A stretch of DNA of 62,064 bases from Dethiobacter sp. (GTDB lineage: Bacteria; Bacillota; Dethiobacteria; Dethiobacterales; Dethiobacteraceae): contig JAGXTN010000006.1 in assembly GCA_018333455.1 (NCBI GenBank), positions 1 through 62,064 of the forward strand, written 5' to 3'. The position numbers and the translations under genes are program-made. Positions 1 to 62,064 of this stretch are shown here, in pieces (within the stretch, counting starts at the first letter, position 1; every line of letters starts with the position of its first letter). The notes below the pieces were generated by a model. That model saw only the letters and a program-made list of their open reading frames with translations, did not search any database and had not been told where the DNA came from.

Positions 1-160
1 CGAGCAACCAGTAGTGGTGTTGGGTACGCCAAAGATGTACAGGTTTGACGGATGTTCTTTCGTCGCCTAGAATCTTGAAGCTCTCCATTTCAATGGAGAG
101 TAGTTCACTCCGACGGAATTATCACCGCCAATGGGCCTTGCGTTTTCGCAGGGCTTTTTA
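1..160 (+). ncRNA. 3' part of a structured non-coding RNA, possibly 6S RNA
   Basis: No convincing reading frame on the + strand is present here. The stretch contains a perfect hairpin (CTCTCCAT, loop TTCA, ATGGAGAG, about 91-110) and ends in a rho-independent terminator at 135-160, so a transcript from outside the window ends here. In Bacillus subtilis the 6S-1 RNA gene lies close to the rarA homologue yrvN, and here rarA converges on this transcript; that synteny is the only reason for suggesting 6S. The 5' half is outside the window, so the 6S closing stem and central bulge cannot be tested. It could be another small RNA or a 3' untranslated region. Confidence 0.4.
135..160 (+). terminator. 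rho-independent terminator
   Basis: Stem GCCTTGCG / CGCAGGGC (8 pairs, one G-T) with a TTTT loop, followed by five T. It lacks a T-run on the other strand, so it terminates + strand transcription only. Confidence 0.75.
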
Positions 161-254
161 CCTCGTTTAAAAAATGTCATCCGCTTCGATCGTATCGAGA
201 GAATTATGATTTACTCTATGCTTTCTTTTGCGTTTTTACTCGTTGCCACAGGCT

Positions 255-1592
255 TTATTTCTTTTTTGTGCGCAGTGTCCATTCTTCAATTAGTTTCTTT
301 TCCCTGCCCTGCGGGGTCGGACAGTAAAAGTCTTCTCTGCTTAATCCTTCCGGCAGGTATTTTTGCTCAATCCAATGATTCTCGTATTCATGAGGATATT
401 TATAACCCCGCCCATAACCTAGCCTGGCACCGGAACCTCCCCCGGCATCCCTTAAATGAGTCGGCACATTCGCTGCGGAACTTTGGACAACTTGCTCCAT
501 GGCGCGGCCGATAGCTAAATATGTAGAGTTGCTTTTGGGCGCAAGAGCTAGATAGACGACTGCCTCCGCTAAGACAATTCTGGCTTCGGGTAGCCCAATT
601 CGCTCTGCTGCCTGAGCAGCAGAAGTAGCTAACACTAAGGCAAAGGGGTCTGCCAAGGAAATATCTTCCGCCGCCAAGATAATCATCCGGCGAGAAATAT
701 AATTAATATCCTCTCCGGCATAGAGCATGCGAGCCAACCAGTAAACTGCTGCCTGGGGATCCGAGCCTCTGATTGATTTGATGAAGGCAGAAATGACATC
801 AAAGTGCTCGTCACCATTTTTAGTGTAATGCAATATCCGGCGCTGCACCGCGTCCTCGGCCGCAGCCACATCAACAGACCTGATCCCATCCGTATCTGGA
901 TCAACCGAGAGCACTGCTAATTCCAAGGCATTTAAGGCTTGACGCACATCCCCATTGGCTGTCCTGACAATATGCTCCAGTGCTGCAGGGATTATTTCGG
1001 GATGTAACATTCCCAGTCCTCGCTCACTGTCAATTAAGGCGCGTTGGCACAAATGCGTTGTCTCGGCAATGGACAAGTAATCAAGCTCAAAGAGCAGGCT
1101 GCGAGACAGTAAAGCCTTATTAAGTGCGAACATGGGGTTCTCCGTCGTCGCCCCCACCAATTTGATTAGCCCGCTTTCAACAAAAGGCAGGAGAGCATCC
1201 TGCTGGACAGCGTTGAAACGATGAATTTCATCAATAAACACTAGGGTATTGCGCTCATAATAAGCCTTCTGCTCTTTGGCTTCATGGACAAGTTCTTTAA
1301 TGTCCTTTACACCGGCGTTGACTGCATTAAGTCGCCGGAAAAGAGCATTGGAATGATGAGCTATAATCAGTGCCAAAGTAGTCTTTCCTGTGCCAGGTGG
1401 ACCAAATAAAATAACTGATTGGATAAGGTCGTTTTCAATGGTTCGGCGGAGAAGAGTGCCTTGACCGACAATTTTTTGCTGCCCTACAAACTCGGAAATA
1501 TTCCGAGGTCTCATTCGGTCAGCCAAAGGAGCCGATTTGCTCCAATCCACCGCTTGGCTGAATAAATCCACTTTATTTGCCTCCCTACTCAT
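255..1592 (-). CDS. rarA: Replication-associated recombination protein A (RarA/MgsA, AAA+ ATPase)
   Basis: AAA+ ATPase of the clamp-loader-like RarA/MgsA/WRNIP1 family, which acts at stalled replication forks. 445 residues, normal for the family. The P-loop GPPGTGKTT lies at about residues 64-72, Walker B with FIDEIHRF at about 119-126, and a sensor-1 type GATTENP at about 148-154; the C-terminal half is the family tetramerisation region. It is the last gene of a dinB-small ORF-rarA operon on the minus strand, 9 bp after the preceding gene, downstream of a LexA box, so SOS induction is inferred. Start is the ATG at 1592. Confidence 0.95.
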   Translation of the reverse strand: MSREANKVDLFSQAVDWSKSAPLADRMRPRNISEFVGQQKIVGQGTLLRRTIENDLIQSVILFGPPGTGKTTLALIIAHHSNALFRRLNAVNAGVKDIKELVHEAKEQKAYYERNTLVFIDEIHRFNAVQQDALLPFVESGLIKLVGATTENPMFALNKALLSRSLLFELDYLSIAETTHLCQRALIDSERGLGMLHPEIIPAALEHIVRTANGDVRQALNALELAVLSVDPDTDGIRSVDVAAAEDAVQRRILHYTKNGDEHFDVISAFIKSIRGSDPQAAVYWLARMLYAGEDINYISRRMIILAAEDISLADPFALVLATSAAQAAERIGLPEARIVLAEAVVYLALAPKSNSTYLAIGRAMEQVVQSSAANVPTHLRDAGGGSGARLGYGRGYKYPHEYENHWIEQKYLPEGLSREDFYCPTPQGREKKLIEEWTLRTKKK

Positions 1593-1601
1593 TATTTCCG
1601 G

Positions 1602-1865
1602 TTACGCTTCTAGTCGTTCCATAAACCAGCGGTCTTCCTCATAAAACAAATATATCTGTCTGCCCTGCACTGTGCAGGTATAACGCATGCCGATACCACC
1701 AGCTTTAAGGCTTGCCGCCCGGCATATGTCCACAACGCGATCAATGGTATAGCGGCAACCGTTTTCCCACCATAATGCTACGGGGGTCAGCCTGCCGTCC
1801 GGATGGAAAAGCGCTTCAACCTTGACGTACACTTTGTTGTGATTTTGATACTTCTCTTCTCTCAT
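1602..1865 (-). CDS. Conserved hypothetical protein between dinB and rarA
   Basis: An 87-residue protein without a domain I can name. It is rich in aromatic residues and Arg, contains the stretch WENGCRYTIDRVVDI, and ends in RWFMERLEA; no signal peptide or membrane segment is visible. Its ATG overlaps the dinB stop (ATGA), so it is translationally coupled to the polymerase, and rarA follows after 9 bp. I recall similar small proteins next to Y-family polymerase genes in other Firmicutes, which suggests a role in translesion synthesis or SOS, but no biochemical function is known to me. Confidence 0.75.
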   Translation of the reverse strand: MREEKYQNHNKVYVKVEALFHPDGRLTPVALWWENGCRYTIDRVVDICRAASLKAGGIGMRYTCTVQGRQIYLFYEEDRWFMERLEA

Positions 1866-3106
1866 TTTAGCATACCTTCTTTGAAAAAGTTTAGCGGATG
1901 GATAATATGGTCGCCCTTAGGGTTGATACCGCCTAACGGCCGGTCGGCCGACACAGAAGCGCGCTGTATGCAAAAATGTCCGAATCGTTTGCGCAGCAAA
2001 TCAATAGTTTTATCTAACATCTCCTGCTTTGCTCTGGTCTCGCTGTCAAAGATAGACAACTGCAGCGGACCAGCGGCGGAAATCAGGTCGCTGCAGCGCA
2101 CACCGATACTGCGAATTGGTTTAGGCCAACTATAGTTTTGGTGAAAAAGCTGCATGGCCGCATCAGCAATCTCGCCTGAGATGTGAGACGGCGTTTTAAG
2201 TTTTGTTTGTCTTTCAAAACAAAAAAGTGCATTGTCGCGAATAGTAATAGTCACAGTACGGCAGAAAAAGCCGTGTTCACGCATTCTTGCGCAGACGCTT
2301 TCGCAAAGCACAAATAAAATAATTTTCACATCTTCGTCGCAAAGCAAATCCCGCGGCGTTGTCGTGCTGTTGCCAATGGATTTTATCGGCGTTTCCTCGT
2401 CGAGGCACATTACCGGTGTTTGGTCCAAGCCGTTGGCAAACGTCGATAAAAGATCGCCGACCTTGCCGAAGATACGGCGTAAAAAAGAGGGAGGAGTGGC
2501 GGCTAGTTCGCCGATAGTGGTGATGTCGTACATATAAAGCTTTTTCTTTGTGGCAGAGCCCACATATAAAAGCTCCTCGACCGGCAACGGCCAGGCTACA
2601 GACTGATAATTCTCCCGGCTTATCAGCGTGGTGGCGTCCGGTTTTTTTAGATCCGAGCCGAGTTTTGCGAAAATCTTGTTGTAGCTGACACCCAGGGAAA
2701 CGGTGACCCCCAATTCCCCTTTAATACGCTCTCGAATTCTGTCGGCCGCCAAAACACCGTCGCTGCCGCTCACATCTAGCCACGCTTCGTCCAAGCCGAA
2801 AGGCTCAATCTGATGGGTAAAATCGGCATAAATCTGCCGGGCAAACTTAGCGTAACGCAGATACAAAGGGTAATTGGGAGGCACGACAATCAGCCCCGGA
2901 CATTTGCCGCGCGCCTGCCAAAGCGCTTCACCTGTGCGAATCCCGGTTGCTTTGGCTGCATAATTTTTGGCTAACACAATGCCATGACGCAGTTTCTCGT
3001 CGCCGCCAACGACTACCGGGTTATTCCTGATTTCAGGGCGGTGCAGGCATTCCACACTGGCATAAAAGTTATTCATATCGGCATGCAAGATAACGCGTTC
3101 TTTCAT
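1862..3106 (-). CDS. dinB: DNA polymerase IV-type Y-family translesion polymerase
   Basis: Error-prone translesion DNA polymerase. The N-terminal catalytic motif HADMNNFYASVE carries the first metal-binding Asp, and GLDEAWLDVSG the catalytic Asp-Glu pair; the DEAW form rather than DEAF is seen in one Firmicutes subgroup. Palm, thumb and little-finger domains fit in 414 residues. In-frame GTG (3115) and ATG (3112) codons lie upstream, but the ATG at 3106 is best spaced from AAAGGGTG. A perfect LexA palindrome lies about 20 bp upstream. First gene of the dinB-ORF-rarA operon; it ends with a 4-bp overlap into the next gene. Confidence 0.95.
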   Translation of the reverse strand: MKERVILHADMNNFYASVECLHRPEIRNNPVVVGGDEKLRHGIVLAKNYAAKATGIRTGEALWQARGKCPGLIVVPPNYPLYLRYAKFARQIYADFTHQIEPFGLDEAWLDVSGSDGVLAADRIRERIKGELGVTVSLGVSYNKIFAKLGSDLKKPDATTLISRENYQSVAWPLPVEELLYVGSATKKKLYMYDITTIGELAATPPSFLRRIFGKVGDLLSTFANGLDQTPVMCLDEETPIKSIGNSTTTPRDLLCDEDVKIILFVLCESVCARMREHGFFCRTVTITIRDNALFCFERQTKLKTPSHISGEIADAAMQLFHQNYSWPKPIRSIGVRCSDLISAAGPLQLSIFDSETRAKQEMLDKTIDLLRKRFGHFCIQRASVSADRPLGGINPKGDHIIHPLNFFKEGMLK

Positions 3107-3123
3107 AATCATCACCCTTTAAA

Positions 3124-3137
3124 AGAACATATGTTCG
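3124..3137 (-). promoter_or_regulatory. LexA (SOS) box upstream of dinB
   Basis: GAACATATGTTC at 3125-3136 is a perfect 12-bp palindrome matching the Gram-positive LexA consensus CGAACnnnnGTTCG, with the 3' flanking G present. It sits just upstream of the dinB start and so should repress the whole dinB-ORF-rarA operon until DNA damage. Confidence 0.85.
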
Positions 3138-3174
3138 TTTAAAGTATATCTGATTGGCCATTGAAATGCAACCG

Positions 3175-3221
3175 GCAAACATTGATTTGTGTGCAAACAT
3201 TGATCTGCCGGCAGCCGGCAG
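3175..3221. repeat. Direct repeat pair plus hairpin between dinB and the cytochrome gene
   Basis: GCAAACATTGAT occurs twice (3175-3186 and 3193-3204, 18 bp period) and is followed at once by a 7-bp hairpin CTGCCGG-CAG-CCGGCAG (3205-3221). This could be a regulator site for the divergent cytochrome gene, or part of a terminator. No protein is assignable. Confidence 0.5.
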
Positions 3222-3309
3222 TGTTTAGTCATTGGCTGTGACAATTGTCATAGTCTGGATAGCCGCGCTTCCTGTAGATTAAATATAGAGGATGAGGGAG
3301 GGGAATATT

Positions 3310-4377
3310 TTGCGACTATTGTTATCGGTCGTCTTGTTTTGCAGTTTTTTCCTGTCTGCCGGCTGCGCAGACAAAGTGACAACTCCCCCCGCCGGGAATT
3401 GCGCCAACTGTCACAGCAGGGTGACGACTGCATTCAGCGCATCTGTGCACGGCAGGGTTGGGTTAGCTTGTGCCGATTGTCATGCAGGGGCAGATGAGCA
3501 TTTGCGGGACAAGCAGAATCTGCCGGCTACAGACTGGCGCGGCGAAACCTGTGCCCGCTGTCATGAAACGGAATATATGGAATGGCAAACCTCGCCCCAC
3601 AGCCAGATTCCGCTGGAACAGCTACCCCGGGATCCACGCATCGGGGAGTGCATGAAATGCCATCAGGCCCGTGGCTTTGCTGCTGTGATCGCTAGCGGCA
3701 GCAATTTCAAAGAAACTTGGGGACCACTGCCGCAGAGTGAGCCAGAGCCGGTTACTTGTGCCGCCTGTCATTCTCCGCACAACGGAGCGCATTCATACCT
3801 TTTGCGCCTGCCGCAGGGCGATATTTGCTCCACCTGTCACGGGGGCAAGTGGCAGAATTTGCTGTTGTCCGGCAGCGGCGGGCAGCATTACGCAGGCTTT
3901 GACTGGTCATCTTTCAGCAGCCACCCTCATAACACCGGCAACCGTTGTGTTTCCTGCCACATGGCGCGGACAGCGGGCGCTGTTTCTGCCGGTGGCCATA
4001 CATTTAGGATGCGTGTCAGCAAAGGTGAGAACCCTAATACGGCGCCTTGTGTGTCCTGCCATGGTGAGAGTGACGGCTACAATATTAACGGCATGCAGCA
4101 GAATGTGGAGGCATTGCTTGGCGAACTCCGCTTGCTGCTGGAGCAGCATAACAACGGAAGACTTCCCGGCTTCCAGCCAGGCGCCTGCAACCAATGTCAC
4201 CGCGGCGGCATGAAGCCTTTCGACAACGACCCCGACTTGATTCTGGGAAAGGCTTACGAGAATTACCTGCTTGTCGAGCGTGACAAATCGCTCGGCGTTC
4301 ACAATCCCCCATATGTGCTGCAACTGCTGCAGAGCACGATTGAAAGCGTTCGCAAAGAGTACAGGCGTCAGCCATAA
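3310..4377 (+). CDS. Nine-haem cytochrome c lipoprotein
   Basis: Multihaem c-type cytochrome with nine CXXCH motifs (CANCH, CADCH, CARCH, CMKCH, CAACH, CSTCH, CVSCH twice, CNQCH) and no CXXCK. The N-terminus is a lipoprotein signal with lipobox LSAGC, so the mature protein is probably lipid-anchored on the outer face of the membrane. The C-terminus (KAYENYLL, then GVHNPPYVLQLLQ) resembles the end of NrfA-type nitrite reductases, which suggests family relationship rather than the enzyme. Start chosen at TTG 3310, 7 nt after AGGGAGGGG; an in-frame ATG at 3292 would bury that ribosome binding site. Likely role: electron transfer across the wall to an external or respiratory acceptor. It stands alone, with no maturation genes nearby. 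Confidence 0.85.
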   Translation: MRLLLSVVLFCSFFLSAGCADKVTTPPAGNCANCHSRVTTAFSASVHGRVGLACADCHAGADEHLRDKQNLPATDWRGETCARCHETEYMEWQTSPHSQIPLEQLPRDPRIGECMKCHQARGFAAVIASGSNFKETWGPLPQSEPEPVTCAACHSPHNGAHSYLLRLPQGDICSTCHGGKWQNLLLSGSGGQHYAGFDWSSFSSHPHNTGNRCVSCHMARTAGAVSAGGHTFRMRVSKGENPNTAPCVSCHGESDGYNINGMQQNVEALLGELRLLLEQHNNGRLPGFQPGACNQCHRGGMKPFDNDPDLILGKAYENYLLVERDKSLGVHNPPYVLQLLQSTIESVRKEYRRQP

Positions 4378-4392
4378 CCTGACGCTTTGGTC
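4365..4392 (+). terminator. Weak terminator hairpin at the end of the cytochrome gene
   Basis: GCGTCAG / CTGACGC stem (7 bp) overlapping the stop codon, followed by a short T-rich stretch. Confidence 0.4.
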
Positions 4393-4477
4393 TGGCGGTA
4401 TGGACGAGTAGTAGGGTAATCCAAAGCGAACTAGAAAAGCACGGTTTTTTTCAGCAATTTATATATTTTTTCTAAAC

Positions 4478-4507
4478 TTGCCTAATTGCTTTCATTTTAC
4501 TTAAAAT
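4478..4507 (+). promoter_or_regulatory. Probable sigma-A promoter of tig-clpP-clpX
   Basis: TTGCCT (4478-4483), 18-nt spacer, TAAAAT (4502-4507), in an AT-rich stretch about 100 nt before tig. No CtsR or CIRCE heat-shock operator was recognised around it. Confidence 0.4.
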
Positions 4508-4604
4508 AATGGTAAAATACTTGGCAGGTCTGAAATTTTGTGGTAACGTGGGAAACAGGCTTGTTTGGCAGGCATAAACTAAAATAATGATATAAGGAGC
4601 ATAG

Positions 4605-5927
4605 ATGATGGTAAAATTGGAAAAAATAGACGGTGGAAAAATTTCGTTAGAAATTGAAGTGGCGGAGGACATACTAGAGGATGCTTTGGGTCAGGCGTAT
4701 AAAAAAGTGGTGAAGAAGGTCAATCTGCCCGGGTTTCGCAAAGGGAAAGTGCCGCGCCCAATCTTAGAAAGCCGCTTTGGTTCGGAAGTGCTCTATGAAG
4801 ATGCGTTGGAAATCCTCGTGCCCGACGCGTATGAAAAAGCGGTGGAGGAGACGAGCATCGAGCCCATCGCTCGGCCCGAAATAGATTTGTTGCAGATGGA
4901 GAGAGGGAAACCTTTGATTTTCAAGGCTATTGTGGAAGTAAAGCCGGAAATAGAGCTGCCTGAATACCGCGGAGTGGAAGTCAAGAGAGAAGTGCGGGAG
5001 ATTACTGAGGCCGACGTTGAAAACAGACTTGCTCAGCTGCAAAAGCAGCATGTTAAGTTGCATGTGCTGGAGGACGCTACCTTGGCGAGCGGCGATTTGG
5101 CCTTGTTCGACTTTAACGGTTACGTGGACGGTGTGGCTTTTGACGGCGGCAGCGCCGAGAACTATTCCTTGGAAGTAGGGTCAGGCTCCTTTATCCCCGG
5201 CTTTGAGGAACAAATGGTGGGGATGAAGATTGGTGAGGAAAAAGAGATTGCTGTTTCCTTCCCCGAAAAGTACCACAGCGAAGATTTGGCTGGAAAACCG
5301 GCAGTTTTCAAGATAAAACTTAATGAAATCAAGCGTAAGGAACTGCCGGAGCTAAATGATGATTTTGCGGCGGAAGTATCTGAATTTGCTACGCTGGCAG
5401 AATTAAAAGCTGATCTTTTGAATAAGCTGAAAGAGGCGGAAGAAAAAAAGAGTAGCAATGAAGTGGCAAAAAAAGTGGTCGAAACGCTGGCGGATGGCAT
5501 TGATGTTTTGCTGCCGGCTGCGATGGTCGATCGGGAAATTGACAGAATGATCGGTGAGATGGAGCAGTTCATGAAGATGCAGGGATTGAGCTTGGAGAAG
5601 TATCTCTCCCTTACCCAGCAAAGCGTCGAGGGGCTGCGTGTTGATAAGCGGACAGAAGCGGAAAAGCGCGTCAAGTCAGATTTGCTGCTAGAGGGCATCG
5701 TTAAAAAAGAAGGAATTACGGCTACAGATGAAGAAGTAGAAGAGCGGATTAGCAAGATGGCTGAGAGTTACGGTCAGCCCGTGGAAGTAATCGAAGAATA
5801 TTTTGCGGCACAGGGGCAGGTGGAAATCTTGCTCCAAGAAATTAAAGTTCGTAAGGCGATTGACCTCTTGGTGGCTGAAGCAAAGATTACTAATGTTGTT
5901 GCTCCTGCGACTAAAGAAGAGGAGTAG
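4605..5927 (+). CDS. tig: Trigger factor (ribosome-associated chaperone, peptidyl-prolyl isomerase)
   Basis: Ribosome-bound chaperone meeting nascent chains at the exit tunnel. The ribosome-docking signature GFRKGKVP lies at residues 43-50; an FKBP-like prolyl isomerase domain follows at about 160-245, then the helical C-terminal chaperone arms. 440 residues is normal. AAGGAG lies at 4594-4599; either of two consecutive ATG codons (4605, 4608) could be used. It heads tig-clpP-clpX, an arrangement common in bacteria, pairing folding with degradation of new proteins. Confidence 0.97.
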
Positions 5928-5935
5928 GGGGAATC

Positions 5936-6520
5936 ATGATGAATCTGGTACCAATGGTAGTAGAGCAGACTAATCGTGGCGAACGCGCCTACGACATTTA
6001 CTCCAGGCTGTTAAAAGACCGCATTATTTTTATCGGCAGCCCCATTGATGATTCGGTGGCTAACTTGGTTATCGCCCAGCTTCTTTTTCTCGAGTCGGAA
6101 GACCCGGAAAAGGATATCAATATTTATATCAATTCGCCGGGCGGCGCCGTTTATTCCGGGTTAGCTATTTATGATACCATGCAGTATATTAAGCCGGATG
6201 TCTCCACTATTTGCGTGGGGCTGGCTGCTAGCATGGGGGCAGTGCTTTTGACTGCCGGCACGAAGGGCAAGCGCTTTTCATTGCCTAATTCCCGCATTAT
6301 GGTGCACCAGCCGTTGGGTGGAGTTCAGGGGCAGGCAGTGGATATTGAAATCCACGCCAGGGAAATTTTGAGCATCCGGGAACGGTTAAACGAGATTCTG
6401 GGCAAACACACCGGCAAGACGGTGGAACAGATTGCCCAAGATACAGACCGGGATTATTTTATGTCGGCGGTGGCGGCGAAGGAATACGGGTTGATTGATG
6501 GCGTACTGGAAAAACGTTAG
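5936..6520 (+). CDS. clpP: ATP-dependent Clp protease proteolytic subunit
   Basis: Serine peptidase forming the 14-mer chamber of Clp proteases. The catalytic triad is visible: Ser99 in GLAASMGA, His124 in MVHQPLGG, and Asp173 in DTDRDYF. 194 residues, typical. It starts 8 bp after the tig stop with two adjacent ATG codons, and clpX follows 24 bp later, so enzyme and unfoldase are co-transcribed. Confidence 0.98.
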
Positions 6521-6544
6521 ACAACTCCTCTAGGAGGGAAATTT

Positions 6545-7807
6545 ATGTTTAAGTTCAACGATGAAAAAGGGCAATTGAAGTGTTCTTTTTGCGGCAAGAC
6601 GCAAGAACAGGTGCGCAAACTGGTGGCAGGCCCGGGCGTCTATATCTGCGATGAATGCATTGAGCTTTGCAACGAAATTATTGAAGAAGAGCTGTCGGAG
6701 GATCTGGATCTGGATTTAATCGAGCTGCCCCGCCCTACTGAAATCAAAGATATTATGGATCAGTATGTCATTGGTCAGGATGAGGCAAAGAAGTCGCTCG
6801 CTGTGGCCGTTTACAATCATTATAAGCGGATTAACCTAGAACAGAAGCCTGACGATGTGGAAATTCAGAAAAGCAATATTTTGCTAATTGGTCCCACCGG
6901 CGTAGGAAAAACACTGCTCGCACAAACTTTGGCAAGAATTTTAAACGTGCCTTTTGCCATCGCCGATGCCACCTCACTGACAGAAGCCGGTTATGTGGGC
7001 GAAGATGTGGAAAACATTTTGCTGAAGCTAATCCAGTCTGCAGATTATGACCTGGAAAAAGCTGAAAAAGGGATTATCTATATTGACGAGATTGATAAAA
7101 TTGCGCGCAAGACCGATAATCCTTCCATTACCCGGGATGTTTCCGGGGAAGGGGTGCAGCAGGCTCTCCTGAAAATCCTGGAGGGTACTGTGGCTAGTGT
7201 GCCGCCGCAAGGGGGCCGCAAACATCCTCATCAAGAGTTCATGCAGATTGATACTACCAATATTCTCTTTATTTGCGGCGGCGCTTTTGACGGCATTGAC
7301 AAGCTGATTCATAACCGTATCGGGAAGAAGGGGATTGGCTTTGGTGCGGAGGTGTCTAAGAAGCAGGATAAAAATATTGGTGATATCCTGCGTCATGTCT
7401 TGCCCCAGGATTTAATTAAGTTTGGTTTGATTCCTGAGTTTGTGGGCCGTATTCCTGTGGTGGCTACGCTGGATGCGCTCGATAAGCCTGCCCTGATTCG
7501 GATTTTGACTGAACCGCGCAACGCGTTGACTAAGCAGTATCAGAAATTGTTTGAAATGGATGGCGTGTCGCTGGAGTTTAAGGACGGCACTTTAGAGATT
7601 ATTGCTGAAGAAGCTATTCGCAGAAATACCGGTGCCCGCGGCTTGCGAGCCATCTTGGAAGGTGTTTTGCTCGACGTGATGTATGAATTGCCTGCTCGTG
7701 ATGATATTGGCAAATGCATCATCACTAAGGAAGTGCTGCTTAACCATGAGAAGCCCATCCTTGTCACCGCCGATAAACGTAAGAAGAAAAAAGAAGAATC
7801 CGCATAA
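6545..7807 (+). CDS. clpX: ATP-dependent Clp protease ATP-binding subunit ClpX
   Basis: Hexameric AAA+ unfoldase that feeds substrates to ClpP. N-terminal four-Cys zinc-binding domain (CSFCGK, then CDECIELC), Walker A GPTGVGKT, pore loop GYVGED, Walker [11 protein letters not shown], sensor-2 region NTGARGLR. 420 residues, complete. The ribosome binding site AGGAGGG precedes the ATG, and a strong terminator follows, closing the tig-clpP-clpX unit. Confidence 0.98.
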
Positions 7808-7830
7808 CTTTGACTACAGTTTTTCTTTAA

Positions 7831-7856
7831 GGCTACTGCTAAGCGGTAGCCTTTTT
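7831..7856 (+). terminator. rho-independent terminator after clpX
   Basis: Nine-pair stem GGCTACTGC / GCGGTAGCC with TAA loop followed by five T. Confidence 0.85.
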
Positions 7857-7960
7857 AGATGGTCGCTTTAAGCGAGTTTTTTTTAAATAAACTTTGCGAC
7901 GTTTTTCTTCTTTCCCTTAGGACATACTAAAGGTAGTTGATGCTTGCAGGGGGGAAAAAA

Positions 7961-9631
7961 ATGTCAAACATAACGCCGCTAATCGGTGTGATTCAGATTT
8001 TCTTTGCCATAGTTATCGGACTCTATTTTTTGAACCTGCTCCGCTCCCAGCAGACCAGCAAAGTGGCCGTCGATAAGGAATCCCGCAAGGAAATGGAGCA
8101 ACTGCGCAAAATGAGGGCAATATCGTTGACAGAGCCCCTAGCCGAAAAAACGAGACCCGCTTCTTTTGCAGAAATTATTGGCCAAGAGGAAGGTCTTAGG
8201 GCTTTGCGGGCTGCGCTCTGCGGGCCTAATCCTCAGCATGTGATTATCTATGGGCCGCCGGGGGTGGGAAAGACGGCGGCAGCCAGGTTAGTGCTGGAAG
8301 AGGCAAAACGAAACTCAATTTCTCCCTTTGGGCGGGAAGCAAAATTTGTGGAACTGGATGCTACTACGGCGCGCTTTGACGAGCGGGGGATTGCAGACCC
8401 GCTGATTGGCTCAGTTCATGACCCCATCTATCAGGGAGCGGGGCCTATGGGGATGGCAGGCATTCCGCAACCTAAGGCGGGTGCAGTCAGTAAAGCGCAT
8501 GGTGGGATTTTGTTCATTGACGAAATCGGTGAGTTGCATTCCACCCAAATTAATAAGTTGTTAAAAGTGCTGGAAGACCGCAAGGTTTTTCTGGAGAGCG
8601 CTTACTATAATCAGGAAGATAAGAATATTCCTGCGCATATCCATGAAATTTTCCAGAAAGGCTTTCCGGCCGATTTTCGGATGATTGGCGCTACTACGCG
8701 ACTGCCGGATGATATTCCTCCCGCCATCCGCTCCCGTTGCCTGGAAGTATTTTTCAGGGGGCTTTTGCCGGAAGAAACGGCGTTCATAGCTGCCAATGCA
8801 GCTAAAAGAATCAATTTTTTCATGGGCGAAGATGCGTTGGCTGTAATCAAAAAATTTGCGGCAAATGGGCGGGAGGCAGTTAATACCGTGCAGATTGCCG
8901 CAGGTTTGGCTCAGTGTGACAATGGGCGGAAGCAGTTGACGATGCAGGATATCGAATGGGTGGTAAATGCCAGTCAAATGTCGCCGCGACCGGAAAAGAA
9001 GATTCCACTCCGTCCGCAGGTAGGCTATGTGAACGGCTTGGCGGTTTACGGCCCAAGCATGGGAACTGTGATTGAAATAGAGGTGGCATCCCACCGCGCC
9101 GCACAGGGCAAAGGAGAAGTCCATGTCACCGGCGTGATGGAGGAAGAAGAAGTGGGCAGTGCTCGGCGTGTGCTGCGCCGCAAAAGCTCGGCCAAAAGTT
9201 CGGTCGAAAATGTTTTGACGGTGTTGCGCGATTATTTAGACGTGGATCCAAAAGATTATCATATTCACCTCAATTTTCCTGGCGGCACACCGATTGACGG
9301 GCCCTCAGCCGGCATTTCGATAGCTACAGCTATCTATTCATCGTTAACAGGTGTGGCGGTTGCTAATACGGTGGCAATGACTGGTGAAATTTCTGTGCGG
9401 GGCTATGTGCGTCCCATTGGCGGAGTAGCTTGTAAGGTGGAGGCTGCGCGGCAGGCCGGCGCCAAAAAGGTCCTCATTCCGCGAGATAATTGGCAACAAG
9501 CCTTCGATATGTCTTCTGAGTTGGTGGTGATTCCGGTGGATACTTTGCAGGAAGTATTCGATCACGCCTTGGTTAAAGGGCAGAGGGTAGCGGCTGGAGG
9601 GCCGAAAATGTTAACCGCAGCACCGCTATAA
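7961..9631 (+). CDS. lonB: ATP-dependent protease LonB (sporulation-type Lon)
   Basis: Membrane-anchored Lon-family protease of the Bacillus LonB type, which in that genus is expressed in the forespore. One N-terminal membrane segment (roughly residues 5-25), then AAA+ module with Walker A GPPGVGKT and Walker B ILFIDEIGEL, then the Lon peptidase domain with Ser in DGPSAGIS and Lys in VKVEAARQAGAKK. It lacks the large N-terminal LAN domain of classical Lon. Start taken at ATG 7961, after GCAGGGGGG; an in-frame TTG/ATG at 7937/7940 is possible but would include that site. Adjacent to canonical lon, as in Bacillus. Confidence 0.93.
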   Translation: MSNITPLIGVIQIFFAIVIGLYFLNLLRSQQTSKVAVDKESRKEMEQLRKMRAISLTEPLAEKTRPASFAEIIGQEEGLRALRAALCGPNPQHVIIYGPPGVGKTAAARLVLEEAKRNSISPFGREAKFVELDATTARFDERGIADPLIGSVHDPIYQGAGPMGMAGIPQPKAGAVSKAHGGILFIDEIGELHSTQINKLLKVLEDRKVFLESAYYNQEDKNIPAHIHEIFQKGFPADFRMIGATTRLPDDIPPAIRSRCLEVFFRGLLPEETAFIAANAAKRINFFMGEDALAVIKKFAANGREAVNTVQIAAGLAQCDNGRKQLTMQDIEWVVNASQMSPRPEKKIPLRPQVGYVNGLAVYGPSMGTVIEIEVASHRAAQGKGEVHVTGVMEEEEVGSARRVLRRKSSAKSSVENVLTVLRDYLDVDPKDYHIHLNFPGGTPIDGPSAGISIATAIYSSLTGVAVANTVAMTGEISVRGYVRPIGGVACKVEAARQAGAKKVLIPRDNWQQAFDMSSELVVIPVDTLQEVFDHALVKGQRVAAGGPKMLTAAPL

Positions 9632-9711
9632 ACTGGCAGCGCCCGTCTAGGCAGAGATATTTGTCTGATTTTCAGGAGAATTAAAGATTTTGAGCATAAA
9701 AAGGAAAATTA

Positions 9712-9740
9712 TTGACGCTGGGCGAATAAGTAGCTAGGCT
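9712..9740 (+). promoter_or_regulatory. Probable sigma-A promoter of lon
   Basis: TTGACG (9712-9717), 17-nt spacer, TAGGCT (9735-9740), about 35 nt before the lon start. Confidence 0.45.
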
Positions 9741-9773
9741 GGTGAATTGATTTGAGGAATGGAGGGGAGACGC

Positions 9774-12101
9774 GTGGCTGAAAAAACAAAAATTCTGCCA
9801 TTATTGCCACTACGAGGAATACTGGTATTTCCCAATATGGTTCTGCATCTAGATGTGGGCCGGGAGCGCTCGGTTAACGCATTGGAACAGGCGATGGTGG
9901 ATGATAATAAAGTCTTGCTGGTTACCCAGAAAGAGGCCAGAGTCGACGACCCGGCACCGGAGGATATTTATTCCATGGGAACCATTGCGCAAATTAAGCA
10001 GATGCTTAAATTGCCAGGGGGCACCATCAGGGTGTTGGTGGAAGGCTTGTCTCGCGCCTATGTGCGCGATTTTGTGGAAGCCGACCCTTTTTTTAAAGTG
10101 CACGCAGAAGAAGTTTTGGAGGATACTACAAAGAGTATTGAAGTCGAAGCATTGATGCGCAGTGTGACTTACCAGTTTGAGCAGTATATTAAGTTAAGCA
10201 AAAAAATCCCGCCGGAGACTTTGGTAATGGTGGGCGGCATTGAGGAACCGGGCAGAATGGCCGATATTATCGGCTCACATCTCACCTTGAAAGTTGAGCA
10301 GAAACAGCAGATTTTAGAGGCTACGTTACCTAAAGAACGCCTGAGCAAGCTCTTGGAGATTTTGGGTCATGAGATGGAAGTTCTGGAAATTGAACGTAAA
10401 ATCAACCTGCGTGTGCGCAAGCAGATGGAGCGCACACAAAAAGAGTATTATCTGCGTGAGCAGATGAAGGCCATCCAGAAGGAACTGGGAGAAAAAGATG
10501 AGCGCATGGCTGAGGCCGATGAATACCGGGAAAAAATAACTGAAGCTAATTTGCCGGAGGAAGTATCGGAAAAGGCGCTGAAGGAAGTGGAGCGTCTGGA
10601 GAAAATGCCGCCGGCGGCGGCAGAAGCAGTAGTTATCCGTAATTATCTGGACTGGATTTTGGCGCTACCTTGGACACTTCAAACCGAGGACAGGTTAGAC
10701 TTGAAGATGGCGGAACAAATTCTGGATGAAGACCATTACGGTTTAACGAAAGTGAAAGAGCGTATCATTGAGTATTTGGCTGTGAGGCAATTGGCGCAGA
10801 AATTAAAAGGTCCGATTATTTGCTTGGTGGGGCCGCCAGGTGTGGGCAAAACATCGCTGGCGCGCTCTATTGCTCGAGCGCTGGAACGCAACTTTGTGCG
10901 CATTTCTCTTGGAGGAGTGCGGGATGAGGCGGAAGTCCGCGGGCATCGGCGTACTTACGTGGGAGCGATGCCTGGGCGGATTATCCAGGGTATGCGCCAG
11001 GCTAAGTCGCAAAACCCCGTTTTTCTGTTGGATGAAATCGATAAAATGTCCACCGATTTTCGGGGAGACCCCTCCGCAGCTCTCCTGGAAGTTTTAGACC
11101 CGGAACAAAACAATACTTTCTCAGACCATTATATTGAGATTCCCTTTAATCTTTCCAATGTGATGTTTATCACCACGGCTAATACGCTCTACAATATTCC
11201 CCAACCGTTATTGGACAGGATGGAAACCATTTATATCCCCGGGTATACCGAGGAAGAAAAAGTGCATATTGCGCAACACTTTTTGCTGCCAAAACAGCTG
11301 AAGGAGCATGGTTTAAGTAAAGAGATACTCACCGTATCAGAAAAAACATTGCGCAAAATTATCCGCCAATATACTCGTGAAGCGGGTGTGCGCAGCTTGG
11401 AACGGCAGATTGCTGCTTTCTGCCGCAAAACGGCTAAAGAAGTTGTGCGGGATAAAAAGGAACGGTCAGCCATCACAGTTCAGAATCTCCATAAATATCT
11501 GGGTATCCCTCGCTATCGCTTCGGGCTGGCAGAAAAGGAAGACGAGATAGGGGTAGCCACCGGTTTGGCTTGGACGGAAGCAGGGGGCGACACCCTGGTG
11601 ATTGAAGTTACGCTGATGAAAGGGAAAGGCAAGCTGCAGCTGACGGGTAAGCTGGGGGAAGTAATGCGCGAATCGGCGCAGGCGGGTCTCTCTTACATTC
11701 GCACCAGAACGGGCCAATTGGGCATCAAAGAGGATTTCTACGAAACTTATGATATCCATATCCATATTCCCGAGGGTGCTATTCCCAAGGACGGTCCTTC
11801 TGCCGGGATTGCCATGGCTACAGCGCTTATCTCTGCGCTGACGCAACGTCCCTCCAGGCGCACCGTGGCGATGACGGGAGAAATTACGCTGCGCGGCAAA
11901 GTTCTGCCCATCGGCGGGGTAAAGGAAAAAGTGCTGGCTGCTCACCGTGCCGGAATTAAAAAAGTAATTCTCCCCGCCGACAACAAGAAAGATATTAGTG
12001 AAATTCCGGATAACGTTAGCCGCAAGCTGGAGTTTGTCTTCGTAGAGCATATGGATCAAGTGTTGGCACATGCGTTGGCGGAAAAAGACGATGAAAATTA
12101 A
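9774..12101 (+). CDS. lon: ATP-dependent protease La (Lon)
   Basis: Cytoplasmic hexameric protease that degrades damaged and regulatory proteins. N-terminal substrate-recognition domain begins [17 protein letters not shown]; central coiled coil; AAA+ domain with Walker [10 protein letters not shown] and Walker [13 protein letters not shown]-terminal peptidase domain with catalytic Ser in [10 protein letters not shown] and Lys in [15 protein letters not shown]. Start taken at GTG 9774, placed after GGAGGGGAGA; an in-frame ATG at 9759 would precede that ribosome binding site. 775 residues. Overlaps the start of engB by 11 bp, so lon and engB are coupled, the usual Firmicutes order. Confidence 0.97.
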
Positions 12102-12675
12102 AACTGCAACTTTTGTGATTAGTGCGGCAAAAACGGAACAGTTTCTCTCCGGCGGCCTGGCGGAAATTGCTTTCGCCGGCCGTTCTAATGTGGGGAAGTC
12201 CTCTCTGCTTAATTCGCTGCTAAATCGGAAGCAGTTAGCCATGACGAGCGGAACCCCGGGCAAAACGCGCCTGATTAATTTCTTTTTAATCAATGAGGCG
12301 TTTCACTTCGTAGATTTGCCCGGATATGGCTTTGCTCGTGTTTCCAAGCAGATGAAGGAACAATGGGGACAGTTGATTGAAGCGTACTTGGCGCAGCGTC
12401 AGGAATTACGGTTGGTGGTGCAGTTAGTCGATTTGCGCCATCTGCCTACAGCAGACGACTTAGCTTTGTACAAGTGGCTGATTCATTTTAACCGGCCGAC
12501 AGTGATTGTCGGTACAAAAGCAGATAAAATCTCCCGGGGCAACCGGGCCAAACACATTAACCAGATTCGGACCGGCCTGGGGCTTGGTCCGGACGGCCCT
12601 GTGATTCCTTATTCAGCCAAAACCGGCGAAGGCAAAGAAGCTCTCTGGAAAATGATTGCGCAGTATCTTGCTTAG
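12091..12675 (+). CDS. engB: Ribosome biogenesis GTPase EngB (YsxC/YihA)
   Basis: Essential small GTPase needed for 50S subunit assembly. G1 GRSNVGKSS, G3 DLPGYGFAR, G4 GTKADK; 194 residues, typical. The chosen ATG (12091) lies inside the end of lon; a longer in-frame extension exists but is not conserved in the family as I know it. It is followed by a long hairpin and dispersed repeats, which end the lon-engB unit. Confidence 0.96.
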   Translation: MKIKTATFVISAAKTEQFLSGGLAEIAFAGRSNVGKSSLLNSLLNRKQLAMTSGTPGKTRLINFFLINEAFHFVDLPGYGFARVSKQMKEQWGQLIEAYLAQRQELRLVVQLVDLRHLPTADDLALYKWLIHFNRPTVIVGTKADKISRGNRAKHINQIRTGLGLGPDGPVIPYSAKTGEGKEALWKMIAQYLA

Positions 12676-12689
12676 CAGCGCAGCGATTA

Positions 12690-12728
12690 GGCAGAACCGC
12701 TCCCAGCTTAACAGGGGGCGGTTCTGCC
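12690..12728 (+). terminator. Terminator-like hairpin after engB
   Basis: GGCAGAACCGC pairs with GCGGTTCTGCC (11 bp, extended by CCC/GGG). There is no clean T-run after it, so efficiency is uncertain. Confidence 0.5.
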
Positions 12729-12755
12729 GTTGTGCCCTCTCGCGGGAGAGCAACC

Positions 12756-12782
12756 GCGCGAACACGCAGGTTCGCCCCTACA
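12756..12782 (-). repeat. Single copy of the GTAGGGGC palindromic repeat (GAAC-stem type)
   Basis: Read on the minus strand it is TGTAGGGGC followed by arm GAAC, a 6-nt loop CTGCGT and arm GTTC, the same element as in the arrays at 39.1 and 41.6 kb. An adjoining CTCTCGCGGGAGAG palindrome is at about 12737-12750. Confidence 0.8.
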
Positions 12783-12820
12783 GCTCCCTTCCCGGCTATT
12801 CCCCACTTCCATTGGTGTCT

Positions 12821-12864
12821 GTGAATCGGCTATTTCGCCGATTCAAACGAGTCCGACATCTGAC
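12821..12864 (+). repeat. 44-bp repeat, copy 1 (upstream of valS)
   Basis: From GTGAATCGGC to ACATCTGAC. It matches the segment at 22367-22410 upstream of moaC at about 37 of 44 positions by eye, with no gap. Both copies contain the stem-forming piece TCGG(C/T)TATTTCGCCGA and a near-palindrome AGTC(C/G)GACATCTGAC. Confidence 0.8.
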
Positions 12865-12901
12865 CTCCGACCTCTAGTAAGGAGTGATGTGGGTCGGATT
12901 C

Positions 12902-12930
12902 TTGACAGGGGCAGGGCAGTCAGATATATT
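12902..12930 (+). promoter_or_regulatory. sigma-A promoter of valS
   Basis: Perfect TTGACA (12902-12907), 17-nt spacer, TATATT (12925-12930). Transcription should begin about 30 nt before the valS start, leaving no room for a T-box leader. Confidence 0.75.
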
Positions 12931-12967
12931 TATGAAAGAAATGCGACCCTGTAAGGAGGCTTTTTTG

Positions 12968-15613
12968 ATGACAGAGAAAGAAATGGCGCCGGTCTATGCT
13001 CCCGCAGAGGTGGAAGACAGGCTTTATCAGGAGTGGTTGGCTCACAATTATTTTCAAGCGCTGGGGGATCCGGAAAAAGCGACATTTACTATCGTCATTC
13101 CCCCCCCTAATGTGACGGGCTCTTTACATATGGGCCATGCGCTTGATAACACCATCCAGGATATTTTAATCCGACGTAAACGCATGCAGGGTTTTGACAC
13201 ACTCTGGCTGCCCGGCACCGACCATGCGGGGATTGCTACCCAGATTAAAGTGGAAGAACATTTGGCTGAAGAAGGAGTATCCCGTTATGAATTAGGGCGG
13301 GAGAGATTCATCGAGCGGATTTGGGGCTGGAAGGAAGAGTATCACCGGCGGATTACAAAACAGCTGCAAAAGCTTGGAGTGTCCTGTGACTGGTCAAGAG
13401 AGCGCTTTACCATGGATGGGGGCTGTTCCCGGGCTGTGCGTGAAGTCTTTGTTTCTCTCTATGAGCGGGGGCTGATTTATCGGGGAGATTATATCATCAA
13501 CTGGTGTCCCCGTTGTCACACCGCGCTCTCTGATATTGAAGTGGAGCACGAAGATAAAGAGGGAATTTTGACTTTTATTCGCTATCCGCTGGTGACTGGG
13601 GAAGGCCATCTTGTTGTAGCTACCACCCGCCCGGAAACTATGCTGGGCGATACGGCGGTGGCTGTTCACCCGCAAGATTCACGCTATGCCCATTTGATCG
13701 GTAAACAGGTGCTGCTGCCGCTGCTGGAGCGGCCCATTCCGGTAGTTGCCGATGAGTACGTCGATCCGGAGTTTGGCAGCGGGGCGGTGAAAATCACACC
13801 GGCACATGACGCCAATGATTTTGCCTTGGCTGCCCGCCATAGTTTGCCTGCGGTAGTAGTGATTGCTGCTGATGGCACGATGACGAAAGAGGCGGGAGTT
13901 TATGCCGGCCTTGACCGCTTTGCGGCAAGAGAGCAGGTGGTGGCTGACTTGGAAAAAGCGGGACTGCTGTTGGAGAAGGTAGGACATGCTCACTCGCTGG
14001 GCCATTGTCAGCGCTGTCAGACTGTGATTGAGCCGCTCCTATCCAAGCAGTGGTTCGTGCGGATGAAGCCGCTTGCGGAGCCGGCCATCGCCAAAGTGAA
14101 AAGCGGGGAAATCCGCTTTGTGCCGGAGCGCTTTACCAGGACTTATCTTAACTGGGTGGAGAATATCCGGGATTGGTGCATTTCCCGTCAAATTTGGTGG
14201 GGACACCGTATTCCCGCATGGTACTGCGCCTGCGGTGAGACGATTGTCTCGCGGGTAGAGGTAACATCCTGTCCTCATTGCTTTGGCCAAGAGCTGTTCC
14301 GGGACGAAGATGTGCTTGACACTTGGTTCTCCTCGGCGCTCTGGCCCTTTTCTACTTTGGGTTGGCCGGACAGAACGGAGGATTTGGCCCATTTTTATCC
14401 CACCAGCGTGCTGGTCACCGGGTATGATATTATCTATTTTTGGGTGGCGCGAATGATTTTTATGGGACTGCAGTTTATGGAGGAAATCCCCTTCCAGACC
14501 GTTTATATACATGGCCTAGTGCGGGACGAGCAGGGACGGAAAATGAGCAAATCCCTCGGTAATGGCGTTGACCCTCTGGAAATTATTGAACAATACGGCG
14601 CCGATACATTGCGTTTTACTTTAATTACAGGACAGGCGCCTGGTAATGACCAGCGCTTCCGACTGGAAAATGTGGAGAACAGCCGTAATTTTGCTAATAA
14701 GATTTGGAATGCGTCCCGTTTTGTATTGATGAATCTTGATCATTTGATGGCGGAGCAAGTGGTGATTACAGGCAGTATTACCGATGCGGATCGCTGGATT
14801 CTGCACCGTTTCAACGAGACTGCAGACCAGGTTAACCGGTTGATGGAGCGGTATGAGCTGGGGGAGGCAGCCAAGACTATTTATGAATTTTTGTGGAGCG
14901 ATTACTGCGACTGGTATATTGAAATGGCTAAAATTCCGCTCTATGGGGCAGAAACGGTTGAGCAAAAACAGACGGCCAGGGCTGTTTTAACCTATGTGCT
15001 GGAGAGGACGCTAAGGCTGCTGCATCCATTTATGCCTTTTATCACGGAAGAAATTCGTCAAAAGCTTCCCCATGACGGCGGCAGCATTGTGCTGGCCTCC
15101 TGGCCGGAATACGACGACAAGCTGGTATTTTCGGAGGCTCACGACCGTATGAATACTGTCATGGCAGTAACGCGCACCATTCGTTATCTGCGCAGTGAAG
15201 TGCAGCTCTCGCCGGGCAAGAAGGTGCGGGTAGTTCTGCATGCCGGGAGCGAGAGCTCTGCTGTGGCGTTGACTGAAGGAATTGCCATGCTGCAAAAGCT
15301 GGCGGGACTGGAAGAGGCAGTGATTACGCTTGCCTTGCCTGAAAAACCCAGGCAGGCGGTAACTGCAGTAGTGGGAGATATTGATATTTACCTGCCCCTG
15401 AGTGGCTTGGTTGATTTGGCGCAGGAAATAGCGCGCTTGGAAAAAGAACTGCAAAAACTGGCTGGCGAACTGACCCGCTTGGAGGGAAAGCTAACTAATC
15501 CTGGTTTCTTGGCAAAAGCACCGCTTGAAGTGGTGGCGGAGGAAAGGGCTAAGGCAGAGGGCTATCGCTTAAAATGGGAGAAAGTCCATGCCCGTCTGGA
15601 AAGCTTACGTTAA
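12968..15613 (+). CDS. valS: Valyl-tRNA synthetase
   Basis: Class Ia aminoacyl-tRNA synthetase that charges tRNA-Val. HIGH-type signature PPNVTGSLHMGHAL near the N-terminus, a CP1 editing domain, KMSKS signature GRKMSKSLGN, and a C-terminal coiled-coil arm (IARLEKELQKLAGEL). 881 residues from the ATG at 12968, which follows AAGGAGG (12953-12959); a longer in-frame extension back to 12884 would cross the promoter and is rejected. Followed by folC, a common Firmicutes pair. Confidence 0.97.
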   Translation: MTEKEMAPVYAPAEVEDRLYQEWLAHNYFQALGDPEKATFTIVIPPPNVTGSLHMGHALDNTIQDILIRRKRMQGFDTLWLPGTDHAGIATQIKVEEHLAEEGVSRYELGRERFIERIWGWKEEYHRRITKQLQKLGVSCDWSRERFTMDGGCSRAVREVFVSLYERGLIYRGDYIINWCPRCHTALSDIEVEHEDKEGILTFIRYPLVTGEGHLVVATTRPETMLGDTAVAVHPQDSRYAHLIGKQVLLPLLERPIPVVADEYVDPEFGSGAVKITPAHDANDFALAARHSLPAVVVIAADGTMTKEAGVYAGLDRFAAREQVVADLEKAGLLLEKVGHAHSLGHCQRCQTVIEPLLSKQWFVRMKPLAEPAIAKVKSGEIRFVPERFTRTYLNWVENIRDWCISRQIWWGHRIPAWYCACGETIVSRVEVTSCPHCFGQELFRDEDVLDTWFSSALWPFSTLGWPDRTEDLAHFYPTSVLVTGYDIIYFWVARMIFMGLQFMEEIPFQTVYIHGLVRDEQGRKMSKSLGNGVDPLEIIEQYGADTLRFTLITGQAPGNDQRFRLENVENSRNFANKIWNASRFVLMNLDHLMAEQVVITGSITDADRWILHRFNETADQVNRLMERYELGEAAKTIYEFLWSDYCDWYIEMAKIPLYGAETVEQKQTARAVLTYVLERTLRLLHPFMPFITEEIRQKLPHDGGSIVLASWPEYDDKLVFSEAHDRMNTVMAVTRTIRYLRSEVQLSPGKKVRVVLHAGSESSAVALTEGIAMLQKLAGLEEAVITLALPEKPRQAVTAVVGDIDIYLPLSGLVDLAQEIARLEKELQKLAGELTRLEGKLTNPGFLAKAPLEVVAEERAKAEGYRLKWEKVHARLESLR

Positions 15614-15640
15614 GCGGGAACAGGAGGCGCGATTAGCATT

Positions 15641-16945
15641 ATGAATTACGCAGAGGCACTAGCCTGGATTCACGGCCTTTACCGTTTCGGCATGAACCCG
15701 GGCTTGGAGCGAATTAAGGTACTGCTCCGGAGGCTTGGTGATCCGCAGCAGAGGCTGCGTTGCATCCATATTGCCGGCACAAACGGCAAAGGGTCAACAG
15801 CCGCGTTTCTTGCTTCGATGCTCGAGGCCGAGGGAAAAAGGGTGGCACTTTATACATCGCCTTATCTGGAAGCATTTACTAACCGGATGGCTATTAACGG
15901 TGCTGACATCGGCCGGGAGCGGCTGGCGGCACTGGCTACGGCAGTGAAGTTTCAAGTCGATGAAATGGTCCGCACCGGGGTAGGGCAGCCGACAGAATTT
16001 GAAGTTGTCACTGCGCTGGCGTTTATGTACTTTGCCGAGGAGCAGCCAGACTGGGTGGTGGTGGAAGTGGGCTTGGGCGGCCGTCTTGACGCCACTAATG
16101 TAATAGAGCCGGTGGTCTGCGCCATTACTAATATCGGACTGGAACATACCCAGGTGTTGGGCGACACTATTGAAGAAATTGCTTATGAAAAAGCCGGCAT
16201 CATTAAATCCGGTGCCGCCACAGTTACTGCGGCGGAAAACCTGCAGGCGCTAAGTGTCTTTCGAAAGATTGCCCGGGAGCGAGGCGCGAGACTGTATGAA
16301 CTGGACGGGGAATTTCGCTGTATTCCTGTCGGCGCGACTTTGGACGGGCAGACCTTTGATTATCAGAGCCCATGGCGTGAGCTAAAAGGCCTGCAGATTA
16401 CCATGCTGGGGCAACATCAGGTGCGCAATGCAGCCCTGGCACTAGCCGCGCTGGAGTTGTTGCCGGAGCCCCTTATTGAAGATGCTGTGCGGCGAGGGCT
16501 TGCCGACACCTGCTGGCCAGGACGGCTGGAAGTGTTTTCTCGCAATCCCTTGGTGCTGGTGGACGGCGCGCATAATCCGGATGGGATTCGTGCTCTCTGC
16601 CAGGCGCTCCCAGGCATTCTGAGCGGGAAAAAACTGTGGTTAGTGGTGGGCATTTTAGGCGATAAGGCGGTAGATGAGATTTTGGCGGAGATAGTTCCGC
16701 TAGCCACCGCCGGCTTGATTATCACTAAGCCGGATAATCCCCGGGCGGCGGAACCAATGATGGTGGCAGAAATGGCCAGGCGTTATGCTTTGCCGGGGGT
16801 GAGTGTGGCTGTGGCAGAGACTGTCGCTGCCGCAGTCGGTAAAGGGCTTGCCAAGCTGAGTGCGGACGAGGCTCTCTGTGTCGCCGGCTCCCTCTATACT
16901 ATTAGTGAAGCAAGAGAGATTCTGAAAGCACGGTTTAGCTGCTAA
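15641..16945 (+). CDS. folC: Bifunctional dihydrofolate / folylpolyglutamate synthase
   Basis: Mur-ligase-like ATP-dependent enzyme that adds glutamate to dihydropteroate and to folates. P-loop AGTNGKGSTAAFL at about residues 46-58, a VVVEVGLGGRLDATN motif, and a C-terminal Mur-ligase domain containing DGAHNPDGIRAL. 434 residues, normal. AGGAGG lies about 13 nt before the ATG, longer than ideal, but no better start is visible. Probably co-transcribed with valS. Confidence 0.95.
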   Translation: MNYAEALAWIHGLYRFGMNPGLERIKVLLRRLGDPQQRLRCIHIAGTNGKGSTAAFLASMLEAEGKRVALYTSPYLEAFTNRMAINGADIGRERLAALATAVKFQVDEMVRTGVGQPTEFEVVTALAFMYFAEEQPDWVVVEVGLGGRLDATNVIEPVVCAITNIGLEHTQVLGDTIEEIAYEKAGIIKSGAATVTAAENLQALSVFRKIARERGARLYELDGEFRCIPVGATLDGQTFDYQSPWRELKGLQITMLGQHQVRNAALALAALELLPEPLIEDAVRRGLADTCWPGRLEVFSRNPLVLVDGAHNPDGIRALCQALPGILSGKKLWLVVGILGDKAVDEILAEIVPLATAGLIITKPDNPRAAEPMMVAEMARRYALPGVSVAVAETVAAAVGKGLAKLSADEALCVAGSLYTISEAREILKARFSC

Positions 16946-17087
16946 ATATATTTTTGCGGATGGGGCAGGGATTTTCTCTGCCGCGTGGAATAACTTTGAT
17001 GTTTGTGTAAGATTTTAGTCTGCGAGGATAGGTGGCGGAGCGTGACGAAAAAAAACGAAGCAGTGCAGGAGTTTTTGCAAATTTCTC

Positions 17088-17125
17088 GAATACTTCCGTG
17101 TTAAGCAAAAGTATTCTTAATATTT
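17088..17125 (+). terminator. Possible terminator between folC and rnfC
   Basis: 8-bp inverted repeat GAATACTT (17088-17095) / AAGTATTC (17109-17116) followed by an AT-rich, T-rich tract. Low GC in the stem makes this weak; it could also be an operator of the rnf operon. Confidence 0.35.
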
Positions 17126-17150
17126 TTATTTTAAGGGGTGAATTGTGCAG

Positions 17151-18488
17151 ATGAGCTTTAAGACGTTTAAGGGAGGCGTTCATCCCGGCGACTTTAAAAG
17201 TGCGACCGAGAAGAAGCCTGTCGTTCCCGCCAAGCCCCCTGCGGTGGCTATTATCCCACTGTCACAGCATATCGGAGCGCCTTGTGAGCCGCTCGTCGCT
17301 GTGGGGGATGAAGTGAAGATGGGGCAAAAGGTTGGTGACAGCAAAGGTTTTGTTTCCGCCCCGGTTCATTCCAGTGTTTCCGGGAAAGTGATAAAGATTG
17401 AAGCGTGTAATTCGGCGTTGGGTCGGCCTGTGCAAGCAGTCTACATTGAAAATGATTTCCAGGATACTTGGCACGAAGATGTGCAGCCCAATCCCAACTG
17501 GCAGCAGTTGTCGACAGATGAGTTAAAAAAGTTGATTAGAGAAGGCGGCATTGTCGGTATGGGAGGAGCCACATTTCCTACCCATGTAAAAGTTTCGCCT
17601 CCACCGGGTCAAGTCATCGAATATGTGCTGGTTAACGCGGCCGAGTGCGAGCCTTACCTTACCGCCGATCATCGCGCGATGCTAGAGCGTCCGGAAGATA
17701 TTATCACCGGACTACAGATTGTTATGAAAGTTGTCAATGCGCCCAAAGGGATGATTGGCATTGAGGATAATAAGCCGGATGCGGTGGAAATTCTCAAAAA
17801 AGCAGCCGCCAACTTTCCCGATATTGAAGTTCATGCCCTTCATACCAAGTACCCGCAGGGCGCGGAAAAACAGTTGATTAAAGTGTTTACCAATCGCGAA
17901 GTGCCTTCCGGCGGCTTGCCCTCCATGGTAGGGTGTGTGGTGCAAAACCCCGGCACGTGCATTGCCATCGCTGATATGGTGCGTTTCGGCAAGCCCTTGA
18001 TTGAGCGCAACGTCACAATTACCGGCTCAGGAATTATGGAGCCAAAAAATATGCTGGTGAGAGTAGGCACGCCTTTAGAAGAAGTGATTGAGCAATGCGG
18101 CGGCTTCAAGTCTAATATCCGCAAAATGGTTCTTGGCGGTCCGATGATGGGTTTCTCGCAACCGGGGCCGGAAAACCAGCCTGTCACTAAAGGAACATCC
18201 GGTATTCTTTGCCTTACCGAGCAGGACGTGCAGATTTATGATATCCGCCAGTGTATTAAGTGCGCCAAATGTGTAGATGTCTGCCCGGTTAGCATTATGC
18301 CTCTTTTTATCGGCTCATCTGTCGAGCAGGGCATGTACGACAAAGCGGAAGCATATAACGCTATGGACTGCATTGAATGTGGTTGCTGCACATATATCTG
18401 CCCTTCCAAGCGTCCGCTGGTGCAGTGGATTCGGATGTCCAAGGGGGATATTGCGGCCAGACGTGCTGCCGCCGCAGCGAAAAAGTAA
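17151..18488 (+). CDS. rnfC: Rnf complex subunit RnfC (NADH-binding, 2x[4Fe-4S])
   Basis: Peripheral NAD(H)-binding subunit of the ferredoxin:NAD+ oxidoreductase. N-terminal Rnf-N/sandwich hybrid region (GGVHPG), NADH/FMN-binding segment GMGGATFPTHVK, a SLBB-like region, and two [4Fe-4S] motifs CIKCAKCVDVCP and CIECGCCTYICP near the C-terminus. 445 residues, the short clostridial form without the long repeats of gammaproteobacteria. Start ATG 17151, 10 nt after AAGGGGTG; GTG 17145 is an alternative. First gene of rnfCDGEAB. Confidence 0.96.
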   Translation: MSFKTFKGGVHPGDFKSATEKKPVVPAKPPAVAIIPLSQHIGAPCEPLVAVGDEVKMGQKVGDSKGFVSAPVHSSVSGKVIKIEACNSALGRPVQAVYIENDFQDTWHEDVQPNPNWQQLSTDELKKLIREGGIVGMGGATFPTHVKVSPPPGQVIEYVLVNAAECEPYLTADHRAMLERPEDIITGLQIVMKVVNAPKGMIGIEDNKPDAVEILKKAAANFPDIEVHALHTKYPQGAEKQLIKVFTNREVPSGGLPSMVGCVVQNPGTCIAIADMVRFGKPLIERNVTITGSGIMEPKNMLVRVGTPLEEVIEQCGGFKSNIRKMVLGGPMMGFSQPGPENQPVTKGTSGILCLTEQDVQIYDIRQCIKCAKCVDVCPVSIMPLFIGSSVEQGMYDKAEAYNAMDCIECGCCTYICPSKRPLVQWIRMSKGDIAARRAAAAAKK

Positions 18489-18515
18489 GCGCAAAGGTAA
18501 AGGAGGGATAACCGG

Positions 18516-19442
18516 ATGGATAGAAAATTAGTCGTTTCTTCATCGCCGCACTTAAAGACGACGGAATCGGTTCGAAGTGTGATGATTGACGTGCTTGTGG
18601 CCTTATTTCCCGCCGCTTTGGCCGGCGTAATCTTCTTTGGCGCGCCAGCGCTCATAACCATGGTGCTAACTACAATTTCCGCCATGGTCACGGAAGCAAT
18701 AATTTTGCGTCAGAAAAATATTTTTGGCGACGGCAGTGCGGCTGTGGCAGGATTACTGCTCGCCATGGTTCTGCCCCCCGCCGTGCCCTGGTGGCTCGCC
18801 GTTATCGGCGGTATTACCGCCATAGCCATCGGCAAACAGGTTTTTGGCGGGATTGGCAACAACATTTTTAACCCGGCTCTGGTGGCTCGTGCCATTCTTA
18901 TGGCATCCTGGGCGAGCCACATGACTACTTGGGTTCGCCCTGTTGACTTGGCCACAGCCGCTACGCCGCTGGCATTAGGTCAGAAAGCCTTTAGTTTTAT
19001 TAATTTATTTGTGGGCGCCGTTCCCGGCAGTATTGGTGAAACCAGCACATTTGCCTTGATTCTGGGGGCTGGCTGGCTATTCTATAAAGGCCATATTACT
19101 TGGCGGATTCCCGGTGGTTTTATCGGTACTGTTTTTGTGATGGGCTTTTTATTTGGCGGTTACGGCGGTGTGTTGCCCATGATTTCAGCCGGCCTTTTCC
19201 ATGTATTGGCCGGCGGCGTAATGCTGGGCGCGCTTTTTATGGCTACCGATATGGTGACTTCGCCGGTGACTGCCAAGGGGCAGTTGATTTTTGGGATTGG
19301 CTGCGGCATGCTGACGATGCTGATTCGCCTCTTCGGCGCGTTCCCTGAAGGCGTCATGTTCGCCATCCTGATGATGAACGCCCTGACGCCGTTAATTGAT
19401 AATAAGACCTTGCCCAGGAAATACGGGGAGGTGGCGAAATAA
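18516..19442 (+). CDS. rnfD: Rnf complex subunit RnfD (membrane flavoprotein)
   Basis: Polytopic membrane subunit related to NqrB that carries covalent FMN and takes part in ion translocation. About eight or nine hydrophobic segments. A candidate flavinylation site is DLATAAT at residues 144-150, fitting the D-x-x-(S/T)-x-A-T pattern used by ApbE, with Thr150 as likely acceptor. The stop overlaps the ATG of rnfG (TAATG). An apbE gene lies 12 kb downstream. Confidence 0.95.
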   Translation: MDRKLVVSSSPHLKTTESVRSVMIDVLVALFPAALAGVIFFGAPALITMVLTTISAMVTEAIILRQKNIFGDGSAAVAGLLLAMVLPPAVPWWLAVIGGITAIAIGKQVFGGIGNNIFNPALVARAILMASWASHMTTWVRPVDLATAATPLALGQKAFSFINLFVGAVPGSIGETSTFALILGAGWLFYKGHITWRIPGGFIGTVFVMGFLFGGYGGVLPMISAGLFHVLAGGVMLGALFMATDMVTSPVTAKGQLIFGIGCGMLTMLIRLFGAFPEGVMFAILMMNALTPLIDNKTLPRKYGEVAK

Positions 19443-20263
19443 TGAAAGAAATGATGCGCACAGGGATAATTTTGATGCTTATCTGCGCGGTTGCAGCCGC
19501 AGCCTTGGCTTACACCAACCAAGTGACATCCGCGATCATTGCAACGCGCCTTCATCAGGAGAAAGTGGCACAACTGGCGGAATTGTTCCCTACGCTGACC
19601 AACTTTGAGGAAAGAACGGTGGACGGCCGCAGCGCTACAGTCGCCTTTGATGCGGAGAATAAGTTTGTGGGCGTGTTGGCCGAAGGGCAGACTGAGGGTT
19701 ATGGCGGCCCTATTAGTTTCAACCTGGGGATTAATGCGGCCGGGGAAATTGTCGGTTTGACGGTGGTGGCTCAGACGGAAACGCCGGGCTTGGGCGACAT
19801 AATCAAAGAAACGTGGTTTACCGAACAGTTTCTCGGCAAAAAAAGCGGCGACGCCTTCACCGTGGATGCCGTCTCCGGCGCGACAGTTTCCGTCCGAGCC
19901 ATGGAGCGCGGGGTAGAGAAAGAGTATAACGAAATCTGGCGCCGCTTCAGCGATGGAGGTGCAGCCGGTGCCGAGGGCACCAGCGCTCCGGCTTTTAGCC
20001 TGGAAGGCGTGACAGACGGCACTTATGCCGGCACAGCCCCTGGTTTTATAGGAGATATTACCCTGGAAGTGACTGTCGCCGGCGGCAAAATCACAGCCAT
20101 TAATGTCACAGAGCAACAGGAAACAGCCGACCGCTGGGCAGACGCCCAAAAGGTGATCGAGGAAATAATCGCCAAGCAGACAGTACAAGTCGATACGGTT
20201 TCAGGGGCAACAGTATCTAGCGACGCCATTATCAAGGCCGTGCAAAACGCACTGGCACAATAG
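19442..20263 (+). CDS. rnfG: Rnf complex subunit RnfG with two FMN-binding domains
   Basis: Membrane-anchored extracytoplasmic flavin subunit. One N-terminal membrane helix (about residues 7-25), a normal RnfG/NqrC FMN-binding domain with flavinylation motif DAVSGAT (Thr148), then, after a Gly/Ala-rich linker near residue 173-184, a second FMN-binding-like domain starting DGTYAGTAPGF and ending with DTVSGAT (Thr257). At 273 residues it is about 70-80 longer than single-domain RnfG proteins. The second domain looks like the free-standing type found in extracytoplasmic flavin-transfer proteins. The extra domain is read from sequence; that it carries FMN is inference. Confidence 0.93.
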   Translation: MKEMMRTGIILMLICAVAAAALAYTNQVTSAIIATRLHQEKVAQLAELFPTLTNFEERTVDGRSATVAFDAENKFVGVLAEGQTEGYGGPISFNLGINAAGEIVGLTVVAQTETPGLGDIIKETWFTEQFLGKKSGDAFTVDAVSGATVSVRAMERGVEKEYNEIWRRFSDGGAAGAEGTSAPAFSLEGVTDGTYAGTAPGFIGDITLEVTVAGGKITAINVTEQQETADRWADAQKVIEEIIAKQTVQVDTVSGATVSSDAIIKAVQNALAQ

Positions 20264-20280
20264 GCGGGAGGTGTGAAACG

Positions 20281-20880
20281 ATGAGTGTGATGAGTGAATT
20301 CTCAAAAGGGATTGTTAAAGAAAATGCCATCTTCCGCTTGGTGCTTGGTATGTGCCCCGCACTGGCTGTTACAACCAAGGCTGAGTTTGGCCTTGGGATG
20401 GGTCTTGCTACCACAGCAGTGCTTGTTGGCTCCAACGTGGTGATTTCCCTAATGCGCAGTATTATTCCGGCAAAAGTCCGGATCCCTGCCTTCGTCATTG
20501 TTATTGCCACGTTTGTGACGATGGTCGATATGCTCTTAAATGCCTATCTGCCTGTACTTCATGGACAACTGGGTATTTTTGTGCCACTGATTGTGGTAAA
20601 TTGTATTATCCTGGGGCGAGCCGAAGCATTTGCTTCCAAGGCTCCCGTTATCCACTCGCTGGCTGATGGTATCGGTATCGGTTTAGGATTTACGCTTTCC
20701 CTGGTGTTACTGGGTTCCGTGCGCGAGTTGCTGGGTGCCGGTACCATTTTTAACGTCAATCTGCTGGGAGCCGCCTATGAGCCGTTTAAGGTTTTTGGCT
20801 CCCCGCCGGGCGCTTTCCTGGCGCTTGGCTTGTTGTTGGCGCTGGTGAATATGCTCTCCAAGAAATACAAACTGGAGTAA
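20281..20880 (+). CDS. rnfE: Rnf complex subunit RnfE
   Basis: Integral membrane subunit, homologous to NqrD and to RnfA. About six membrane helices; the conserved paired-Cys features of this family are visible as GMCPAL near the start and VVNCIILGRAEAFA in the middle, where RnfA/RnfE Cys bind the intramembrane [2Fe-2S] cluster. 199 residues, normal. 17 bp after rnfG, with GGGAGGTG upstream. Confidence 0.95.
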   Translation: MSVMSEFSKGIVKENAIFRLVLGMCPALAVTTKAEFGLGMGLATTAVLVGSNVVISLMRSIIPAKVRIPAFVIVIATFVTMVDMLLNAYLPVLHGQLGIFVPLIVVNCIILGRAEAFASKAPVIHSLADGIGIGLGFTLSLVLLGSVRELLGAGTIFNVNLLGAAYEPFKVFGSPPGAFLALGLLLALVNMLSKKYKLE

Positions 20881-20893
20881 AGGAGGCTAGACT

Positions 20894-21469
20894 GTGGGCG
20901 AGATCTTTGCAATTATTTTTGGTGCGATTTTCATTAATAATTTTGTGTTGTCCCGCTTTTTAGGTATTTGCCCGTTCATGGGCGTTTCTAAAAAAGTGGA
21001 AACTTCATTGGGCATGGGGATGGCCGTTACTTTTGTGATGGGCTTGGCTTCGTTTGTAACCTGGCTGCTCGAGTATTATGTGCTGGTACCAAATCAACTG
21101 GAATATCTGCGTACCATCGTGTTTATCTTGGTTATCGCCTCGCTAGTCCAGTTTGTGGAACTGGTGATCCGCAAAGCCAGCCCCACCCTTTACCAGTCGC
21201 TCGGTATTTTTTTGCCGCTGATTACAACCAACTGTGCTGTGCTGGGCGTGGCGATTTTGAATATTCAGCTAGAGTACAATCTGTTTGAGGCCGTCGTCTT
21301 TGGCGTAGCTGCTGCCGTAGGTTTCACCTTGGCCTTGGTAATTATGGCGGGAATCCGCGAGCGGCTGGAATTGGTGTTTATTCCGAAACATTTTCAGGGT
21401 GTATCTATCGCCATGATTATTGCCGGAATCCTGTCCCTAGCTTTCGGGGGATTCAAGGGCATGATGTAG
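20894..21469 (+). CDS. rnfA: Rnf complex subunit RnfA
   Basis: Integral membrane subunit, NqrE homologue, six predicted helices in inverted topology to RnfE. It carries the family Cys in FLGICPFMG and [10 protein letters not shown], ligands of the intramembrane iron-sulfur cluster with RnfE. Starts with GTG after AAAGGAGG; 191 residues. Confidence 0.95.
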
Positions 21470-21475
21470 GGGGAA

Positions 21476-22270
21476 ATGACAATGAGTATAATTATACCGG
21501 CAATTCTTAGCCTAGGTGGGCTAGGGTTGTTATTTGGCGGCGTATTGGCCTTTGCCGCGCAAAAGTTCGCCGTTGAAGTCGATCCCAAGGTGGAAATGGT
21601 TCAGGAAGCACTTTTGGGTGCCAACTGCGGCGCTTGCGGCTATGCCGGCTGTGCCCAGTTTGCAGAAGAAGTAGTAGCAGGAAAAGCGCCGGTTAGCGGC
21701 TGTACGCCCGGTGGCGCTAAGACGGCAAGTAGAATCGCCGAAATTCTCGGGGCGGAAGCCCCGTCAGCAGAAGCACGCCTTGTGGCGCAAATTGTTTGCC
21801 TAGGCGACGGGGTTACCGCCAAAACTAAGCATATTTATGACGGTGCGCCTGATTGTAAAGCGGCGCTGATGTTTGGCGGCGGACCACTGGCTTGTAGCTT
21901 TGGCTGCGTAGGTCTTGGCAACTGTGTCCGCGCTTGCCCTGTTCATGCCATAGTCATGGGAGATAACGGCCTGCCCGTTATTGATACGGTTCTCTGTATC
22001 AGCTGCGGCAAATGCAAAAACATCTGCCCGCGACAGGTGATTGAAATGGTGAACGCTAATGGTCTGCACCACGTGCGCTGTAAGTCTCGTGACAAAGGCA
22101 AGCTTGTTCGGACAGTGTGCGAACGTGGATGTATCGCCTGTAATCTTTGTGTGAAAGCTTGCCCCGTGGAAGCCATTCGCATGGAAAACAACTTAGCTAT
22201 CATTGACAGTTATATCTGTACGAACTGCGGCGAATGTGTCGAGGCTTGTCCGCGTACTACCATTGTTTAG
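21476..22270 (+). CDS. rnfB: Rnf complex subunit RnfB (polyferredoxin)
   Basis: Ferredoxin-accepting subunit. N-terminal membrane helix, a [4Fe-4S] domain with Cys51, Cys54, Cys59 and Cys76 (NCGACGYAGC, then SGC), and four ferredoxin-like motifs (CVGLGNCVRACP, CISCGKCKNICP, CERGCIACNLCVKACP, CTNCGECVEACP) for further clusters. 264 residues, one ferredoxin module more than the shortest RnfB forms. Last gene of rnfCDGEAB, followed by a strong terminator. Confidence 0.96.
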   Translation: MTMSIIIPAILSLGGLGLLFGGVLAFAAQKFAVEVDPKVEMVQEALLGANCGACGYAGCAQFAEEVVAGKAPVSGCTPGGAKTASRIAEILGAEAPSAEARLVAQIVCLGDGVTAKTKHIYDGAPDCKAALMFGGGPLACSFGCVGLGNCVRACPVHAIVMGDNGLPVIDTVLCISCGKCKNICPRQVIEMVNANGLHHVRCKSRDKGKLVRTVCERGCIACNLCVKACPVEAIRMENNLAIIDSYICTNCGECVEACPRTTIV

Positions 22271-22311
22271 GCTGCGGCGCGGAAGACTTCTCTTCCGCGC
22301 CAGCTTTTTTC
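22271..22311 (+). terminator. rho-independent terminator after the rnf operon
   Basis: 11-bp stem GGCGCGGAAGA / TCTTCCGCGCC with a CTTC loop, then AGC and six T. Confidence 0.9.
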
Positions 22312-22312
22312 G

Positions 22313-22341
22313 TTGACATTCCCGGGTTACGGGAGTAAACT
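22313..22341 (+). promoter_or_regulatory. Probable promoter of moaC and the antiporter operon
   Basis: TTGACA (22313-22318), 17-nt spacer, TAAACT (22336-22341). A TATAAT at 22352-22357 has no good -35 partner. It begins right at the end of the rnf terminator. Confidence 0.5.
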
Positions 22342-22366
22342 TAGTTTGTCGTATAATGACTTTATT

Positions 22367-22410
22367 GTGAGTCGGTTATTTCGCCGATGTTAACAAGTCG
22401 GACATCTGAC
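22367..22410 (+). repeat. 44-bp repeat, copy 2 (upstream of moaC)
   Basis: GTGAGTCGGT to ACATCTGAC, the second copy of the element at 12821-12864. It lies between the probable promoter and the moaC ribosome binding site, so in this copy it would be transcribed. Confidence 0.8.
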
Positions 22411-22430
22411 CCCTAATAATGGAGGAATTT

Positions 22431-22931
22431 ATGGATAAGCTGACACACATAAATGAACAGGGACGCGCTAAAATGGTGGATGTTTCCGCAAAAGACGATA
22501 CCCGCCGGCTGGCGGTGGCGCAAGCCTCTGTGCGGATGAAGTCGGCAACGCTGGAGTTAATCGCTGCCGGCGGCATCGCCAAGGGAGACGTGCTGGCCGT
22601 TGCTCAGGTGGCCGGCGTGCTGGCGGCAAAAGAGACGTCACGCTTGATCCCCATGTGTCACCCGCTGTTTATTACGGCGGTTGATATTTGCTTTACGCTT
22701 GATAATGTGAGACAGCTTGTGAAAATAAAAGCTACGGTTGGTACTACCGGCAAAACAGGCGTGGAAATGGAAGCGCTTACCGCCGTTTCAGTGGCTGCGC
22801 TGACAATTTATGATATGTGTAAGGCCATTGATAAGGAGATGGAAATCGGCGATGTCTGTTTGCTGGAAAAGCAGGGCGGCAAATCGGGTGATTATCGTCG
22901 TATTGAAGGCGGGGAGGAGGGTAGGCAGTGA
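22431..22931 (+). CDS. moaC: Cyclic pyranopterin monophosphate synthase MoaC
   Basis: Second step of molybdenum cofactor synthesis: converts the MoaA product to cyclic pyranopterin monophosphate. The family motifs [23 protein letters not shown] and [10 protein letters not shown] are present; 166 residues. Start ATG 22431 after GGAGG; an upstream in-frame ATG at 22419 would overlap that site. No other moa gene is in the window. Its stop overlaps the GTG of mrpE, so it is the first gene of the antiporter operon, an odd pairing. Confidence 0.95.
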
Positions 22932-23440
22932 AAAAAATCGAGAAAGACACCACTTTTTGGGCGACGGCAGGCGTATTGTTTCTCTTTTGGATTTTGATCA
23001 CCTGGCGTCTGCACTGGCAGCACTTGCTGGTGGGTGCGATCTGCTCTTACGGAATCGCCGCTTTTAACCATGATTTATTGCTGAAGCCGGTAGAGCGTCC
23101 GCTGTATCATAAAAAAACGCTTTGGAAGTGGGTCGTCTACTTCTATATTCTGGTGGTTGCCATTTTTAAGTCCAACTGGGATGTGGCAAAGATTGTCTTG
23201 AAGCCCAAAATGGACATTTCTCCGGGATTTATTAAATATCGGGCAAGACTGAAAAAACCGCTAAATAGAGTAATTCTCGCCAACTCCATCACTTTAACCC
23301 CCGGAACTTTAACGGTGGAAATGGAAGGCGATATCTATGTGGTTCATGCCATTACCCGAGGCAATGCTGAGGATGTGGCTGAATGGGATATGATCGACAG
23401 GCTGGTTGAAATCGAGGAGGCAGAACAAAATGGGGCTTGA
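22928..23440 (+). CDS. mrpE: Mrp/Mnh antiporter subunit E
   Basis: Small membrane subunit of multisubunit Na+/H+ antiporters (MbhA equivalent of archaeal membrane hydrogenases). Two N-terminal hydrophobic segments followed by a soluble domain containing [16 protein letters not shown], the family hallmark. 170 residues; GTG start overlapping moaC by 4 bp, with GGGAGGAGGG upstream. Confidence 0.92.
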
Positions 23441-23714
23441 GTTTACCTTTCTTGAGAACATTTTTATCGGTGTGAGCGTAATCCTGATTATTGCCACCTT
23501 TTTTTGCCTTTATCGTGCTGTGGTAGGCCCAAGCGAGGCTGACCGAGTGGTGGCCATTAACATTATCGGCACTAAAACTGTAGTAATTATTTCGCTGATC
23601 GCCTTTGTACTGAAACAGGAATTTTTCTTGGATGTGGCCTTGGTTTATGCTCTGATTAGCTTTGTGGCCACCATCGGGATTGCAAAATATATGGAAAAAG
23701 GTGCCTTGGAGTAG
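23430..23714 (+). CDS. mrpF: Mrp/Mnh antiporter subunit F
   Basis: Three-helix membrane protein of the MrpF/MbhB family; the conserved GPSEADRVVAIN motif is clear. Start ATG 23430 preceded by GGAGG (23416-23420) and overlapping the end of mrpE by 11 bp. 94 residues. Confidence 0.92.
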   Translation: MGLEFTFLENIFIGVSVILIIATFFCLYRAVVGPSEADRVVAINIIGTKTVVIISLIAFVLKQEFFLDVALVYALISFVATIGIAKYMEKGALE

Positions 23715-23726
23715 GGGAGGATTACG

Positions 23727-24071
23727 ATGACTGTCGTAACTAACACGCTTATTATTATTACTCTTGCCGCCGGCCTGTTTTTCTTTCTTGTTGGGGTGGT
23801 GGGCCTGATCAGATTGCCTGACGTTTATTCCCGTATGCATGCCACAACAAAATGTGACACGTTGGGCGCGGGCTTGATTCTGTTTGCGCTCGTCTTGTAC
23901 GCCGGTTTTTCCAATGCCAGCGTAAAGCTCTTATTTATGATTCTCTTTCTTTGGATTACTAACCCAACTGCTGCCCATGTAATTGCCCGTGCCTCCTATC
24001 GAAATAAAGTCCGCTTTTGCGAAGGCACATACGAACTCGATAAAACCGGGGAGGCGCAGTGCAATGATTGA
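23727..24071 (+). CDS. mrpG: Mrp/Mnh antiporter subunit G
   Basis: MrpG/MbhC family: three helices with the signature GLIRLPDVYSRMHATTKCDTLG (read here as GLIRLPDVY and HATTKCDTLG) and NPTAAHVIARA. 114 residues; overlaps the next gene by 8 bp. Confidence 0.92.
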   Translation: MTVVTNTLIIITLAAGLFFFLVGVVGLIRLPDVYSRMHATTKCDTLGAGLILFALVLYAGFSNASVKLLFMILFLWITNPTAAHVIARASYRNKVRFCEGTYELDKTGEAQCND

Positions 24072-24303
24072 TGTTCTGAAATACCTGATTCTTTTTTTTC
24101 TGGTTTTTTGCGCCGTCTTTGTGGCAAGGACAAAGGATATGCTCTCGGCAGTGATTATTTTCGCTGCATACAGTCTAATGATGGCTATTCTCTGGTTGCT
24201 TTTAGCGGCGCCGGATATTGCCATAACGGAAGCGGCTATCGGTGCCGGCGTAACAACCTTGCTGCTCGTGGCAGCCATTAGTAAGACGAGGAGGGAAGAA
24301 TAG
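24064..24303 (+). CDS. MbhD-like subunit (DUF4040; equivalent to part of MrpA C-terminus)
   Basis: 79-residue protein of two or three helices with ARTKDMLSAVIIFAAYS and APDIAITEAAIGAG, the signatures of the MbhD/DUF4040 domain that in bacterial MrpA is fused behind the antiporter part. Here it is a separate gene, as in archaeal mbh operons. Start ATG 24064 inside the end of mrpG. Confidence 0.85.
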   Translation: MIDVLKYLILFFLVFCAVFVARTKDMLSAVIIFAAYSLMMAILWLLLAAPDIAITEAAIGAGVTTLLLVAAISKTRREE

Positions 24304-24573
24304 GTGAGAAAACTGCTGGTGCTTTTTTTTCTTGCGGTGATCATGGTGGTGCTGGTGGCAACTGTGATTGAAATGCCTACAATCGGCGACCCTGCCAATG
24401 TGACCAACAACGAAGTTCCACGCCGCTATGTGGAAGCTAGCCTGGAGGAAACGGGAGCGCTAAATGTGATCGCTAGTATCATTACAGACTACCGTGCCTT
24501 TGACACACTAGGTGAGGCCACTGTGCTTTTTGTGGCAATTGCCGCAGTATTATCCAATTTGAAAGCGCACTGA
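24304..24573 (+). CDS. MbhE-like subunit (equivalent to the extreme C-terminus of MrpA)
   Basis: 89 residues with ETGALNVIASIITDYRAFDT and LGEATVLFVAIAAV, the hallmark of the MbhE/MrpA C-terminal domain. GTG start directly after the stop of the previous gene. With the preceding gene it supplies what is normally one long MrpA tail. Confidence 0.85.
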   Translation: MRKLLVLFFLAVIMVVLVATVIEMPTIGDPANVTNNEVPRRYVEASLEETGALNVIASIITDYRAFDTLGEATVLFVAIAAVLSNLKAH

Positions 24574-24595
24574 TGTCGCATGCGAGGTGAATGAC

Positions 24596-25039
24596 TTGGA
24601 AGATGTTATTGTCCGTTATGTCAGCCGTTTTATCCTGCCTTTTGTTCAGCTTTACGGGCTGTATGTCGTGCTGCACGGCCACCTTTCCCCCGGCGGCGGA
24701 TTTTCCGGTGGTGCCGTTATCGGTGCGAGCATGATTTTATACGCGCTGTCTTTTAACTTGGCGGCAGGGTCAAAGAAATTATCACACGATGTTTCTTCCA
24801 TCCTGGAAAGTAGCGGTGCGCTGATTTTTGCCGGGATGGGACTTCTCTCAATTTTGCTGGGAGGAAACTTTCTTGCCAACAGAGCTGCCGGCATTCCTTT
24901 AGGCACGCCGGGAAATCTTTTTAGCAGCGGCTCCATTGCGATCATTACTTTTGGCGTGGGAATCAAAGTGGCCAGCACCATGATTACGCTGTTTTACAGC
25001 CTGATTGAGGAGGAGGGACATAGTCATGACCATCACTGA
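24596..25039 (+). CDS. mrpB: Mrp/Mnh antiporter subunit B
   Basis: MrpB/MbhF family membrane protein; the signature HGHLSPGGGFSGGAVIGA is present, with four hydrophobic segments. Start TTG 24596 (5 nt after GAGGTGA) is preferred; GTG 24587 is an alternative inside that site. 148 residues; overlaps mrpC. Confidence 0.92.
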   Translation: MEDVIVRYVSRFILPFVQLYGLYVVLHGHLSPGGGFSGGAVIGASMILYALSFNLAAGSKKLSHDVSSILESSGALIFAGMGLLSILLGGNFLANRAAGIPLGTPGNLFSSGSIAIITFGVGIKVASTMITLFYSLIEEEGHSHDHH

Positions 25040-25409
25040 AATTGTGCTGCGTTTGCATGCCAACAGTTATTATTTCTTTGCCATAATCCTCTTTATTATC
25101 GGCTTTCATACTATGTTGACTCATAATAATTTAATCAAAAAGGTGATCGGCATGAATATTATGGATATGGCCATCTTCTTGTTTTTTGTGGCCATCGGCT
25201 ATGTCCGCGGCGGCCGTTCGCCGATTCTTGAACCGGGTGTTAACCACACTTTTATTAACCCGCTCCCTTCTGCCCTAATTCTGACCGGAATCGTTGTAGC
25301 CGTCAGCGTTACGGCGTACGCTCTGAGTCTGATTATCAAACTGTACAAGCACTATGGAACTATTGACGCGGAGGAAATTATGCGTATACGGGGAGGCGGC
25401 TCCCTGTGA
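25026..25409 (+). CDS. mrpC: Mrp/Mnh antiporter subunit C (NuoK-like)
   Basis: Three-helix NuoK-like subunit: IIGFHTMLTHNNLIKKVIGM, then NHTFINPLPSALILTGIVV match MrpC/MbhG. Start ATG 25026 after GGAGGAGG inside the end of mrpB; stop overlaps the GTG of mrpD by 4 bp. 127 residues. Confidence 0.92.
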   Translation: MTITEIVLRLHANSYYFFAIILFIIGFHTMLTHNNLIKKVIGMNIMDMAIFLFFVAIGYVRGGRSPILEPGVNHTFINPLPSALILTGIVVAVSVTAYALSLIIKLYKHYGTIDAEEIMRIRGGGSL

Positions 25410-26893
25410 ATCTAAGTCAACACTTGCCTGCACTAATTGTGGTAGTGCCGCTTTTTTTTGCTTTTGTCATGCCTTTGCTGGCACGCTGGCGCAAACAGTG
25501 GTGTGTGCCGGTCACCTTGGGTGCAATTATTTTTTCTTTTGTTGCTGCGGTGAAGATGGCGTTTCAGGTGATGAACACCGGACCTTTCTCTTATTATATG
25601 GGAGACTGGCCGCCGCCTTGGGGGATTGAACTTGGCATTGATTATCTAGCAGCATTTGCCGCCCTGACAATTACCGGCGTAGGTTTGTTGATTATTTGGT
25701 ACGGCAGCAAGGATCTGCTTCATGAACTTAAAGCGGAAGTCATCGGCTGGTATTACACGCTCTACCTGCTGCTGATCGCCTCCATGGTAGGGATTGTGAT
25801 TACAAATGACATCTTTAATATGTTCGTCTTTCTTGAAATTTGTGCTATCGCCGCCTGTGGGATAATATCAATTAAAGAAAGCAGGGACTGCATAGAGGCA
25901 GCTTTTAAGTATTTGGTATTATCTGTATTGGGTTCCGGCGCTTTCCTGTTAGCCGTCGCCATGCTCTATATGGTAACAGGGCACTTAAACTTTACTTTTA
26001 TGGCAGAAGCTCTGCCGGAAGCGATGGCTCTCTATCCCAATAATTTACTGGTGGCATTGGCACTGTTAATTGTCGGGCTAGGAGTGAAAGCGGCGCTCTT
26101 CCCGTTGCACGTTTGGTTGCCAGATGCCCATTCCTCGGCGCCTTCTCCCTCTTCTGCTGTACTATCTGCTCTCGTGATTAAAGTTTATGCGGTGGCAATG
26201 ATTAGACTGCTTTACCTTGTTTTCCCGCGAGAACTGCTGGGGATGGCTCCCGTGATGGAGATAATCCTTTGGATGTCCTCCCTAGCCATTATTATCGGCT
26301 CAATGTTTGCCATTGTACAGGATGACATTAAAAAAATGCTCGCCTACTCTAGTATTGCCCAAATTGGTTACGTCTTTTTAGGTGTGGGTCTGATGAGCGA
26401 ATCTGCGCTGGTCGGCGGTATCTTGCATATTTTCAACCATGCTTTAATGAAATCCATGCTCTTCTTGGCCGCAGGCGCCTTTATTTATGGCACGGGAGTG
26501 CGGAAGCTTAGTGAGCTGAAAGGAATCGGACACACCATGCCAATCCCAGCCATTGCTTTCTGTATCGGTGCGTTTTCCATGGTGGGAATCCCGATTACCA
26601 GTGGGTTTATTTCTAAATGGTACTTGGCTTTAGGTTCTCTTGACGTCGGGCGTCCGTTTTTTATGGGAGTGATTCTCATCAGCAGTCTGTTAAACGGGTT
26701 CTATTATTTGCCGATTGTGGTTAATGCCTTTTTCGGCGAGCCGGAAAAGGCTGTGGCTAAGCCCAAGCCGTTGCCGAAACAGATGCTTGTGCCACTCACA
26801 ATTCTCAGTTTTGGCGTGATTTTCTTTGGCGTTTTTCCGTCGCTGATTTTAGGAATTGTTTACAGAGCGGCTCAGCTACTGCTGGGATTATAA
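25406..26893 (+). CDS. mrpD: MrpD-type antiporter subunit (copy 1)
   Basis: NuoM/NuoN/MrpD-like 14-helix ion-translocating subunit, 495 residues. The key residues of this superfamily are visible: the TM5 Glu in FVFLEICAIA, the TM7 Lys in GLGVKAALFPLHVWLPDAH, and the HALMKSMLFLAAGA segment. GTG start, overlapping mrpC. It is the MbhH equivalent; two more subunits of this superfamily follow. Confidence 0.93.
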   Translation: MNLSQHLPALIVVVPLFFAFVMPLLARWRKQWCVPVTLGAIIFSFVAAVKMAFQVMNTGPFSYYMGDWPPPWGIELGIDYLAAFAALTITGVGLLIIWYGSKDLLHELKAEVIGWYYTLYLLLIASMVGIVITNDIFNMFVFLEICAIAACGIISIKESRDCIEAAFKYLVLSVLGSGAFLLAVAMLYMVTGHLNFTFMAEALPEAMALYPNNLLVALALLIVGLGVKAALFPLHVWLPDAHSSAPSPSSAVLSALVIKVYAVAMIRLLYLVFPRELLGMAPVMEIILWMSSLAIIIGSMFAIVQDDIKKMLAYSSIAQIGYVFLGVGLMSESALVGGILHIFNHALMKSMLFLAAGAFIYGTGVRKLSELKGIGHTMPIPAIAFCIGAFSMVGIPITSGFISKWYLALGSLDVGRPFFMGVILISSLLNGFYYLPIVVNAFFGEPEKAVAKPKPLPKQMLVPLTILSFGVIFFGVFPSLILGIVYRAAQLLLGL

Positions 26894-26958
26894 TAAAGCT
26901 GGGATGTTAGTTTAAGCATTTTAGGGAGAGCTTTATTTAAAGAAGGGGAGATGAGGAA

Positions 26959-28452
26959 ATGCCGCAGTTAGATTCATTTCTGCCTGTTTGGATCGTGATG
27001 TTCCCAATGGTGATGACTGTAGTGATTTTTTATGTGGAACAACGATCAGAGAAGATGCGCAATGCGCTGGCCGTAGCCACCTCTGTCGTCACGTTTCTTT
27101 CTGTTCTGGCGCTGTATCCGGGAGTTATGGCCGGCAAGATTATTGAGTTTGAGCTGTTTCAGATATTGCCCAACTTGGCTATTTCTTTCAGGGTGGACAT
27201 CCTGAGCTTCTCTTTGGCGTTACTCTCATCATTTATCTGGATGTTGGTAGCGATTTACTCGATTGATTATATGTGTAAGGAGCATGGTTGCAATCGTTAT
27301 TATCCGGTGTTGATTATCACCCTTGCCAGTTGTATGGGAATTTTTATGGCAGGAGACCTGTTCACTCTTTTTGTGTTCTTTGAGTTGATGTCACTGATTT
27401 CATATGTATTAGTCGTCCACGAGGAAACGATTGAGGCGCTCCGCGCAGGGTATAAGTATCTGATTATGACCATCATTGGCGGACTTGCTCTCTTCTTTGG
27501 AATTATAATTACCTTTGAACTTGGCGGTTCAGTTTCGTTGAGCAATCCAGTGCCCCTAATCAGCGAACCGTCAAACCTGGCATTTTTCGCTTTTATATCT
27601 TTTCTAATTGGTTTTGGCATGAAAGCCGGGATGTTTCCGCTGCACGTCTGGTTGCCGGATGCCCATCCGGTTGCTCCGTCTCCCGCCAGTGCCCTGCTTT
27701 CAGGAATCATGTTAAAAACAGGCGCATACGGTTTACTGCGGGTTATCTTCCACGTCTACGGGATCGAATTCATGCAGGAAACGGGCTGGACGGTGATTCT
27801 TGCCGTGGTGGCCGTGATTACCATTCTGCTGGGTTCCGCGGTAGCAATTACCCAAGAGAATCTGAAGCGCCGTCTGGCATACTCTAGTGTTGGTCAGATG
27901 GGCTACATTCTGCTTGGGATCTCCATTCTTAACGAGCGCGCGCTGATGGGGAACATCTTTCATATTTTCAGCCACGCTTTTATGAAGAGCACCCTCTTTT
28001 TGGCGGCCGGCGCGATTATCCTCAAAACGGGCAAGAAAAATATTAAGGATTTAGGCGGTATTGGCCGCCAGATGCCGTTTACCATGTTTGCCTTTACGCT
28101 GGCAGCCTTATCGATGATTGGTATTCCGCCATTTAACGGTTTTTTAAGTAAGTGGACTCTATCGCTTGGGGCGATGGATGCCGGCGTTCCTTTCTACGTG
28201 TTGATTCTTTTGATTAGCAGTTTATTGAATGGGCTTTATTATCTGCCGATCATTATTTCCGCTTTTTTTGGTGAAGAGCACGGTGAAGGGCATCAGCATC
28301 AATCAATAAAAATCAACGAGGCTCCCTATAAAATGCTGATACCGATCGCTATCTTGGCGATTAGCTGCCTGCTTTTCGGGCTGCTCCCTTCCAACCTGCC
28401 CTTTGACTTATCCCGGGTGGCCGCAGAATATTTGCTTAGGGGAGGATTCTAG
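26959..28452 (+). CDS. MrpD-type antiporter subunit (copy 2)
   Basis: Second proton-conducting membrane subunit, 497 residues, with TM5 Glu in FVFFELMSLISYVLV, TM7 Lys in GFGMKAGMFPLHVWLPDAH and the HAFMKSTLFLAAGA segment. Clearly paralogous to the copy before it. There is a 65-bp gap from copy 1 and a GGGGAGATGAGG ribosome binding site. A His-rich loop (EEHGEGHQHQ) lies before the last helices. It may supply the antiporter part of MrpA, whose C-terminal parts are separate genes here. Confidence 0.9.
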   Translation: MPQLDSFLPVWIVMFPMVMTVVIFYVEQRSEKMRNALAVATSVVTFLSVLALYPGVMAGKIIEFELFQILPNLAISFRVDILSFSLALLSSFIWMLVAIYSIDYMCKEHGCNRYYPVLIITLASCMGIFMAGDLFTLFVFFELMSLISYVLVVHEETIEALRAGYKYLIMTIIGGLALFFGIIITFELGGSVSLSNPVPLISEPSNLAFFAFISFLIGFGMKAGMFPLHVWLPDAHPVAPSPASALLSGIMLKTGAYGLLRVIFHVYGIEFMQETGWTVILAVVAVITILLGSAVAITQENLKRRLAYSSVGQMGYILLGISILNERALMGNIFHIFSHAFMKSTLFLAAGAIILKTGKKNIKDLGGIGRQMPFTMFAFTLAALSMIGIPPFNGFLSKWTLSLGAMDAGVPFYVLILLISSLLNGLYYLPIIISAFFGEEHGEGHQHQSIKINEAPYKMLIPIAILAISCLLFGLLPSNLPFDLSRVAAEYLLRGGF

Positions 28453-28457
28453 TCAAC

Positions 28458-30842
28458 ATGATCTTCACATCCTTTTTGCCGGTGCTGGCCATCTTAGTCC
28501 CCTGGCTTGGTGCGCTGGTGGTCTTTCTGGCAGGCTATCTCTCGGAGAAATTACGCAATCTGCTGGCGGTGCTGGTAGCTTTGGCTACATGCGGCATTGT
28601 CCTCTCGCTCTATCCCTATGTGCAGACAGGCACAGTCGTCTATCGCTTTGCCGATCTGATGAGCTTTGGGCTTTATTTTCGTGTTGATTTTCTCAGCTTT
28701 GTTTTCGCGGCGCTTTTCTCGCTAAGTTGGCTTTTTGCGACGATCTATGCTACCGTCTACATGAAGAAGGAGCACGCACAGAACCGCTTCTATCTCTTTC
28801 TCCTGTTAACTTTTGCGCATTGTCTGGGCGTCGTTCTGGCCGGTGATTTGTTTAGTCTTTTCTTATTTTTTGAGCTGATGACTTTCTCTTCCTACGTGCT
28901 CGTTATTCATCGGCAAACACCGGGGGCGATCAGAGCCGGTAATATCACAATATATATGGGTGTCGCCGGAGGGTTGGCGCTGCTGATGGGTATTTTTATC
29001 CTCTTTGCAGGGGTAGGTACGTTGGATCTTGTGCCTATGCTGGAAAGAATCCTGGCGGCCGGGATTAACCCGCTGCTTGTAATCCCCCTGTTTATGGTCG
29101 GCTTTGGCATCAAAATGGGGATGGCACCGCTGCATATTTGGATGCCCAGAGCCTATGAAGAAGGTCCCTCGCCGATAAACGCCATCTCATCGGCGGCCAT
29201 GCTGAAAGCCGGTGCCTACGGGATGATTCGGATCATCGGCATGGTTTTCACTCCGGCAAATCCGGCAGTAGTGCCGGCTGGGGCGGAAGTGATTAAATAT
29301 ATTGGACTAGCCGTCATTTGGCTGGGGATTCTCACGATGGTCATGGGTGCTGCCTTGGCAATTTTGCAACATAACGCCAAGCGAATCCTGGCCTATAGCA
29401 GTGTCAGCCAGATGGGCTATATTCTGATGTGCATCGGCGTGGCCGCTTTTCTCGGCTTCGAAAAAGGAGCGGTGGGCTTTTCCGGTGCGATGTATCATAT
29501 TATTAATCATTCCGTCTTTAAGGCGGCACTCTTTATGGTGGTGGGAGCAGTTTACCTGATTACCTTGGATGTGGATCTTAGCCGTGTGCGGGGAATGATG
29601 AAAAAGGTTCCTTTTCTGGCGTTCGTTTTTTTGATTTCCTATGTCGCCATTGCCGGTGTACCTGGTGGGAGCGGCTATGCTTCCAAGGCTATCATGCACA
29701 GAGCCATTGTTTACGCCTATAAATACGGCGGAGAGTTCACCAGTCTGTGGGTGGCAGAGAAGTTTTATGTTCTAGCCAGCGCGATGACTGTAGTTTATTT
29801 TGCTAAGTTGTTTATCGGGCTTTTTTTGGGTAATATGCGGAAGGAGCACTTGCATCTAAATTTTCAGGTATCACCGCTGATTAAGGGCGTTTTGTTACTT
29901 TACTCAGCAGCGATTTTGGCTGTGGGCTTCTTCCCGAACTTTGTCTTAAACCGTATCGTCATTCCAGCCGGAGCCGGCTTCTCCTTTGACGCGTATGGCT
30001 TCAAGGCCTTAAAGGAAATCAACTTTTTCCTTTGGTATGATTTGCAGGAACCGCTGTTGGTCTTTGCCTTGGCTGCGCTGATGTATCTGGTCTTAGACCA
30101 TAAGCGAATTTTCGATTGGAAAGCACCGGAGTGGCTTAGTGTGGAGCATAGTTTTTTTCTGCCGCTGTCCCGCTTTTTCTTTAAAACTTGTTGTAATTTC
30201 GGCACAGCTTTCGACTCTGCTATCAATCGGACATATTTGCAGTCCGGAAAAATAGCTTCGGAGATGTGCAAATATATCACTGTTTTTGATTCTTCTGTCA
30301 ATAAAGTCTATGAAAGCAGCGGAGGGGCTGCGCGCCGTCTTGCGGAACAGGCCGAAAAGTTTGACGGCGTGATAAATGACGCTTATGAAAAATCGGGTGG
30401 CGTGGCTCGGATGATCGCTGATGGAGCAGAGCAATTTGACGGCGTGATAAATGACGCTTATGAAAAATCGGGCGGCGTGGCTCGGATGATCGCCGATGGA
30501 GCGGAGCAATTTGACGGCGTGATCAATGACGCTTATGAAAAATCGGGCGGCGTGGCGCGCAAGATTGCGGACGGAGCAGAACAATTAGACGGCGTGATCA
30601 ATGACACCTATGAAAAATCCGGGCAGATGGCGCGGCAGTTGGCAGACAAGACGGCGGAGCTTGATAGTTCACTGGACGAGGCATATGAGCAATCAGGCGA
30701 ACATTCCCGCAGTCTGTGGGAGCGGATGCGGGGTAGTCAGTCAGACTGGAATATTAAAAACCTTAACTTCGATTCGCTCCTGATCGCTTTGACTCTAGGT
30801 CTCTTCCTCTTTTTGCTGTTTTACTATACCCGCTTTAACTGA
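28458..30842 (+). CDS. MrpD/NuoL-type antiporter subunit with long repeat-bearing C-terminal arm (copy 3)
   Basis: 794 residues. The first 500 or so form the antiporter-type core with TM5 Glu in LFFELMTFSSYVLV and TM7 Lys in GFGIKMGMAPLHIWMP. An additional helix near 540-560 is followed by seven contiguous 25-residue repeats (residues 585-759) and one last hydrophobic helix (about 772-790). In NuoL-type proteins the region before the last helix is the lateral helix that lies along neighbouring subunits; the repeats sit in the same place. That they are a structural arm clamping the three antiporter subunits is inference. 5 bp after copy 2; last gene of the operon. Confidence 0.9.
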   Translation: MIFTSFLPVLAILVPWLGALVVFLAGYLSEKLRNLLAVLVALATCGIVLSLYPYVQTGTVVYRFADLMSFGLYFRVDFLSFVFAALFSLSWLFATIYATVYMKKEHAQNRFYLFLLLTFAHCLGVVLAGDLFSLFLFFELMTFSSYVLVIHRQTPGAIRAGNITIYMGVAGGLALLMGIFILFAGVGTLDLVPMLERILAAGINPLLVIPLFMVGFGIKMGMAPLHIWMPRAYEEGPSPINAISSAAMLKAGAYGMIRIIGMVFTPANPAVVPAGAEVIKYIGLAVIWLGILTMVMGAALAILQHNAKRILAYSSVSQMGYILMCIGVAAFLGFEKGAVGFSGAMYHIINHSVFKAALFMVVGAVYLITLDVDLSRVRGMMKKVPFLAFVFLISYVAIAGVPGGSGYASKAIMHRAIVYAYKYGGEFTSLWVAEKFYVLASAMTVVYFAKLFIGLFLGNMRKEHLHLNFQVSPLIKGVLLLYSAAILAVGFFPNFVLNRIVIPAGAGFSFDAYGFKALKEINFFLWYDLQEPLLVFALAALMYLVLDHKRIFDWKAPEWLSVEHSFFLPLSRFFFKTCCNFGTAFDSAINRTYLQSGKIASEMCKYITVFDSSVNKVYESSGGAARRLAEQAEKFDGVINDAYEKSGGVARMIADGAEQFDGVINDAYEKSGGVARMIADGAEQFDGVINDAYEKSGGVARKIADGAEQLDGVINDTYEKSGQMARQLADKTAELDSSLDEAYEQSGEHSRSLWERMRGSQSDWNIKNLNFDSLLIALTLGLFLFLLFYYTRFN
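30210..30734 (+). repeat. Seven tandem 75-bp (25-codon) repeats inside the third antiporter gene
   Basis: Units begin F/L-D and follow the pattern (F/L)D-x-x-(I/V/L)-(N/D)-x-x-Y-x-x-SG then an Ala/Arg-rich half. Units 3, 4 and 5 are nearly identical in DNA, units 1, 2, 6 and 7 more diverged, indicating recent expansion in the middle of an older array. Length is exactly 7 x 75 bp, so the frame is kept. Confidence 0.95.
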
Positions 30843-30876
30843 CAAACAGTTTTAATTGACATAAATTGATACAGAG

Positions 30877-30914
30877 GTTAAGCAAATGGCGCCTGTAGGC
30901 GTCATTTGCTTAAC
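30877..30914 (+). terminator. Long hairpin after the antiporter operon
   Basis: GTTAAGCAAATG pairs perfectly with CATTTGCTTAAC, extended inward by a G-T and CGCC/GGCG (17 pairs, loop TGTA). Only a short TTGTAG follows, so it may be an inefficient terminator or a processing/stability hairpin. Confidence 0.6.
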
Positions 30915-31047
30915 TTGTAGCATAGGAAATTATATCGTTCAGGGAAGCTACGATCCTATGCGTTGGGGTTTGTAAGGGGCGTACCCCTTACTCTTGCGGG
31001 GTGCTCAGGGTCCACAGACCCGCCGAAGTGGCGGCAGCCCCTAGCGG
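30915..31047 (+). ncRNA. Candidate structured RNA upstream of apbE
   Basis: About 130 nt without a credible gene but dense in complementary pairs. GCATAGGA (30920-30927) pairs with TCCTATGC (30954-30961), enclosing ATCGT/ACGAT. GTAAGGGG/CCCCTTAC (30972-30991) has a CGTA loop. A three-way junction is closed by GGGGTGC (30998-31004) with GCAgCCCC (31034-31041), holding GGGTC-cAcA-GACCC and CGCC-gaagt-GGCG. It is followed by a terminator at 31048-31097. It could be a small RNA or a leader controlling apbE; it matches no riboswitch class I can recognise. Confidence 0.5.
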
Positions 31048-31097
31048 AATAAAAAAGACGCGTCAGTTGATAGAAAACGCGAAGGGTCTTTTTTATT
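31048..31097 (+). terminator. Terminator / attenuator upstream of apbE
   Basis: AATAAAAAAGAC (31048-31059) pairs perfectly with GTCTTTTTTATT (31086-31097), with inner GCGT/ACGC. The A-tract and T-tract would make it work on both strands. It lies between the candidate structured RNA and apbE. Confidence 0.7.
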
Positions 31098-31155
31098 GCG
31101 CACCGTCTTCTTCCGTGATAAACTGAAACAGACAAATACATTGGAGCGATGCAGG

Positions 31156-32199
31156 GTGAAACTACCACACTGGCCCCGCCGGCTGATTATTGCGATTGTC
31201 GTCTCACAGGTTCTGCTTGTTTTGTTTATAATCAGCATGGTCAGATCCGGCGGGCTGCTTGGCGGCCCTAAAAGGCTGGTACGTACAGAGTTTCTCATGA
31301 ACACTGTGGTCGAAACGATAATCTATACGGCAAATACCAAAGCGGGAGAACAGGCTTTGTCGGCTGCTTCGGAGGCGACAGCCAGGCTGGCTGCCATCCT
31401 TGACAGGCACCGCGCAGGTTCTGAGGTGGCGATGATCAATGCGCAGGCCGGCAAAGGGCCGGTAAGCGTCTCTGCCGACACGTTCACAAATATTAGCTTG
31501 GCGCTGGAAGTAGGCAGTCTAACAAGCGGCGCCTTTGATATAACTGTGGCCCCCTTGCTCGAGCTATGGGGCTTTGGCACCGGAAATGCAGTCGTTCCCT
31601 CGGAGCAGCAATTGGCGAAAGTGTTGCCGCTGGTTGATTATCAGAGGGTGCGCTTGGTTGAGGAAGGGATGCAGGTCTTTCTGGAAGCTGAAGGGATGCG
31701 GCTGGACCTGGGCGGCATTGCCAAGGGCTATATCGTCGATCAGGCAGTGGAAGTGCTGCGGGCAGCGGGAGTTAGTTCCGGGACTGTGGACGCCGGTGGC
31801 GATATCCGTGCCATAGGCTCAAAGCCCGACGGTTCGCCTTGGCGAATTGGCATCCGCCATCCCCGTGAGCGGCGGGAACTAGTGGCAATAGTGGAGCTCC
31901 GGGACAAGGCGATTGTAACTTCCGGTGATTACGAGCGTTTTTTTACCGTTAGCGAGCAGCGTTATCACCATCTCCTTGACCCGCAGACAGGGATGCCTGC
32001 CCGGGGTGTGACTAGCGTAACGGTTGTGGCGCCTGATGCTTTTACAGCCGATGCTTATTCGACCGCCGTCTTTGTTATGGGACGAGAACGGGGGATGGCT
32101 TTGGTAGAGTCGCTGCCGGAGGTGGAAGCGATTATTATTACAGAAGATGGGCAAATTCATCTTTCCTCCGGACTGGAAGGGCAGGTTGAAATTCTGTAG
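31156..32199 (+). CDS. apbE: FAD:protein FMN transferase (ApbE)
   Basis: Extracytoplasmic Mg-dependent enzyme that attaches FMN by phosphoester to Thr in RnfG, RnfD and related proteins. N-terminal membrane anchor (LIIAIVVSQVLLVLFIISMV), then the ApbE fold with SGAFDITVAPLLELWGFG, RLDLGGIAKGYIVDQA, and VDAGGDIRAIG, and the C-terminal HHLLDPQTGMPARG and DAFTADAYSTAVFVMG. 347 residues from GTG 31156. Given the Rnf operon 9 kb upstream, with three candidate flavinylation sites, Rnf is the obvious substrate. Confidence 0.94.
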   Translation: MKLPHWPRRLIIAIVVSQVLLVLFIISMVRSGGLLGGPKRLVRTEFLMNTVVETIIYTANTKAGEQALSAASEATARLAAILDRHRAGSEVAMINAQAGKGPVSVSADTFTNISLALEVGSLTSGAFDITVAPLLELWGFGTGNAVVPSEQQLAKVLPLVDYQRVRLVEEGMQVFLEAEGMRLDLGGIAKGYIVDQAVEVLRAAGVSSGTVDAGGDIRAIGSKPDGSPWRIGIRHPRERRELVAIVELRDKAIVTSGDYERFFTVSEQRYHHLLDPQTGMPARGVTSVTVVAPDAFTADAYSTAVFVMGRERGMALVESLPEVEAIIITEDGQIHLSSGLEGQVEIL

Positions 32200-32721
32200 A
32201 TGATGCGCACGAAAAAACTGACTCAGCTTGCCATCTTGCTTGCTTTTGCCTTGGTTATGCATACTGTGGAAGCACTATTGCCTGTTCCCATGCTTGTCCC
32301 CGGGGCGAAACTTGGTTTGGCAAACGTGATCACTCTGTTGGCTTTTGTAATCTTCGGTTTTGGTTCAGCCATGTATCTCGCTGTCGTTCGCACACTGCTC
32401 GGCAGCATCTTCTTAGGAAATTTTCCCGGGTTTGGCTTTTATCTGAGTTTTAGCGGCGCTGTTATTTCTACCTTGGTGATGGCGCTGGGGATAGCACTTT
32501 GGAAGCGCGGAAAAATATCATTGGTGGCAGTAAGCATCATGGGAGCCGTGGCTCATAACACGGCGCAGGTTGCGGTGGCCAGTCTTGTCATCGGCAATTT
32601 TAATCTTCTGAAGCTTTATTTGCCCTTATTATTATTATTGGCCATTCCTACCGGCTTTTTTACCGGCCTGGTAGTAGTTTATACTCAAAAAGCGCTTCGC
32701 AGAGTGCTGACAGGCGTCTAG
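32200..32721 (+). CDS. Gx transporter family membrane protein (heptaprenyl diphosphate synthase component I family)
   Basis: 173-residue membrane protein with about five or six helices, of the family annotated as Gx transporter / heptaprenyl diphosphate synthase component I. Characteristic stretches are PGAKLGLANVITLLAF, LLGSIFLGNFPGFGFYLSFSGA and GAVAHNTAQVAVA. The fold resembles S-components of ECF vitamin transporters, so a substrate-binding role has been proposed; the substrate is not known to me. It begins immediately after the apbE stop; genes of this family often accompany apbE in Firmicutes. Confidence 0.85.
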   Translation: MMRTKKLTQLAILLAFALVMHTVEALLPVPMLVPGAKLGLANVITLLAFVIFGFGSAMYLAVVRTLLGSIFLGNFPGFGFYLSFSGAVISTLVMALGIALWKRGKISLVAVSIMGAVAHNTAQVAVASLVIGNFNLLKLYLPLLLLLAIPTGFFTGLVVVYTQKALRRVLTGV

Positions 32722-32741
32722 CCGCTGCGATGGGGGAAGCT

Positions 32742-33371
32742 ATGCGGAAATTAGTCTTGGCTTCGACTTCGCCGCGCCGCGCCGAATTATTACGACAGCT
32801 TGGCCTGACTTTTGTTGTGTCGGCGAGCGGGGTGGCGGAAGAAGAGAAAGAACAGGACCCGGCGGCGCTCGTTAAACTTTTAGCAATCTCTAAAGCAAAG
32901 GCAGTGGCAGCCAAGTTTGCTGACGGCGTAATTATCGCGGCAGACACTGTGGTTTGTCTCGACGGAGAGCTATTGGGAAAGCCGCAGGATGCTAAAGATG
33001 CTGCCAGAATGCTCGCGAGTCTTTCCGGCAGGCGACATGAAGTGTTAACCGGCGTAGCCGTTCTCCGCCAACCTGACGGGCTGCTCTGCTGCCATGTTGA
33101 AAAAACAGCAGTGACGATGCGTGAAATCAGCGAGCCAGAAATTACTTGGTATTTGGCTAGCGGTGAACCTTACGATAAAGCCGGCGGCTACGGAATTCAG
33201 GGAAGAGCAGCAGTGTTTGTAGAAAAGCTGGAAGGATGCTACTTTAATGTGGTGGGGCTGCCGCTTATGGCACTCTGCAGTTTGTTGGCAGCTGTGGGAG
33301 TTCGAATCTGGGAAGGAGCTGAAAGCATTGACAACACGGCGCCTGACCATCAAGGATTTACCGCCGAGTGA
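32742..33371 (+). CDS. maf: Maf-family nucleoside triphosphate pyrophosphatase
   Basis: House-cleaning pyrophosphatase that hydrolyses dTTP/UTP or modified nucleotides; overexpression inhibits septation in Bacillus. Signature LASTSPRRAELLRQLGL at the N-terminus, AADTVV in the middle and EPYDKAGGYGIQGRAAVFVE. Start ATG 32742 after GGGGGA gives the usual N-terminus MRKLVLAS; ATG 32730 is possible. 209 residues. Overlaps radC by 44 bp; maf-radC-mreBCD is the standard Firmicutes order. Confidence 0.95.
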   Translation: MRKLVLASTSPRRAELLRQLGLTFVVSASGVAEEEKEQDPAALVKLLAISKAKAVAAKFADGVIIAADTVVCLDGELLGKPQDAKDAARMLASLSGRRHEVLTGVAVLRQPDGLLCCHVEKTAVTMREISEPEITWYLASGEPYDKAGGYGIQGRAAVFVEKLEGCYFNVVGLPLMALCSLLAAVGVRIWEGAESIDNTAPDHQGFTAE

Positions 33372-34026
33372 AAGGCCTAGGGAAAGATTGCTCGCGGGAG
33401 GAGCCGTCAAGTTATCTGACGCGGAACTTCTCGCCATTCTGATTCGCAGCGGCACACCGCAGGAGACGGCCATCCAATTGGCGGAGAGAATTTTGTTTGA
33501 GGCCGGGGGATTGCACCAGTTGCCTCGCTGCTGCTTGGATGACCTTTTGAACCTTAAAGGCTTAGGCGTGGCCAAGGCTGTTACGATTTTGGCGGCGCTT
33601 GAGCTGTCACAAAGACTTAGTTCACGACTGCGGACAGAATTGCCTACCGTATCATCTCCCGGCGATGCGGCAGGGCTTGTGATGGAGGAAATGCGCCATA
33701 ACTTGCGCGAACATTTTCGAGTGGTGTTGCTGGATAGCAAGCATAAAGTGCTGGGAATTGAAGAAATTTCTATCGGCAGTCTTAACACATCATTGGTGCA
33801 TCCGCGCGAAGTTTTTAGGCCGGCCATCCGCAAGGCATGCGCCAGTATAATTTTGCTGCATAATCATCCTAGTGGAGACCCTACGCCTAGCCGGGAGGAT
33901 TTGGATGTGACCCGGCGGCTCTCAGAGGCGGGACGGCTTATTGGCATTGAAATTTTGGACCATATTATCATTGGTGATGGTAAATTTGTCAGTTTTCGGG
34001 AAAAAGGATTGCTCAACCATAGTTAA
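33328..34026 (+). CDS. radC: RadC family (UPF0758) JAB-domain protein
   Basis: Protein with an N-terminal helix-hairpin-helix-like region (LLNLKGLGVAKAVTILA) and a C-terminal JAMM/MPN metalloprotease-like domain with the motif HNHPSGDPTPSRED. Despite the name its role in DNA repair is doubtful. Start TTG 33328, 9 nt after AAGGAG; a longer frame back to 33247 lies in maf and is rejected. 232 residues. Confidence 0.93.
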   Translation: MTTRRLTIKDLPPSERPRERLLAGGAVKLSDAELLAILIRSGTPQETAIQLAERILFEAGGLHQLPRCCLDDLLNLKGLGVAKAVTILAALELSQRLSSRLRTELPTVSSPGDAAGLVMEEMRHNLREHFRVVLLDSKHKVLGIEEISIGSLNTSLVHPREVFRPAIRKACASIILLHNHPSGDPTPSREDLDVTRRLSEAGRLIGIEILDHIIIGDGKFVSFREKGLLNHS

Positions 34027-34050
34027 TTCCTGCTAAATAGAACTTACATC

Positions 34051-34091
34051 TTGAGGTTGTGAACAAACCTGCTATAATGGACTATAGCAGG
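34051..34091 (+). promoter_or_regulatory. mreB promoter with overlapping palindrome
   Basis: TTGAGG (34051-34056), 16-nt spacer, TATAAT (34073-34078). A 9-bp inverted repeat CCTGCTATA (34068-34076) / TATAGCAGG (34083-34091) covers the -10 box and the expected start site. It could be an operator or a hairpin at the 5' end of the transcript. Confidence 0.6.
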
Positions 34092-34116
34092 TTTGATGAC
34101 GAAAGGAGACGCATCG

Positions 34117-35151
34117 ATGCGCTTTTTGACGAATTTTTTTTCCCGTGATATCGGGATTGACCTCGGGACCGCCAACACGCTCGTTTTTGTAAAAGGAAAA
34201 GGAATTGTGCTCAGAGAACCTTCTGTGGTAGCTATCCGCAGAGATTCAGGCACCGTTCTTGCGGTTGGTGAAGAAGCTAAAAGAATGATTGGACGCACCC
34301 CCGGTAATATTGTGGCCATTCGGCCGATGAAGGACGGCGTAATCGCCGATTTTGACATAACACAGACTATGCTTCGTCATTTCATCGCCAAGGCATATAA
34401 ACGGAGGGCTATCTTTAAAGCACATGTTGTCGTCTGTGTTCCTTCCGGTGTGACAGAGGTGGAAAAACGGGCGGTGATTGACGCAACCAAACAAGCCGGT
34501 GCAAAGGAAGCATTTTTGATTGAAGAACCGATGGCGGCAGCAATTGGCGCCGGCCTGCCTGTGGAAGAACCTACCGGCAGCATGATTGTGGATATAGGCG
34601 GTGGCACAACCGAAGTAGCCATTATTTCCCTGGGCGGCATTGTGACCAGCCGCTCCATTCGGGTGGGCGGCGACGAAATGGATGAAGCCATCACTCAATA
34701 TATTAAGAAAAATTACAGCCTGATGATTGGTGAACGGACGGCCGAAGAAATTAAAATCACGATCGGGACAGCCTGCAGAGGTGAGCAAGTGCGTACCATG
34801 GAAATCCGCGGGCGGGATCTGATTAGTGGCTTGCCTAAAACACAAGAGATAACAGACCGGGAAATAGAGCAGGCGCTTGCCGATCCTGTGGCAAGTATTC
34901 TGGATGCGATAAAAATTACGCTGGAAAAATCTCCGCCCGAACTGGCGGCTGATATTATGGACAAAGGAATTGTGATGACCGGCGGCGGCGCTCTTTTGCA
35001 TGGACTCGACAAGCTGGTTGCCAAAGAAACGGGTATGCCTGTCTATCTTGCGGAAAATCCGTTGGATTGTGTTGCCTTAGGCGCCGGAAAAGCGTTGACG
35101 GAAATTGAACTTTTGCGCAGAGTAACACTTTCACCGCGCAGGTTAATGTAA
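34117..35151 (+). CDS. mreB: Rod shape-determining protein MreB
   Basis: Actin-like cytoskeletal ATPase guiding lateral wall synthesis. Phosphate-1 motif GIDLGTANT, connecting and phosphate-2 motif [11 protein letters not shown], adenosine motif [10 protein letters not shown]. 344 residues from ATG 34117, which follows AAAGGAGA; an in-frame ATG at 34093 precedes that site. First gene of mreBCD-mrdA. Confidence 0.98.
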
Positions 35152-35187
35152 GATTTGCATAAGGTCGGCAGACAAGGGTGAAAAACC

Positions 35188-36048
35188 ATGCTTGCTTTCT
35201 TAATAAAAAGAAAAAGAATGCTAACGCTTTTTTTGGTGTTGACTTTGCTCTTGGTCTTAACACAGAGAACCGTTGTCCGTCAGGGGATAACTGTGGCGGA
35301 AGAAGCGTTGCTGACTGTGGTGGCTCCTGTTCAAGGGGTCTTTGGGCGTTTTGCCCGTTCTGTTGAAGGGCTGTTGATTTCAGTAAAGGGCTACCAGTTC
35401 TTAGTGGCGGAGAACCGGCGGCTGCAAGACGAGTTGGCCGCTACTCTGGTATTGGAAGCACGTTTGACCGAATTTCGCCATGAAAATCATCGGCTGCGTC
35501 AGATGCTTAACTTCGAAGCACGCAGCGAACATCAGCTTATTGCCGCTGAAGTGGTGGCTCGGGATCCAAGCGGCTGGTTTCAGACTGTCAGCATCAATAA
35601 AGGCTCGCTGCATGGCGTGGCAGAGAACTTGGCGGTCGTAACTAGTGAAGGGCTGGTAGGCAGTGTTTTGGCTGTTTCGCCTGTTACATCGCAAGTCCTT
35701 TTGCTGACAGATAGCCGGCGGGCGGTGAGTGCCATGGTGCAGCGTTCGCGAGAACCGGGGACGGTTGGCGTTGTGGAGGCGGATGCCGATTTGCCGGGTT
35801 ATCTGCGCATGATCAACCTGCCGCGAGACGCTAATATCCAGCCGGGAGACACGATAATTTCTTCCGGTTTAGGCGGAATTTATCCGCAAGGACTGGTGCT
35901 TGGTTACGTCTTGGAGATGGTGGAGGAGGAGCTTGGGCTTTTTCGCTTTGCCCTGCTGCGCCCCGCAGCTAACTTTAATAGGCTTGAAGAAGTGTTTGTG
36001 GTGGTACCTAGCGCAGCGCCCGCACAAAACAACGAAGGAGCTTTTTGA
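35188..36048 (+). CDS. mreC: Rod shape-determining protein MreC
   Basis: Bitopic protein linking MreB to the penicillin-binding protein. One N-terminal helix (residues about 11-26), a coiled coil (VAENRRLQDELAATLVLEAR) and the beta-sheet domain ending in PQGLVLGYV. 286 residues; AAGGGTGA before the ATG. Confidence 0.95.
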   Translation: MLAFLIKRKRMLTLFLVLTLLLVLTQRTVVRQGITVAEEALLTVVAPVQGVFGRFARSVEGLLISVKGYQFLVAENRRLQDELAATLVLEARLTEFRHENHRLRQMLNFEARSEHQLIAAEVVARDPSGWFQTVSINKGSLHGVAENLAVVTSEGLVGSVLAVSPVTSQVLLLTDSRRAVSAMVQRSREPGTVGVVEADADLPGYLRMINLPRDANIQPGDTIISSGLGGIYPQGLVLGYVLEMVEEELGLFRFALLRPAANFNRLEEVFVVVPSAAPAQNNEGAF

Positions 36049-36049
36049 G

Positions 36050-36568
36050 ATGGGTTCAATCATTATCTTTTTGCTCTTTGCGGTCAGCTTGGCGCTGCAA
36101 GGTTCTTTATTGGTGTTAGTTAACCCAGGCGGCGTCCACCCTGATCTCTTATTGGTTTTGGTGGTCGCACTGGCTTTGCTTTCCGACAGTAAACGCGGCG
36201 CCCTCATTGGTTTGGCGGCAGGGCTGATGCAGGATATTGTTTTTGGTGCGCCGCTAGGGTTTAATGCTTTTATTAAAGTGTTGGTGGGTGCGATGGCCGG
36301 CTTTCTGGCAGAGGAAATCAATCGAGATTTTGTGCTGGCACCCATGTTGCTTGTCATGTTTTTTTCGTTGTTTAACGATTCGCTGCCTTTTCTTTTAAAG
36401 GAGTTTGCCGATATACGCCAGTCTTTTTCCCTCCTTCAGTATTTACAACAGTTTTCACCGGGCAGGCTGGTAATGCACTTTTTTATTATGGGTCTGATTT
36501 ATCCTTATCTTTGCCGGGCGCAGAAGCGCCGGTTGCTGTTTCCCCAAGCAGAGAGCTCTGGCAAATAA
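36050..36568 (+). CDS. mreD: Rod shape-determining protein MreD
   Basis: Polytopic membrane protein of 172 residues with about five helices, PGGVHPDLLLVLVVALAL and GLAAGLMQDIVFGAPLG being typical. Start ATG 36050, 1 nt after the mreC stop and preceded by GAAGGAG. Ends 11 bp before mrdA. Confidence 0.93.
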   Translation: MGSIIIFLLFAVSLALQGSLLVLVNPGGVHPDLLLVLVVALALLSDSKRGALIGLAAGLMQDIVFGAPLGFNAFIKVLVGAMAGFLAEEINRDFVLAPMLLVMFFSLFNDSLPFLLKEFADIRQSFSLLQYLQQFSPGRLVMHFFIMGLIYPYLCRAQKRRLLFPQAESSGK

Positions 36569-36579
36569 CGGAGGCTAAA

Positions 36580-38361
36580 ATGAATAGGTCTTTGCAGAGA
36601 AGGTTGCGCGTGTTTAGCGGCCTGGTGGTTTTACTGGCATTATTGCTGACGGCTCGCTTGGCTTGGCTCCAAATCTATAATTTTGAATATTACCGCGCCA
36701 GTGCCGAAGACAACAGACAGCGCCAATTACCTATTGCGGCGCCGCGTGGTGAAATTTTTGCGGCAGACGGGGAATTGTTGGCTGCCAATCGACCGGGTTT
36801 TGCCGTGTCTTTGTTAGACTTTGATGTGCGAGACGGGGAGACTATCAGTTATCTGGCTGAGCTCTTAGCAATGGATGAGGAATATATCCGTGAGAGGGTA
36901 CGGGGAGAGCGCTTCCGCAGTTTTGCCCCCATTCAGATTGCCGGTAACGTTTCGCCGGAAGTAGTGGCTAAATTGGAAGAGAGGCGTCTTGATTTGCCGG
37001 GCGTCATTATTGAAACCCAGCTTGTGCGGGAGTATGTCCACGGCAGCCTGGCGGCACATGTCTTGGGATATGTAGGTCCCATTTCAAGACGGCAAATCGA
37101 AGAAATGCAAGCACAAGGGATTTTTTATCGCGGAACAGATGCGATCGGCCAAGCAGGCGTTGAATTTGTCTGGGAACAGACGCTACGGGGGCAAGAAGGC
37201 ACTTTGCTTGTGGAGAAAAACCGTTTCGGGCGTCGCACACGGGTCTTGGCTAAGGAAGACCCGGTCCCGGGAAACAGCATTTATCTGACGCTCGATGCGA
37301 GACTGCAGGAAATTGCGGAGCAGGCGTTGCGTGAAGTGATTGAAAATCTGGTGGAGAGTGGCAATACCCAGGCGGGCAGAGGCTCTGTCGTCATCATTGA
37401 CCCGAGAAGCGGCGCTATCCGTGCCATGGTGAGTTACCCCGCTTATGACCCTAATACATTGGCGCAGAATTTTAAGGAGCTGGCAGCAGACAGAAGAAAC
37501 CAGCCCCTTAGGAATAAAACGATTCAGGATTTCCACCCGGTCGGTTCCACTTTTAAAATGTTGCCGGGGATTGCAGCCTTGGAGGAAGGTTTAATCAACG
37601 AGCAGAGCCGGGTAACCTGCCGGGGGGTGGCCACTTTTTTTAACGGCCGGCAGACGTCGCGTTGCCTTAAGGTGCACGGTGCGCTTAGCATTATTCCTGC
37701 CATAGCTCAATCTTGCAACATTTTTTTCTATGAGATGGGTTACCGTCTGGGGATAGACCGACTTACCAGTTATGCTGAAAGTTTCGGATTTGGCAGTCCA
37801 ACCGGCCTTAACGATTTGAGCGGCGAAGCCGCCGGTTCGCTGAATGGAAGAGCACGCCTAGACTTTATGCCCGGCAACCTGATGGGCGCCTCTATCGGTC
37901 AGGGCCATGAAATCACTGCTTTGCAGATGGCTAACTTTGCGGCCATGCTGGCTAATGGGGGAACTCACTTCCGCCCTTATTTAGTGCAAACGGCAAAGAA
38001 TCACCTGGGCGAATTAATTTTTAACGCGAAACCGGAAGTAATTCGGCAGCTGGAGTATAGCGAGAAAAACTGGGATATTATCCGGCAGGGCATGAAAAAC
38101 GTTACCGACTTTGGCGGCACGGCCCCTAGTATGCGTCAACTGCCGGTCAAGGTTGCAGGCAAAACCGGGACGGTGGAAGTATCATCGCTGCGTTATTCAC
38201 ACAGTACATTTGTGGGCTACGCTCCGGCAGAAGCGCCGGAACTGGCATTTTACGTCATTGTGGAAAATTCTCTGCACCGCCCCGGCAGTTCCGCCGTTCC
38301 CGTCATTAGCCAGATTATCCGGGAATATTACTCCCCCGCATCAGCTGCGGAACAGCAATAG
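36580..38361 (+). CDS. mrdA: Penicillin-binding protein 2 (elongation-specific transpeptidase)
   Basis: Class B PBP that cross-links lateral wall peptidoglycan with RodA. N-terminal helix, dimerisation domain containing RGEIFAADG, and transpeptidase domain with SxxK in PVGSTFKM, SxN as SCN, and KTG in AGKTGT. 593 residues from ATG 36580 after GGAGGC. Lies with mreBCD and minCDE-rodA in one elongation/division cluster. Confidence 0.96.
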   Translation: MNRSLQRRLRVFSGLVVLLALLLTARLAWLQIYNFEYYRASAEDNRQRQLPIAAPRGEIFAADGELLAANRPGFAVSLLDFDVRDGETISYLAELLAMDEEYIRERVRGERFRSFAPIQIAGNVSPEVVAKLEERRLDLPGVIIETQLVREYVHGSLAAHVLGYVGPISRRQIEEMQAQGIFYRGTDAIGQAGVEFVWEQTLRGQEGTLLVEKNRFGRRTRVLAKEDPVPGNSIYLTLDARLQEIAEQALREVIENLVESGNTQAGRGSVVIIDPRSGAIRAMVSYPAYDPNTLAQNFKELAADRRNQPLRNKTIQDFHPVGSTFKMLPGIAALEEGLINEQSRVTCRGVATFFNGRQTSRCLKVHGALSIIPAIAQSCNIFFYEMGYRLGIDRLTSYAESFGFGSPTGLNDLSGEAAGSLNGRARLDFMPGNLMGASIGQGHEITALQMANFAAMLANGGTHFRPYLVQTAKNHLGELIFNAKPEVIRQLEYSEKNWDIIRQGMKNVTDFGGTAPSMRQLPVKVAGKTGTVEVSSLRYSHSTFVGYAPAEAPELAFYVIVENSLHRPGSSAVPVISQIIREYYSPASAAEQQ

Positions 38362-38491
38362 TCTCGATCGCTGACTCTTTTTTATTATTAAGGAAGTGTC
38401 ATGTAAGTGTCGTTTATTTTATGGCATAGGCAGGAATTTGCTGGTATTTGACGAAAATATTGCTGAGTGGGTGACATCTGTGGAGGAAAGT

Positions 38492-39148
38492 ATGAGTAAA
38501 TATACGGTTGAGTTTAAGGGGACAAAAGAGGGTGTTACGATCTACTGCCAGGAAAGCGCCGGGTTTGAGGAGATTTTGCTCGACTTGGCAGCGCGCCTCC
38601 GGCAGCGGGCCGTATTTTTTGGGCAGTCAAAGGTGCGAATTGACGTGGGCGGCAGACAGTTAACAGAAGCTGAGCAGGAGCGGCTGGCAGATGTGCTTGC
38701 CCAAAACAGCAAGCTGGTTTTGGCAGGAGTGCAAACGAGCGCCACACGGCCAGCGGAGGCGTCACTTGCCAGGCGGCGGGGAGAGACTGCTGAGCTGAAG
38801 CTGGAAAACTGCAAAGAAGGCCGTTCCATCGTAATTAAGCGGACACTGCGCTCCGGACAAAGTGTTCACTATCCAGGGAATGTGATTGTGCTGGGGGATG
38901 TTAATCCTGGTGCCGAAATCGTGGCCGAAGGCGATATTTTCGTGTACGGAACGCTGAGGGGAATTGCTCATGCCGGGAGGAGCGGCGACCGAAGCGCCTC
39001 GGTGGTGGCTTTGCGTCTTGCCCCCACTCAGCTGCGAATCGCCAGCGTGATTTCGCGGGCACCGGATGAATCCTCGCTGCCAAATCAACCTGAATACGCC
39101 TATATTAGCGAAGACCGGATTATGATTGCCGCGGTTAATACAAAGTAG
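38492..39148 (+). CDS. minC: Septum site-determining protein MinC
   Basis: FtsZ polymerisation inhibitor. N-terminal domain (KGTKEGVTIY) and C-terminal beta-helix domain with YPGNVIVLGDVNPGAEIVAE and GTLRGIAHAG. 218 residues from ATG 38492, after GGAGGAA. Its TAG stop is formed by the first bases of a palindromic repeat (GTAGGGGC), so the native end may have been trimmed or replaced by repeat insertion. Confidence 0.94.
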   Translation: MSKYTVEFKGTKEGVTIYCQESAGFEEILLDLAARLRQRAVFFGQSKVRIDVGGRQLTEAEQERLADVLAQNSKLVLAGVQTSATRPAEASLARRRGETAELKLENCKEGRSIVIKRTLRSGQSVHYPGNVIVLGDVNPGAEIVAEGDIFVYGTLRGIAHAGRSGDRSASVVALRLAPTQLRIASVISRAPDESSLPNQPEYAYISEDRIMIAAVNTK

Positions 39149-39272
39149 GGGCAGACCTGCGTGTCTGTCCAAACAGCAGACCTGCGTGTCTGTCCAAACA
39201 GCAGACCTGCGTGTCTGTCCAAACAGCAGACCTGCGTGTCAAATAGGTAGGGGCAGACCTATGTGTCTGCCC
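39145..39272 (+). repeat. Tandem array of the GTAGGGGC repeat (AGAC-stem type) between minC and minD
   Basis: Starts with GTAGGGGC, then a 25-bp unit (GCAGACCTGCGTGTC, TGTCC, AAACA) repeated from 39151, 39176, 39201 and 39226 (last partial), then a full element GTAGGGGCAGACC...GTCTGCCC at 39247-39272. The array adds about 140 bp between two co-transcribed genes. Confidence 0.9.
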
Positions 39273-39291
39273 AAAAAGGGGGCTGAGATTT

Positions 39292-40092
39292 ATGGGTGCA
39301 GTAATCGTCATTACCTCCGGCAAGGGCGGTGTGGGCAAAACCACAACGACGGCTAATCTGGGGGTAGGCTTGGCTATGCTGGGCGAGAAAGTTGTGCTGA
39401 TTGACGCAGATATCGGACTGCGCAATTTAGATGTGGTCATGGGGTTGGAGAATAGGATTGTCTATGATTTGGTGGACGTGGTGGAGGGGAACTGCCGTCC
39501 GAAGCAGGCGTTAATCCGGGATAAGCGTTATGACACGCTTTTTCTCTTGCCGGCGGCTCAGACTCGCGATAAAAATGCAGTGACGCCTGAGCAGATGAAG
39601 AAACTTTGCGCGGAATTAAAAGAGGAATACGATTATATTTTGGTGGACTGCCCCGCCGGCATTGAACAGGGCTTCCGCAACGCCATAGCCGGTGCTGAGC
39701 GGGCGTTGATTGTGACTACGCCGGAAGTGTCTGCGGTTCGGGATGCTGATCGGATTATCGGCTTACTGGAAGCGGCAGACCTAGGTGACCCCAAGCTGAT
39801 TATCAATCGCCTGCGGCCGGATATGGTTAAGCGCGGCGATATGATGGATATAGAAGATATTTTAGAAATCCTGGCAATTGATTTAATCGGCGTAATCCCC
39901 GATGATGAAAAAATTATTATTTCCACTAACCGCGGCGAACCGGTGGTAGCCAATGATAACGGCTCTTTGTCTGGACAAGCCTACAGGAATATCGTGCGCA
40001 GGGTAAGGGGAGAAAGCGTGCCGTTCTTGCAGCTTTATAAGAACAGCTCTATCTTTAGCAGGCTGAAAAAAATTATGGGCCTTAGCGGCTAG
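39292..40092 (+). CDS. minD: Septum site-determining protein MinD
   Basis: Membrane-associated ParA-like ATPase that recruits MinC. Deviant Walker A GKGGVGKTTTT at about residues 10-20, Walker B-type DCPAGIEQGF, and a C-terminal amphipathic membrane-targeting helix (SIFSRLKKIMGLSG). 266 residues. The ribosome binding site GGGGGCTGAG lies just after the repeat array. Confidence 0.97.
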   Translation: MGAVIVITSGKGGVGKTTTTANLGVGLAMLGEKVVLIDADIGLRNLDVVMGLENRIVYDLVDVVEGNCRPKQALIRDKRYDTLFLLPAAQTRDKNAVTPEQMKKLCAELKEEYDYILVDCPAGIEQGFRNAIAGAERALIVTTPEVSAVRDADRIIGLLEAADLGDPKLIINRLRPDMVKRGDMMDIEDILEILAIDLIGVIPDDEKIIISTNRGEPVVANDNGSLSGQAYRNIVRRVRGESVPFLQLYKNSSIFSRLKKIMGLSG

Positions 40093-40106
40093 GAGAGGTG
40101 TGAAAG

Positions 40107-40373
40107 ATGAACCTGAGAGCATTGCTAAATGCCCTGGCGGGGAAACAGGACAGTAAAGATATCGCCAAAGAGCGTCTGCGCCTTGTGCTTGTCCATGATC
40201 GTACCAGTGTTTCGCCGGAGTTTATGGAACAAATCAAAGAGGAAATAATTAAGGTTATCTCAAAATATATGGAAATAGATACGGCAAATACTGTGATAAA
40301 CTTACATAAAACCGAGGGCACCGCAGTTCTGGAAGCGAATTTGGCGATCAAAGCTATTCGCAGACCCGGTTAA
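40107..40373 (+). CDS. minE: Cell division topological specificity factor MinE
   Basis: Activator of MinD ATPase; 88 residues with the anti-MinCD region containing KERLRLVLVHDRT and the dimerisation domain (EEIIKVISKYMEID). Its presence shows an oscillating Min system rather than, or besides, DivIVA-anchored MinJ as in Bacillus. 14 bp after minD. Confidence 0.95.
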   Translation: MNLRALLNALAGKQDSKDIAKERLRLVLVHDRTSVSPEFMEQIKEEIIKVISKYMEIDTANTVINLHKTEGTAVLEANLAIKAIRRPG

Positions 40374-40390
40374 GACCTTTTCTTCCCCGC

Positions 40391-40419
40391 TTTACGGTTT
40401 TATCGGTTTGGCTTATAAT
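40391..40419 (+). promoter_or_regulatory. Probable promoter upstream of rodA
   Basis: TTTACG (40391-40396), 17-nt spacer, TATAAT (40414-40419). Confidence 0.5.
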
Positions 40420-40423
40420 ATAG

Positions 40424-40455
40424 GTGCTGGGGTTTGCCCGCACTTATTTTTTTTC
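40424..40455 (+). terminator. Terminator or attenuator between minE and rodA
   Basis: GTGC-t-GGG / CCC-GCAC stem (loop GTTTG) followed by TTA and eight or more T. It lies just after the -10 of the probable rodA promoter, so it either ends minCDE transcripts or attenuates rodA. Confidence 0.6.
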
Positions 40456-40478
40456 CTTTCTTGGGGGGAGGTAAAGGC

Positions 40479-41585
40479 TTGTTTGACCGTCGTCTGGTGC
40501 GGAGCTTTGATTTTCCGTTGCTTTTGTCCGTGTTTGCCATTGTGTTGCTTAGCTTGCTGATTATCAGCAGTGCCACGATGGACAGCCTAGCTGGCGACCC
40601 TTTTTTTGTCAAGCGTCAGGTGATCTGGTTTTTAATCAGTTTTGCCGCACTGCTCGTCGTAATTAATATTGACTATACACAGTTTTACAGAGTGACACAC
40701 TATCTATATGGCTTGAACCTGCTGCTGCTGCTTGCCGTGTTTTTTCTGGGCAGGGAAGGGGGCGGCGCGCAGCGCTGGATTGATTTGGGATTTTTTAATC
40801 TTCAACCGTCAGAGTTTGCCAAGCTTTTCATCATTATTTCGCTGGCAAGGCACCTTGCGGCTCGAGAGGGCAATTTTGCCAGTATTTTCAGTGTCATCCC
40901 CACATTTTTACACGTTAGCTTGCCTATGGGCATGATTTTTCTCCAACCTAATTTAGGAACGGCGCTGGTGTTTATTGCTATTATGTTTGGCATGCTCTTT
41001 ATGGCCGGCGCTAAAGCCAGGCATCTTTTGCTGTATGTGGTTGGCAGTTTAGTGGTGGGCCTTCCCCTGCTTTGGCAAGTATTAAAAGATTATCAGAGGA
41101 TGCGGTTGATTAGTTTCATCAACCCGGAGCGCGACGCGCTTAGCGGCGCCTTCCAGCAGATTCAGAGCGTCATTGCCGTAGGCTCCGGCGGTGTGTGGGG
41201 TAAGGGATTGTTTGCAGAAGGGACGCAAAGCAGTCTTAGTTTTACCCCGGAACCTCATACTGATTTTATTTTTTCCGTGCTTGCAGAACAAATAGGTTTT
41301 GCCGGGAGCGTAGTTTTGATTCTATTATATGTTTTCTTGCTGTCTCGCGTTATTCGGATTGCCGCTCAGGCTAAAGATACATTTGGCACGCTGATTTGCA
41401 GCGGAGTAGCCTCGATGCTGCTGTTTCAGGTTTTTATTAATATTGGTATAACCATTGGCGTGATGCCTGTGACCGGCCTGCCCTTGCCGTTTATGTCATA
41501 CGGTGGCAGTGCGCTCCTGATGAATATGATGTCAATAGGGCTAGTGCTGAATGTCGGTATGCGCCGCCACCGCCTGATGTTTTGA
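40479..41585 (+). CDS. rodA: Peptidoglycan glycosyltransferase RodA (SEDS family)
   Basis: Polytopic SEDS-family glycosyltransferase polymerising lateral-wall glycan with PBP2. About ten helices; GAQRWIDLGFFNLQPSEFAK, FLQPNLGTALVF and GLPLPFMSYGGSALL are family signatures. TTG start at 40479, 7 nt after GGGGGGAGG; 368 residues. The pairing with mrdA across the min genes is typical of Firmicutes. Confidence 0.95.
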   Translation: MFDRRLVRSFDFPLLLSVFAIVLLSLLIISSATMDSLAGDPFFVKRQVIWFLISFAALLVVINIDYTQFYRVTHYLYGLNLLLLLAVFFLGREGGGAQRWIDLGFFNLQPSEFAKLFIIISLARHLAAREGNFASIFSVIPTFLHVSLPMGMIFLQPNLGTALVFIAIMFGMLFMAGAKARHLLLYVVGSLVVGLPLLWQVLKDYQRMRLISFINPERDALSGAFQQIQSVIAVGSGGVWGKGLFAEGTQSSLSFTPEPHTDFIFSVLAEQIGFAGSVVLILLYVFLLSRVIRIAAQAKDTFGTLICSGVASMLLFQVFINIGITIGVMPVTGLPLPFMSYGGSALLMNMMSIGLVLNVGMRRHRLMF

Positions 41586-41609
41586 AATCGCGACGGCGGA
41601 AAATATTTT

Positions 41610-42095
41610 GGGCAAACACGTAGGGGCGAACCTGCGTGTTCGCCCGGATTTGGGCAGACACACAGGTCTGCCCCTACATATTCGCCCGGTTTGTCACGTC
41701 AACCATTTGGACAAACACGTAGGGGCGAACCTGCGTGTTCGCCCGGTTTGTCACGTCAACCATTTGGACAAACACGTAGGGGCGAACCTGCGTGTTCGCC
41801 CGGTTTGTCACGTTGACCATTTGGACAAACACGTAGGGGCGAACCTGCGTGTTCGCCCGGATTTGGGCAGACACATAGGTCTGCCCCTACATATTCGCCC
41901 GGATTTGGGCAGACACATAGGTCTGCCCCTGCATATTCGCCCGGATTTGGGCAGACACATAGGTCTGCCCCTACATATTCGCCCGGATTTGGGCAGACAC
42001 ATAGGTCTGCCCCTACATATTCGCCCGGATTTGGGCAGACACACAGGTCTGCCCCTACATATTTGGGCATACACGTCGACCATTTGGGCCTTGCG
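41610..42095. repeat. Mixed tandem array of palindromic repeats between rodA and spoIVFA
   Basis: About 490 bp made of two hairpin units. Four units have stems GGGCGAAC/GTTCGCCC (loop CTGCGT), three of them separated by identical 30-bp linkers; period 57 bp. Six units in the opposite orientation have stems GGGCAGAC/GTCTGCCC, five in a row with a 42-bp period. The first two form an inverted doublet with GTAGGGGC at one end and GCCCCTAC at the other. No gene lies in 41586-42165; an open frame through it is an artefact of 42- and 57-bp periods. Confidence 0.93.
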
Positions 42096-42165
42096 GATAA
42101 TTGGCATATCCTTACCCGGCTGCAAATATAATGGGGTAGGGACAAACCTGTCGGGGGTGATACTA

Positions 42166-42969
42166 TTGAGAAAAAAAAGAAAATGGCAGACTTCCAAGCC
42201 TTCTTTGCGAGAGCGGGTGGAGAGCCAAGAGGAGAGGCGGCGGTACGGTCAGCTTTTTGCTGAGACGGATTCCGAATACAGGCAGATGCTTTGGGAAGAG
42301 CTGCCCGTCAAAATGCTTAAGCCATTGCAGGAGCATTTATTTCAGAAAACTGTGGCGGCAATTTTGGTGGTAATCTGTCTAGGTTTATTCAGTTTGCTGA
42401 ATTTGCCTTTGACAAACCGTATTACTGCTGCTATTCACTACCTGACGGTTCATCAGGCAAACCCGGCCGAACTGGTGCAAACGGCAAAGCCGGTAATTCA
42501 ATCTGTGCGTGACTTCAACTGGCGCCGGACGGCAGCTCCGCCGCCTGCGCCCGGCCCGGCAGATGAGCAGCCTCAAAATGAAACTATGGCGGCACCTGTA
42601 AACGGGGTGGTGAAAAGAGCGTATGGGCAGAGTTTAAATCTTGAATCTGGACAGATGGAAATGCATTATGGGATTGATGTTGCCGCAGCGGCTGGGTCTT
42701 CTGTCTTTGCCGCTTTTTCAGGCACAGTCTCGCTGATTAAGGGGCATCCCGAACATGGCCTGACCGTTTATCTGGAACATCCGGGAAATATTGTGACAAT
42801 CTATGGGCGTGTGTCGGAGATTGCTGTGGCAGCAGGCGAGAGTGTCAGCCGCGGGCAGGTAATTGCCAAAGTGGCGCCGACCGGGGCCGGCGAGAGCCAT
42901 CTCCATTTTGAAATCTGGGAAAACAAACAGCCTGTCGATCCAGAGAAATATTTGGCGGATCAAGAGTAA
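42166..42969 (+). CDS. spoIVFA: SpoIVFA-like M23 (LytM) domain protein
   Basis: Regulator of the SpoIVFB protease during sporulation. Charged N-terminus, one membrane helix (AAILVVICLGLFSLLNL), and a C-terminal LytM/M23 domain with MHYGIDVAAAAG and SHLHFEIW, so the zinc ligands of M23 peptidases (HxxxD, HxH) are retained. Identity rests on the adjacent spoIVFB and the min-spoIVFA-spoIVFB-rplU order known from Bacillus. Start TTG 42166 after GGGGGTGA; an apparent N-terminal extension is repeat DNA. A TATAAT at 42127-42132 lies upstream; a sigma-E promoter would be expected but I cannot establish it. Confidence 0.82.
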   Translation: MRKKRKWQTSKPSLRERVESQEERRRYGQLFAETDSEYRQMLWEELPVKMLKPLQEHLFQKTVAAILVVICLGLFSLLNLPLTNRITAAIHYLTVHQANPAELVQTAKPVIQSVRDFNWRRTAAPPPAPGPADEQPQNETMAAPVNGVVKRAYGQSLNLESGQMEMHYGIDVAAAAGSSVFAAFSGTVSLIKGHPEHGLTVYLEHPGNIVTIYGRVSEIAVAAGESVSRGQVIAKVAPTGAGESHLHFEIWENKQPVDPEKYLADQE

Positions 42970-42984
42970 AAGAGGAGGCAGCCG

Positions 42985-43866
42985 TTGAAACTATTCAGGG
43001 CGGGCGGGATTGTATTCCGGTTTCATTGGACGTTTGTGCTGCTCCTCTTCTTTTTGGCATTCTACGGTTTTCTGGAAGAAGCCCTGATTTTATTTGGCCT
43101 TGTTTTTCTTCACGAGTTAGTCCATATGTTGGTTGCCAAGGCCAGCGGTCTGGCCGTGGGAGATGTGGAAATCTTCCCCTTTGGCGGCGTAGCCCGGATC
43201 GAGGATGCGCTCGAACTAGATCCGCAGGTGGAAAGCAATGTGTCGCTCGCCGGGCCGCTCTTTAATTTTTTTCTTGTGGCGGTGGCAATTGTGATCTATG
43301 CCAATCTGCCCTCCTGGCAGCAGAATGAAGCATTTCTGTTTTTTATCCGCTGTAATCTGGTCTTAGGCTTTTTTAATCTTTTGCCGGCGCTTCCCTTGGA
43401 TGGCGGCAGAATACTCAGGGCACGTCTTGCGAGCACATTAGGTTTTCGACAGGCTACCGAGCTGGCCATCCGTGTCAGCCAGCTCATTTCACTGTTGCTT
43501 TTTGCTTTGGGGCTTTATCTGTTTTATCTGGGACATTTCCATCTTACGCTGTTTGCCGCCGCCTGTTTTCTATATTACGGGGCGGAGAAAGAGCGGACTG
43601 TCGCGCTTTACGCATTTATTCGCGGACTTTCACGGAAGAAAAAAGTGTTTTATGAACAGGGGGTCATGCCGCTGACGACACTGATGGCGCTGGAGGATGC
43701 TCTGCTAAAAGATTTATTGCGTCAGTTTGCCATGAAAAAATATCACCGGGTAGTGGTAGTCAGTCGTGACGGCAGAGTATTAGGTGAAGCCATGGAGAGC
43801 GATGTGCTCGACACCATTATGCAAAAAGGAATTAAAACGGCTGTGAAAAGTGTCTTGCCACGCTAG
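42985..43866 (+). CDS. spoIVFB: SpoIVFB-like M50 intramembrane metalloprotease
   Basis: Site-2 protease that in Bacillus cleaves pro-sigma-K in the mother cell. Six or so membrane helices, zinc motif HELVH at residues 43-47, third ligand region NLLPALPLDGGR, and a C-terminal CBS-like domain (VVVVSRDGRVLGEA). 293 residues; TTG start after GAGGAGG, 15 bp after spoIVFA. Confidence 0.9.
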   Translation: MKLFRAGGIVFRFHWTFVLLLFFLAFYGFLEEALILFGLVFLHELVHMLVAKASGLAVGDVEIFPFGGVARIEDALELDPQVESNVSLAGPLFNFFLVAVAIVIYANLPSWQQNEAFLFFIRCNLVLGFFNLLPALPLDGGRILRARLASTLGFRQATELAIRVSQLISLLLFALGLYLFYLGHFHLTLFAAACFLYYGAEKERTVALYAFIRGLSRKKKVFYEQGVMPLTTLMALEDALLKDLLRQFAMKKYHRVVVVSRDGRVLGEAMESDVLDTIMQKGIKTAVKSVLPR

Positions 43867-43991
43867 AGAGCTCAGTTTGCGCTTAGTATATTTCCGGTTT
43901 TGCTATGGAGGATTTAGCAAGACGAAAGCGAAGTAATGTTAGCTGGGTCATTGTGGTAAACTAGCAGAAAATCTCGACATACGGAGGCCTC

Positions 43992-45854
43992 ATGGTCAAC
44001 TATAAAGTGAAATTTTGGGATATGATTCTGCCCCGGGTGCAAAAACCGACGCGTTATCTTGGCAACGAAGTGAATGCGGTGGTCAAAGAACATTCCCGCT
44101 GTTCAGTCAAAGTGGCGCTTGCCTTCCCTGATCTGTATGAAGTAGGGATGTCTCACTTGGGCTTGAAAATTCTCTATTCACTGATTAATAACCATGAGCA
44201 GTGGGTGGCTGAGCGAGTATTTATGCCGGATACCGACCTGGAGGCAATTCTGCGGAATGAAGCATTTCCGCTTTGCTCGCTGGAAACGGTAACGCCTTTA
44301 GCCGACTTCGATCTTTTGGGTTTCACCCTCCAGTATGAACTTTCTTACGCCACTATCTTGCAGATGCTCCGGCTTGGCGGAATTTCTCTCCTAGCTTTGT
44401 CCCGCGGTGAGCAGGAGCCTTTGGTGGTTGGAGGAGGCCCCGGAGCGTTTAACCCGGAACCTTTGGCTGATTTTTTCGATTTCTTTATTCTTGGGGATGC
44501 GGAAGAAGCTCTGCCGCAAGTTTTGTTATTTTTAGAGCAGAATAGACAATTATCCCGGGCGGAAAAGTTATTCTCCCTATCCCGGATAACCGGAGTTTAT
44601 GTGCCGTCACTCTACATTCCGGAGTTTGATCAGCATGGTTGTTTTCTTGGCACGTCGCCGCTTCACGCCAATCTCCCCAAGCAGGTTCAGCGGGCTGTAG
44701 TCGTAGATTTGAATGCGGCAGTCTATCCCGTAAAATTTGTAGTCCCCTACGGAGGGATTGTTCATGACCGTTTAGTACTGGAGTTGTTTCGTGGCTGCAC
44801 GAGAGGCTGCCGTTTCTGTCAGGCCGGTATCATTTACCGCCCGCTGCGGGAGCGAACACCGGCTAAACTAAAAGAGTTGGCTAGAGAATTGGTCAGGACA
44901 AGCGGTTACGATGAATTGGCTCTCAGCTCACTGAGCAGCGGAGATTACAGCGCTATTGGGCAGCTTGTGACGGAACTGGGTATGGAACTTGCGCAAGAAG
45001 GAGTCGCTCTTTCCTTGCCCTCCCTGCGGTTGGATTCTTTTTCCAGCCAGTTGGCAGAGCAAGTGAAGCAGGTCCGTAAGAGCGGGCTTACTTTTGCTCC
45101 CGAGGCTGGTACGCAGCGCCTGCGCGATGTAATCAACAAAAATATTTCGGAAGCTGACCTGATTAGCGCGGTGACAGAAGCGTTTGCTGCCGGTTGGACC
45201 GGAATAAAGTTGTATTTTATGATTGGCTTGCCGACTGAAACAGATGATGACTTGGCAGGCATTGCTGCTTTAGTCCGTAAGGTGATGTCCGCATACAAAC
45301 AGGCAGGTTGCCGGGGCAAACCGCGGGTAACTGTTTCCGTATCAGTCTTTGTGCCGAAAGCGCATACGCCCTTTCAATGGGCAGGGTTAATTCCGCGGGA
45401 TGAAATCCTGCGCAGGCAGAATATTTTGCGCCAAAGCCTGCGTATCACAGGAGCACTATTTAAATGGCACGGAGTCGAGCCTAGTTTGCTGGAGGCAGCT
45501 TTGGCACGCGGCGGGCGGGAATTATCTGCCGTGATTTCCCGTGCCGCTGAATTAGGCTGTAAACTGGACGGCTGGGATGAACATTTTTCTTTTGAGAATT
45601 GGCAGCAAGCCTTTAGAGACAATGGTCTGGAGTTAGCGGAATTGGCAGCCAGGCAATATAGTTTGGACGACCCGTTGCCTTGGGACCATTTGGATTCCGG
45701 GGTGACTAAGGCATTTCTAAAAAAAGAATATGGACTGGCTTTGGCTGGCAAGGTTTCCCAGGACTGCAGAGAGAATTGCCTCGGCTGCGGAATGAGCCTG
45801 CTGCTGGAAGGTAAAGATGGTAAAGGAGCCTGCCATGATGCGCGTCTGGATTAA
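43992..45854 (+). CDS. B12-binding radical SAM protein (TIGR03960-type)
   Basis: 620 residues with an N-terminal cobalamin-binding-like domain (PDLYEVGMSHLGLKILYSLIN), the radical SAM cluster motif CTRGCRFC (CX3CX2C), a TIM-barrel and a C-terminal CXXXCXXC-like DCRENCLGCGM. Members of this family form a conserved pair with a DUF2344 protein, as here (20-bp overlap). They occur next to rng and rplU in many Firmicutes; the substrate is not established to my knowledge, with RNA modification a frequent guess. Confidence 0.88.
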   Translation: MVNYKVKFWDMILPRVQKPTRYLGNEVNAVVKEHSRCSVKVALAFPDLYEVGMSHLGLKILYSLINNHEQWVAERVFMPDTDLEAILRNEAFPLCSLETVTPLADFDLLGFTLQYELSYATILQMLRLGGISLLALSRGEQEPLVVGGGPGAFNPEPLADFFDFFILGDAEEALPQVLLFLEQNRQLSRAEKLFSLSRITGVYVPSLYIPEFDQHGCFLGTSPLHANLPKQVQRAVVVDLNAAVYPVKFVVPYGGIVHDRLVLELFRGCTRGCRFCQAGIIYRPLRERTPAKLKELARELVRTSGYDELALSSLSSGDYSAIGQLVTELGMELAQEGVALSLPSLRLDSFSSQLAEQVKQVRKSGLTFAPEAGTQRLRDVINKNISEADLISAVTEAFAAGWTGIKLYFMIGLPTETDDDLAGIAALVRKVMSAYKQAGCRGKPRVTVSVSVFVPKAHTPFQWAGLIPRDEILRRQNILRQSLRITGALFKWHGVEPSLLEAALARGGRELSAVISRAAELGCKLDGWDEHFSFENWQQAFRDNGLELAELAARQYSLDDPLPWDHLDSGVTKAFLKKEYGLALAGKVSQDCRENCLGCGMSLLLEGKDGKGACHDARLD

Positions 45855-46503
45855 GTTTGCTAAAGAAAGCCCAATGCGGTTCCTTTCCCATTTGGATTTG
45901 CTGCGTGTTTGGCAACGCGCCATTCGCCGGGCTGCTCTGCCGGTAGCATACAGTGCCGGGTTCAATCCTCACCCCAAAATTTCATTTGCTTCAGCGCTGG
46001 CAGTAGGTGTTACTAGTGATGGCGAGTATCTGGATATTCAGTTTGCCAAACGGCTGGACGGAGCAGCTTTTGAGCGCCTTGCCGAAACTTTGCCCCAGGG
46101 ATTGAAGCTGCTTGACTGGCGTCAGATTCCGGAAGCTACCCCCGCATTGATGTCCCTTGTCTGTGCCGCGCAATGGAGACTGACACTTCAAGCCGAGGAA
46201 AGCAGTCACTTGCAGGAGGCTGTGCAAAACTTGCTGGCAGCATCGTCCCTCCCCGTGGAGCGGGAAGGGAAAAAAGGGATAAAAACTGTGGATATCCGGC
46301 CATTGATTTACGGGTTGGAAGTGGAAGAAAAAGAGGCTTGCCTGCGCATGCGATTAGCTTCTGGGGGGGAGGCTGTCGTTAGGCCCGGGGAAGTTCTGAA
46401 GCTTTTGAGCCTGCCTGCTGCTGAAGGCAGGTTGCACAGAACAGAGCTGTATCTAGCTTCGGGGGGCTGCTTCCAAGAACCGATGGCTGTTCTTCTCAAT
46501 TAA
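45835..46503 (+). CDS. Radical SAM-associated DUF2344 protein (TIGR03936-type)
   Basis: 222-residue partner of the preceding radical SAM enzyme. The N-terminal half has the family pattern KFAKESPMRFLSHLDLLRVW, AGFNPHPKISFASALAVGV and SDGEYLDIQ. No metal motif is visible. Start is one of two adjacent ATG codons (45835, 45838) after AAAGGAG inside the upstream gene. Function unknown. Confidence 0.87.
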   Translation: MMRVWIKFAKESPMRFLSHLDLLRVWQRAIRRAALPVAYSAGFNPHPKISFASALAVGVTSDGEYLDIQFAKRLDGAAFERLAETLPQGLKLLDWRQIPEATPALMSLVCAAQWRLTLQAEESSHLQEAVQNLLAASSLPVEREGKKGIKTVDIRPLIYGLEVEEKEACLRMRLASGGEAVVRPGEVLKLLSLPAAEGRLHRTELYLASGGCFQEPMAVLLN

Positions 46504-46520
46504 TAAAGAGGTGTCCGAAA

Positions 46521-48197
46521 ATGCAGAAGAAAATTGTGATCAACTGTGATAACAGACAAACTCGCGTGGCAGTGCTGGAAGAAGGCAAGCCGGTAGAGAT
46601 TTATCTTGAACGGCCGATGCATCAGCGAGTTGTGGGGAATATTTATAAAGGCGTGGTGTCCAATGTTCTGCCTGGCATGCAGGCGGCTTTTGTTGATATC
46701 GGCCTGGAAAGAAACGCTTTTTTGTATGTGGACGATGCTTTGCTGCCTGATGAAAACAATGGCAGGCATCAGCTCAAAAAGAAGATTGAACAGTTGCTGC
46801 GCCCCGGTGATGTACTGATGGTTCAGGTTATTAAGGAACCGTTTGGCAGCAAAGGAGCCCGCCTAACCAGGCAAATTACCTTTCCGGGAAGGCATTTGGT
46901 GTTGATGCCCGCCGCTGAATATGCCGGCGTTTCGCGGCGGATAGAAGAACCGGAGGAGCGCGAGCGCCTGCGTCAGATAGCGTCCGAATTGCGCCCTGCG
47001 GGAATGGGGCTGATAGTACGCACGGTGGCGGAAAAACAGGACCACGAAGCTTTCCGGCAGGATCTCAACTTTTTGCTTTCTCTCTGGGAGCGAATCCAGG
47101 CACGTTATGACAGACAGTCGGCCCCCAGTCTGGTCTATCAGGATTTGGACCTGGTTTATCGGATAATCAGGGATTTATTTACGGAGCAGATTAACGAGCT
47201 GCTCGTCGACAAACGCTATGAATACGATAAAATCATGGAAGCGCTCGATATATTGGGGCCGGCACTTAAAGGACGTGTAAAGCTCTATCATGGAGAACTG
47301 CCGATCTTTGACGCTTATGGGGTAGAAGCTGAAATTGAAAAAGCCCTTTCCCGAATTGTCTGGCTTAATTGCGGCGGCTATTTGGTGTTTGATTATACAG
47401 AGGCGCTGACAGTAATTGATGTAAATACGGGAAAATATATTGGTAAGACGAACTTGGCCGATACAGTGTTGAAAACTAACAAGGAAGCAGCGGCAGAAAT
47501 CAGCCGTCAGGTAAGGCTTCGTGATATCGGGGGCATTATTATTATCGATTTTATAGATATGGAGAGCGAAGAGCACCGCAAACAGGTCTTGGAAGTGCTG
47601 ACGGAAAAAGCCAAGGAAGATAGAACAAAATCGCATATTTTAGGGTTAACAGCCTTGGGGTTGGTTGAAATAACTCGCAAAAAAGCAAGGCAGGGTTTGG
47701 ATGCGGTGCTGCAACAGACATGTTTCTATTGCGGAGGGCGCGGAAAAGTTTTGACGGCTGATGTGGTTAGTGCTCGGACGGAACGGCAGCTTAAAGATTT
47801 TCTGGCAGGCCTTGATGCCGAGGCCGTGTTGCTCGAGGCTCATCAAAGCGTGGCAGGACTGTTGATTGGCCCGGGAGGGTCTTGTTTGCGTAAACTGGAA
47901 GAAGAAACGGGCAAAGCGATTTTTATCCGCGGTAGTGAAACAATCCACGTGGAAAAATACCGTATTCTTGCCACAGGCATGCTGGCTGATGTGCAGGCGG
48001 CTGCCTTCCCGGTTGAAGTGGGCGGGCATTACGAAATAAAAGTGGAAGAACCTCATGCTAATAACCCATACGACGGCATTAGCCGAATCAGTGGCCTTGT
48101 GATTGATGTGCAGGGCGGGGGAGCTTACGTCGGCGAAAAAGTTACGGTGCAAATCATGGAAGTTGCCCGTACCTTTGCCAGGGCGAAGATTGTTTGA
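46521..48197 (+). CDS. rng: Ribonuclease G/E family endoribonuclease
   Basis: Single-strand-specific endoribonuclease of RNA maturation and decay. S1 RNA-binding domain near the N-terminus (VVGNIYKGVVSNVLPGMQAAFVDIG), RNase E-type catalytic DNase I-like domain with the Mg-binding Asp residues in VIDVNTGKYIG and IIIDFIDME, and zinc-link Cys pair CFYCGGRG. 558 residues, the short RNase G-like size without RNase E's scaffold tail but with an extra C-terminal domain after the zinc link. Confidence 0.94.
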   Translation: MQKKIVINCDNRQTRVAVLEEGKPVEIYLERPMHQRVVGNIYKGVVSNVLPGMQAAFVDIGLERNAFLYVDDALLPDENNGRHQLKKKIEQLLRPGDVLMVQVIKEPFGSKGARLTRQITFPGRHLVLMPAAEYAGVSRRIEEPEERERLRQIASELRPAGMGLIVRTVAEKQDHEAFRQDLNFLLSLWERIQARYDRQSAPSLVYQDLDLVYRIIRDLFTEQINELLVDKRYEYDKIMEALDILGPALKGRVKLYHGELPIFDAYGVEAEIEKALSRIVWLNCGGYLVFDYTEALTVIDVNTGKYIGKTNLADTVLKTNKEAAAEISRQVRLRDIGGIIIIDFIDMESEEHRKQVLEVLTEKAKEDRTKSHILGLTALGLVEITRKKARQGLDAVLQQTCFYCGGRGKVLTADVVSARTERQLKDFLAGLDAEAVLLEAHQSVAGLLIGPGGSCLRKLEEETGKAIFIRGSETIHVEKYRILATGMLADVQAAAFPVEVGGHYEIKVEEPHANNPYDGISRISGLVIDVQGGGAYVGEKVTVQIMEVARTFARAKIV

Positions 48198-48214
48198 GTG
48201 TCAAGATTGTTTGA

Positions 48215-48244
48215 TTGACAAAGCTTTTATCCTTGTGCTAGAAT
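48215..48244 (+). promoter_or_regulatory. sigma-A promoter of rplU
   Basis: TTGACA (48215-48220), 18-nt spacer, TAGAAT (48239-48244), directly upstream of the L21 leader. Confidence 0.7.
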
Positions 48245-48251
48245 ACTATAG

Positions 48252-48326
48252 TGACTGATGGTAACCGCTCGGCAGCAGGTTTTAAACCAAAGGGTACCTC
48301 TTGCCGGCGAGTCTTGACAGGAAGGT
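48252..48326 (+). promoter_or_regulatory. L21 leader (autoregulatory ribosomal leader RNA)
   Basis: A structured 5' untranslated region directly before rplU: GGTAACCGCTCGGCA, AACCAAAGGGTACC and TTGCCGGCGAG can fold with CTCG/CGAG and GGCA/TGCC pairing around an inner GGTAcc/GGTACC hairpin. Its position after a promoter, and its pieces, match the L21 leader motif known from Bacilli and Clostridia, to which L21 is presumed to bind. Confidence 0.7.
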
Positions 48327-48337
48327 GAAAAGTTTTC

Positions 48338-48649
48338 ATGTACGCAATTATTGAAACTGGTGGTAAACAATACCGCGTGGAGGAAGGTTCTATCCTTGAT
48401 GTGGAAATGTTGGCTGCCGAGGTTGGCACAGAAGTCGGGTTTGACCGTGTTTTGGCCGTTAAAAAAGAAGCTCGCCTGGAAGTAGGGCAACCTTATCTAA
48501 GCGGCGTTCTCGTTCGTGGGAAGGTACTTGACCATGGTAAAGCAAAAAAGATTATTGTTTTTAAGTTCAAAGCAAAAAAGAACTATCGTCGCAAGCAGGG
48601 GCATCGCCAGCCGTTCACCCGGGTTCTGATTGAAAAGATCGAGGTGTAA
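48338..48649 (+). CDS. rplU: Ribosomal protein L21 (bL21)
   Basis: 103 residues; begins [17 protein letters not shown] and ends with [19 protein letters not shown], both diagnostic. First gene of rplU-prp-rpmA; regulation by its leader is likely. Confidence 0.98.
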
Positions 48650-48654
48650 CTCAA

Positions 48655-48981
48655 GTGATCCGCGTTCGCGTGATGCGCGAGGCGGGCTGCGTCTCAGAAA
48701 TTACTGTCAGCGGCCATGCCGGCAGCGCGCCTAAGGGAGAAGATCTGATCTGTTCGGCTGTTTCGGTGCTGGTGCAGACATACTTTTTCAGCCTGCAGCG
48801 CCTGCTGCGGTTGGCTGTGGCAGCAGATATGCGTGATGGTTATTTTTTTCTGCGGATACCTGCCGGGCTGCAGCCGGAGTTACGGGAGAAAGCAGCATTG
48901 CTTGCCGAAAGCATGTTGGTTGGCCTAGATGAAATTAACCGGGGTTACCCCGGCTTTCTGAAAGTGACAGAGGAAGAATAG
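48655..48981 (+). CDS. prp: Ribosomal-processing cysteine protease Prp (YsxB)
   Basis: Protease that removes the N-terminal extension of L27 in Firmicutes. The catalytic His in VSGHAGSAPKGEDLICSAVS and the Cys 12 residues later are both present. 108 residues, GTG start, 5 bp after rplU, directly followed by the gene for its substrate. Confidence 0.93.
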   Translation: MIRVRVMREAGCVSEITVSGHAGSAPKGEDLICSAVSVLVQTYFFSLQRLLRLAVAADMRDGYFFLRIPAGLQPELREKAALLAESMLVGLDEINRGYPGFLKVTEEE

Positions 48982-48994
48982 GAGGTGAACTCTC

Positions 48995-49285
48995 ATGATG
49001 CTGATGAATCTTCAGTTGTTTGCTCATAAAAAAGGCGTGGGAAGCTCACGCAACGGTCGTGACAGCAACCCTCAATATTTGGGTGTGAAAAGAGCTGACG
49101 GGCAGCCGGTGTCTGCCGGCAGTATTCTTGTGCGTCAACGTGGCACAAAAATTCACCCCGGCAATAATGTCGGCCGCGGCAAAGATGATACCCTTTATGC
49201 CTTGGTTGACGGCGTAGTTTCTTTTGAGCGCAAAGGCCGCGATAAAAAGCAGGTTAGTGTCTATCTGGCGACAGAAGCCGTTTAA
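48995..49285 (+). CDS. rpmA: Ribosomal protein L27 (bL27) with cleavable N-terminal extension
   Basis: 96 residues. Begins [14 protein letters not shown]: the part up to LQLF is the Firmicutes extension cleaved by Prp between Phe and Ala, exposing AHKKG for the peptidyl-transferase centre. GGAGGTGA precedes the ATG. Followed by a strong terminator. Confidence 0.97.
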
Positions 49286-49308
49286 AGAGGAAACCTACAC
49301 AACACGAT

Positions 49309-49338
49309 AAACCGGAGGTTGCTCCGGTTTGTTTTTTT
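49309..49338 (+). terminator. rho-independent terminator after rpmA
   Basis: AAACCGGAG / CTCCGGTTT, loop GTTG, followed by G and seven T. Confidence 0.9.
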
Positions 49339-49375
49339 AATCCAAGAATACCCATATATTTCTAGGCAAGGAGAA

Positions 49376-49921
49376 ATGAGTAAAATGTACGCTCTAGGTG
49401 ATGCCATGGCGGAATTGGTAGATATCTACCGCCATGACTTTTTGAATGTGTTGCAAGTGGTGGGGGGGTTGGCTCAGCTTAATCGCACAGACAGGTTAAT
49501 GGCATATATCCGCAGCGCTAGCGATGAAGCCCTGCAGTTTGGTAAATTAATCAACTGCGGCGATCCAAGGCTGGCCTTGCTGATCTATAAAGAACTGCTG
49601 CAGGCTTTGGGCGGCAACTACCTTCTTGATGTCAGAGGAGTTATGCCGCTTCTGCCGGTTGAAACACTGGAGGGGTTGGAAAAAACGCTGCAAATTCTCC
49701 GGCAGCAGTTGCGAGAGAGTGAGCAAGGCCAGGTTGCAGTGTGCATTAACGCGATAGAGTTCCCCAGGTTGACTATAAGTGTTTCTTTCGAAAAGGAACA
49801 AAACTCATTTTGGGAGGCTGTAATAGCTGCTTCCTCAGAAAATGGCATGACTGCGTCTGTACGCGATGGAGTAGATCTCTTGTTAAACCTGGATAACTGC
49901 ATTGCCGCGGGCGAACAATAA
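49376..49921 (+). CDS. spo0B: Spo0B-like sporulation phosphotransferase
   Basis: 181 residues. Helix carrying the phosphorylated His: YRHDFLNVLQVVGGLAQLNR (His20), the Spo0B four-helix hairpin signature, with a degenerate kinase-like C-terminal domain lacking ATP-binding boxes. In Bacillus it passes phosphate from Spo0F to Spo0A, and sits between rpmA and obg, exactly as here. Start ATG 49376 after AAGGAG. Confidence 0.85.
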   Translation: MSKMYALGDAMAELVDIYRHDFLNVLQVVGGLAQLNRTDRLMAYIRSASDEALQFGKLINCGDPRLALLIYKELLQALGGNYLLDVRGVMPLLPVETLEGLEKTLQILRQQLRESEQGQVAVCINAIEFPRLTISVSFEKEQNSFWEAVIAASSENGMTASVRDGVDLLLNLDNCIAAGEQ

Positions 49922-49933
49922 GACTGACTTTAA

Positions 49934-51226
<1,293 letters not shown>

Positions 51227-51242
51227 CAAACGGGGTGAAGTG

Positions 51243-51926
51243 ATGAAATTGCTCTTGACAAATACAAATAGCGAGGGGAAACAGTCGATTGGCCTGATGG
51301 GTGGAACATTTGATCCAATTCACTTAGGTCACTTGGTGACTGCGGAAGAAGTGCGGATAAAGTTTGACCTAGATGAAGTGATTTTTGTCCCAAGCGGGCA
51401 ACCTCCGCATAAAGAAGCCCGCGATGTAAGCACTCCAGAGCATCGTTACTTAATGACTGTCTTAGCGACAATCACAAATCCATATTTTAATGTTTCCCGG
51501 GTAGAAATTGATAGAACGCAGGCAAAGCGGACATATACTATTGAGACAATCCGCTTCTTTCACCGCTATTATGCCGGGAAGGCAAATCTGTATTTTATCA
51601 CCGGAGCAGATGCGATTCTGGAAATTCTTACCTGGAAAGACTATCACGAGCTGTTGTCCATCTGCTCATTCATCGCTGCTACCAGGCCAGGGTATAGTCT
51701 TAGCAAACTTGAAGAAACAATAGGTGCGGTTTGTCCTGAAGCGTTGTGCAACATCTATGTTGTCGAAATACCTGCCATGGCGATTTCGTCCACTTTTATT
51801 CGTAGCCGTGTTTCTGAGGGGAAGTCAATTAAGTATTTGACGCCGGAAGCGGTAACCCAGTATATCTTAAAAAACGGTCTGTACTGTGACCTGCAAATTC
51901 CCTCTCCCCCACTGGGAGAGGGTTAG
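51243..51926 (+). CDS. nadD: Nicotinate-nucleotide adenylyltransferase
   Basis: Adenylates nicotinate mononucleotide in NAD synthesis. Nucleotidyl-transferase motif GGTFDPIHLGHL and second motif ISSTFIRSRVSEG. The protein normally ends near NGLY; here nine or so further residues ending IPSPPLGEG and the TAG stop are encoded by a CCCTCTCCC/GGGAGAGGG repeat, so the tail is not native. Start ATG 51243 after GGGGTGA. Begins the nadD-yqeK-LCP-rsfS cluster. Confidence 0.94.
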   Translation: MKLLLTNTNSEGKQSIGLMGGTFDPIHLGHLVTAEEVRIKFDLDEVIFVPSGQPPHKEARDVSTPEHRYLMTVLATITNPYFNVSRVEIDRTQAKRTYTIETIRFFHRYYAGKANLYFITGADAILEILTWKDYHELLSICSFIAATRPGYSLSKLEETIGAVCPEALCNIYVVEIPAMAISSTFIRSRVSEGKSIKYLTPEAVTQYILKNGLYCDLQIPSPPLGEG

Positions 51927-51935
51927 GGTGAGGGC
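51900..51935 (+). repeat. CCCTCTCCC/GGGAGAGGG palindromic repeat at the nadD 3' end
   Basis: Inverted repeat CCCTCTCCC (51900-51908) / GGGAGAGGG (51914-51922) followed by TTAGGGTGAGGG. This type of repeat is widespread in bacterial genomes. It supplies the nadD stop codon. Confidence 0.85.
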
Positions 51936-52073
51936 AAGGTCGAGGCGTATTTTCATCCTTCCGGTGATACAGCCGCCAAAGGCGGGGCCATGGGGTCTAC
52001 TGAGGATTATCGGTATAAAACACCTCTTTCTTCAGATACTAAAAATAGAATCTTGAAGTGAGGTGTGCGGGAC

Positions 52074-52322
52074 GTGTCAAAAACTATTTACATCGGAAAT
52101 ATTCCATGGTCATTAAGCGAGGATCAATTAAAAGAATATTTTAGTAAACACGGACAAGTGCTCAGCGCTAGAATCATTACGGAACGCGCCACAGGCCGCT
52201 CTAAGGGATATGGCTTCATTGAGGTTTCGGAAGAGTCTGCCGAGAAAATTATCGAGCTGAACGGAACCGAAATGGACGGCAGGAAACTGGTTATAAACGA
52301 AGCAAAACCAAGAGTCGGATAA
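52074..52322 (+). CDS. Small RNA-binding protein with one RRM domain
   Basis: 82-residue single RRM protein. RNP2 is IYIGNI and RNP1 is KGYGFIEV, both intact, so RNA binding is expected. Similar proteins occur in cyanobacteria and some Firmicutes, with roles in cold response or RNA handling. GTG start at 52074 about 9 nt after GAGGTG; a GTG at 52065 is in frame but overlaps that site. It has its own 150-nt leader (with hairpin CCGCC-aaa-GGCGG near 51973-51985) and its own terminator, so it is probably monocistronic. Confidence 0.88.
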   Translation: MSKTIYIGNIPWSLSEDQLKEYFSKHGQVLSARIITERATGRSKGYGFIEVSEESAEKIIELNGTEMDGRKLVINEAKPRVG

Positions 52323-52333
52323 GGCAACTGACG

Positions 52334-52361
52334 AGGCAACGTAAGTTGCCTTCTTTGTTTT
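52334..52361 (+). terminator. rho-independent terminator after the RRM gene
   Basis: AGGCAAC-gtaa-GTTGCCT stem followed by TCTTTGTTTT. Confidence 0.75.
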
Positions 52362-52428
52362 AAGTAGGAAATTGTGGGCAGCAGTAAGGGGCGATCAGGA
52401 ACGAATGTTTGCCGCTATGCGGCAGCCC

Positions 52429-52456
52429 GTAGGGGCGGGTTTCAAACCCGCCCGCG
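52429..52456 (+). repeat. GTAGGGGC palindromic repeat (GGGTTT-stem type)
   Basis: GTAGGGGC, arm GGGTTT, C, arm AAACCC, then GCCCGCG. Same architecture as the other GTAGGGGC elements but with a different, fully compensating stem. Confidence 0.85.
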
Positions 52457-52521
52457 AGTCGTTTTTCTTGTGTTTGCTGCGGCAGGAAAATCGTGCCTCT
52501 TTGTCGAAGGGTAACGTGGTG

Positions 52522-53088
52522 ATGCCTATGTTGGATAAAAGTATATTCGAGCAACTGCGGAATGACTTATCAGAGGAATTGTACCGCCATTGCCAAGGGG
52601 TGGAGGAGACTGCCGCCAAGCTGGCTCTTTCTCTGGGATACTGCGAAAGCAAAGCAAGGCTGGCAGGTTTGTTGCATGACTGTGCGCGGGAGTGGCCTCA
52701 CGAGAAGTTGCTTGATTTTGCCGGACAGCACGCGATTGAAACAGACAGGTTTGCTTTGCGCAGCCCTGTTTTGCTGCACGCGCCTGTAGGCGCGGCGCAG
52801 GCGTACGCCTGGGGGATAATCGACGGTGAAATTCTTGCGGCCATCCGAAACCACACCTTGGGTTTTCCCGGCATGTCGGTACTTGAGCAAATTGTCTATG
52901 TTGCAGATAAGATAGAGCCCGGCCGCAGATATTCCGGAGTGGAAGAACTACGCGTACTGGTGGCTAAAGATTTCAAGCTGGGGCTGAAGCAGGCGGCAGC
53001 CCAAAGTATTGCCCACGTTTTAGATAAAAATCAACTGCTGCATCCGTTAACAGTTAGTTTTTGGAATTGGCTGATCGAAATGCATTAA
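52522..53088 (+). CDS. yqeK: HD-domain protein YqeK (diadenosine tetraphosphatase family)
   Basis: 188 residues. HD-domain metal ligands visible in RHCQGVEETA and LLHDCAREW, HAP in VLLHAPVGA, and RNHTLG. YqeK proteins are symmetrical Ap4A hydrolases. Start ATG 52522 or 52528; the frame is open further upstream but that part is repeat DNA (GAGFKPAR is the usual translation of the repeat). Lies in the conserved nadD-yqeK-LCP-rsfS cluster. Confidence 0.92.
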   Translation: MPMLDKSIFEQLRNDLSEELYRHCQGVEETAAKLALSLGYCESKARLAGLLHDCAREWPHEKLLDFAGQHAIETDRFALRSPVLLHAPVGAAQAYAWGIIDGEILAAIRNHTLGFPGMSVLEQIVYVADKIEPGRRYSGVEELRVLVAKDFKLGLKQAAAQSIAHVLDKNQLLHPLTVSFWNWLIEMH

Positions 53089-53102
53089 GAGAGGTGGATG
53101 CC

Positions 53103-54254
53103 ATGGCGAAGGCCCGTTATTACACAGTGAGAACAAAGCGGCATAGGCTAAGAACAGGACGCCTGTTGTTCTTGTTGGCGCTTTGCGCCCTGCTCTTGTC
53201 CATTTTGCTTAGCGTCAGGTTGCTAAGTTCATTAAACGCAATTCAAGACCGATCTGCCTGGATTGAAGCTCTCCCTGCCCCGACTGCCGCCGGGCCGGAA
53301 CATCTGCTGCTCTATTCTGTTTCTGACAGCAATAACAGGGGAGCCGTAACCGCCCTTGTGCTGCTCGCCTATCACCCGGCCGAAGAAAGATTTCGGGCTA
53401 TCGCCGTGCCGCCGGATACTTTGCTTGGCGTACAGGAACATGGTTTCATGCGGGTTGCCGAGATATTCGGCACTGGTGGCCGGGAGTTGCTAATCTCTGC
53501 AGTCTCAGAATTTTTTGCGCTGCCGATTCATACCTATCTTGAAGTAGATGAAACCTTTCTGCCAACAGCGCTGGATCTGCTTCAGGCAGACTCAGTTTGG
53601 GAAAAGCTGCAAATCACGACCGGCGGGGATATTCTTGCGGTGATTCATGCCGAAGGATTAACAGTCGCTGAGCAGCTTGAACGGCGGCAAAACGTACTGG
53701 CAGCCATCTCCGCCGAAGTATTGAATGCCGGCACTTTGGGAAGAGTCAGAAATTTGCTGGAGGTCTCCCCGTTAATCCGCACAAATATGTCTTGGCGAGA
53801 ACTGCTGACTGCGATGGGCAAGTATAAAGATACGTCTTTTGCGGAAGCGGTAAGCATGACCGAGCTTCCCGGCGAGGAACAGGTGCAGGCTGACGGCAGC
53901 TTTTGGTTGGTCGATACGGAAGCAATACCGGATTTGGCAAATTGGCTGACAGATCAACAAGCGACCATCCCGCGCAGGCAAATAACTGTGGAAATTCTCA
54001 ACGGCAGCGGTCTGCCCGGAGTCGCAACTGCCGTGGCCGGCAAACTGAAGGCTGAAGGGTTTAATGTGTTGCGAGTGGGAAATGCGGATTCGTCCGATTT
54101 TGAGGCTTCAAAGGTAATCAGCCGGATTGAAAATATGGATGCGGCTAAGGCTGTAGCCATCATGCTGCCGGGCGCCCAACTGTTAAAGGAGGAAAACCCG
54201 GAAAAAGGCGTTCATGTGACGGTTATTGTTGGGAAAAACTATCTTGCTGAATGA
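53103..54254 (+). CDS. LCP (LytR-CpsA-Psr) family protein with LytR C-terminal domain, degenerate
   Basis: 383 residues: short basic cytoplasmic start, one membrane helix (LLFLLALCALLLSILLSV), an extracytoplasmic LCP-like domain and a C-terminal LytR_C domain (ITVEILNGSGLPGVATAVAGKL). LCP enzymes attach wall polymers to peptidoglycan. Here the usual RSDT segment reads NNRGAVTAL and the usual SIPRDT reads AVPPDT, so the pyrophosphate-binding Arg residues appear lost; a non-catalytic role is possible. Start ATG 53103 after GAGAGGTGGA. Confidence 0.8.
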   Translation: MAKARYYTVRTKRHRLRTGRLLFLLALCALLLSILLSVRLLSSLNAIQDRSAWIEALPAPTAAGPEHLLLYSVSDSNNRGAVTALVLLAYHPAEERFRAIAVPPDTLLGVQEHGFMRVAEIFGTGGRELLISAVSEFFALPIHTYLEVDETFLPTALDLLQADSVWEKLQITTGGDILAVIHAEGLTVAEQLERRQNVLAAISAEVLNAGTLGRVRNLLEVSPLIRTNMSWRELLTAMGKYKDTSFAEAVSMTELPGEEQVQADGSFWLVDTEAIPDLANWLTDQQATIPRRQITVEILNGSGLPGVATAVAGKLKAEGFNVLRVGNADSSDFEASKVISRIENMDAAKAVAIMLPGAQLLKEENPEKGVHVTVIVGKNYLAE

Positions 54255-54275
54255 TTTGCAGAAGGAGGAGTATTG

Positions 54276-54638
54276 TTGGCAGAAGAAGCACAAAAACTGG
54301 CATACTTAATAGAAAAGCTCGCTGAAGAGAAGAAAGCAGGCGCCTTGGTTGTCCTGGAAGTAGGCAAAGTATCACTTATTGCCGATTACTTTGTGATTGC
54401 TACAGGCGCTAACAAAGCGCAGGTGCAGGCCATTGCCGACCAGGTGATGGCGGGAGCTAAAGAAGCAGGCTATACACTGTTGCATCGGGAGGGTTACGCC
54501 GAAGCGCTTTGGGTACTGCTCGATTATGGTTCCGTCGTTATGCACATTTTCCAGCCTGCAGAGCGGGACTTTTATAATCTCGAGCGCCTCTGGAGCCATG
54601 CGCCTAGGGCTGGAATGACTAGTGCTCAACAGGAATGA
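54276..54638 (+). CDS. rsfS: Ribosomal silencing factor RsfS
   Basis: 120 residues; binds L14 and blocks 50S-30S joining in starvation. Family motifs VGKVSLIADYFVIATG, HREGYAEALWVLLDYGSVVMHIF and FYNLERLW. TTG start at 54276 (5 nt after GGAGGAG); TTG 54273 is adjacent. Last gene of the nadD cluster. Confidence 0.95.
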   Translation: MAEEAQKLAYLIEKLAEEKKAGALVVLEVGKVSLIADYFVIATGANKAQVQAIADQVMAGAKEAGYTLLHREGYAEALWVLLDYGSVVMHIFQPAERDFYNLERLWSHAPRAGMTSAQQE

Positions 54639-54699
54639 CAAAATTGAAGCGAGCTTGCGACTATAAGGGAAACTGCCTGTGCAAATGGGGGGAAGCGCT

Positions 54700-55386
54700 G
54701 TGGGGAAAAGGGTTCTGGTTGTTGAGGATGATGCGAATATCAGCGAGGTATTAAAGCTGTACCTGGCTTTTGAGGGTTTTGAAGTTTCTTTGACGGCGGA
54801 TGGAGACAGTGCGTTAGCTATTTTTCACCGGGACAAGCCTGACGTTATTATTCTTGATCTGATGTTGCTTGGAAAAAACGGGCTTGAAGTTTGCCAGGCT
54901 TTGCGCAAGGAAAGCAATGTGCCGGTGTTGATGCTGACGGCTAAAGATGCCATGGAAGATAAACTGGCCGGTTTTAGGGTTGGTGCTGACGATTATGTGG
55001 TAAAGCCGTTTGATCCGCTGGAGGTGGTGGCTAGGGTCAGGGCGTTGCTGCGCAGAACTGCGGAGAACCAGGATCAGGAATTGACGACTGATAAAACCGG
55101 GGCACTTGAGGTCTGCATAGATGGATATGAGGTTCGTCTTGATGGGAAAGCGGTTGAGCTGAAACCCAGAGAGTTGCAGCTTCTATTTTTTTTCTGGCAA
55201 AATCAAAACAAGGTTTTCGACCGCGAGCAGTTGCTTGAAAAGGTTTGGGGGTATGACTATGCCGGGGAAACACGGACGGTTGATGTGCATATCCAGAGAC
55301 TGCGCGAAAAACTGGAATATGAAGGCTGCGGGTATCGATTTAAAACTGTCCGCGGCGTGGGCTATAAATTTGAGGCTAAGCCATGA
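54700..55386 (+). CDS. OmpR/PhoB-family response regulator
   Basis: 228 residues. Receiver domain with acidic pair EDD and phosphorylatable Asp53 in VIILDLML, Thr in LMLTAKD, Lys in VVKPFDP; C-terminal winged helix ending TVDVHIQRLREKLE and YRFKTVRGVGYKFE. GTG start after GGGGGGAA; an upstream ATG (54685) is possible. The stop overlaps the kinase start (ATGA). The 11-bp-spaced TTACA sites after the kinase gene fit binding by this class of regulator. Confidence 0.95.
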   Translation: MGKRVLVVEDDANISEVLKLYLAFEGFEVSLTADGDSALAIFHRDKPDVIILDLMLLGKNGLEVCQALRKESNVPVLMLTAKDAMEDKLAGFRVGADDYVVKPFDPLEVVARVRALLRRTAENQDQELTTDKTGALEVCIDGYEVRLDGKAVELKPRELQLLFFFWQNQNKVFDREQLLEKVWGYDYAGETRTVDVHIQRLREKLEYEGCGYRFKTVRGVGYKFEAKP

Positions 55387-56780
55387 AGAGCATTTTTAGC
55401 CGTCTATTCATGACTTATGTGCTGATTATTGCTTTGGCCATCACTTTGCTTTCAGGCTTGCTCTCCGTTGTTTTGAGAGAACATCTTTTCTTAGTTAAAC
55501 AGGACTCGTTGCTGGAGACGGGTTACTATCTGAACACTTTGCTGGGCAGAGTGCAGCGGGGAACTTTAACTGAAAAGGAGTTGGCCTTAGCCGTAAACGT
55601 TGCGGGGGAAACAGCAAACGCCAGAGTCGTCTTGTTGGCTGCGCCGGGGGAGGGACTACCGGCACATCCATTGCTTAGTGATACGGGCAACGAGTGGCTG
55701 GGCGAACTTCTCACTAGAATTTGGCAGGGCGAAACCGTGGTCATCAGGCGTCAATTTGCTGCGGCTCTAGGTACGGAAGTGGTGGCGGCAGGCATACCCT
55801 TCCGAACAGGCGAACAAGTCACGGGAGCTGTTATCCTTTTTTCACCGTTAAACGAGTTAGAGGGAGTTTTGGCGCAGGCCCGCAATGCTGTTTGGCTCAG
55901 CGGTTCTTTGCTGTTGCTGCTGGCTTTTGTTGTCGTTTATTTTGTTTCTCACCGCCTTACCCGACCTGTTGTTCGGGTGAGCAGAGCGGCAGAGGCTTTG
56001 GCCCGCGGCGAAGATGTAGCAGATTTGCAAGCGGGCGGCAGCGATGAATTGGGGATGCTGGTAGAATCTTTTAACCAGTTGAAAAATAAACTGAAAAAGG
56101 CGGAAAAAATGCGCAGGGAGCTGATCGCAGGTGTGTCCCATGAGCTAAGGTCGCCTCTGGCGGCGATCAGGGGTTTTGTTCAAGGGATGCTCGATGACGT
56201 TATCCCTCCCCGAGAGCGGCCGAGGTATCTGAGCCTGGTATTGCAGGAAACGAACCGCCTCACCGCCATGACTAATGATTTGCTGGAAATGGCAAGGCTG
56301 GAATCGGGCAGTATAACTTTAAAAAAGGATGAATTTGATTTCTGCGGCGTAGTCAGGGAAACAGCCGAACTTTTTTCGGCGCAGGCGCACGCTAAAAATC
56401 TAGAAATAAAGCTGCGCGGCTGCGAAGAGGAGCTGTTGCTCTCCGGCGATAGCGACAGAATCAGGCAGGTTGTCGGCAACCTGCTGTCTAATGCGGTAGA
56501 ATTTACTCCTGCCGGCGGCAGCGTGGGGATTAACGTGTTTGGAGGGCAAGACACGATTACGTTTGAAGTATGGGACACAGGAGTAGGGATTTCCGCTCAG
56601 GACCTGCCGTTTGTTTTTGAGAAATTTTACCGTATAGAAAAGTGTAGGGATACGCTCACAGGTGGCACAGGGCTTGGTCTTGCCATTGTCAAAAGTATTG
56701 TAGAATTGCATGGTGGACAGGTTGTTTTGGAGAGCGACTGTAAAGGTACTGTGGCTCGTGTCACCTTGCCGGGGGATTAA
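55383..56780 (+). CDS. Membrane sensor histidine kinase
   Basis: 465 residues: helix 1 (about 9-31), an extracytoplasmic domain of about 135 residues, helix 2 (about 170-188), HAMP (SHRLTRPVVRVS to LVESFNQL), HisKA with His253 in GVSHELRSPLAAIRG, and HATPase boxes N (NLLSNAVEF), G1 (DTGVGI), F (FVFEKFYR) and G2 (GGTGLGLAI). Complete and probably active. The sensed signal is unknown; the secreted proteins encoded next door suggest an envelope signal. Confidence 0.95.
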   Translation: MKSIFSRLFMTYVLIIALAITLLSGLLSVVLREHLFLVKQDSLLETGYYLNTLLGRVQRGTLTEKELALAVNVAGETANARVVLLAAPGEGLPAHPLLSDTGNEWLGELLTRIWQGETVVIRRQFAAALGTEVVAAGIPFRTGEQVTGAVILFSPLNELEGVLAQARNAVWLSGSLLLLLAFVVVYFVSHRLTRPVVRVSRAAEALARGEDVADLQAGGSDELGMLVESFNQLKNKLKKAEKMRRELIAGVSHELRSPLAAIRGFVQGMLDDVIPPRERPRYLSLVLQETNRLTAMTNDLLEMARLESGSITLKKDEFDFCGVVRETAELFSAQAHAKNLEIKLRGCEEELLLSGDSDRIRQVVGNLLSNAVEFTPAGGSVGINVFGGQDTITFEVWDTGVGISAQDLPFVFEKFYRIEKCRDTLTGGTGLGLAIVKSIVELHGGQVVLESDCKGTVARVTLPGD

Positions 56781-56783
56781 TGT

Positions 56784-56836
56784 TTACACAATGGTTACAA
56801 TTGGGTTATTCTCCTGTTACATCTGGTGCTTATAAT
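56784..56836 (+). promoter_or_regulatory. Probable response-regulator box and promoter
   Basis: TTACA at 56784, 56795 and 56817 and TTATT at 56806: four pentamers at exactly 11-bp steps, the arrangement of PhoP/PhoB-family tandem sites. TATAAT follows at 56831-56836 with no consensus -35, as expected for an activator-dependent promoter. Confidence 0.65.
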
Positions 56837-56882
56837 CGAAGCATGGCAGTGAGAAAATTTTACCTGTGAGGTGATGGTACTG

Positions 56883-57278
56883 TTGGAGGGCTTTAGGAAG
56901 ATGGTTCTGGTCCTGTTTTTGCTTGCCACAGCGCTGACTGTGGGTTGCGCAGCGGGGCAGCCGCCCTTAGTGGCGCCGGTCAATACGTCGAGCGAGCAGG
57001 AAACGAGCGCGGAGCAGCCACCTTTGGCGCTGCCTGAAAGTGAGTCGGGTGAGCAGGAAACGACTGCAGAGCAACCGCCTTCCGTTCCCGAGCAATCAAG
57101 TGGTACGGCAACAGAGCAGTCCCCGGCTGAGCAAGATAAACCCTTGGTAATTGTTTCAGAAAATTTTGTCCTTAACGATAGCGGACAATTGTTGCAAGCA
57201 TTGGACAAAGAAATGGAAACGCTACTAGAATTGTTGGAAAAAATGGATGATATCCAAGATGAAGATTTTAATTATTAG
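56883..57278 (+). CDS. Small lipoprotein with acidic Pro/Glu-rich linker
   Basis: 131 residues. Lipoprotein signal with lipobox LTVGC, an extended Glu/Gln/Pro/Ser-rich stretch with two near-repeats (SEQETSAEQPP and GEQETTAEQPP), then a short acidic helical C-terminus (LLQALDKEMETLLELLEKM). Start TTG 56883 gives a signal peptide with Arg and Lys before the hydrophobic part; ATG 56874 and ATG 56901 are alternatives. No family recognised. The regulator box lies just upstream, so it is probably a target of the adjacent two-component system. Confidence 0.75.
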   Translation: MEGFRKMVLVLFLLATALTVGCAAGQPPLVAPVNTSSEQETSAEQPPLALPESESGEQETTAEQPPSVPEQSSGTATEQSPAEQDKPLVIVSENFVLNDSGQLLQALDKEMETLLELLEKMDDIQDEDFNY

Positions 57279-57295
57279 CGAAGGAGGCTGAAACT

Positions 57296-57916
57296 ATGTT
57301 GAAGAGAAAGATTCAAGTAGTTTTGCTGGTTATGCTGCTACTTGTCGCCAATCTGTCTTTGGCGGGGTATGCGGAGGCCAGAGGTCAGGGGCGAAAGATT
57401 CAAGAAAGGGTTAGCGAACAGGTATATGGGCAAGTGTATAAGCAGAGGATTGGCAGAGAACGTGTAGCCGAGCAGGTGTATAAGCAGAGGATTGGCAGGG
57501 AACAGGTAGCCGGGCAGGTGTATAGCAACAGAGCCATCGCCCAGGCGAGAGCAGCGCAAATTAAACAAAACAGGCAGATCATCAAAGAGCTTAACCGGAC
57601 GCTAAAGGAGAAGATGGCGCAAGTTCGGGAAGAGCTCAAAGAAGTGCGAAAGAATCCGGAGCTGCTCCCTGAAGGAAAAGAAGCCGCCATTAAAGAACAA
57701 CTGCGCCTGATTAGGGAAAACAGGGCGAACTTTGCGGAAACGCTGGGGGAAATCCGCGAGGAGCGCGAGCTGTTGAAAGAAAATAGGCGGCAGAAAAATG
57801 CTCCTGGGATGCGCGGAAACTCAGACAATATTTTCGCGGTGCAGGAGGCTAGGCGGCGGATTTTAAACAGTATGATCGCCGACGTAGATGAGGTGCTGGC
57901 GCTTTTGCGCAGTTAG
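57296..57916 (+). CDS. Secreted, highly charged helical protein
   Basis: 206 residues. Cleavable-type signal peptide (hydrophobic VVLLVMLLLVANLSLAGY, likely cut after AEA), then repeats of about 14 residues around VYKQRIGRE, then long Arg/Glu/Lys-rich coiled-coil helices. The overall character recalls small helical envelope-stress chaperones such as Spy/CpxP, but no motif proves it. 17 bp after the lipoprotein gene, ribosome binding site AAGGAGG; probably one operon under the two-component system. Confidence 0.75.
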   Translation: MLKRKIQVVLLVMLLLVANLSLAGYAEARGQGRKIQERVSEQVYGQVYKQRIGRERVAEQVYKQRIGREQVAGQVYSNRAIAQARAAQIKQNRQIIKELNRTLKEKMAQVREELKEVRKNPELLPEGKEAAIKEQLRLIRENRANFAETLGEIREERELLKENRRQKNAPGMRGNSDNIFAVQEARRRILNSMIADVDEVLALLRS

Positions 57917-57993
57917 CCTGACATTAGACTTAGTTATCGTTTATGTATGGCTCAAACCAGTGCCAATATGGCTGCAAAGTGGCTTCAGTAATC

Positions 57994-58022
57994 TTGACAA
58001 TGTTATTTAGATTCGGTATAAT
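57994..58022 (+). promoter_or_regulatory. sigma-A promoter of the tRNA gene
   Basis: TTGACA (57994-57999), 17-nt spacer, TATAAT (58017-58022): consensus in all respects. Confidence 0.9.
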
Positions 58023-58047
58023 AGCTATTGCACTGCCAAAACAATGT

Positions 58048-58123
<76 letters not shown>

Positions 58124-58137
58124 ATTAAAAACACAGA

Positions 58138-58170
58138 AACCACGGGAGTTATTTGCTCCGGTGGTTTTTC
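58138..58170 (+). terminator. Terminator after tRNA-Ala
   Basis: AACCACgGGAG / CTCCgGTGGTT with one mismatch, followed by TTTTTC. Confidence 0.75.
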
Positions 58171-58444
58171 TGATATTACTGATTATTCATGGTTAGTGTG
58201 CGGATTGTGTGCCAAAGTTAGATGGATAATGGAAATCGACAACATATCCTAGCGGTCTAGTTCCAAACATGTACGACAATAGGTTCCCATTGCAGTAACA
58301 GAAGGGGCGGCCCGTCAGTTGTGGAATGATATCGACAACACAAAGAGCGAGTATGCTAAATCTGATGATTTTTTTTAATGCGTGAGAATATATGGTGGTG
58401 AAACTTAAAGTGAAATAAAACAGCATATTGTCTGCATATTATGG
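58171..58444. other. AT-rich gap without a supported gene
   Basis: Between the tRNA and the fic promoter. Composition is lower in GC than the surroundings. A minus-strand frame of 77 codons (58193-58426) has no ribosome binding site and no recognisable family. The position next to a tRNA and an atypical gene (fic) would fit an old insertion, but I see no att repeats or integrase. Confidence 0.5.
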
Positions 58445-58492
58445 TAATAATGAAATAAACGCACCACAACATTAACAGTTATTTCATTATTA
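58445..58492 (+). promoter_or_regulatory. Large inverted repeat, probable operator of fic
   Basis: 14-bp perfect inverted repeat: TAATAATGAAATAA (58445-58458) and its complement (58479-58492), separated by 20 bp, ending exactly at the -35 box. Arm centres are about 34 bp apart, close to three helical turns, as expected for two dimers or a dimer bound on one face. Confidence 0.65.
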
Positions 58493-58521
58493 TTGACAAA
58501 GCAAAACAATGATGCTATTAT
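58493..58521 (+). promoter_or_regulatory. sigma-A promoter of fic
   Basis: TTGACA (58493-58498), 17-nt spacer, TATTAT (58516-58521). Confidence 0.75.
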
Positions 58522-58554
58522 GGTGCTGCAAATTCATTTTGATAGGTGATTTTC

Positions 58555-59697
58555 ATGAAGAACCGAGCAGGAGAATTTAGGATAAATTTAACAGGAGAGT
58601 TCCAATATAAGTCTTTTTTGCCAAGACCGTTGCCGCCAAGTCCGACCGCCGAACTTGATGAGGAAGCGATTAATTTGCTTGGCAAGGCGAACCGTAGCAT
58701 TGGAATTCTAGAGGGTGTTTCCAAACAAGTTCCCAACATTGAGCTATTTGTATCCATGTATGTCCGTAAGGAAGCGCTTTTATCTTCTCAAATAGAAGGC
58801 ACGCAAGCAACACTTGATGATATACTCGACCCGAATATTGAAGAAAACACTAATCAAAATGTTGCGGATGTTATTAATTATATCAAAGCATCGCAATATG
58901 CATCAGAAAGGCTTAAAGAGTTGCCTATCTGCAACCGTCTTCTTCAAGAAACTCATGCTATTTTAATGGAGGGGCTTCGGGGTGGCGAAAAAAATCCCGG
59001 TGAGTTTAGGCGCAGTCAGAACTGGATCGGTCCAGTCGGGAGTAATTTGAAGAACGCCAGGTTCATCCCGCCTAATCCCGAAGATATGCTTGAGGCGATG
59101 TCTGATTTAGAAAAATTCATCAATGCAGAGAATGGACTGGATGCTTTAATCAAAATTGCCTTGACCCATTACCAATTTGAAACCATCCATCCGTTTTTAG
59201 ATGGAAACGGACGAATTGGAAGGTTATTGATTGCGCTGTTTCTTATTGAAAAGAAACTTCTAAGCCATGAAACCTTATACATCTCATATTTTTTAAAGAG
59301 AAACAGAATTGAATACTATGACCGCTTGACAGAGGTCAGAACAAAAGGCAACTTTGAACAGTGGATTAAGTTTTTTCTGCTGGCAGTCCATGAATCGGCA
59401 GAGGATGCCGTCGCTACAATTGATGAGTTGATCGAGCTTCATCAAAGAAACTATGAGGCTGTCAAAAACACAGGGAAAGCATCGAAGACGATTATAAAGG
59501 TGTTCAACTACCTTGAGGGCAGCCCAATCATCGACATTAAAAAGACGAGTATTGCGTTAAAGCTCTCTTTTAATGCTACGTCTAATGCTGTAAATGCACT
59601 GATGGATTTAAAAATACTCAAACAGACTGAAAATGTCCGCAGGAGTCGTGTTTTTGCCTATGAGGAATATCTCGTAATCTTACGCAAGAATACCTGA
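58555..59697 (+). CDS. fic: Fic/DOC-family protein (putative AMPylator) with C-terminal winged helix
   Basis: 380 residues, complete. N-terminal Fic_N part with the class II inhibitory motif SSQIEG (residues 77-82, Glu81), the Fic catalytic loop HPFLDGNGR (212-220) with all key residues, and a C-terminal DNA-binding-like domain (SIALKLSFNATSNAVNALMDLKIL). The inhibitory helix in the same chain suggests self-restrained AMP transfer to a hydroxyl on a target protein. With the palindrome upstream it may repress its own gene. Start ATG 58555, 6 nt after AGGTGA. Lower GC than neighbours suggests acquisition. Confidence 0.93.
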   Translation: MKNRAGEFRINLTGEFQYKSFLPRPLPPSPTAELDEEAINLLGKANRSIGILEGVSKQVPNIELFVSMYVRKEALLSSQIEGTQATLDDILDPNIEENTNQNVADVINYIKASQYASERLKELPICNRLLQETHAILMEGLRGGEKNPGEFRRSQNWIGPVGSNLKNARFIPPNPEDMLEAMSDLEKFINAENGLDALIKIALTHYQFETIHPFLDGNGRIGRLLIALFLIEKKLLSHETLYISYFLKRNRIEYYDRLTEVRTKGNFEQWIKFFLLAVHESAEDAVATIDELIELHQRNYEAVKNTGKASKTIIKVFNYLEGSPIIDIKKTSIALKLSFNATSNAVNALMDLKILKQTENVRRSRVFAYEEYLVILRKNT

Positions 59698-59731
59698 GCC
59701 TCCCCGTGGCTAAGACCAGGGGGAGGTTCTG
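59697..59731 (+). terminator. Hairpin after fic
   Basis: CCTCCCC (59699-59705) / GGGGAGG (59720-59726), followed by TTCTG; no strong T-run. Confidence 0.4.
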
Positions 59732-59844
59732 ACTGTAGCCAAGTTGCCCTAACGTGCTAAAATCTGCATAAACTTATAGAACGCAAAGCAGAAAAAACCT
59801 TTAATCATCAGAACTTTCTCTTAAAGTTGCCGTCTTTTGCGGCG

Positions 59845-60984
59845 TTAGCAGCCTAAGAGGCGGGCGATGACGATGCGCTGGACTTCTGAGGTGCCTTCGC
59901 CGATTTCCATCAGTTTGGCGTCACGGAAGTAACGCTCCACCGGGTATTCCTTCATGTAGCCATAACCACCGTGAATTTGAATGGCTTCAGAGGCATTCTG
60001 CATGCAGGTTTCCGAAGCGTACAGTTTCGCTATCGCTGCTTCCATGGAGAACGGTTTGCCCTGATCTTTCAGCGCAGCCGCCTTGTGAACCATCAGGCGA
60101 GCCAGTTCCGTCTTCATTTTCATGTCAGCCAGTTTAAACTGGATAGCCTGAAACTTGGCAATAGGCTGACCAAACTGTACACGCTCCTTGGCATATTTCA
60201 GCGCTGCATCTAAGCAAGCCTGGGCAATCCCGACGGAGAGGGCGCCGATACTGATACGGCCGCCATCAAGCGCCACGAGGAACTGCTTGAAGCCTTCCCC
60301 TGTTTTCCCTAAAATATTTTCTTTGGGAATGCGCGCATTTTCCAAAATAATTTCGCGTGTGTCTGAGGCCTTCAGCCCCAGTTTATGATAGGGCTGGCCA
60401 ACGGTAAAGCCCGGTGTATCGGTGGGGACGATAAACGAGGAGATGCCTCTTGTGCCTTGGCTTCTGTCGGTGACGGCGGTGATCACGGCCACTTTGCTTA
60501 CGCCCACATTGGTGATGAAGCACTTGCTGCCGTTTAACACCCATTCGTCCCCGTCAAGGACAGCAGTGGTCTGCGTGCCGCCTGCGTCAGAACCGGCGTT
60601 GGGTTCTGTCAGGCCGAATGAGGCAAACATTTTGCCTTGGGCGCACGGCACCACCCATTTCTTTTTCTGTTCCTCAGTGCCGAACAGATAAATCGGGCCT
60701 GTACCAATGGAACAATGAGCGGCATATGTGATGCCTGTGGAAGCGCAAGCGCGTGAAATTTCTTCCACCGCGATGGCGTAAGCTAAATAGCCGGCGCCGG
60801 AACCACCGTATGCCTCGGGAAACGGCAGGCCGAACAGCCCCATTTCACCCATTTTTTTGGTAATCTCATGGGGGAATTCTTCCTTTTCGTCCAGTTCTGC
60901 CGCCATCGGCATCAGTTCCTTGTCCGCGAAGTCACGCACAATTTTTTGAATCATTGCTTGTTCTTCCGTCAGCTGGAAATTCAT
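59845..60984 (-). CDS. Acyl-CoA dehydrogenase (short-chain type)
   Basis: 379-residue FAD flavoenzyme that oxidises acyl-CoA to enoyl-CoA. Signature GLTEPNAGSDAGG, the FAD-binding QIHGGYGYMKEYPVERYFRDAK and the C-terminal EIGEGTSEVQR, where Glu is the catalytic base position of butyryl/short-chain enzymes; isovaleryl-CoA dehydrogenases have a non-acidic residue there. The AGGAGG site precedes ATG 60984. It lies 31 bp downstream of the HMG-CoA lyase gene, suggesting branched-chain or butyrate-type metabolism; electron acceptor (EtfAB) genes are not in the window. Confidence 0.93.
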   Translation of the reverse strand: MNFQLTEEQAMIQKIVRDFADKELMPMAAELDEKEEFPHEITKKMGEMGLFGLPFPEAYGGSGAGYLAYAIAVEEISRACASTGITYAAHCSIGTGPIYLFGTEEQKKKWVVPCAQGKMFASFGLTEPNAGSDAGGTQTTAVLDGDEWVLNGSKCFITNVGVSKVAVITAVTDRSQGTRGISSFIVPTDTPGFTVGQPYHKLGLKASDTREIILENARIPKENILGKTGEGFKQFLVALDGGRISIGALSVGIAQACLDAALKYAKERVQFGQPIAKFQAIQFKLADMKMKTELARLMVHKAAALKDQGKPFSMEAAIAKLYASETCMQNASEAIQIHGGYGYMKEYPVERYFRDAKLMEIGEGTSEVQRIVIARLLGC

Positions 60985-61015
60985 TTTTTCTTCCTCCTAT
61001 ATAAATTGTTATTTT

Positions 61016-61930
61016 TTAGTTCACGCAGAACCGGCCCCTTGCCAGCGCCAATTGTCTGCTTCCCAGTTCCCGGCCGATGATTTTCTCTGCGAGTAAAGCG
61101 GCTGCCAACAGTTTTGGCCAATCCAGTCCTGTTTGCACTCCCATGGCTTCCAGCAAATAAACAACGTCCTCCGTTGCAATATTGCCTGTGGCATGCGGAA
61201 TAAAGGGGCAACCGCCAAGACCGCCGATTGAACTTTCTATTACACGTATGCCGCTCCATACACCAGCAGTGACGCAAGCCAGTCCCATCCCGCGTGTATC
61301 GTGGATGTGCAGAGAAAAGTCACCCTCGGGAAAGCGTGTCAATATGCCGTGGCAGATTTCCGAGACATGCAGCGGGTTACCGAGCCCGGCAGTGTCTGAC
61401 AGAGCCACCCTTGCCATCCCTAGAGCCAGCAGCCGCTCAACCAGAGCATAGACACGGTCATAAGGGATTTTCCCTTCGTAAGGACAGCCGAACACCGTTG
61501 ACAGCGCCACCCGCATAATCACCCCGTGCTCCCCTGCCAGACCGGCAATTGCTTCAATCTCGGCCAGCGCTTGCTCCACAGTCATGCGGACGTTTTTTGC
61601 ACTGTGAGTCTCACTGCAGGTTGCAACCACCTGCAATTCACGGACGCCGGCAGCAATGGCGTCTTCTGCGCCGCGCGTGTTTACAACAAGAGCTGATAAG
61701 CTGACCCCAGCCGGATTCCCCAGCGCTTTTACCACCTGCAGCGCATCCCGCATCTGCGGCACCGCTTGTGGGCTTACAAACGAAGTGGCTTCTATTTCTT
61801 TTAGACCCGCTTCCGTCAGTGCCCAAGCCAGAGCTATTTTGTCTTCTGTGGCAATAAAGCTTTTTTCATTCTGCAGGCCGTCCCGCAGGCCCACTTCCCG
61901 GATCAAAACGCTGCGCGGTAATGAGATCAT
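61016..61930 (-). CDS. mvaB: Hydroxymethylglutaryl-CoA lyase
   Basis: 304-residue TIM-barrel enzyme splitting HMG-CoA to acetyl-CoA and acetoacetate, last step of leucine breakdown. IREVGLRDGLQNEK at the N-terminus, metal-binding HIHDTRGMG, and the active-site Cys loop SIGGLGGCPF. Start ATG 61930, preceded by AAAGGGTGAG; an upstream in-frame extension is repeat DNA. First of two minus-strand genes visible here; any promoter lies in or beyond the repeat array. Confidence 0.94.
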   Translation of the reverse strand: MISLPRSVLIREVGLRDGLQNEKSFIATEDKIALAWALTEAGLKEIEATSFVSPQAVPQMRDALQVVKALGNPAGVSLSALVVNTRGAEDAIAAGVRELQVVATCSETHSAKNVRMTVEQALAEIEAIAGLAGEHGVIMRVALSTVFGCPYEGKIPYDRVYALVERLLALGMARVALSDTAGLGNPLHVSEICHGILTRFPEGDFSLHIHDTRGMGLACVTAGVWSGIRVIESSIGGLGGCPFIPHATGNIATEDVVYLLEAMGVQTGLDWPKLLAAALLAEKIIGRELGSRQLALARGRFCVN

Positions 61931-61956
61931 CTTCTCACCCTTTCCTAGAGACACAT

Positions 61957-62064
61957 TGGGCAGACACACAGGTCTGCCCCTACACCGGGCAGACACACAG
62001 GTCTGCCCCTACACCGGGCAGACACACAGGTCTGCCCCTACACCGGGCAGACACACAGGTCTGC
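61957..62064. repeat. Tandem array of 29-bp palindromic units at the window edge
   Basis: Units beginning GGGCAGAC at 61958, 61987, 62016 and 62045, exact 29-bp period, each with stem GGGCAGAC/GTCTGCCC and loop ACACAG, separated by CCTACACC. On the minus strand they read GTAGGGGCAGACC, the same element as at 39.1 kb. The array runs off the window end, upstream of mvaB. Confidence 0.93.

Follow-up and report, generated by a model that had tools for sequence, protein, structure and literature searches.

The window, the whole 62,064-nucleotide stretch of Dethiobacter sp. DNA analyzed here, carries at 19442-32199 a set of Mrp genes embedded between rnfG-E-A-B-moaC and apbE. The genes given below all lie on the + strand. 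The set comprises in order MrpE (22928..23440, PF01899), MrpF (23406..23714, PF04066), MrpG (23727..24071, PF03334), an MbhD-like gene (23983..24303, PF13244, whose start may lie downstream) and an MbhE-like gene (24304..24573, PF20501), each of them a C-terminal part of MrpA present as its own gene, then MrpB (24587..25039, PF04039), MrpC (25005..25409, PF00420), two MrpD-type subunits, D1 (25406..26893, PF00361 with E=2.6e-63) and D2 (26959..28452), and, as the last gene and third antiporter-type subunit of the operon, ANT3 (28458..30842, 794 aa), which D2 adjoins. Upstream lie RnfG-RnfE-RnfA-RnfB (19442..22270; PF04205, PF02508 twice and Fe-S domains), with rnfC and rnfD presumed, by size and location, to occupy 17145-19442, and an ApbE flavin transferase (31096..32199, PF02424 with E=7.8e-94) follows directly 3' of ANT3. 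The gene content is Mrp-type, with MrpB, C, D, E, F and G found together by Pfam in a conserved gene order, and no hydrogenase genes were found in the ANT3 operon. The order rnfB-Mrp-apbE recurs in most genomes of the class that were examined and in other families of the phylum, which suggests that Rnf and the Mrp antiporter act on one common ion gradient. The window's genome also has a second cluster with several antiporter-type subunits (G000:C17:216-9006; L024-L030 and L046), in which the C-terminal arm is long and non-repetitive.

ANT3 combines a NuoL/MrpA-N-like core (PF00361, E=7.8e-50) with a repeat arm. The core has 14 helices in residues 1-505 (28458..29972), as delimited by AlphaFold and homologue comparison, and across 25 homologues E139, K219 and K410 are invariant and K250 is kept in at least 90%; we assign these to the proton path as the charged Glu of TM5 and Lys of TM7, TM8 and TM12. 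Next come the predicted TM15 (residues 526-548, 30033..30101, an AlphaFold block with pLDDT 77-93), which anchors the arm in front, and a lead-in at the WLSVE motif (30141..30209) where the predicted helix 562-632 starts. Behind the arm, the second anchor is the TM16 predicted by AlphaFold (residues 771-793, 30768..30836). The top structural match of the ANT3 model in Foldseek is MrpA (7qru_A, E=3.6e-24), and the layout of core, TM15 and TM16 agrees with that of MrpA (7qru_A, 6z16_A) and NuoL; the best sequence match in the PDB is MbhH. With a Proton_antipo_M domain in a 14-helix core and the conserved charged residues, ANT3 is of the NuoL/MrpA-N type. It carries no fused C-terminal MbhD/MbhE-like domain, as the protein stops after TM16, and its TIGR00940 score of 212 is below the cut-off of 920. 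Since MbhD and MbhE are separate genes, we classify it as MrpA-N/NuoL-like and not as a full MrpA.

The first-pass annotation had described an array of 25-residue units, exactly seven of them, lying between the two final membrane helices, in the place of the lateral helix of NuoL and MrpA, with units 3-5 almost identical in DNA, and each of these points proved correct. The array spans residues 585-759 (30210-30734); its units, of consensus [FL]D..[LI][ND]..Y[E][KQ][ST]G..[A]R.[LI][A]...., start at residues 585, 610, 635, 660, 685, 710 and 735. Unit 1 (30210..30284, FDSAINRTYLQSGKIASEMCKYITV) is specialized as the first and has Cys at position 20; it is followed by unit 2 (30285..30359, FDSSVNKVYESSGGAARRLAEQAEK), unit 3 (30360..30434, FDGVINDAYEKSGGVARMIADGAEQ) and its near-copy unit 4 (30435..30509, likewise FDGVINDAYEKSGGVARMIADGAEQ), unit 5 (30510..30584, FDGVINDAYEKSGGVARKIADGAEQ), unit 6 (30585..30659, LDGVINDTYEKSGQMARQLADKTAE) and the specialized last unit 7 (30660..30734, LDSSLDEAYEQSGEHSRSLWERMRG). 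Lag-25 identity within the array is 0.62, against a highest value at any lag of 0.19 in 2000 shuffles, and TRF reports a 75-bp array at 30360-30624 with 3.5 copies and 91% matches. Units 3 and 4 are identical at 72/75 bases, which looks like a recent duplication, and unit 5 matches either of them at 66/75. In two other members of the window's genus (G001 and G003) the operon is the same and the array has six units, and this duplication would account for the additional unit of the window. As the window is a draft assembly, the copy number of this or any other single draft is provisional, all the more so because the contig of one related genome breaks inside its own array. The locus records of G001 and G003 are named Clostridium and Dethiobacter and belong to CROMO MAGs, where we take CROMO to stand for the Coast Range Ophiolite.

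The window holds repeats of other kinds as well. An imperfect palindrome, GGGCAGACACNNAGGTCTGCCC, is present 11 times against 0 expected, with clustered copies at 39149-39272, 41652-42063 and 61958-62064 that are tandemly arrayed over short stretches in units of 25, 42, 57 and 29 bp; an extended form has 17 exact copies in the genome. A 42-bp tandem repeat with 2.6 copies and 83% matches (TRF) lies at 57416-57524.

To describe the unit we cut 190 units from 33 proteins, mostly 4-8 from each and 4750 positions in all, the fit being poor for some terminal units and for the first three units of L036. Position 9 is Tyr in 181/190 units, position 2 is Asp in 179/190 and position 13 is Gly in 161/190. 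Cys occupies position 20 in 30/33 first units and in 0/157 later ones, and the middle units are closer to each other than to the first or last. In the window, the position-20 cysteine of unit 1 is Cys604 (30267-30269). A period of 25/7 = 3.571 residues, the seventh harmonic of the unit, accounts for 55% of the variance in conservation and for 50% of the variance in hydrophobicity (permutation p=1e-4 and 6.5e-4, respectively), and prolines fill only 14/4750 positions. Because conservation and hydrophobicity both peak at this period, the unit probably corresponds to seven turns of alpha-helix with a single conserved face. This face comprises F/L1, D2, L5, N/D6, Y9, G13, A16, L19 and A20; it is hydrophobic at positions 1, 5, 8 and 19 and small or polar at 2, 6, 9, 13, 16 and 20, and mean hydrophobicity is low (-0.20, with a per-unit moment of 0.40). 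With seven turns to the unit, one more unit would leave the face in register.

We predicted full-length structures as single chains with AlphaFold for the window protein and for a five-unit relative (L031) that has many in-register relatives. Both models have a good core and an arm with pLDDT of 35-60. In the window model the confidence of helix 562-632 falls at about 605-610 and pLDDT then drops below 50; the helix breaks of the arm, of very low confidence, disagree between the two models. Contacts of the arm are not visible, and we discarded both arm predictions as meaningless. Of the extended helical arm that had been proposed from the window, the helical character is thus upheld by the periodicity and the straight, complex-spanning shape is not, the model falling below pLDDT 50. 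Searches with the arm gave zero matches at curated cut-off in Pfam and NCBIfam and no convincing match in the PDB, the only nominal one being a coiled-coil protein (E=6e-4). Built as a single helix, the arm would measure from ~200 Å (134 residues) to ~310 Å (209 residues) and would exceed the known lateral helix, about 110 Å long, even with four units. The arm is therefore not simply a longer straight lateral helix.

The array is not peculiar to the window's genome. A profile built from the arm and the last helix matches 65/98 genomes in the class and 28/399 genomes sampled from the phylum; the former fall in 32/49 genera, and the latter lie mostly outside the class and have drifted units. Within the class the pitch is strictly 25 residues, mostly in 4-8 copies. 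Among close relatives whose operons are identical, unit number is 4, 5, 6 or 7, in agreement with the earlier suggestion that the arm changes length by repeat number. The distance from the WLSxE motif to the TM16 motif is accordingly 134, 159, 184 or 208-209 residues in the window's family, in steps of 25, and 168 or 193 in a second family. One orthologue, in MAG GPS1B09 (L003:180-2031), is broken: it loses the frame after residue 124 and a second time close to the array's end, and residues ~384-500 are missing, which reflects either decay or an assembly error. In G023 the armed gene is apparently not the last of its cluster. Two genomes, G005 (L157:3-2159 with L159) and G012 (L158:9227-11608), have a second armed antiporter among unrelated genes, away from the Mrp and Rnf genes. 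The contigs of the G005 copy end inside the repeat array, and a seemingly free-standing 121-residue arm gene in this genome was dismissed as an artefact, the arm gene and the matching core both lying at contig ends.

The arm goes together with D2. Taking about 62% identity or more as a close D2 orthologue, we found both in 58 of the 98 class genomes, the arm only in 7, D2 only in 0 and neither in 33, counts that are non-independent as they come from one class. One of the arm-only genomes (G015) does have a D2, which has diverged, and the others seem to be fragmentary. In four genomes (G009, G010, G011 and G017) D1 and the small Mrp genes are gone from the locus, and D2 and 6-7 units are kept. 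In the sister genomes G008 and G013, the sole antiporter-family match is an ANT3 core beside rnfB that stops shortly after TM15 and has no arm; the tree (100% support) makes this loss one event. Outside the class, three genomes (L113, L114 and L134) have D1 and no D2 and are still armed, so the partner of the arm may be any adjacent D-type subunit. The arm is also found on a second core: in G006 and G007 a different antiporter core at the equivalent operon place carries the arm and last helix, which share 57-61% identity with those of the window, and genus g28 has both cores in one operon, ANT3 without units and the other core with four or five. Each cluster that we read has one antiporter with a clear array. 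A repeat-free homologue in an otherwise identical complex, named in the first-pass annotation as an outcome that would speak against its proposal, was not found in these clusters: repeat-free ANT3 cores have either lost all partners (G008 and G013) or stand beside a neighboring antiporter that is armed instead.

In Mrp complexes the lateral helix links TMH15 to TMH16 and braces MrpA with MrpD (PMC7419157), lying at the cytoplasmic surface (PMC9568556), and in complex I its role is described as purely structural (PMC9802314). As the array occupies the place of this helix and follows the partner, the best reading, which we hold to be somewhat probable, is that the arm is a modular, overgrown lateral-helix strap binding ANT3 to its D-type neighbor. 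The arm would then correspond to the MrpA and NuoL lateral helix, enlarged and built from repeats, held at its ends by TM15 and TM16 and presumably on the cytoplasmic side. Its conserved face would pack on another protein, for which the MrpD-type subunit next to ANT3 (D2 in the window) is the likeliest candidate, and so strap ANT3 to it. The first and last units would act as specialized ends and the middle units would be interchangeable, their number shifting through in-frame duplication and deletion of 75 bp. Several results sit uneasily with a strap. Arm pLDDT is 35-60 in both models and shows no contact with the partner, the length as one helix would exceed that of the known lateral helix, unit number is independent of subunit number, and the second armed copies of G005 and G012 lie away from Mrp genes; the joint loss in G008 and G013 is moreover a single event, and the genomes of one class are non-independent.

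The main rival, which we regard as possible if unlikely, is a coiled coil or hairpin in the cytoplasm, formed either between the arms of two protomers or by one arm folding back on itself; it would stabilize Mrp dimers, which are known (PMC9568556), instead of reaching along a single row of subunits. A pitch of 25 residues equals 7+7+11, close to that of a straight coiled coil, small residues (G13, A16, A20) are abundant on the conserved face, mean hydrophobicity is low, the arm is longer than the known lateral helix and its sole nominal PDB match is a coiled-coil protein, but neither structure appears in the models, whose breaks differ at low confidence. A bolder version, which we consider unlikely, is that the plain lateral helix has given way, in a large group of Bacillota, to a transferable 25-residue module. 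As a cytoplasmic coiled coil or hairpin instead of a helix along the row of subunits, this module would join protomers into dimers or larger arrays with a copy number freely tuned by slippage; if true, it would add an assembly element of a new kind to the complex I superfamily.

Docking of the antiporter onto Rnf by the arm, giving an Rnf-Mrp supercomplex, appears very improbable to us: most loci, outside the class too, do have the Mrp genes flanked by rnfB and apbE, but RnfB is present in 28 of the 33 class genomes with neither arm nor D2, G008 and G013 retain Rnf beside an armless core, and G015 has the arm and Mrp genes without an adjacent Rnf. Hardly more promising is a ruler, by which unit number would set the count of antiporter subunits held in a row. 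Arm length is quantized in whole units, and according to the passage of PMC6606698 that cites Chadwick 2018 a lengthened NuoL accompanies an extra NuoM in 2M complex I. Within one family, however, operons with D1, D2 and ANT3 have 4, 4, 5, 5, 6, 6, 6 or 7 units and those with D2 and ANT3 have 6, 7, 7 and 7. Because unit number is independent of antiporter gene content, we rejected lengthening of the 2M type, and the earlier proposal of a length tuned to tie three subunits together fails with it, operons with one partner (G009, G010, G011 and G017) having 6-7 units and those with two having 4-7. We give least credence to a linker that expands neutrally and binds no specific partner, which would suit the differing copy numbers of close relatives that share an operon but not the strict 25-residue pitch, the near-constant Y9 and D2 positions (181/190 and 179/190), the specialized first unit (Cys20 in 30/33 against 0/157), the presence of the arm on two cores or its tight co-occurrence with the D2 subunit.

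The strap reading bears on a dispute over whether the lateral helix is a strap or a coupling rod. The arm offers natural length variants in what would be exact seven-turn steps, transfer between two cores and one lineage (G008 and G013) in which partners and arm disappeared together, so a strap can be tested by whole units without rotating the helix. Among alkaliphilic and other anaerobes the array is also a widespread trait of Mrp complexes that has apparently gone undescribed. Our literature searches on Mrp and NuoL gave no description of a 25-residue array, in keeping with the original remark that no such case was known, and the passage found of the D. alkaliphilus genome paper lists mrp genes and does not mention the array (PMC5609068).

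Among known systems, MrpA of Anoxybacillus flavithermus and Bacillus pseudofirmus resembles ANT3 in its 14-helix core, TM15 and TM16, and in having an MrpD-type subunit as neighbor. MrpA differs in that MbhD/MbhE-like helices are fused after TM16, where the ANT3 operon has separate genes, and the arm of ANT3, which would likewise be a helix at the cytoplasmic face, is far longer than the lateral helix, which in these two MrpA proteins is, to our knowledge, non-repetitive. MBH, with its Mrp-like module, shares with the ANT3 operon the separate MbhD and MbhE in an Mrp-type set, but MbhH (510 aa) has no such arm. The transverse helix of NuoL/ND5, including the NuoL of 2M complex I, corresponds to the arm in position, in the bracing role proposed for the arm and in having changed length in evolution. 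NuoL is already known to be longer where a subunit is added; there, however, length tracks the extra subunit, whereas the arm of ANT3 varies by units independently of subunit number. In its build, as a putative long amphipathic helix with a repeated face and a quasi-regular pitch, the arm resembles apolipophorin-type and coiled-coil proteins.
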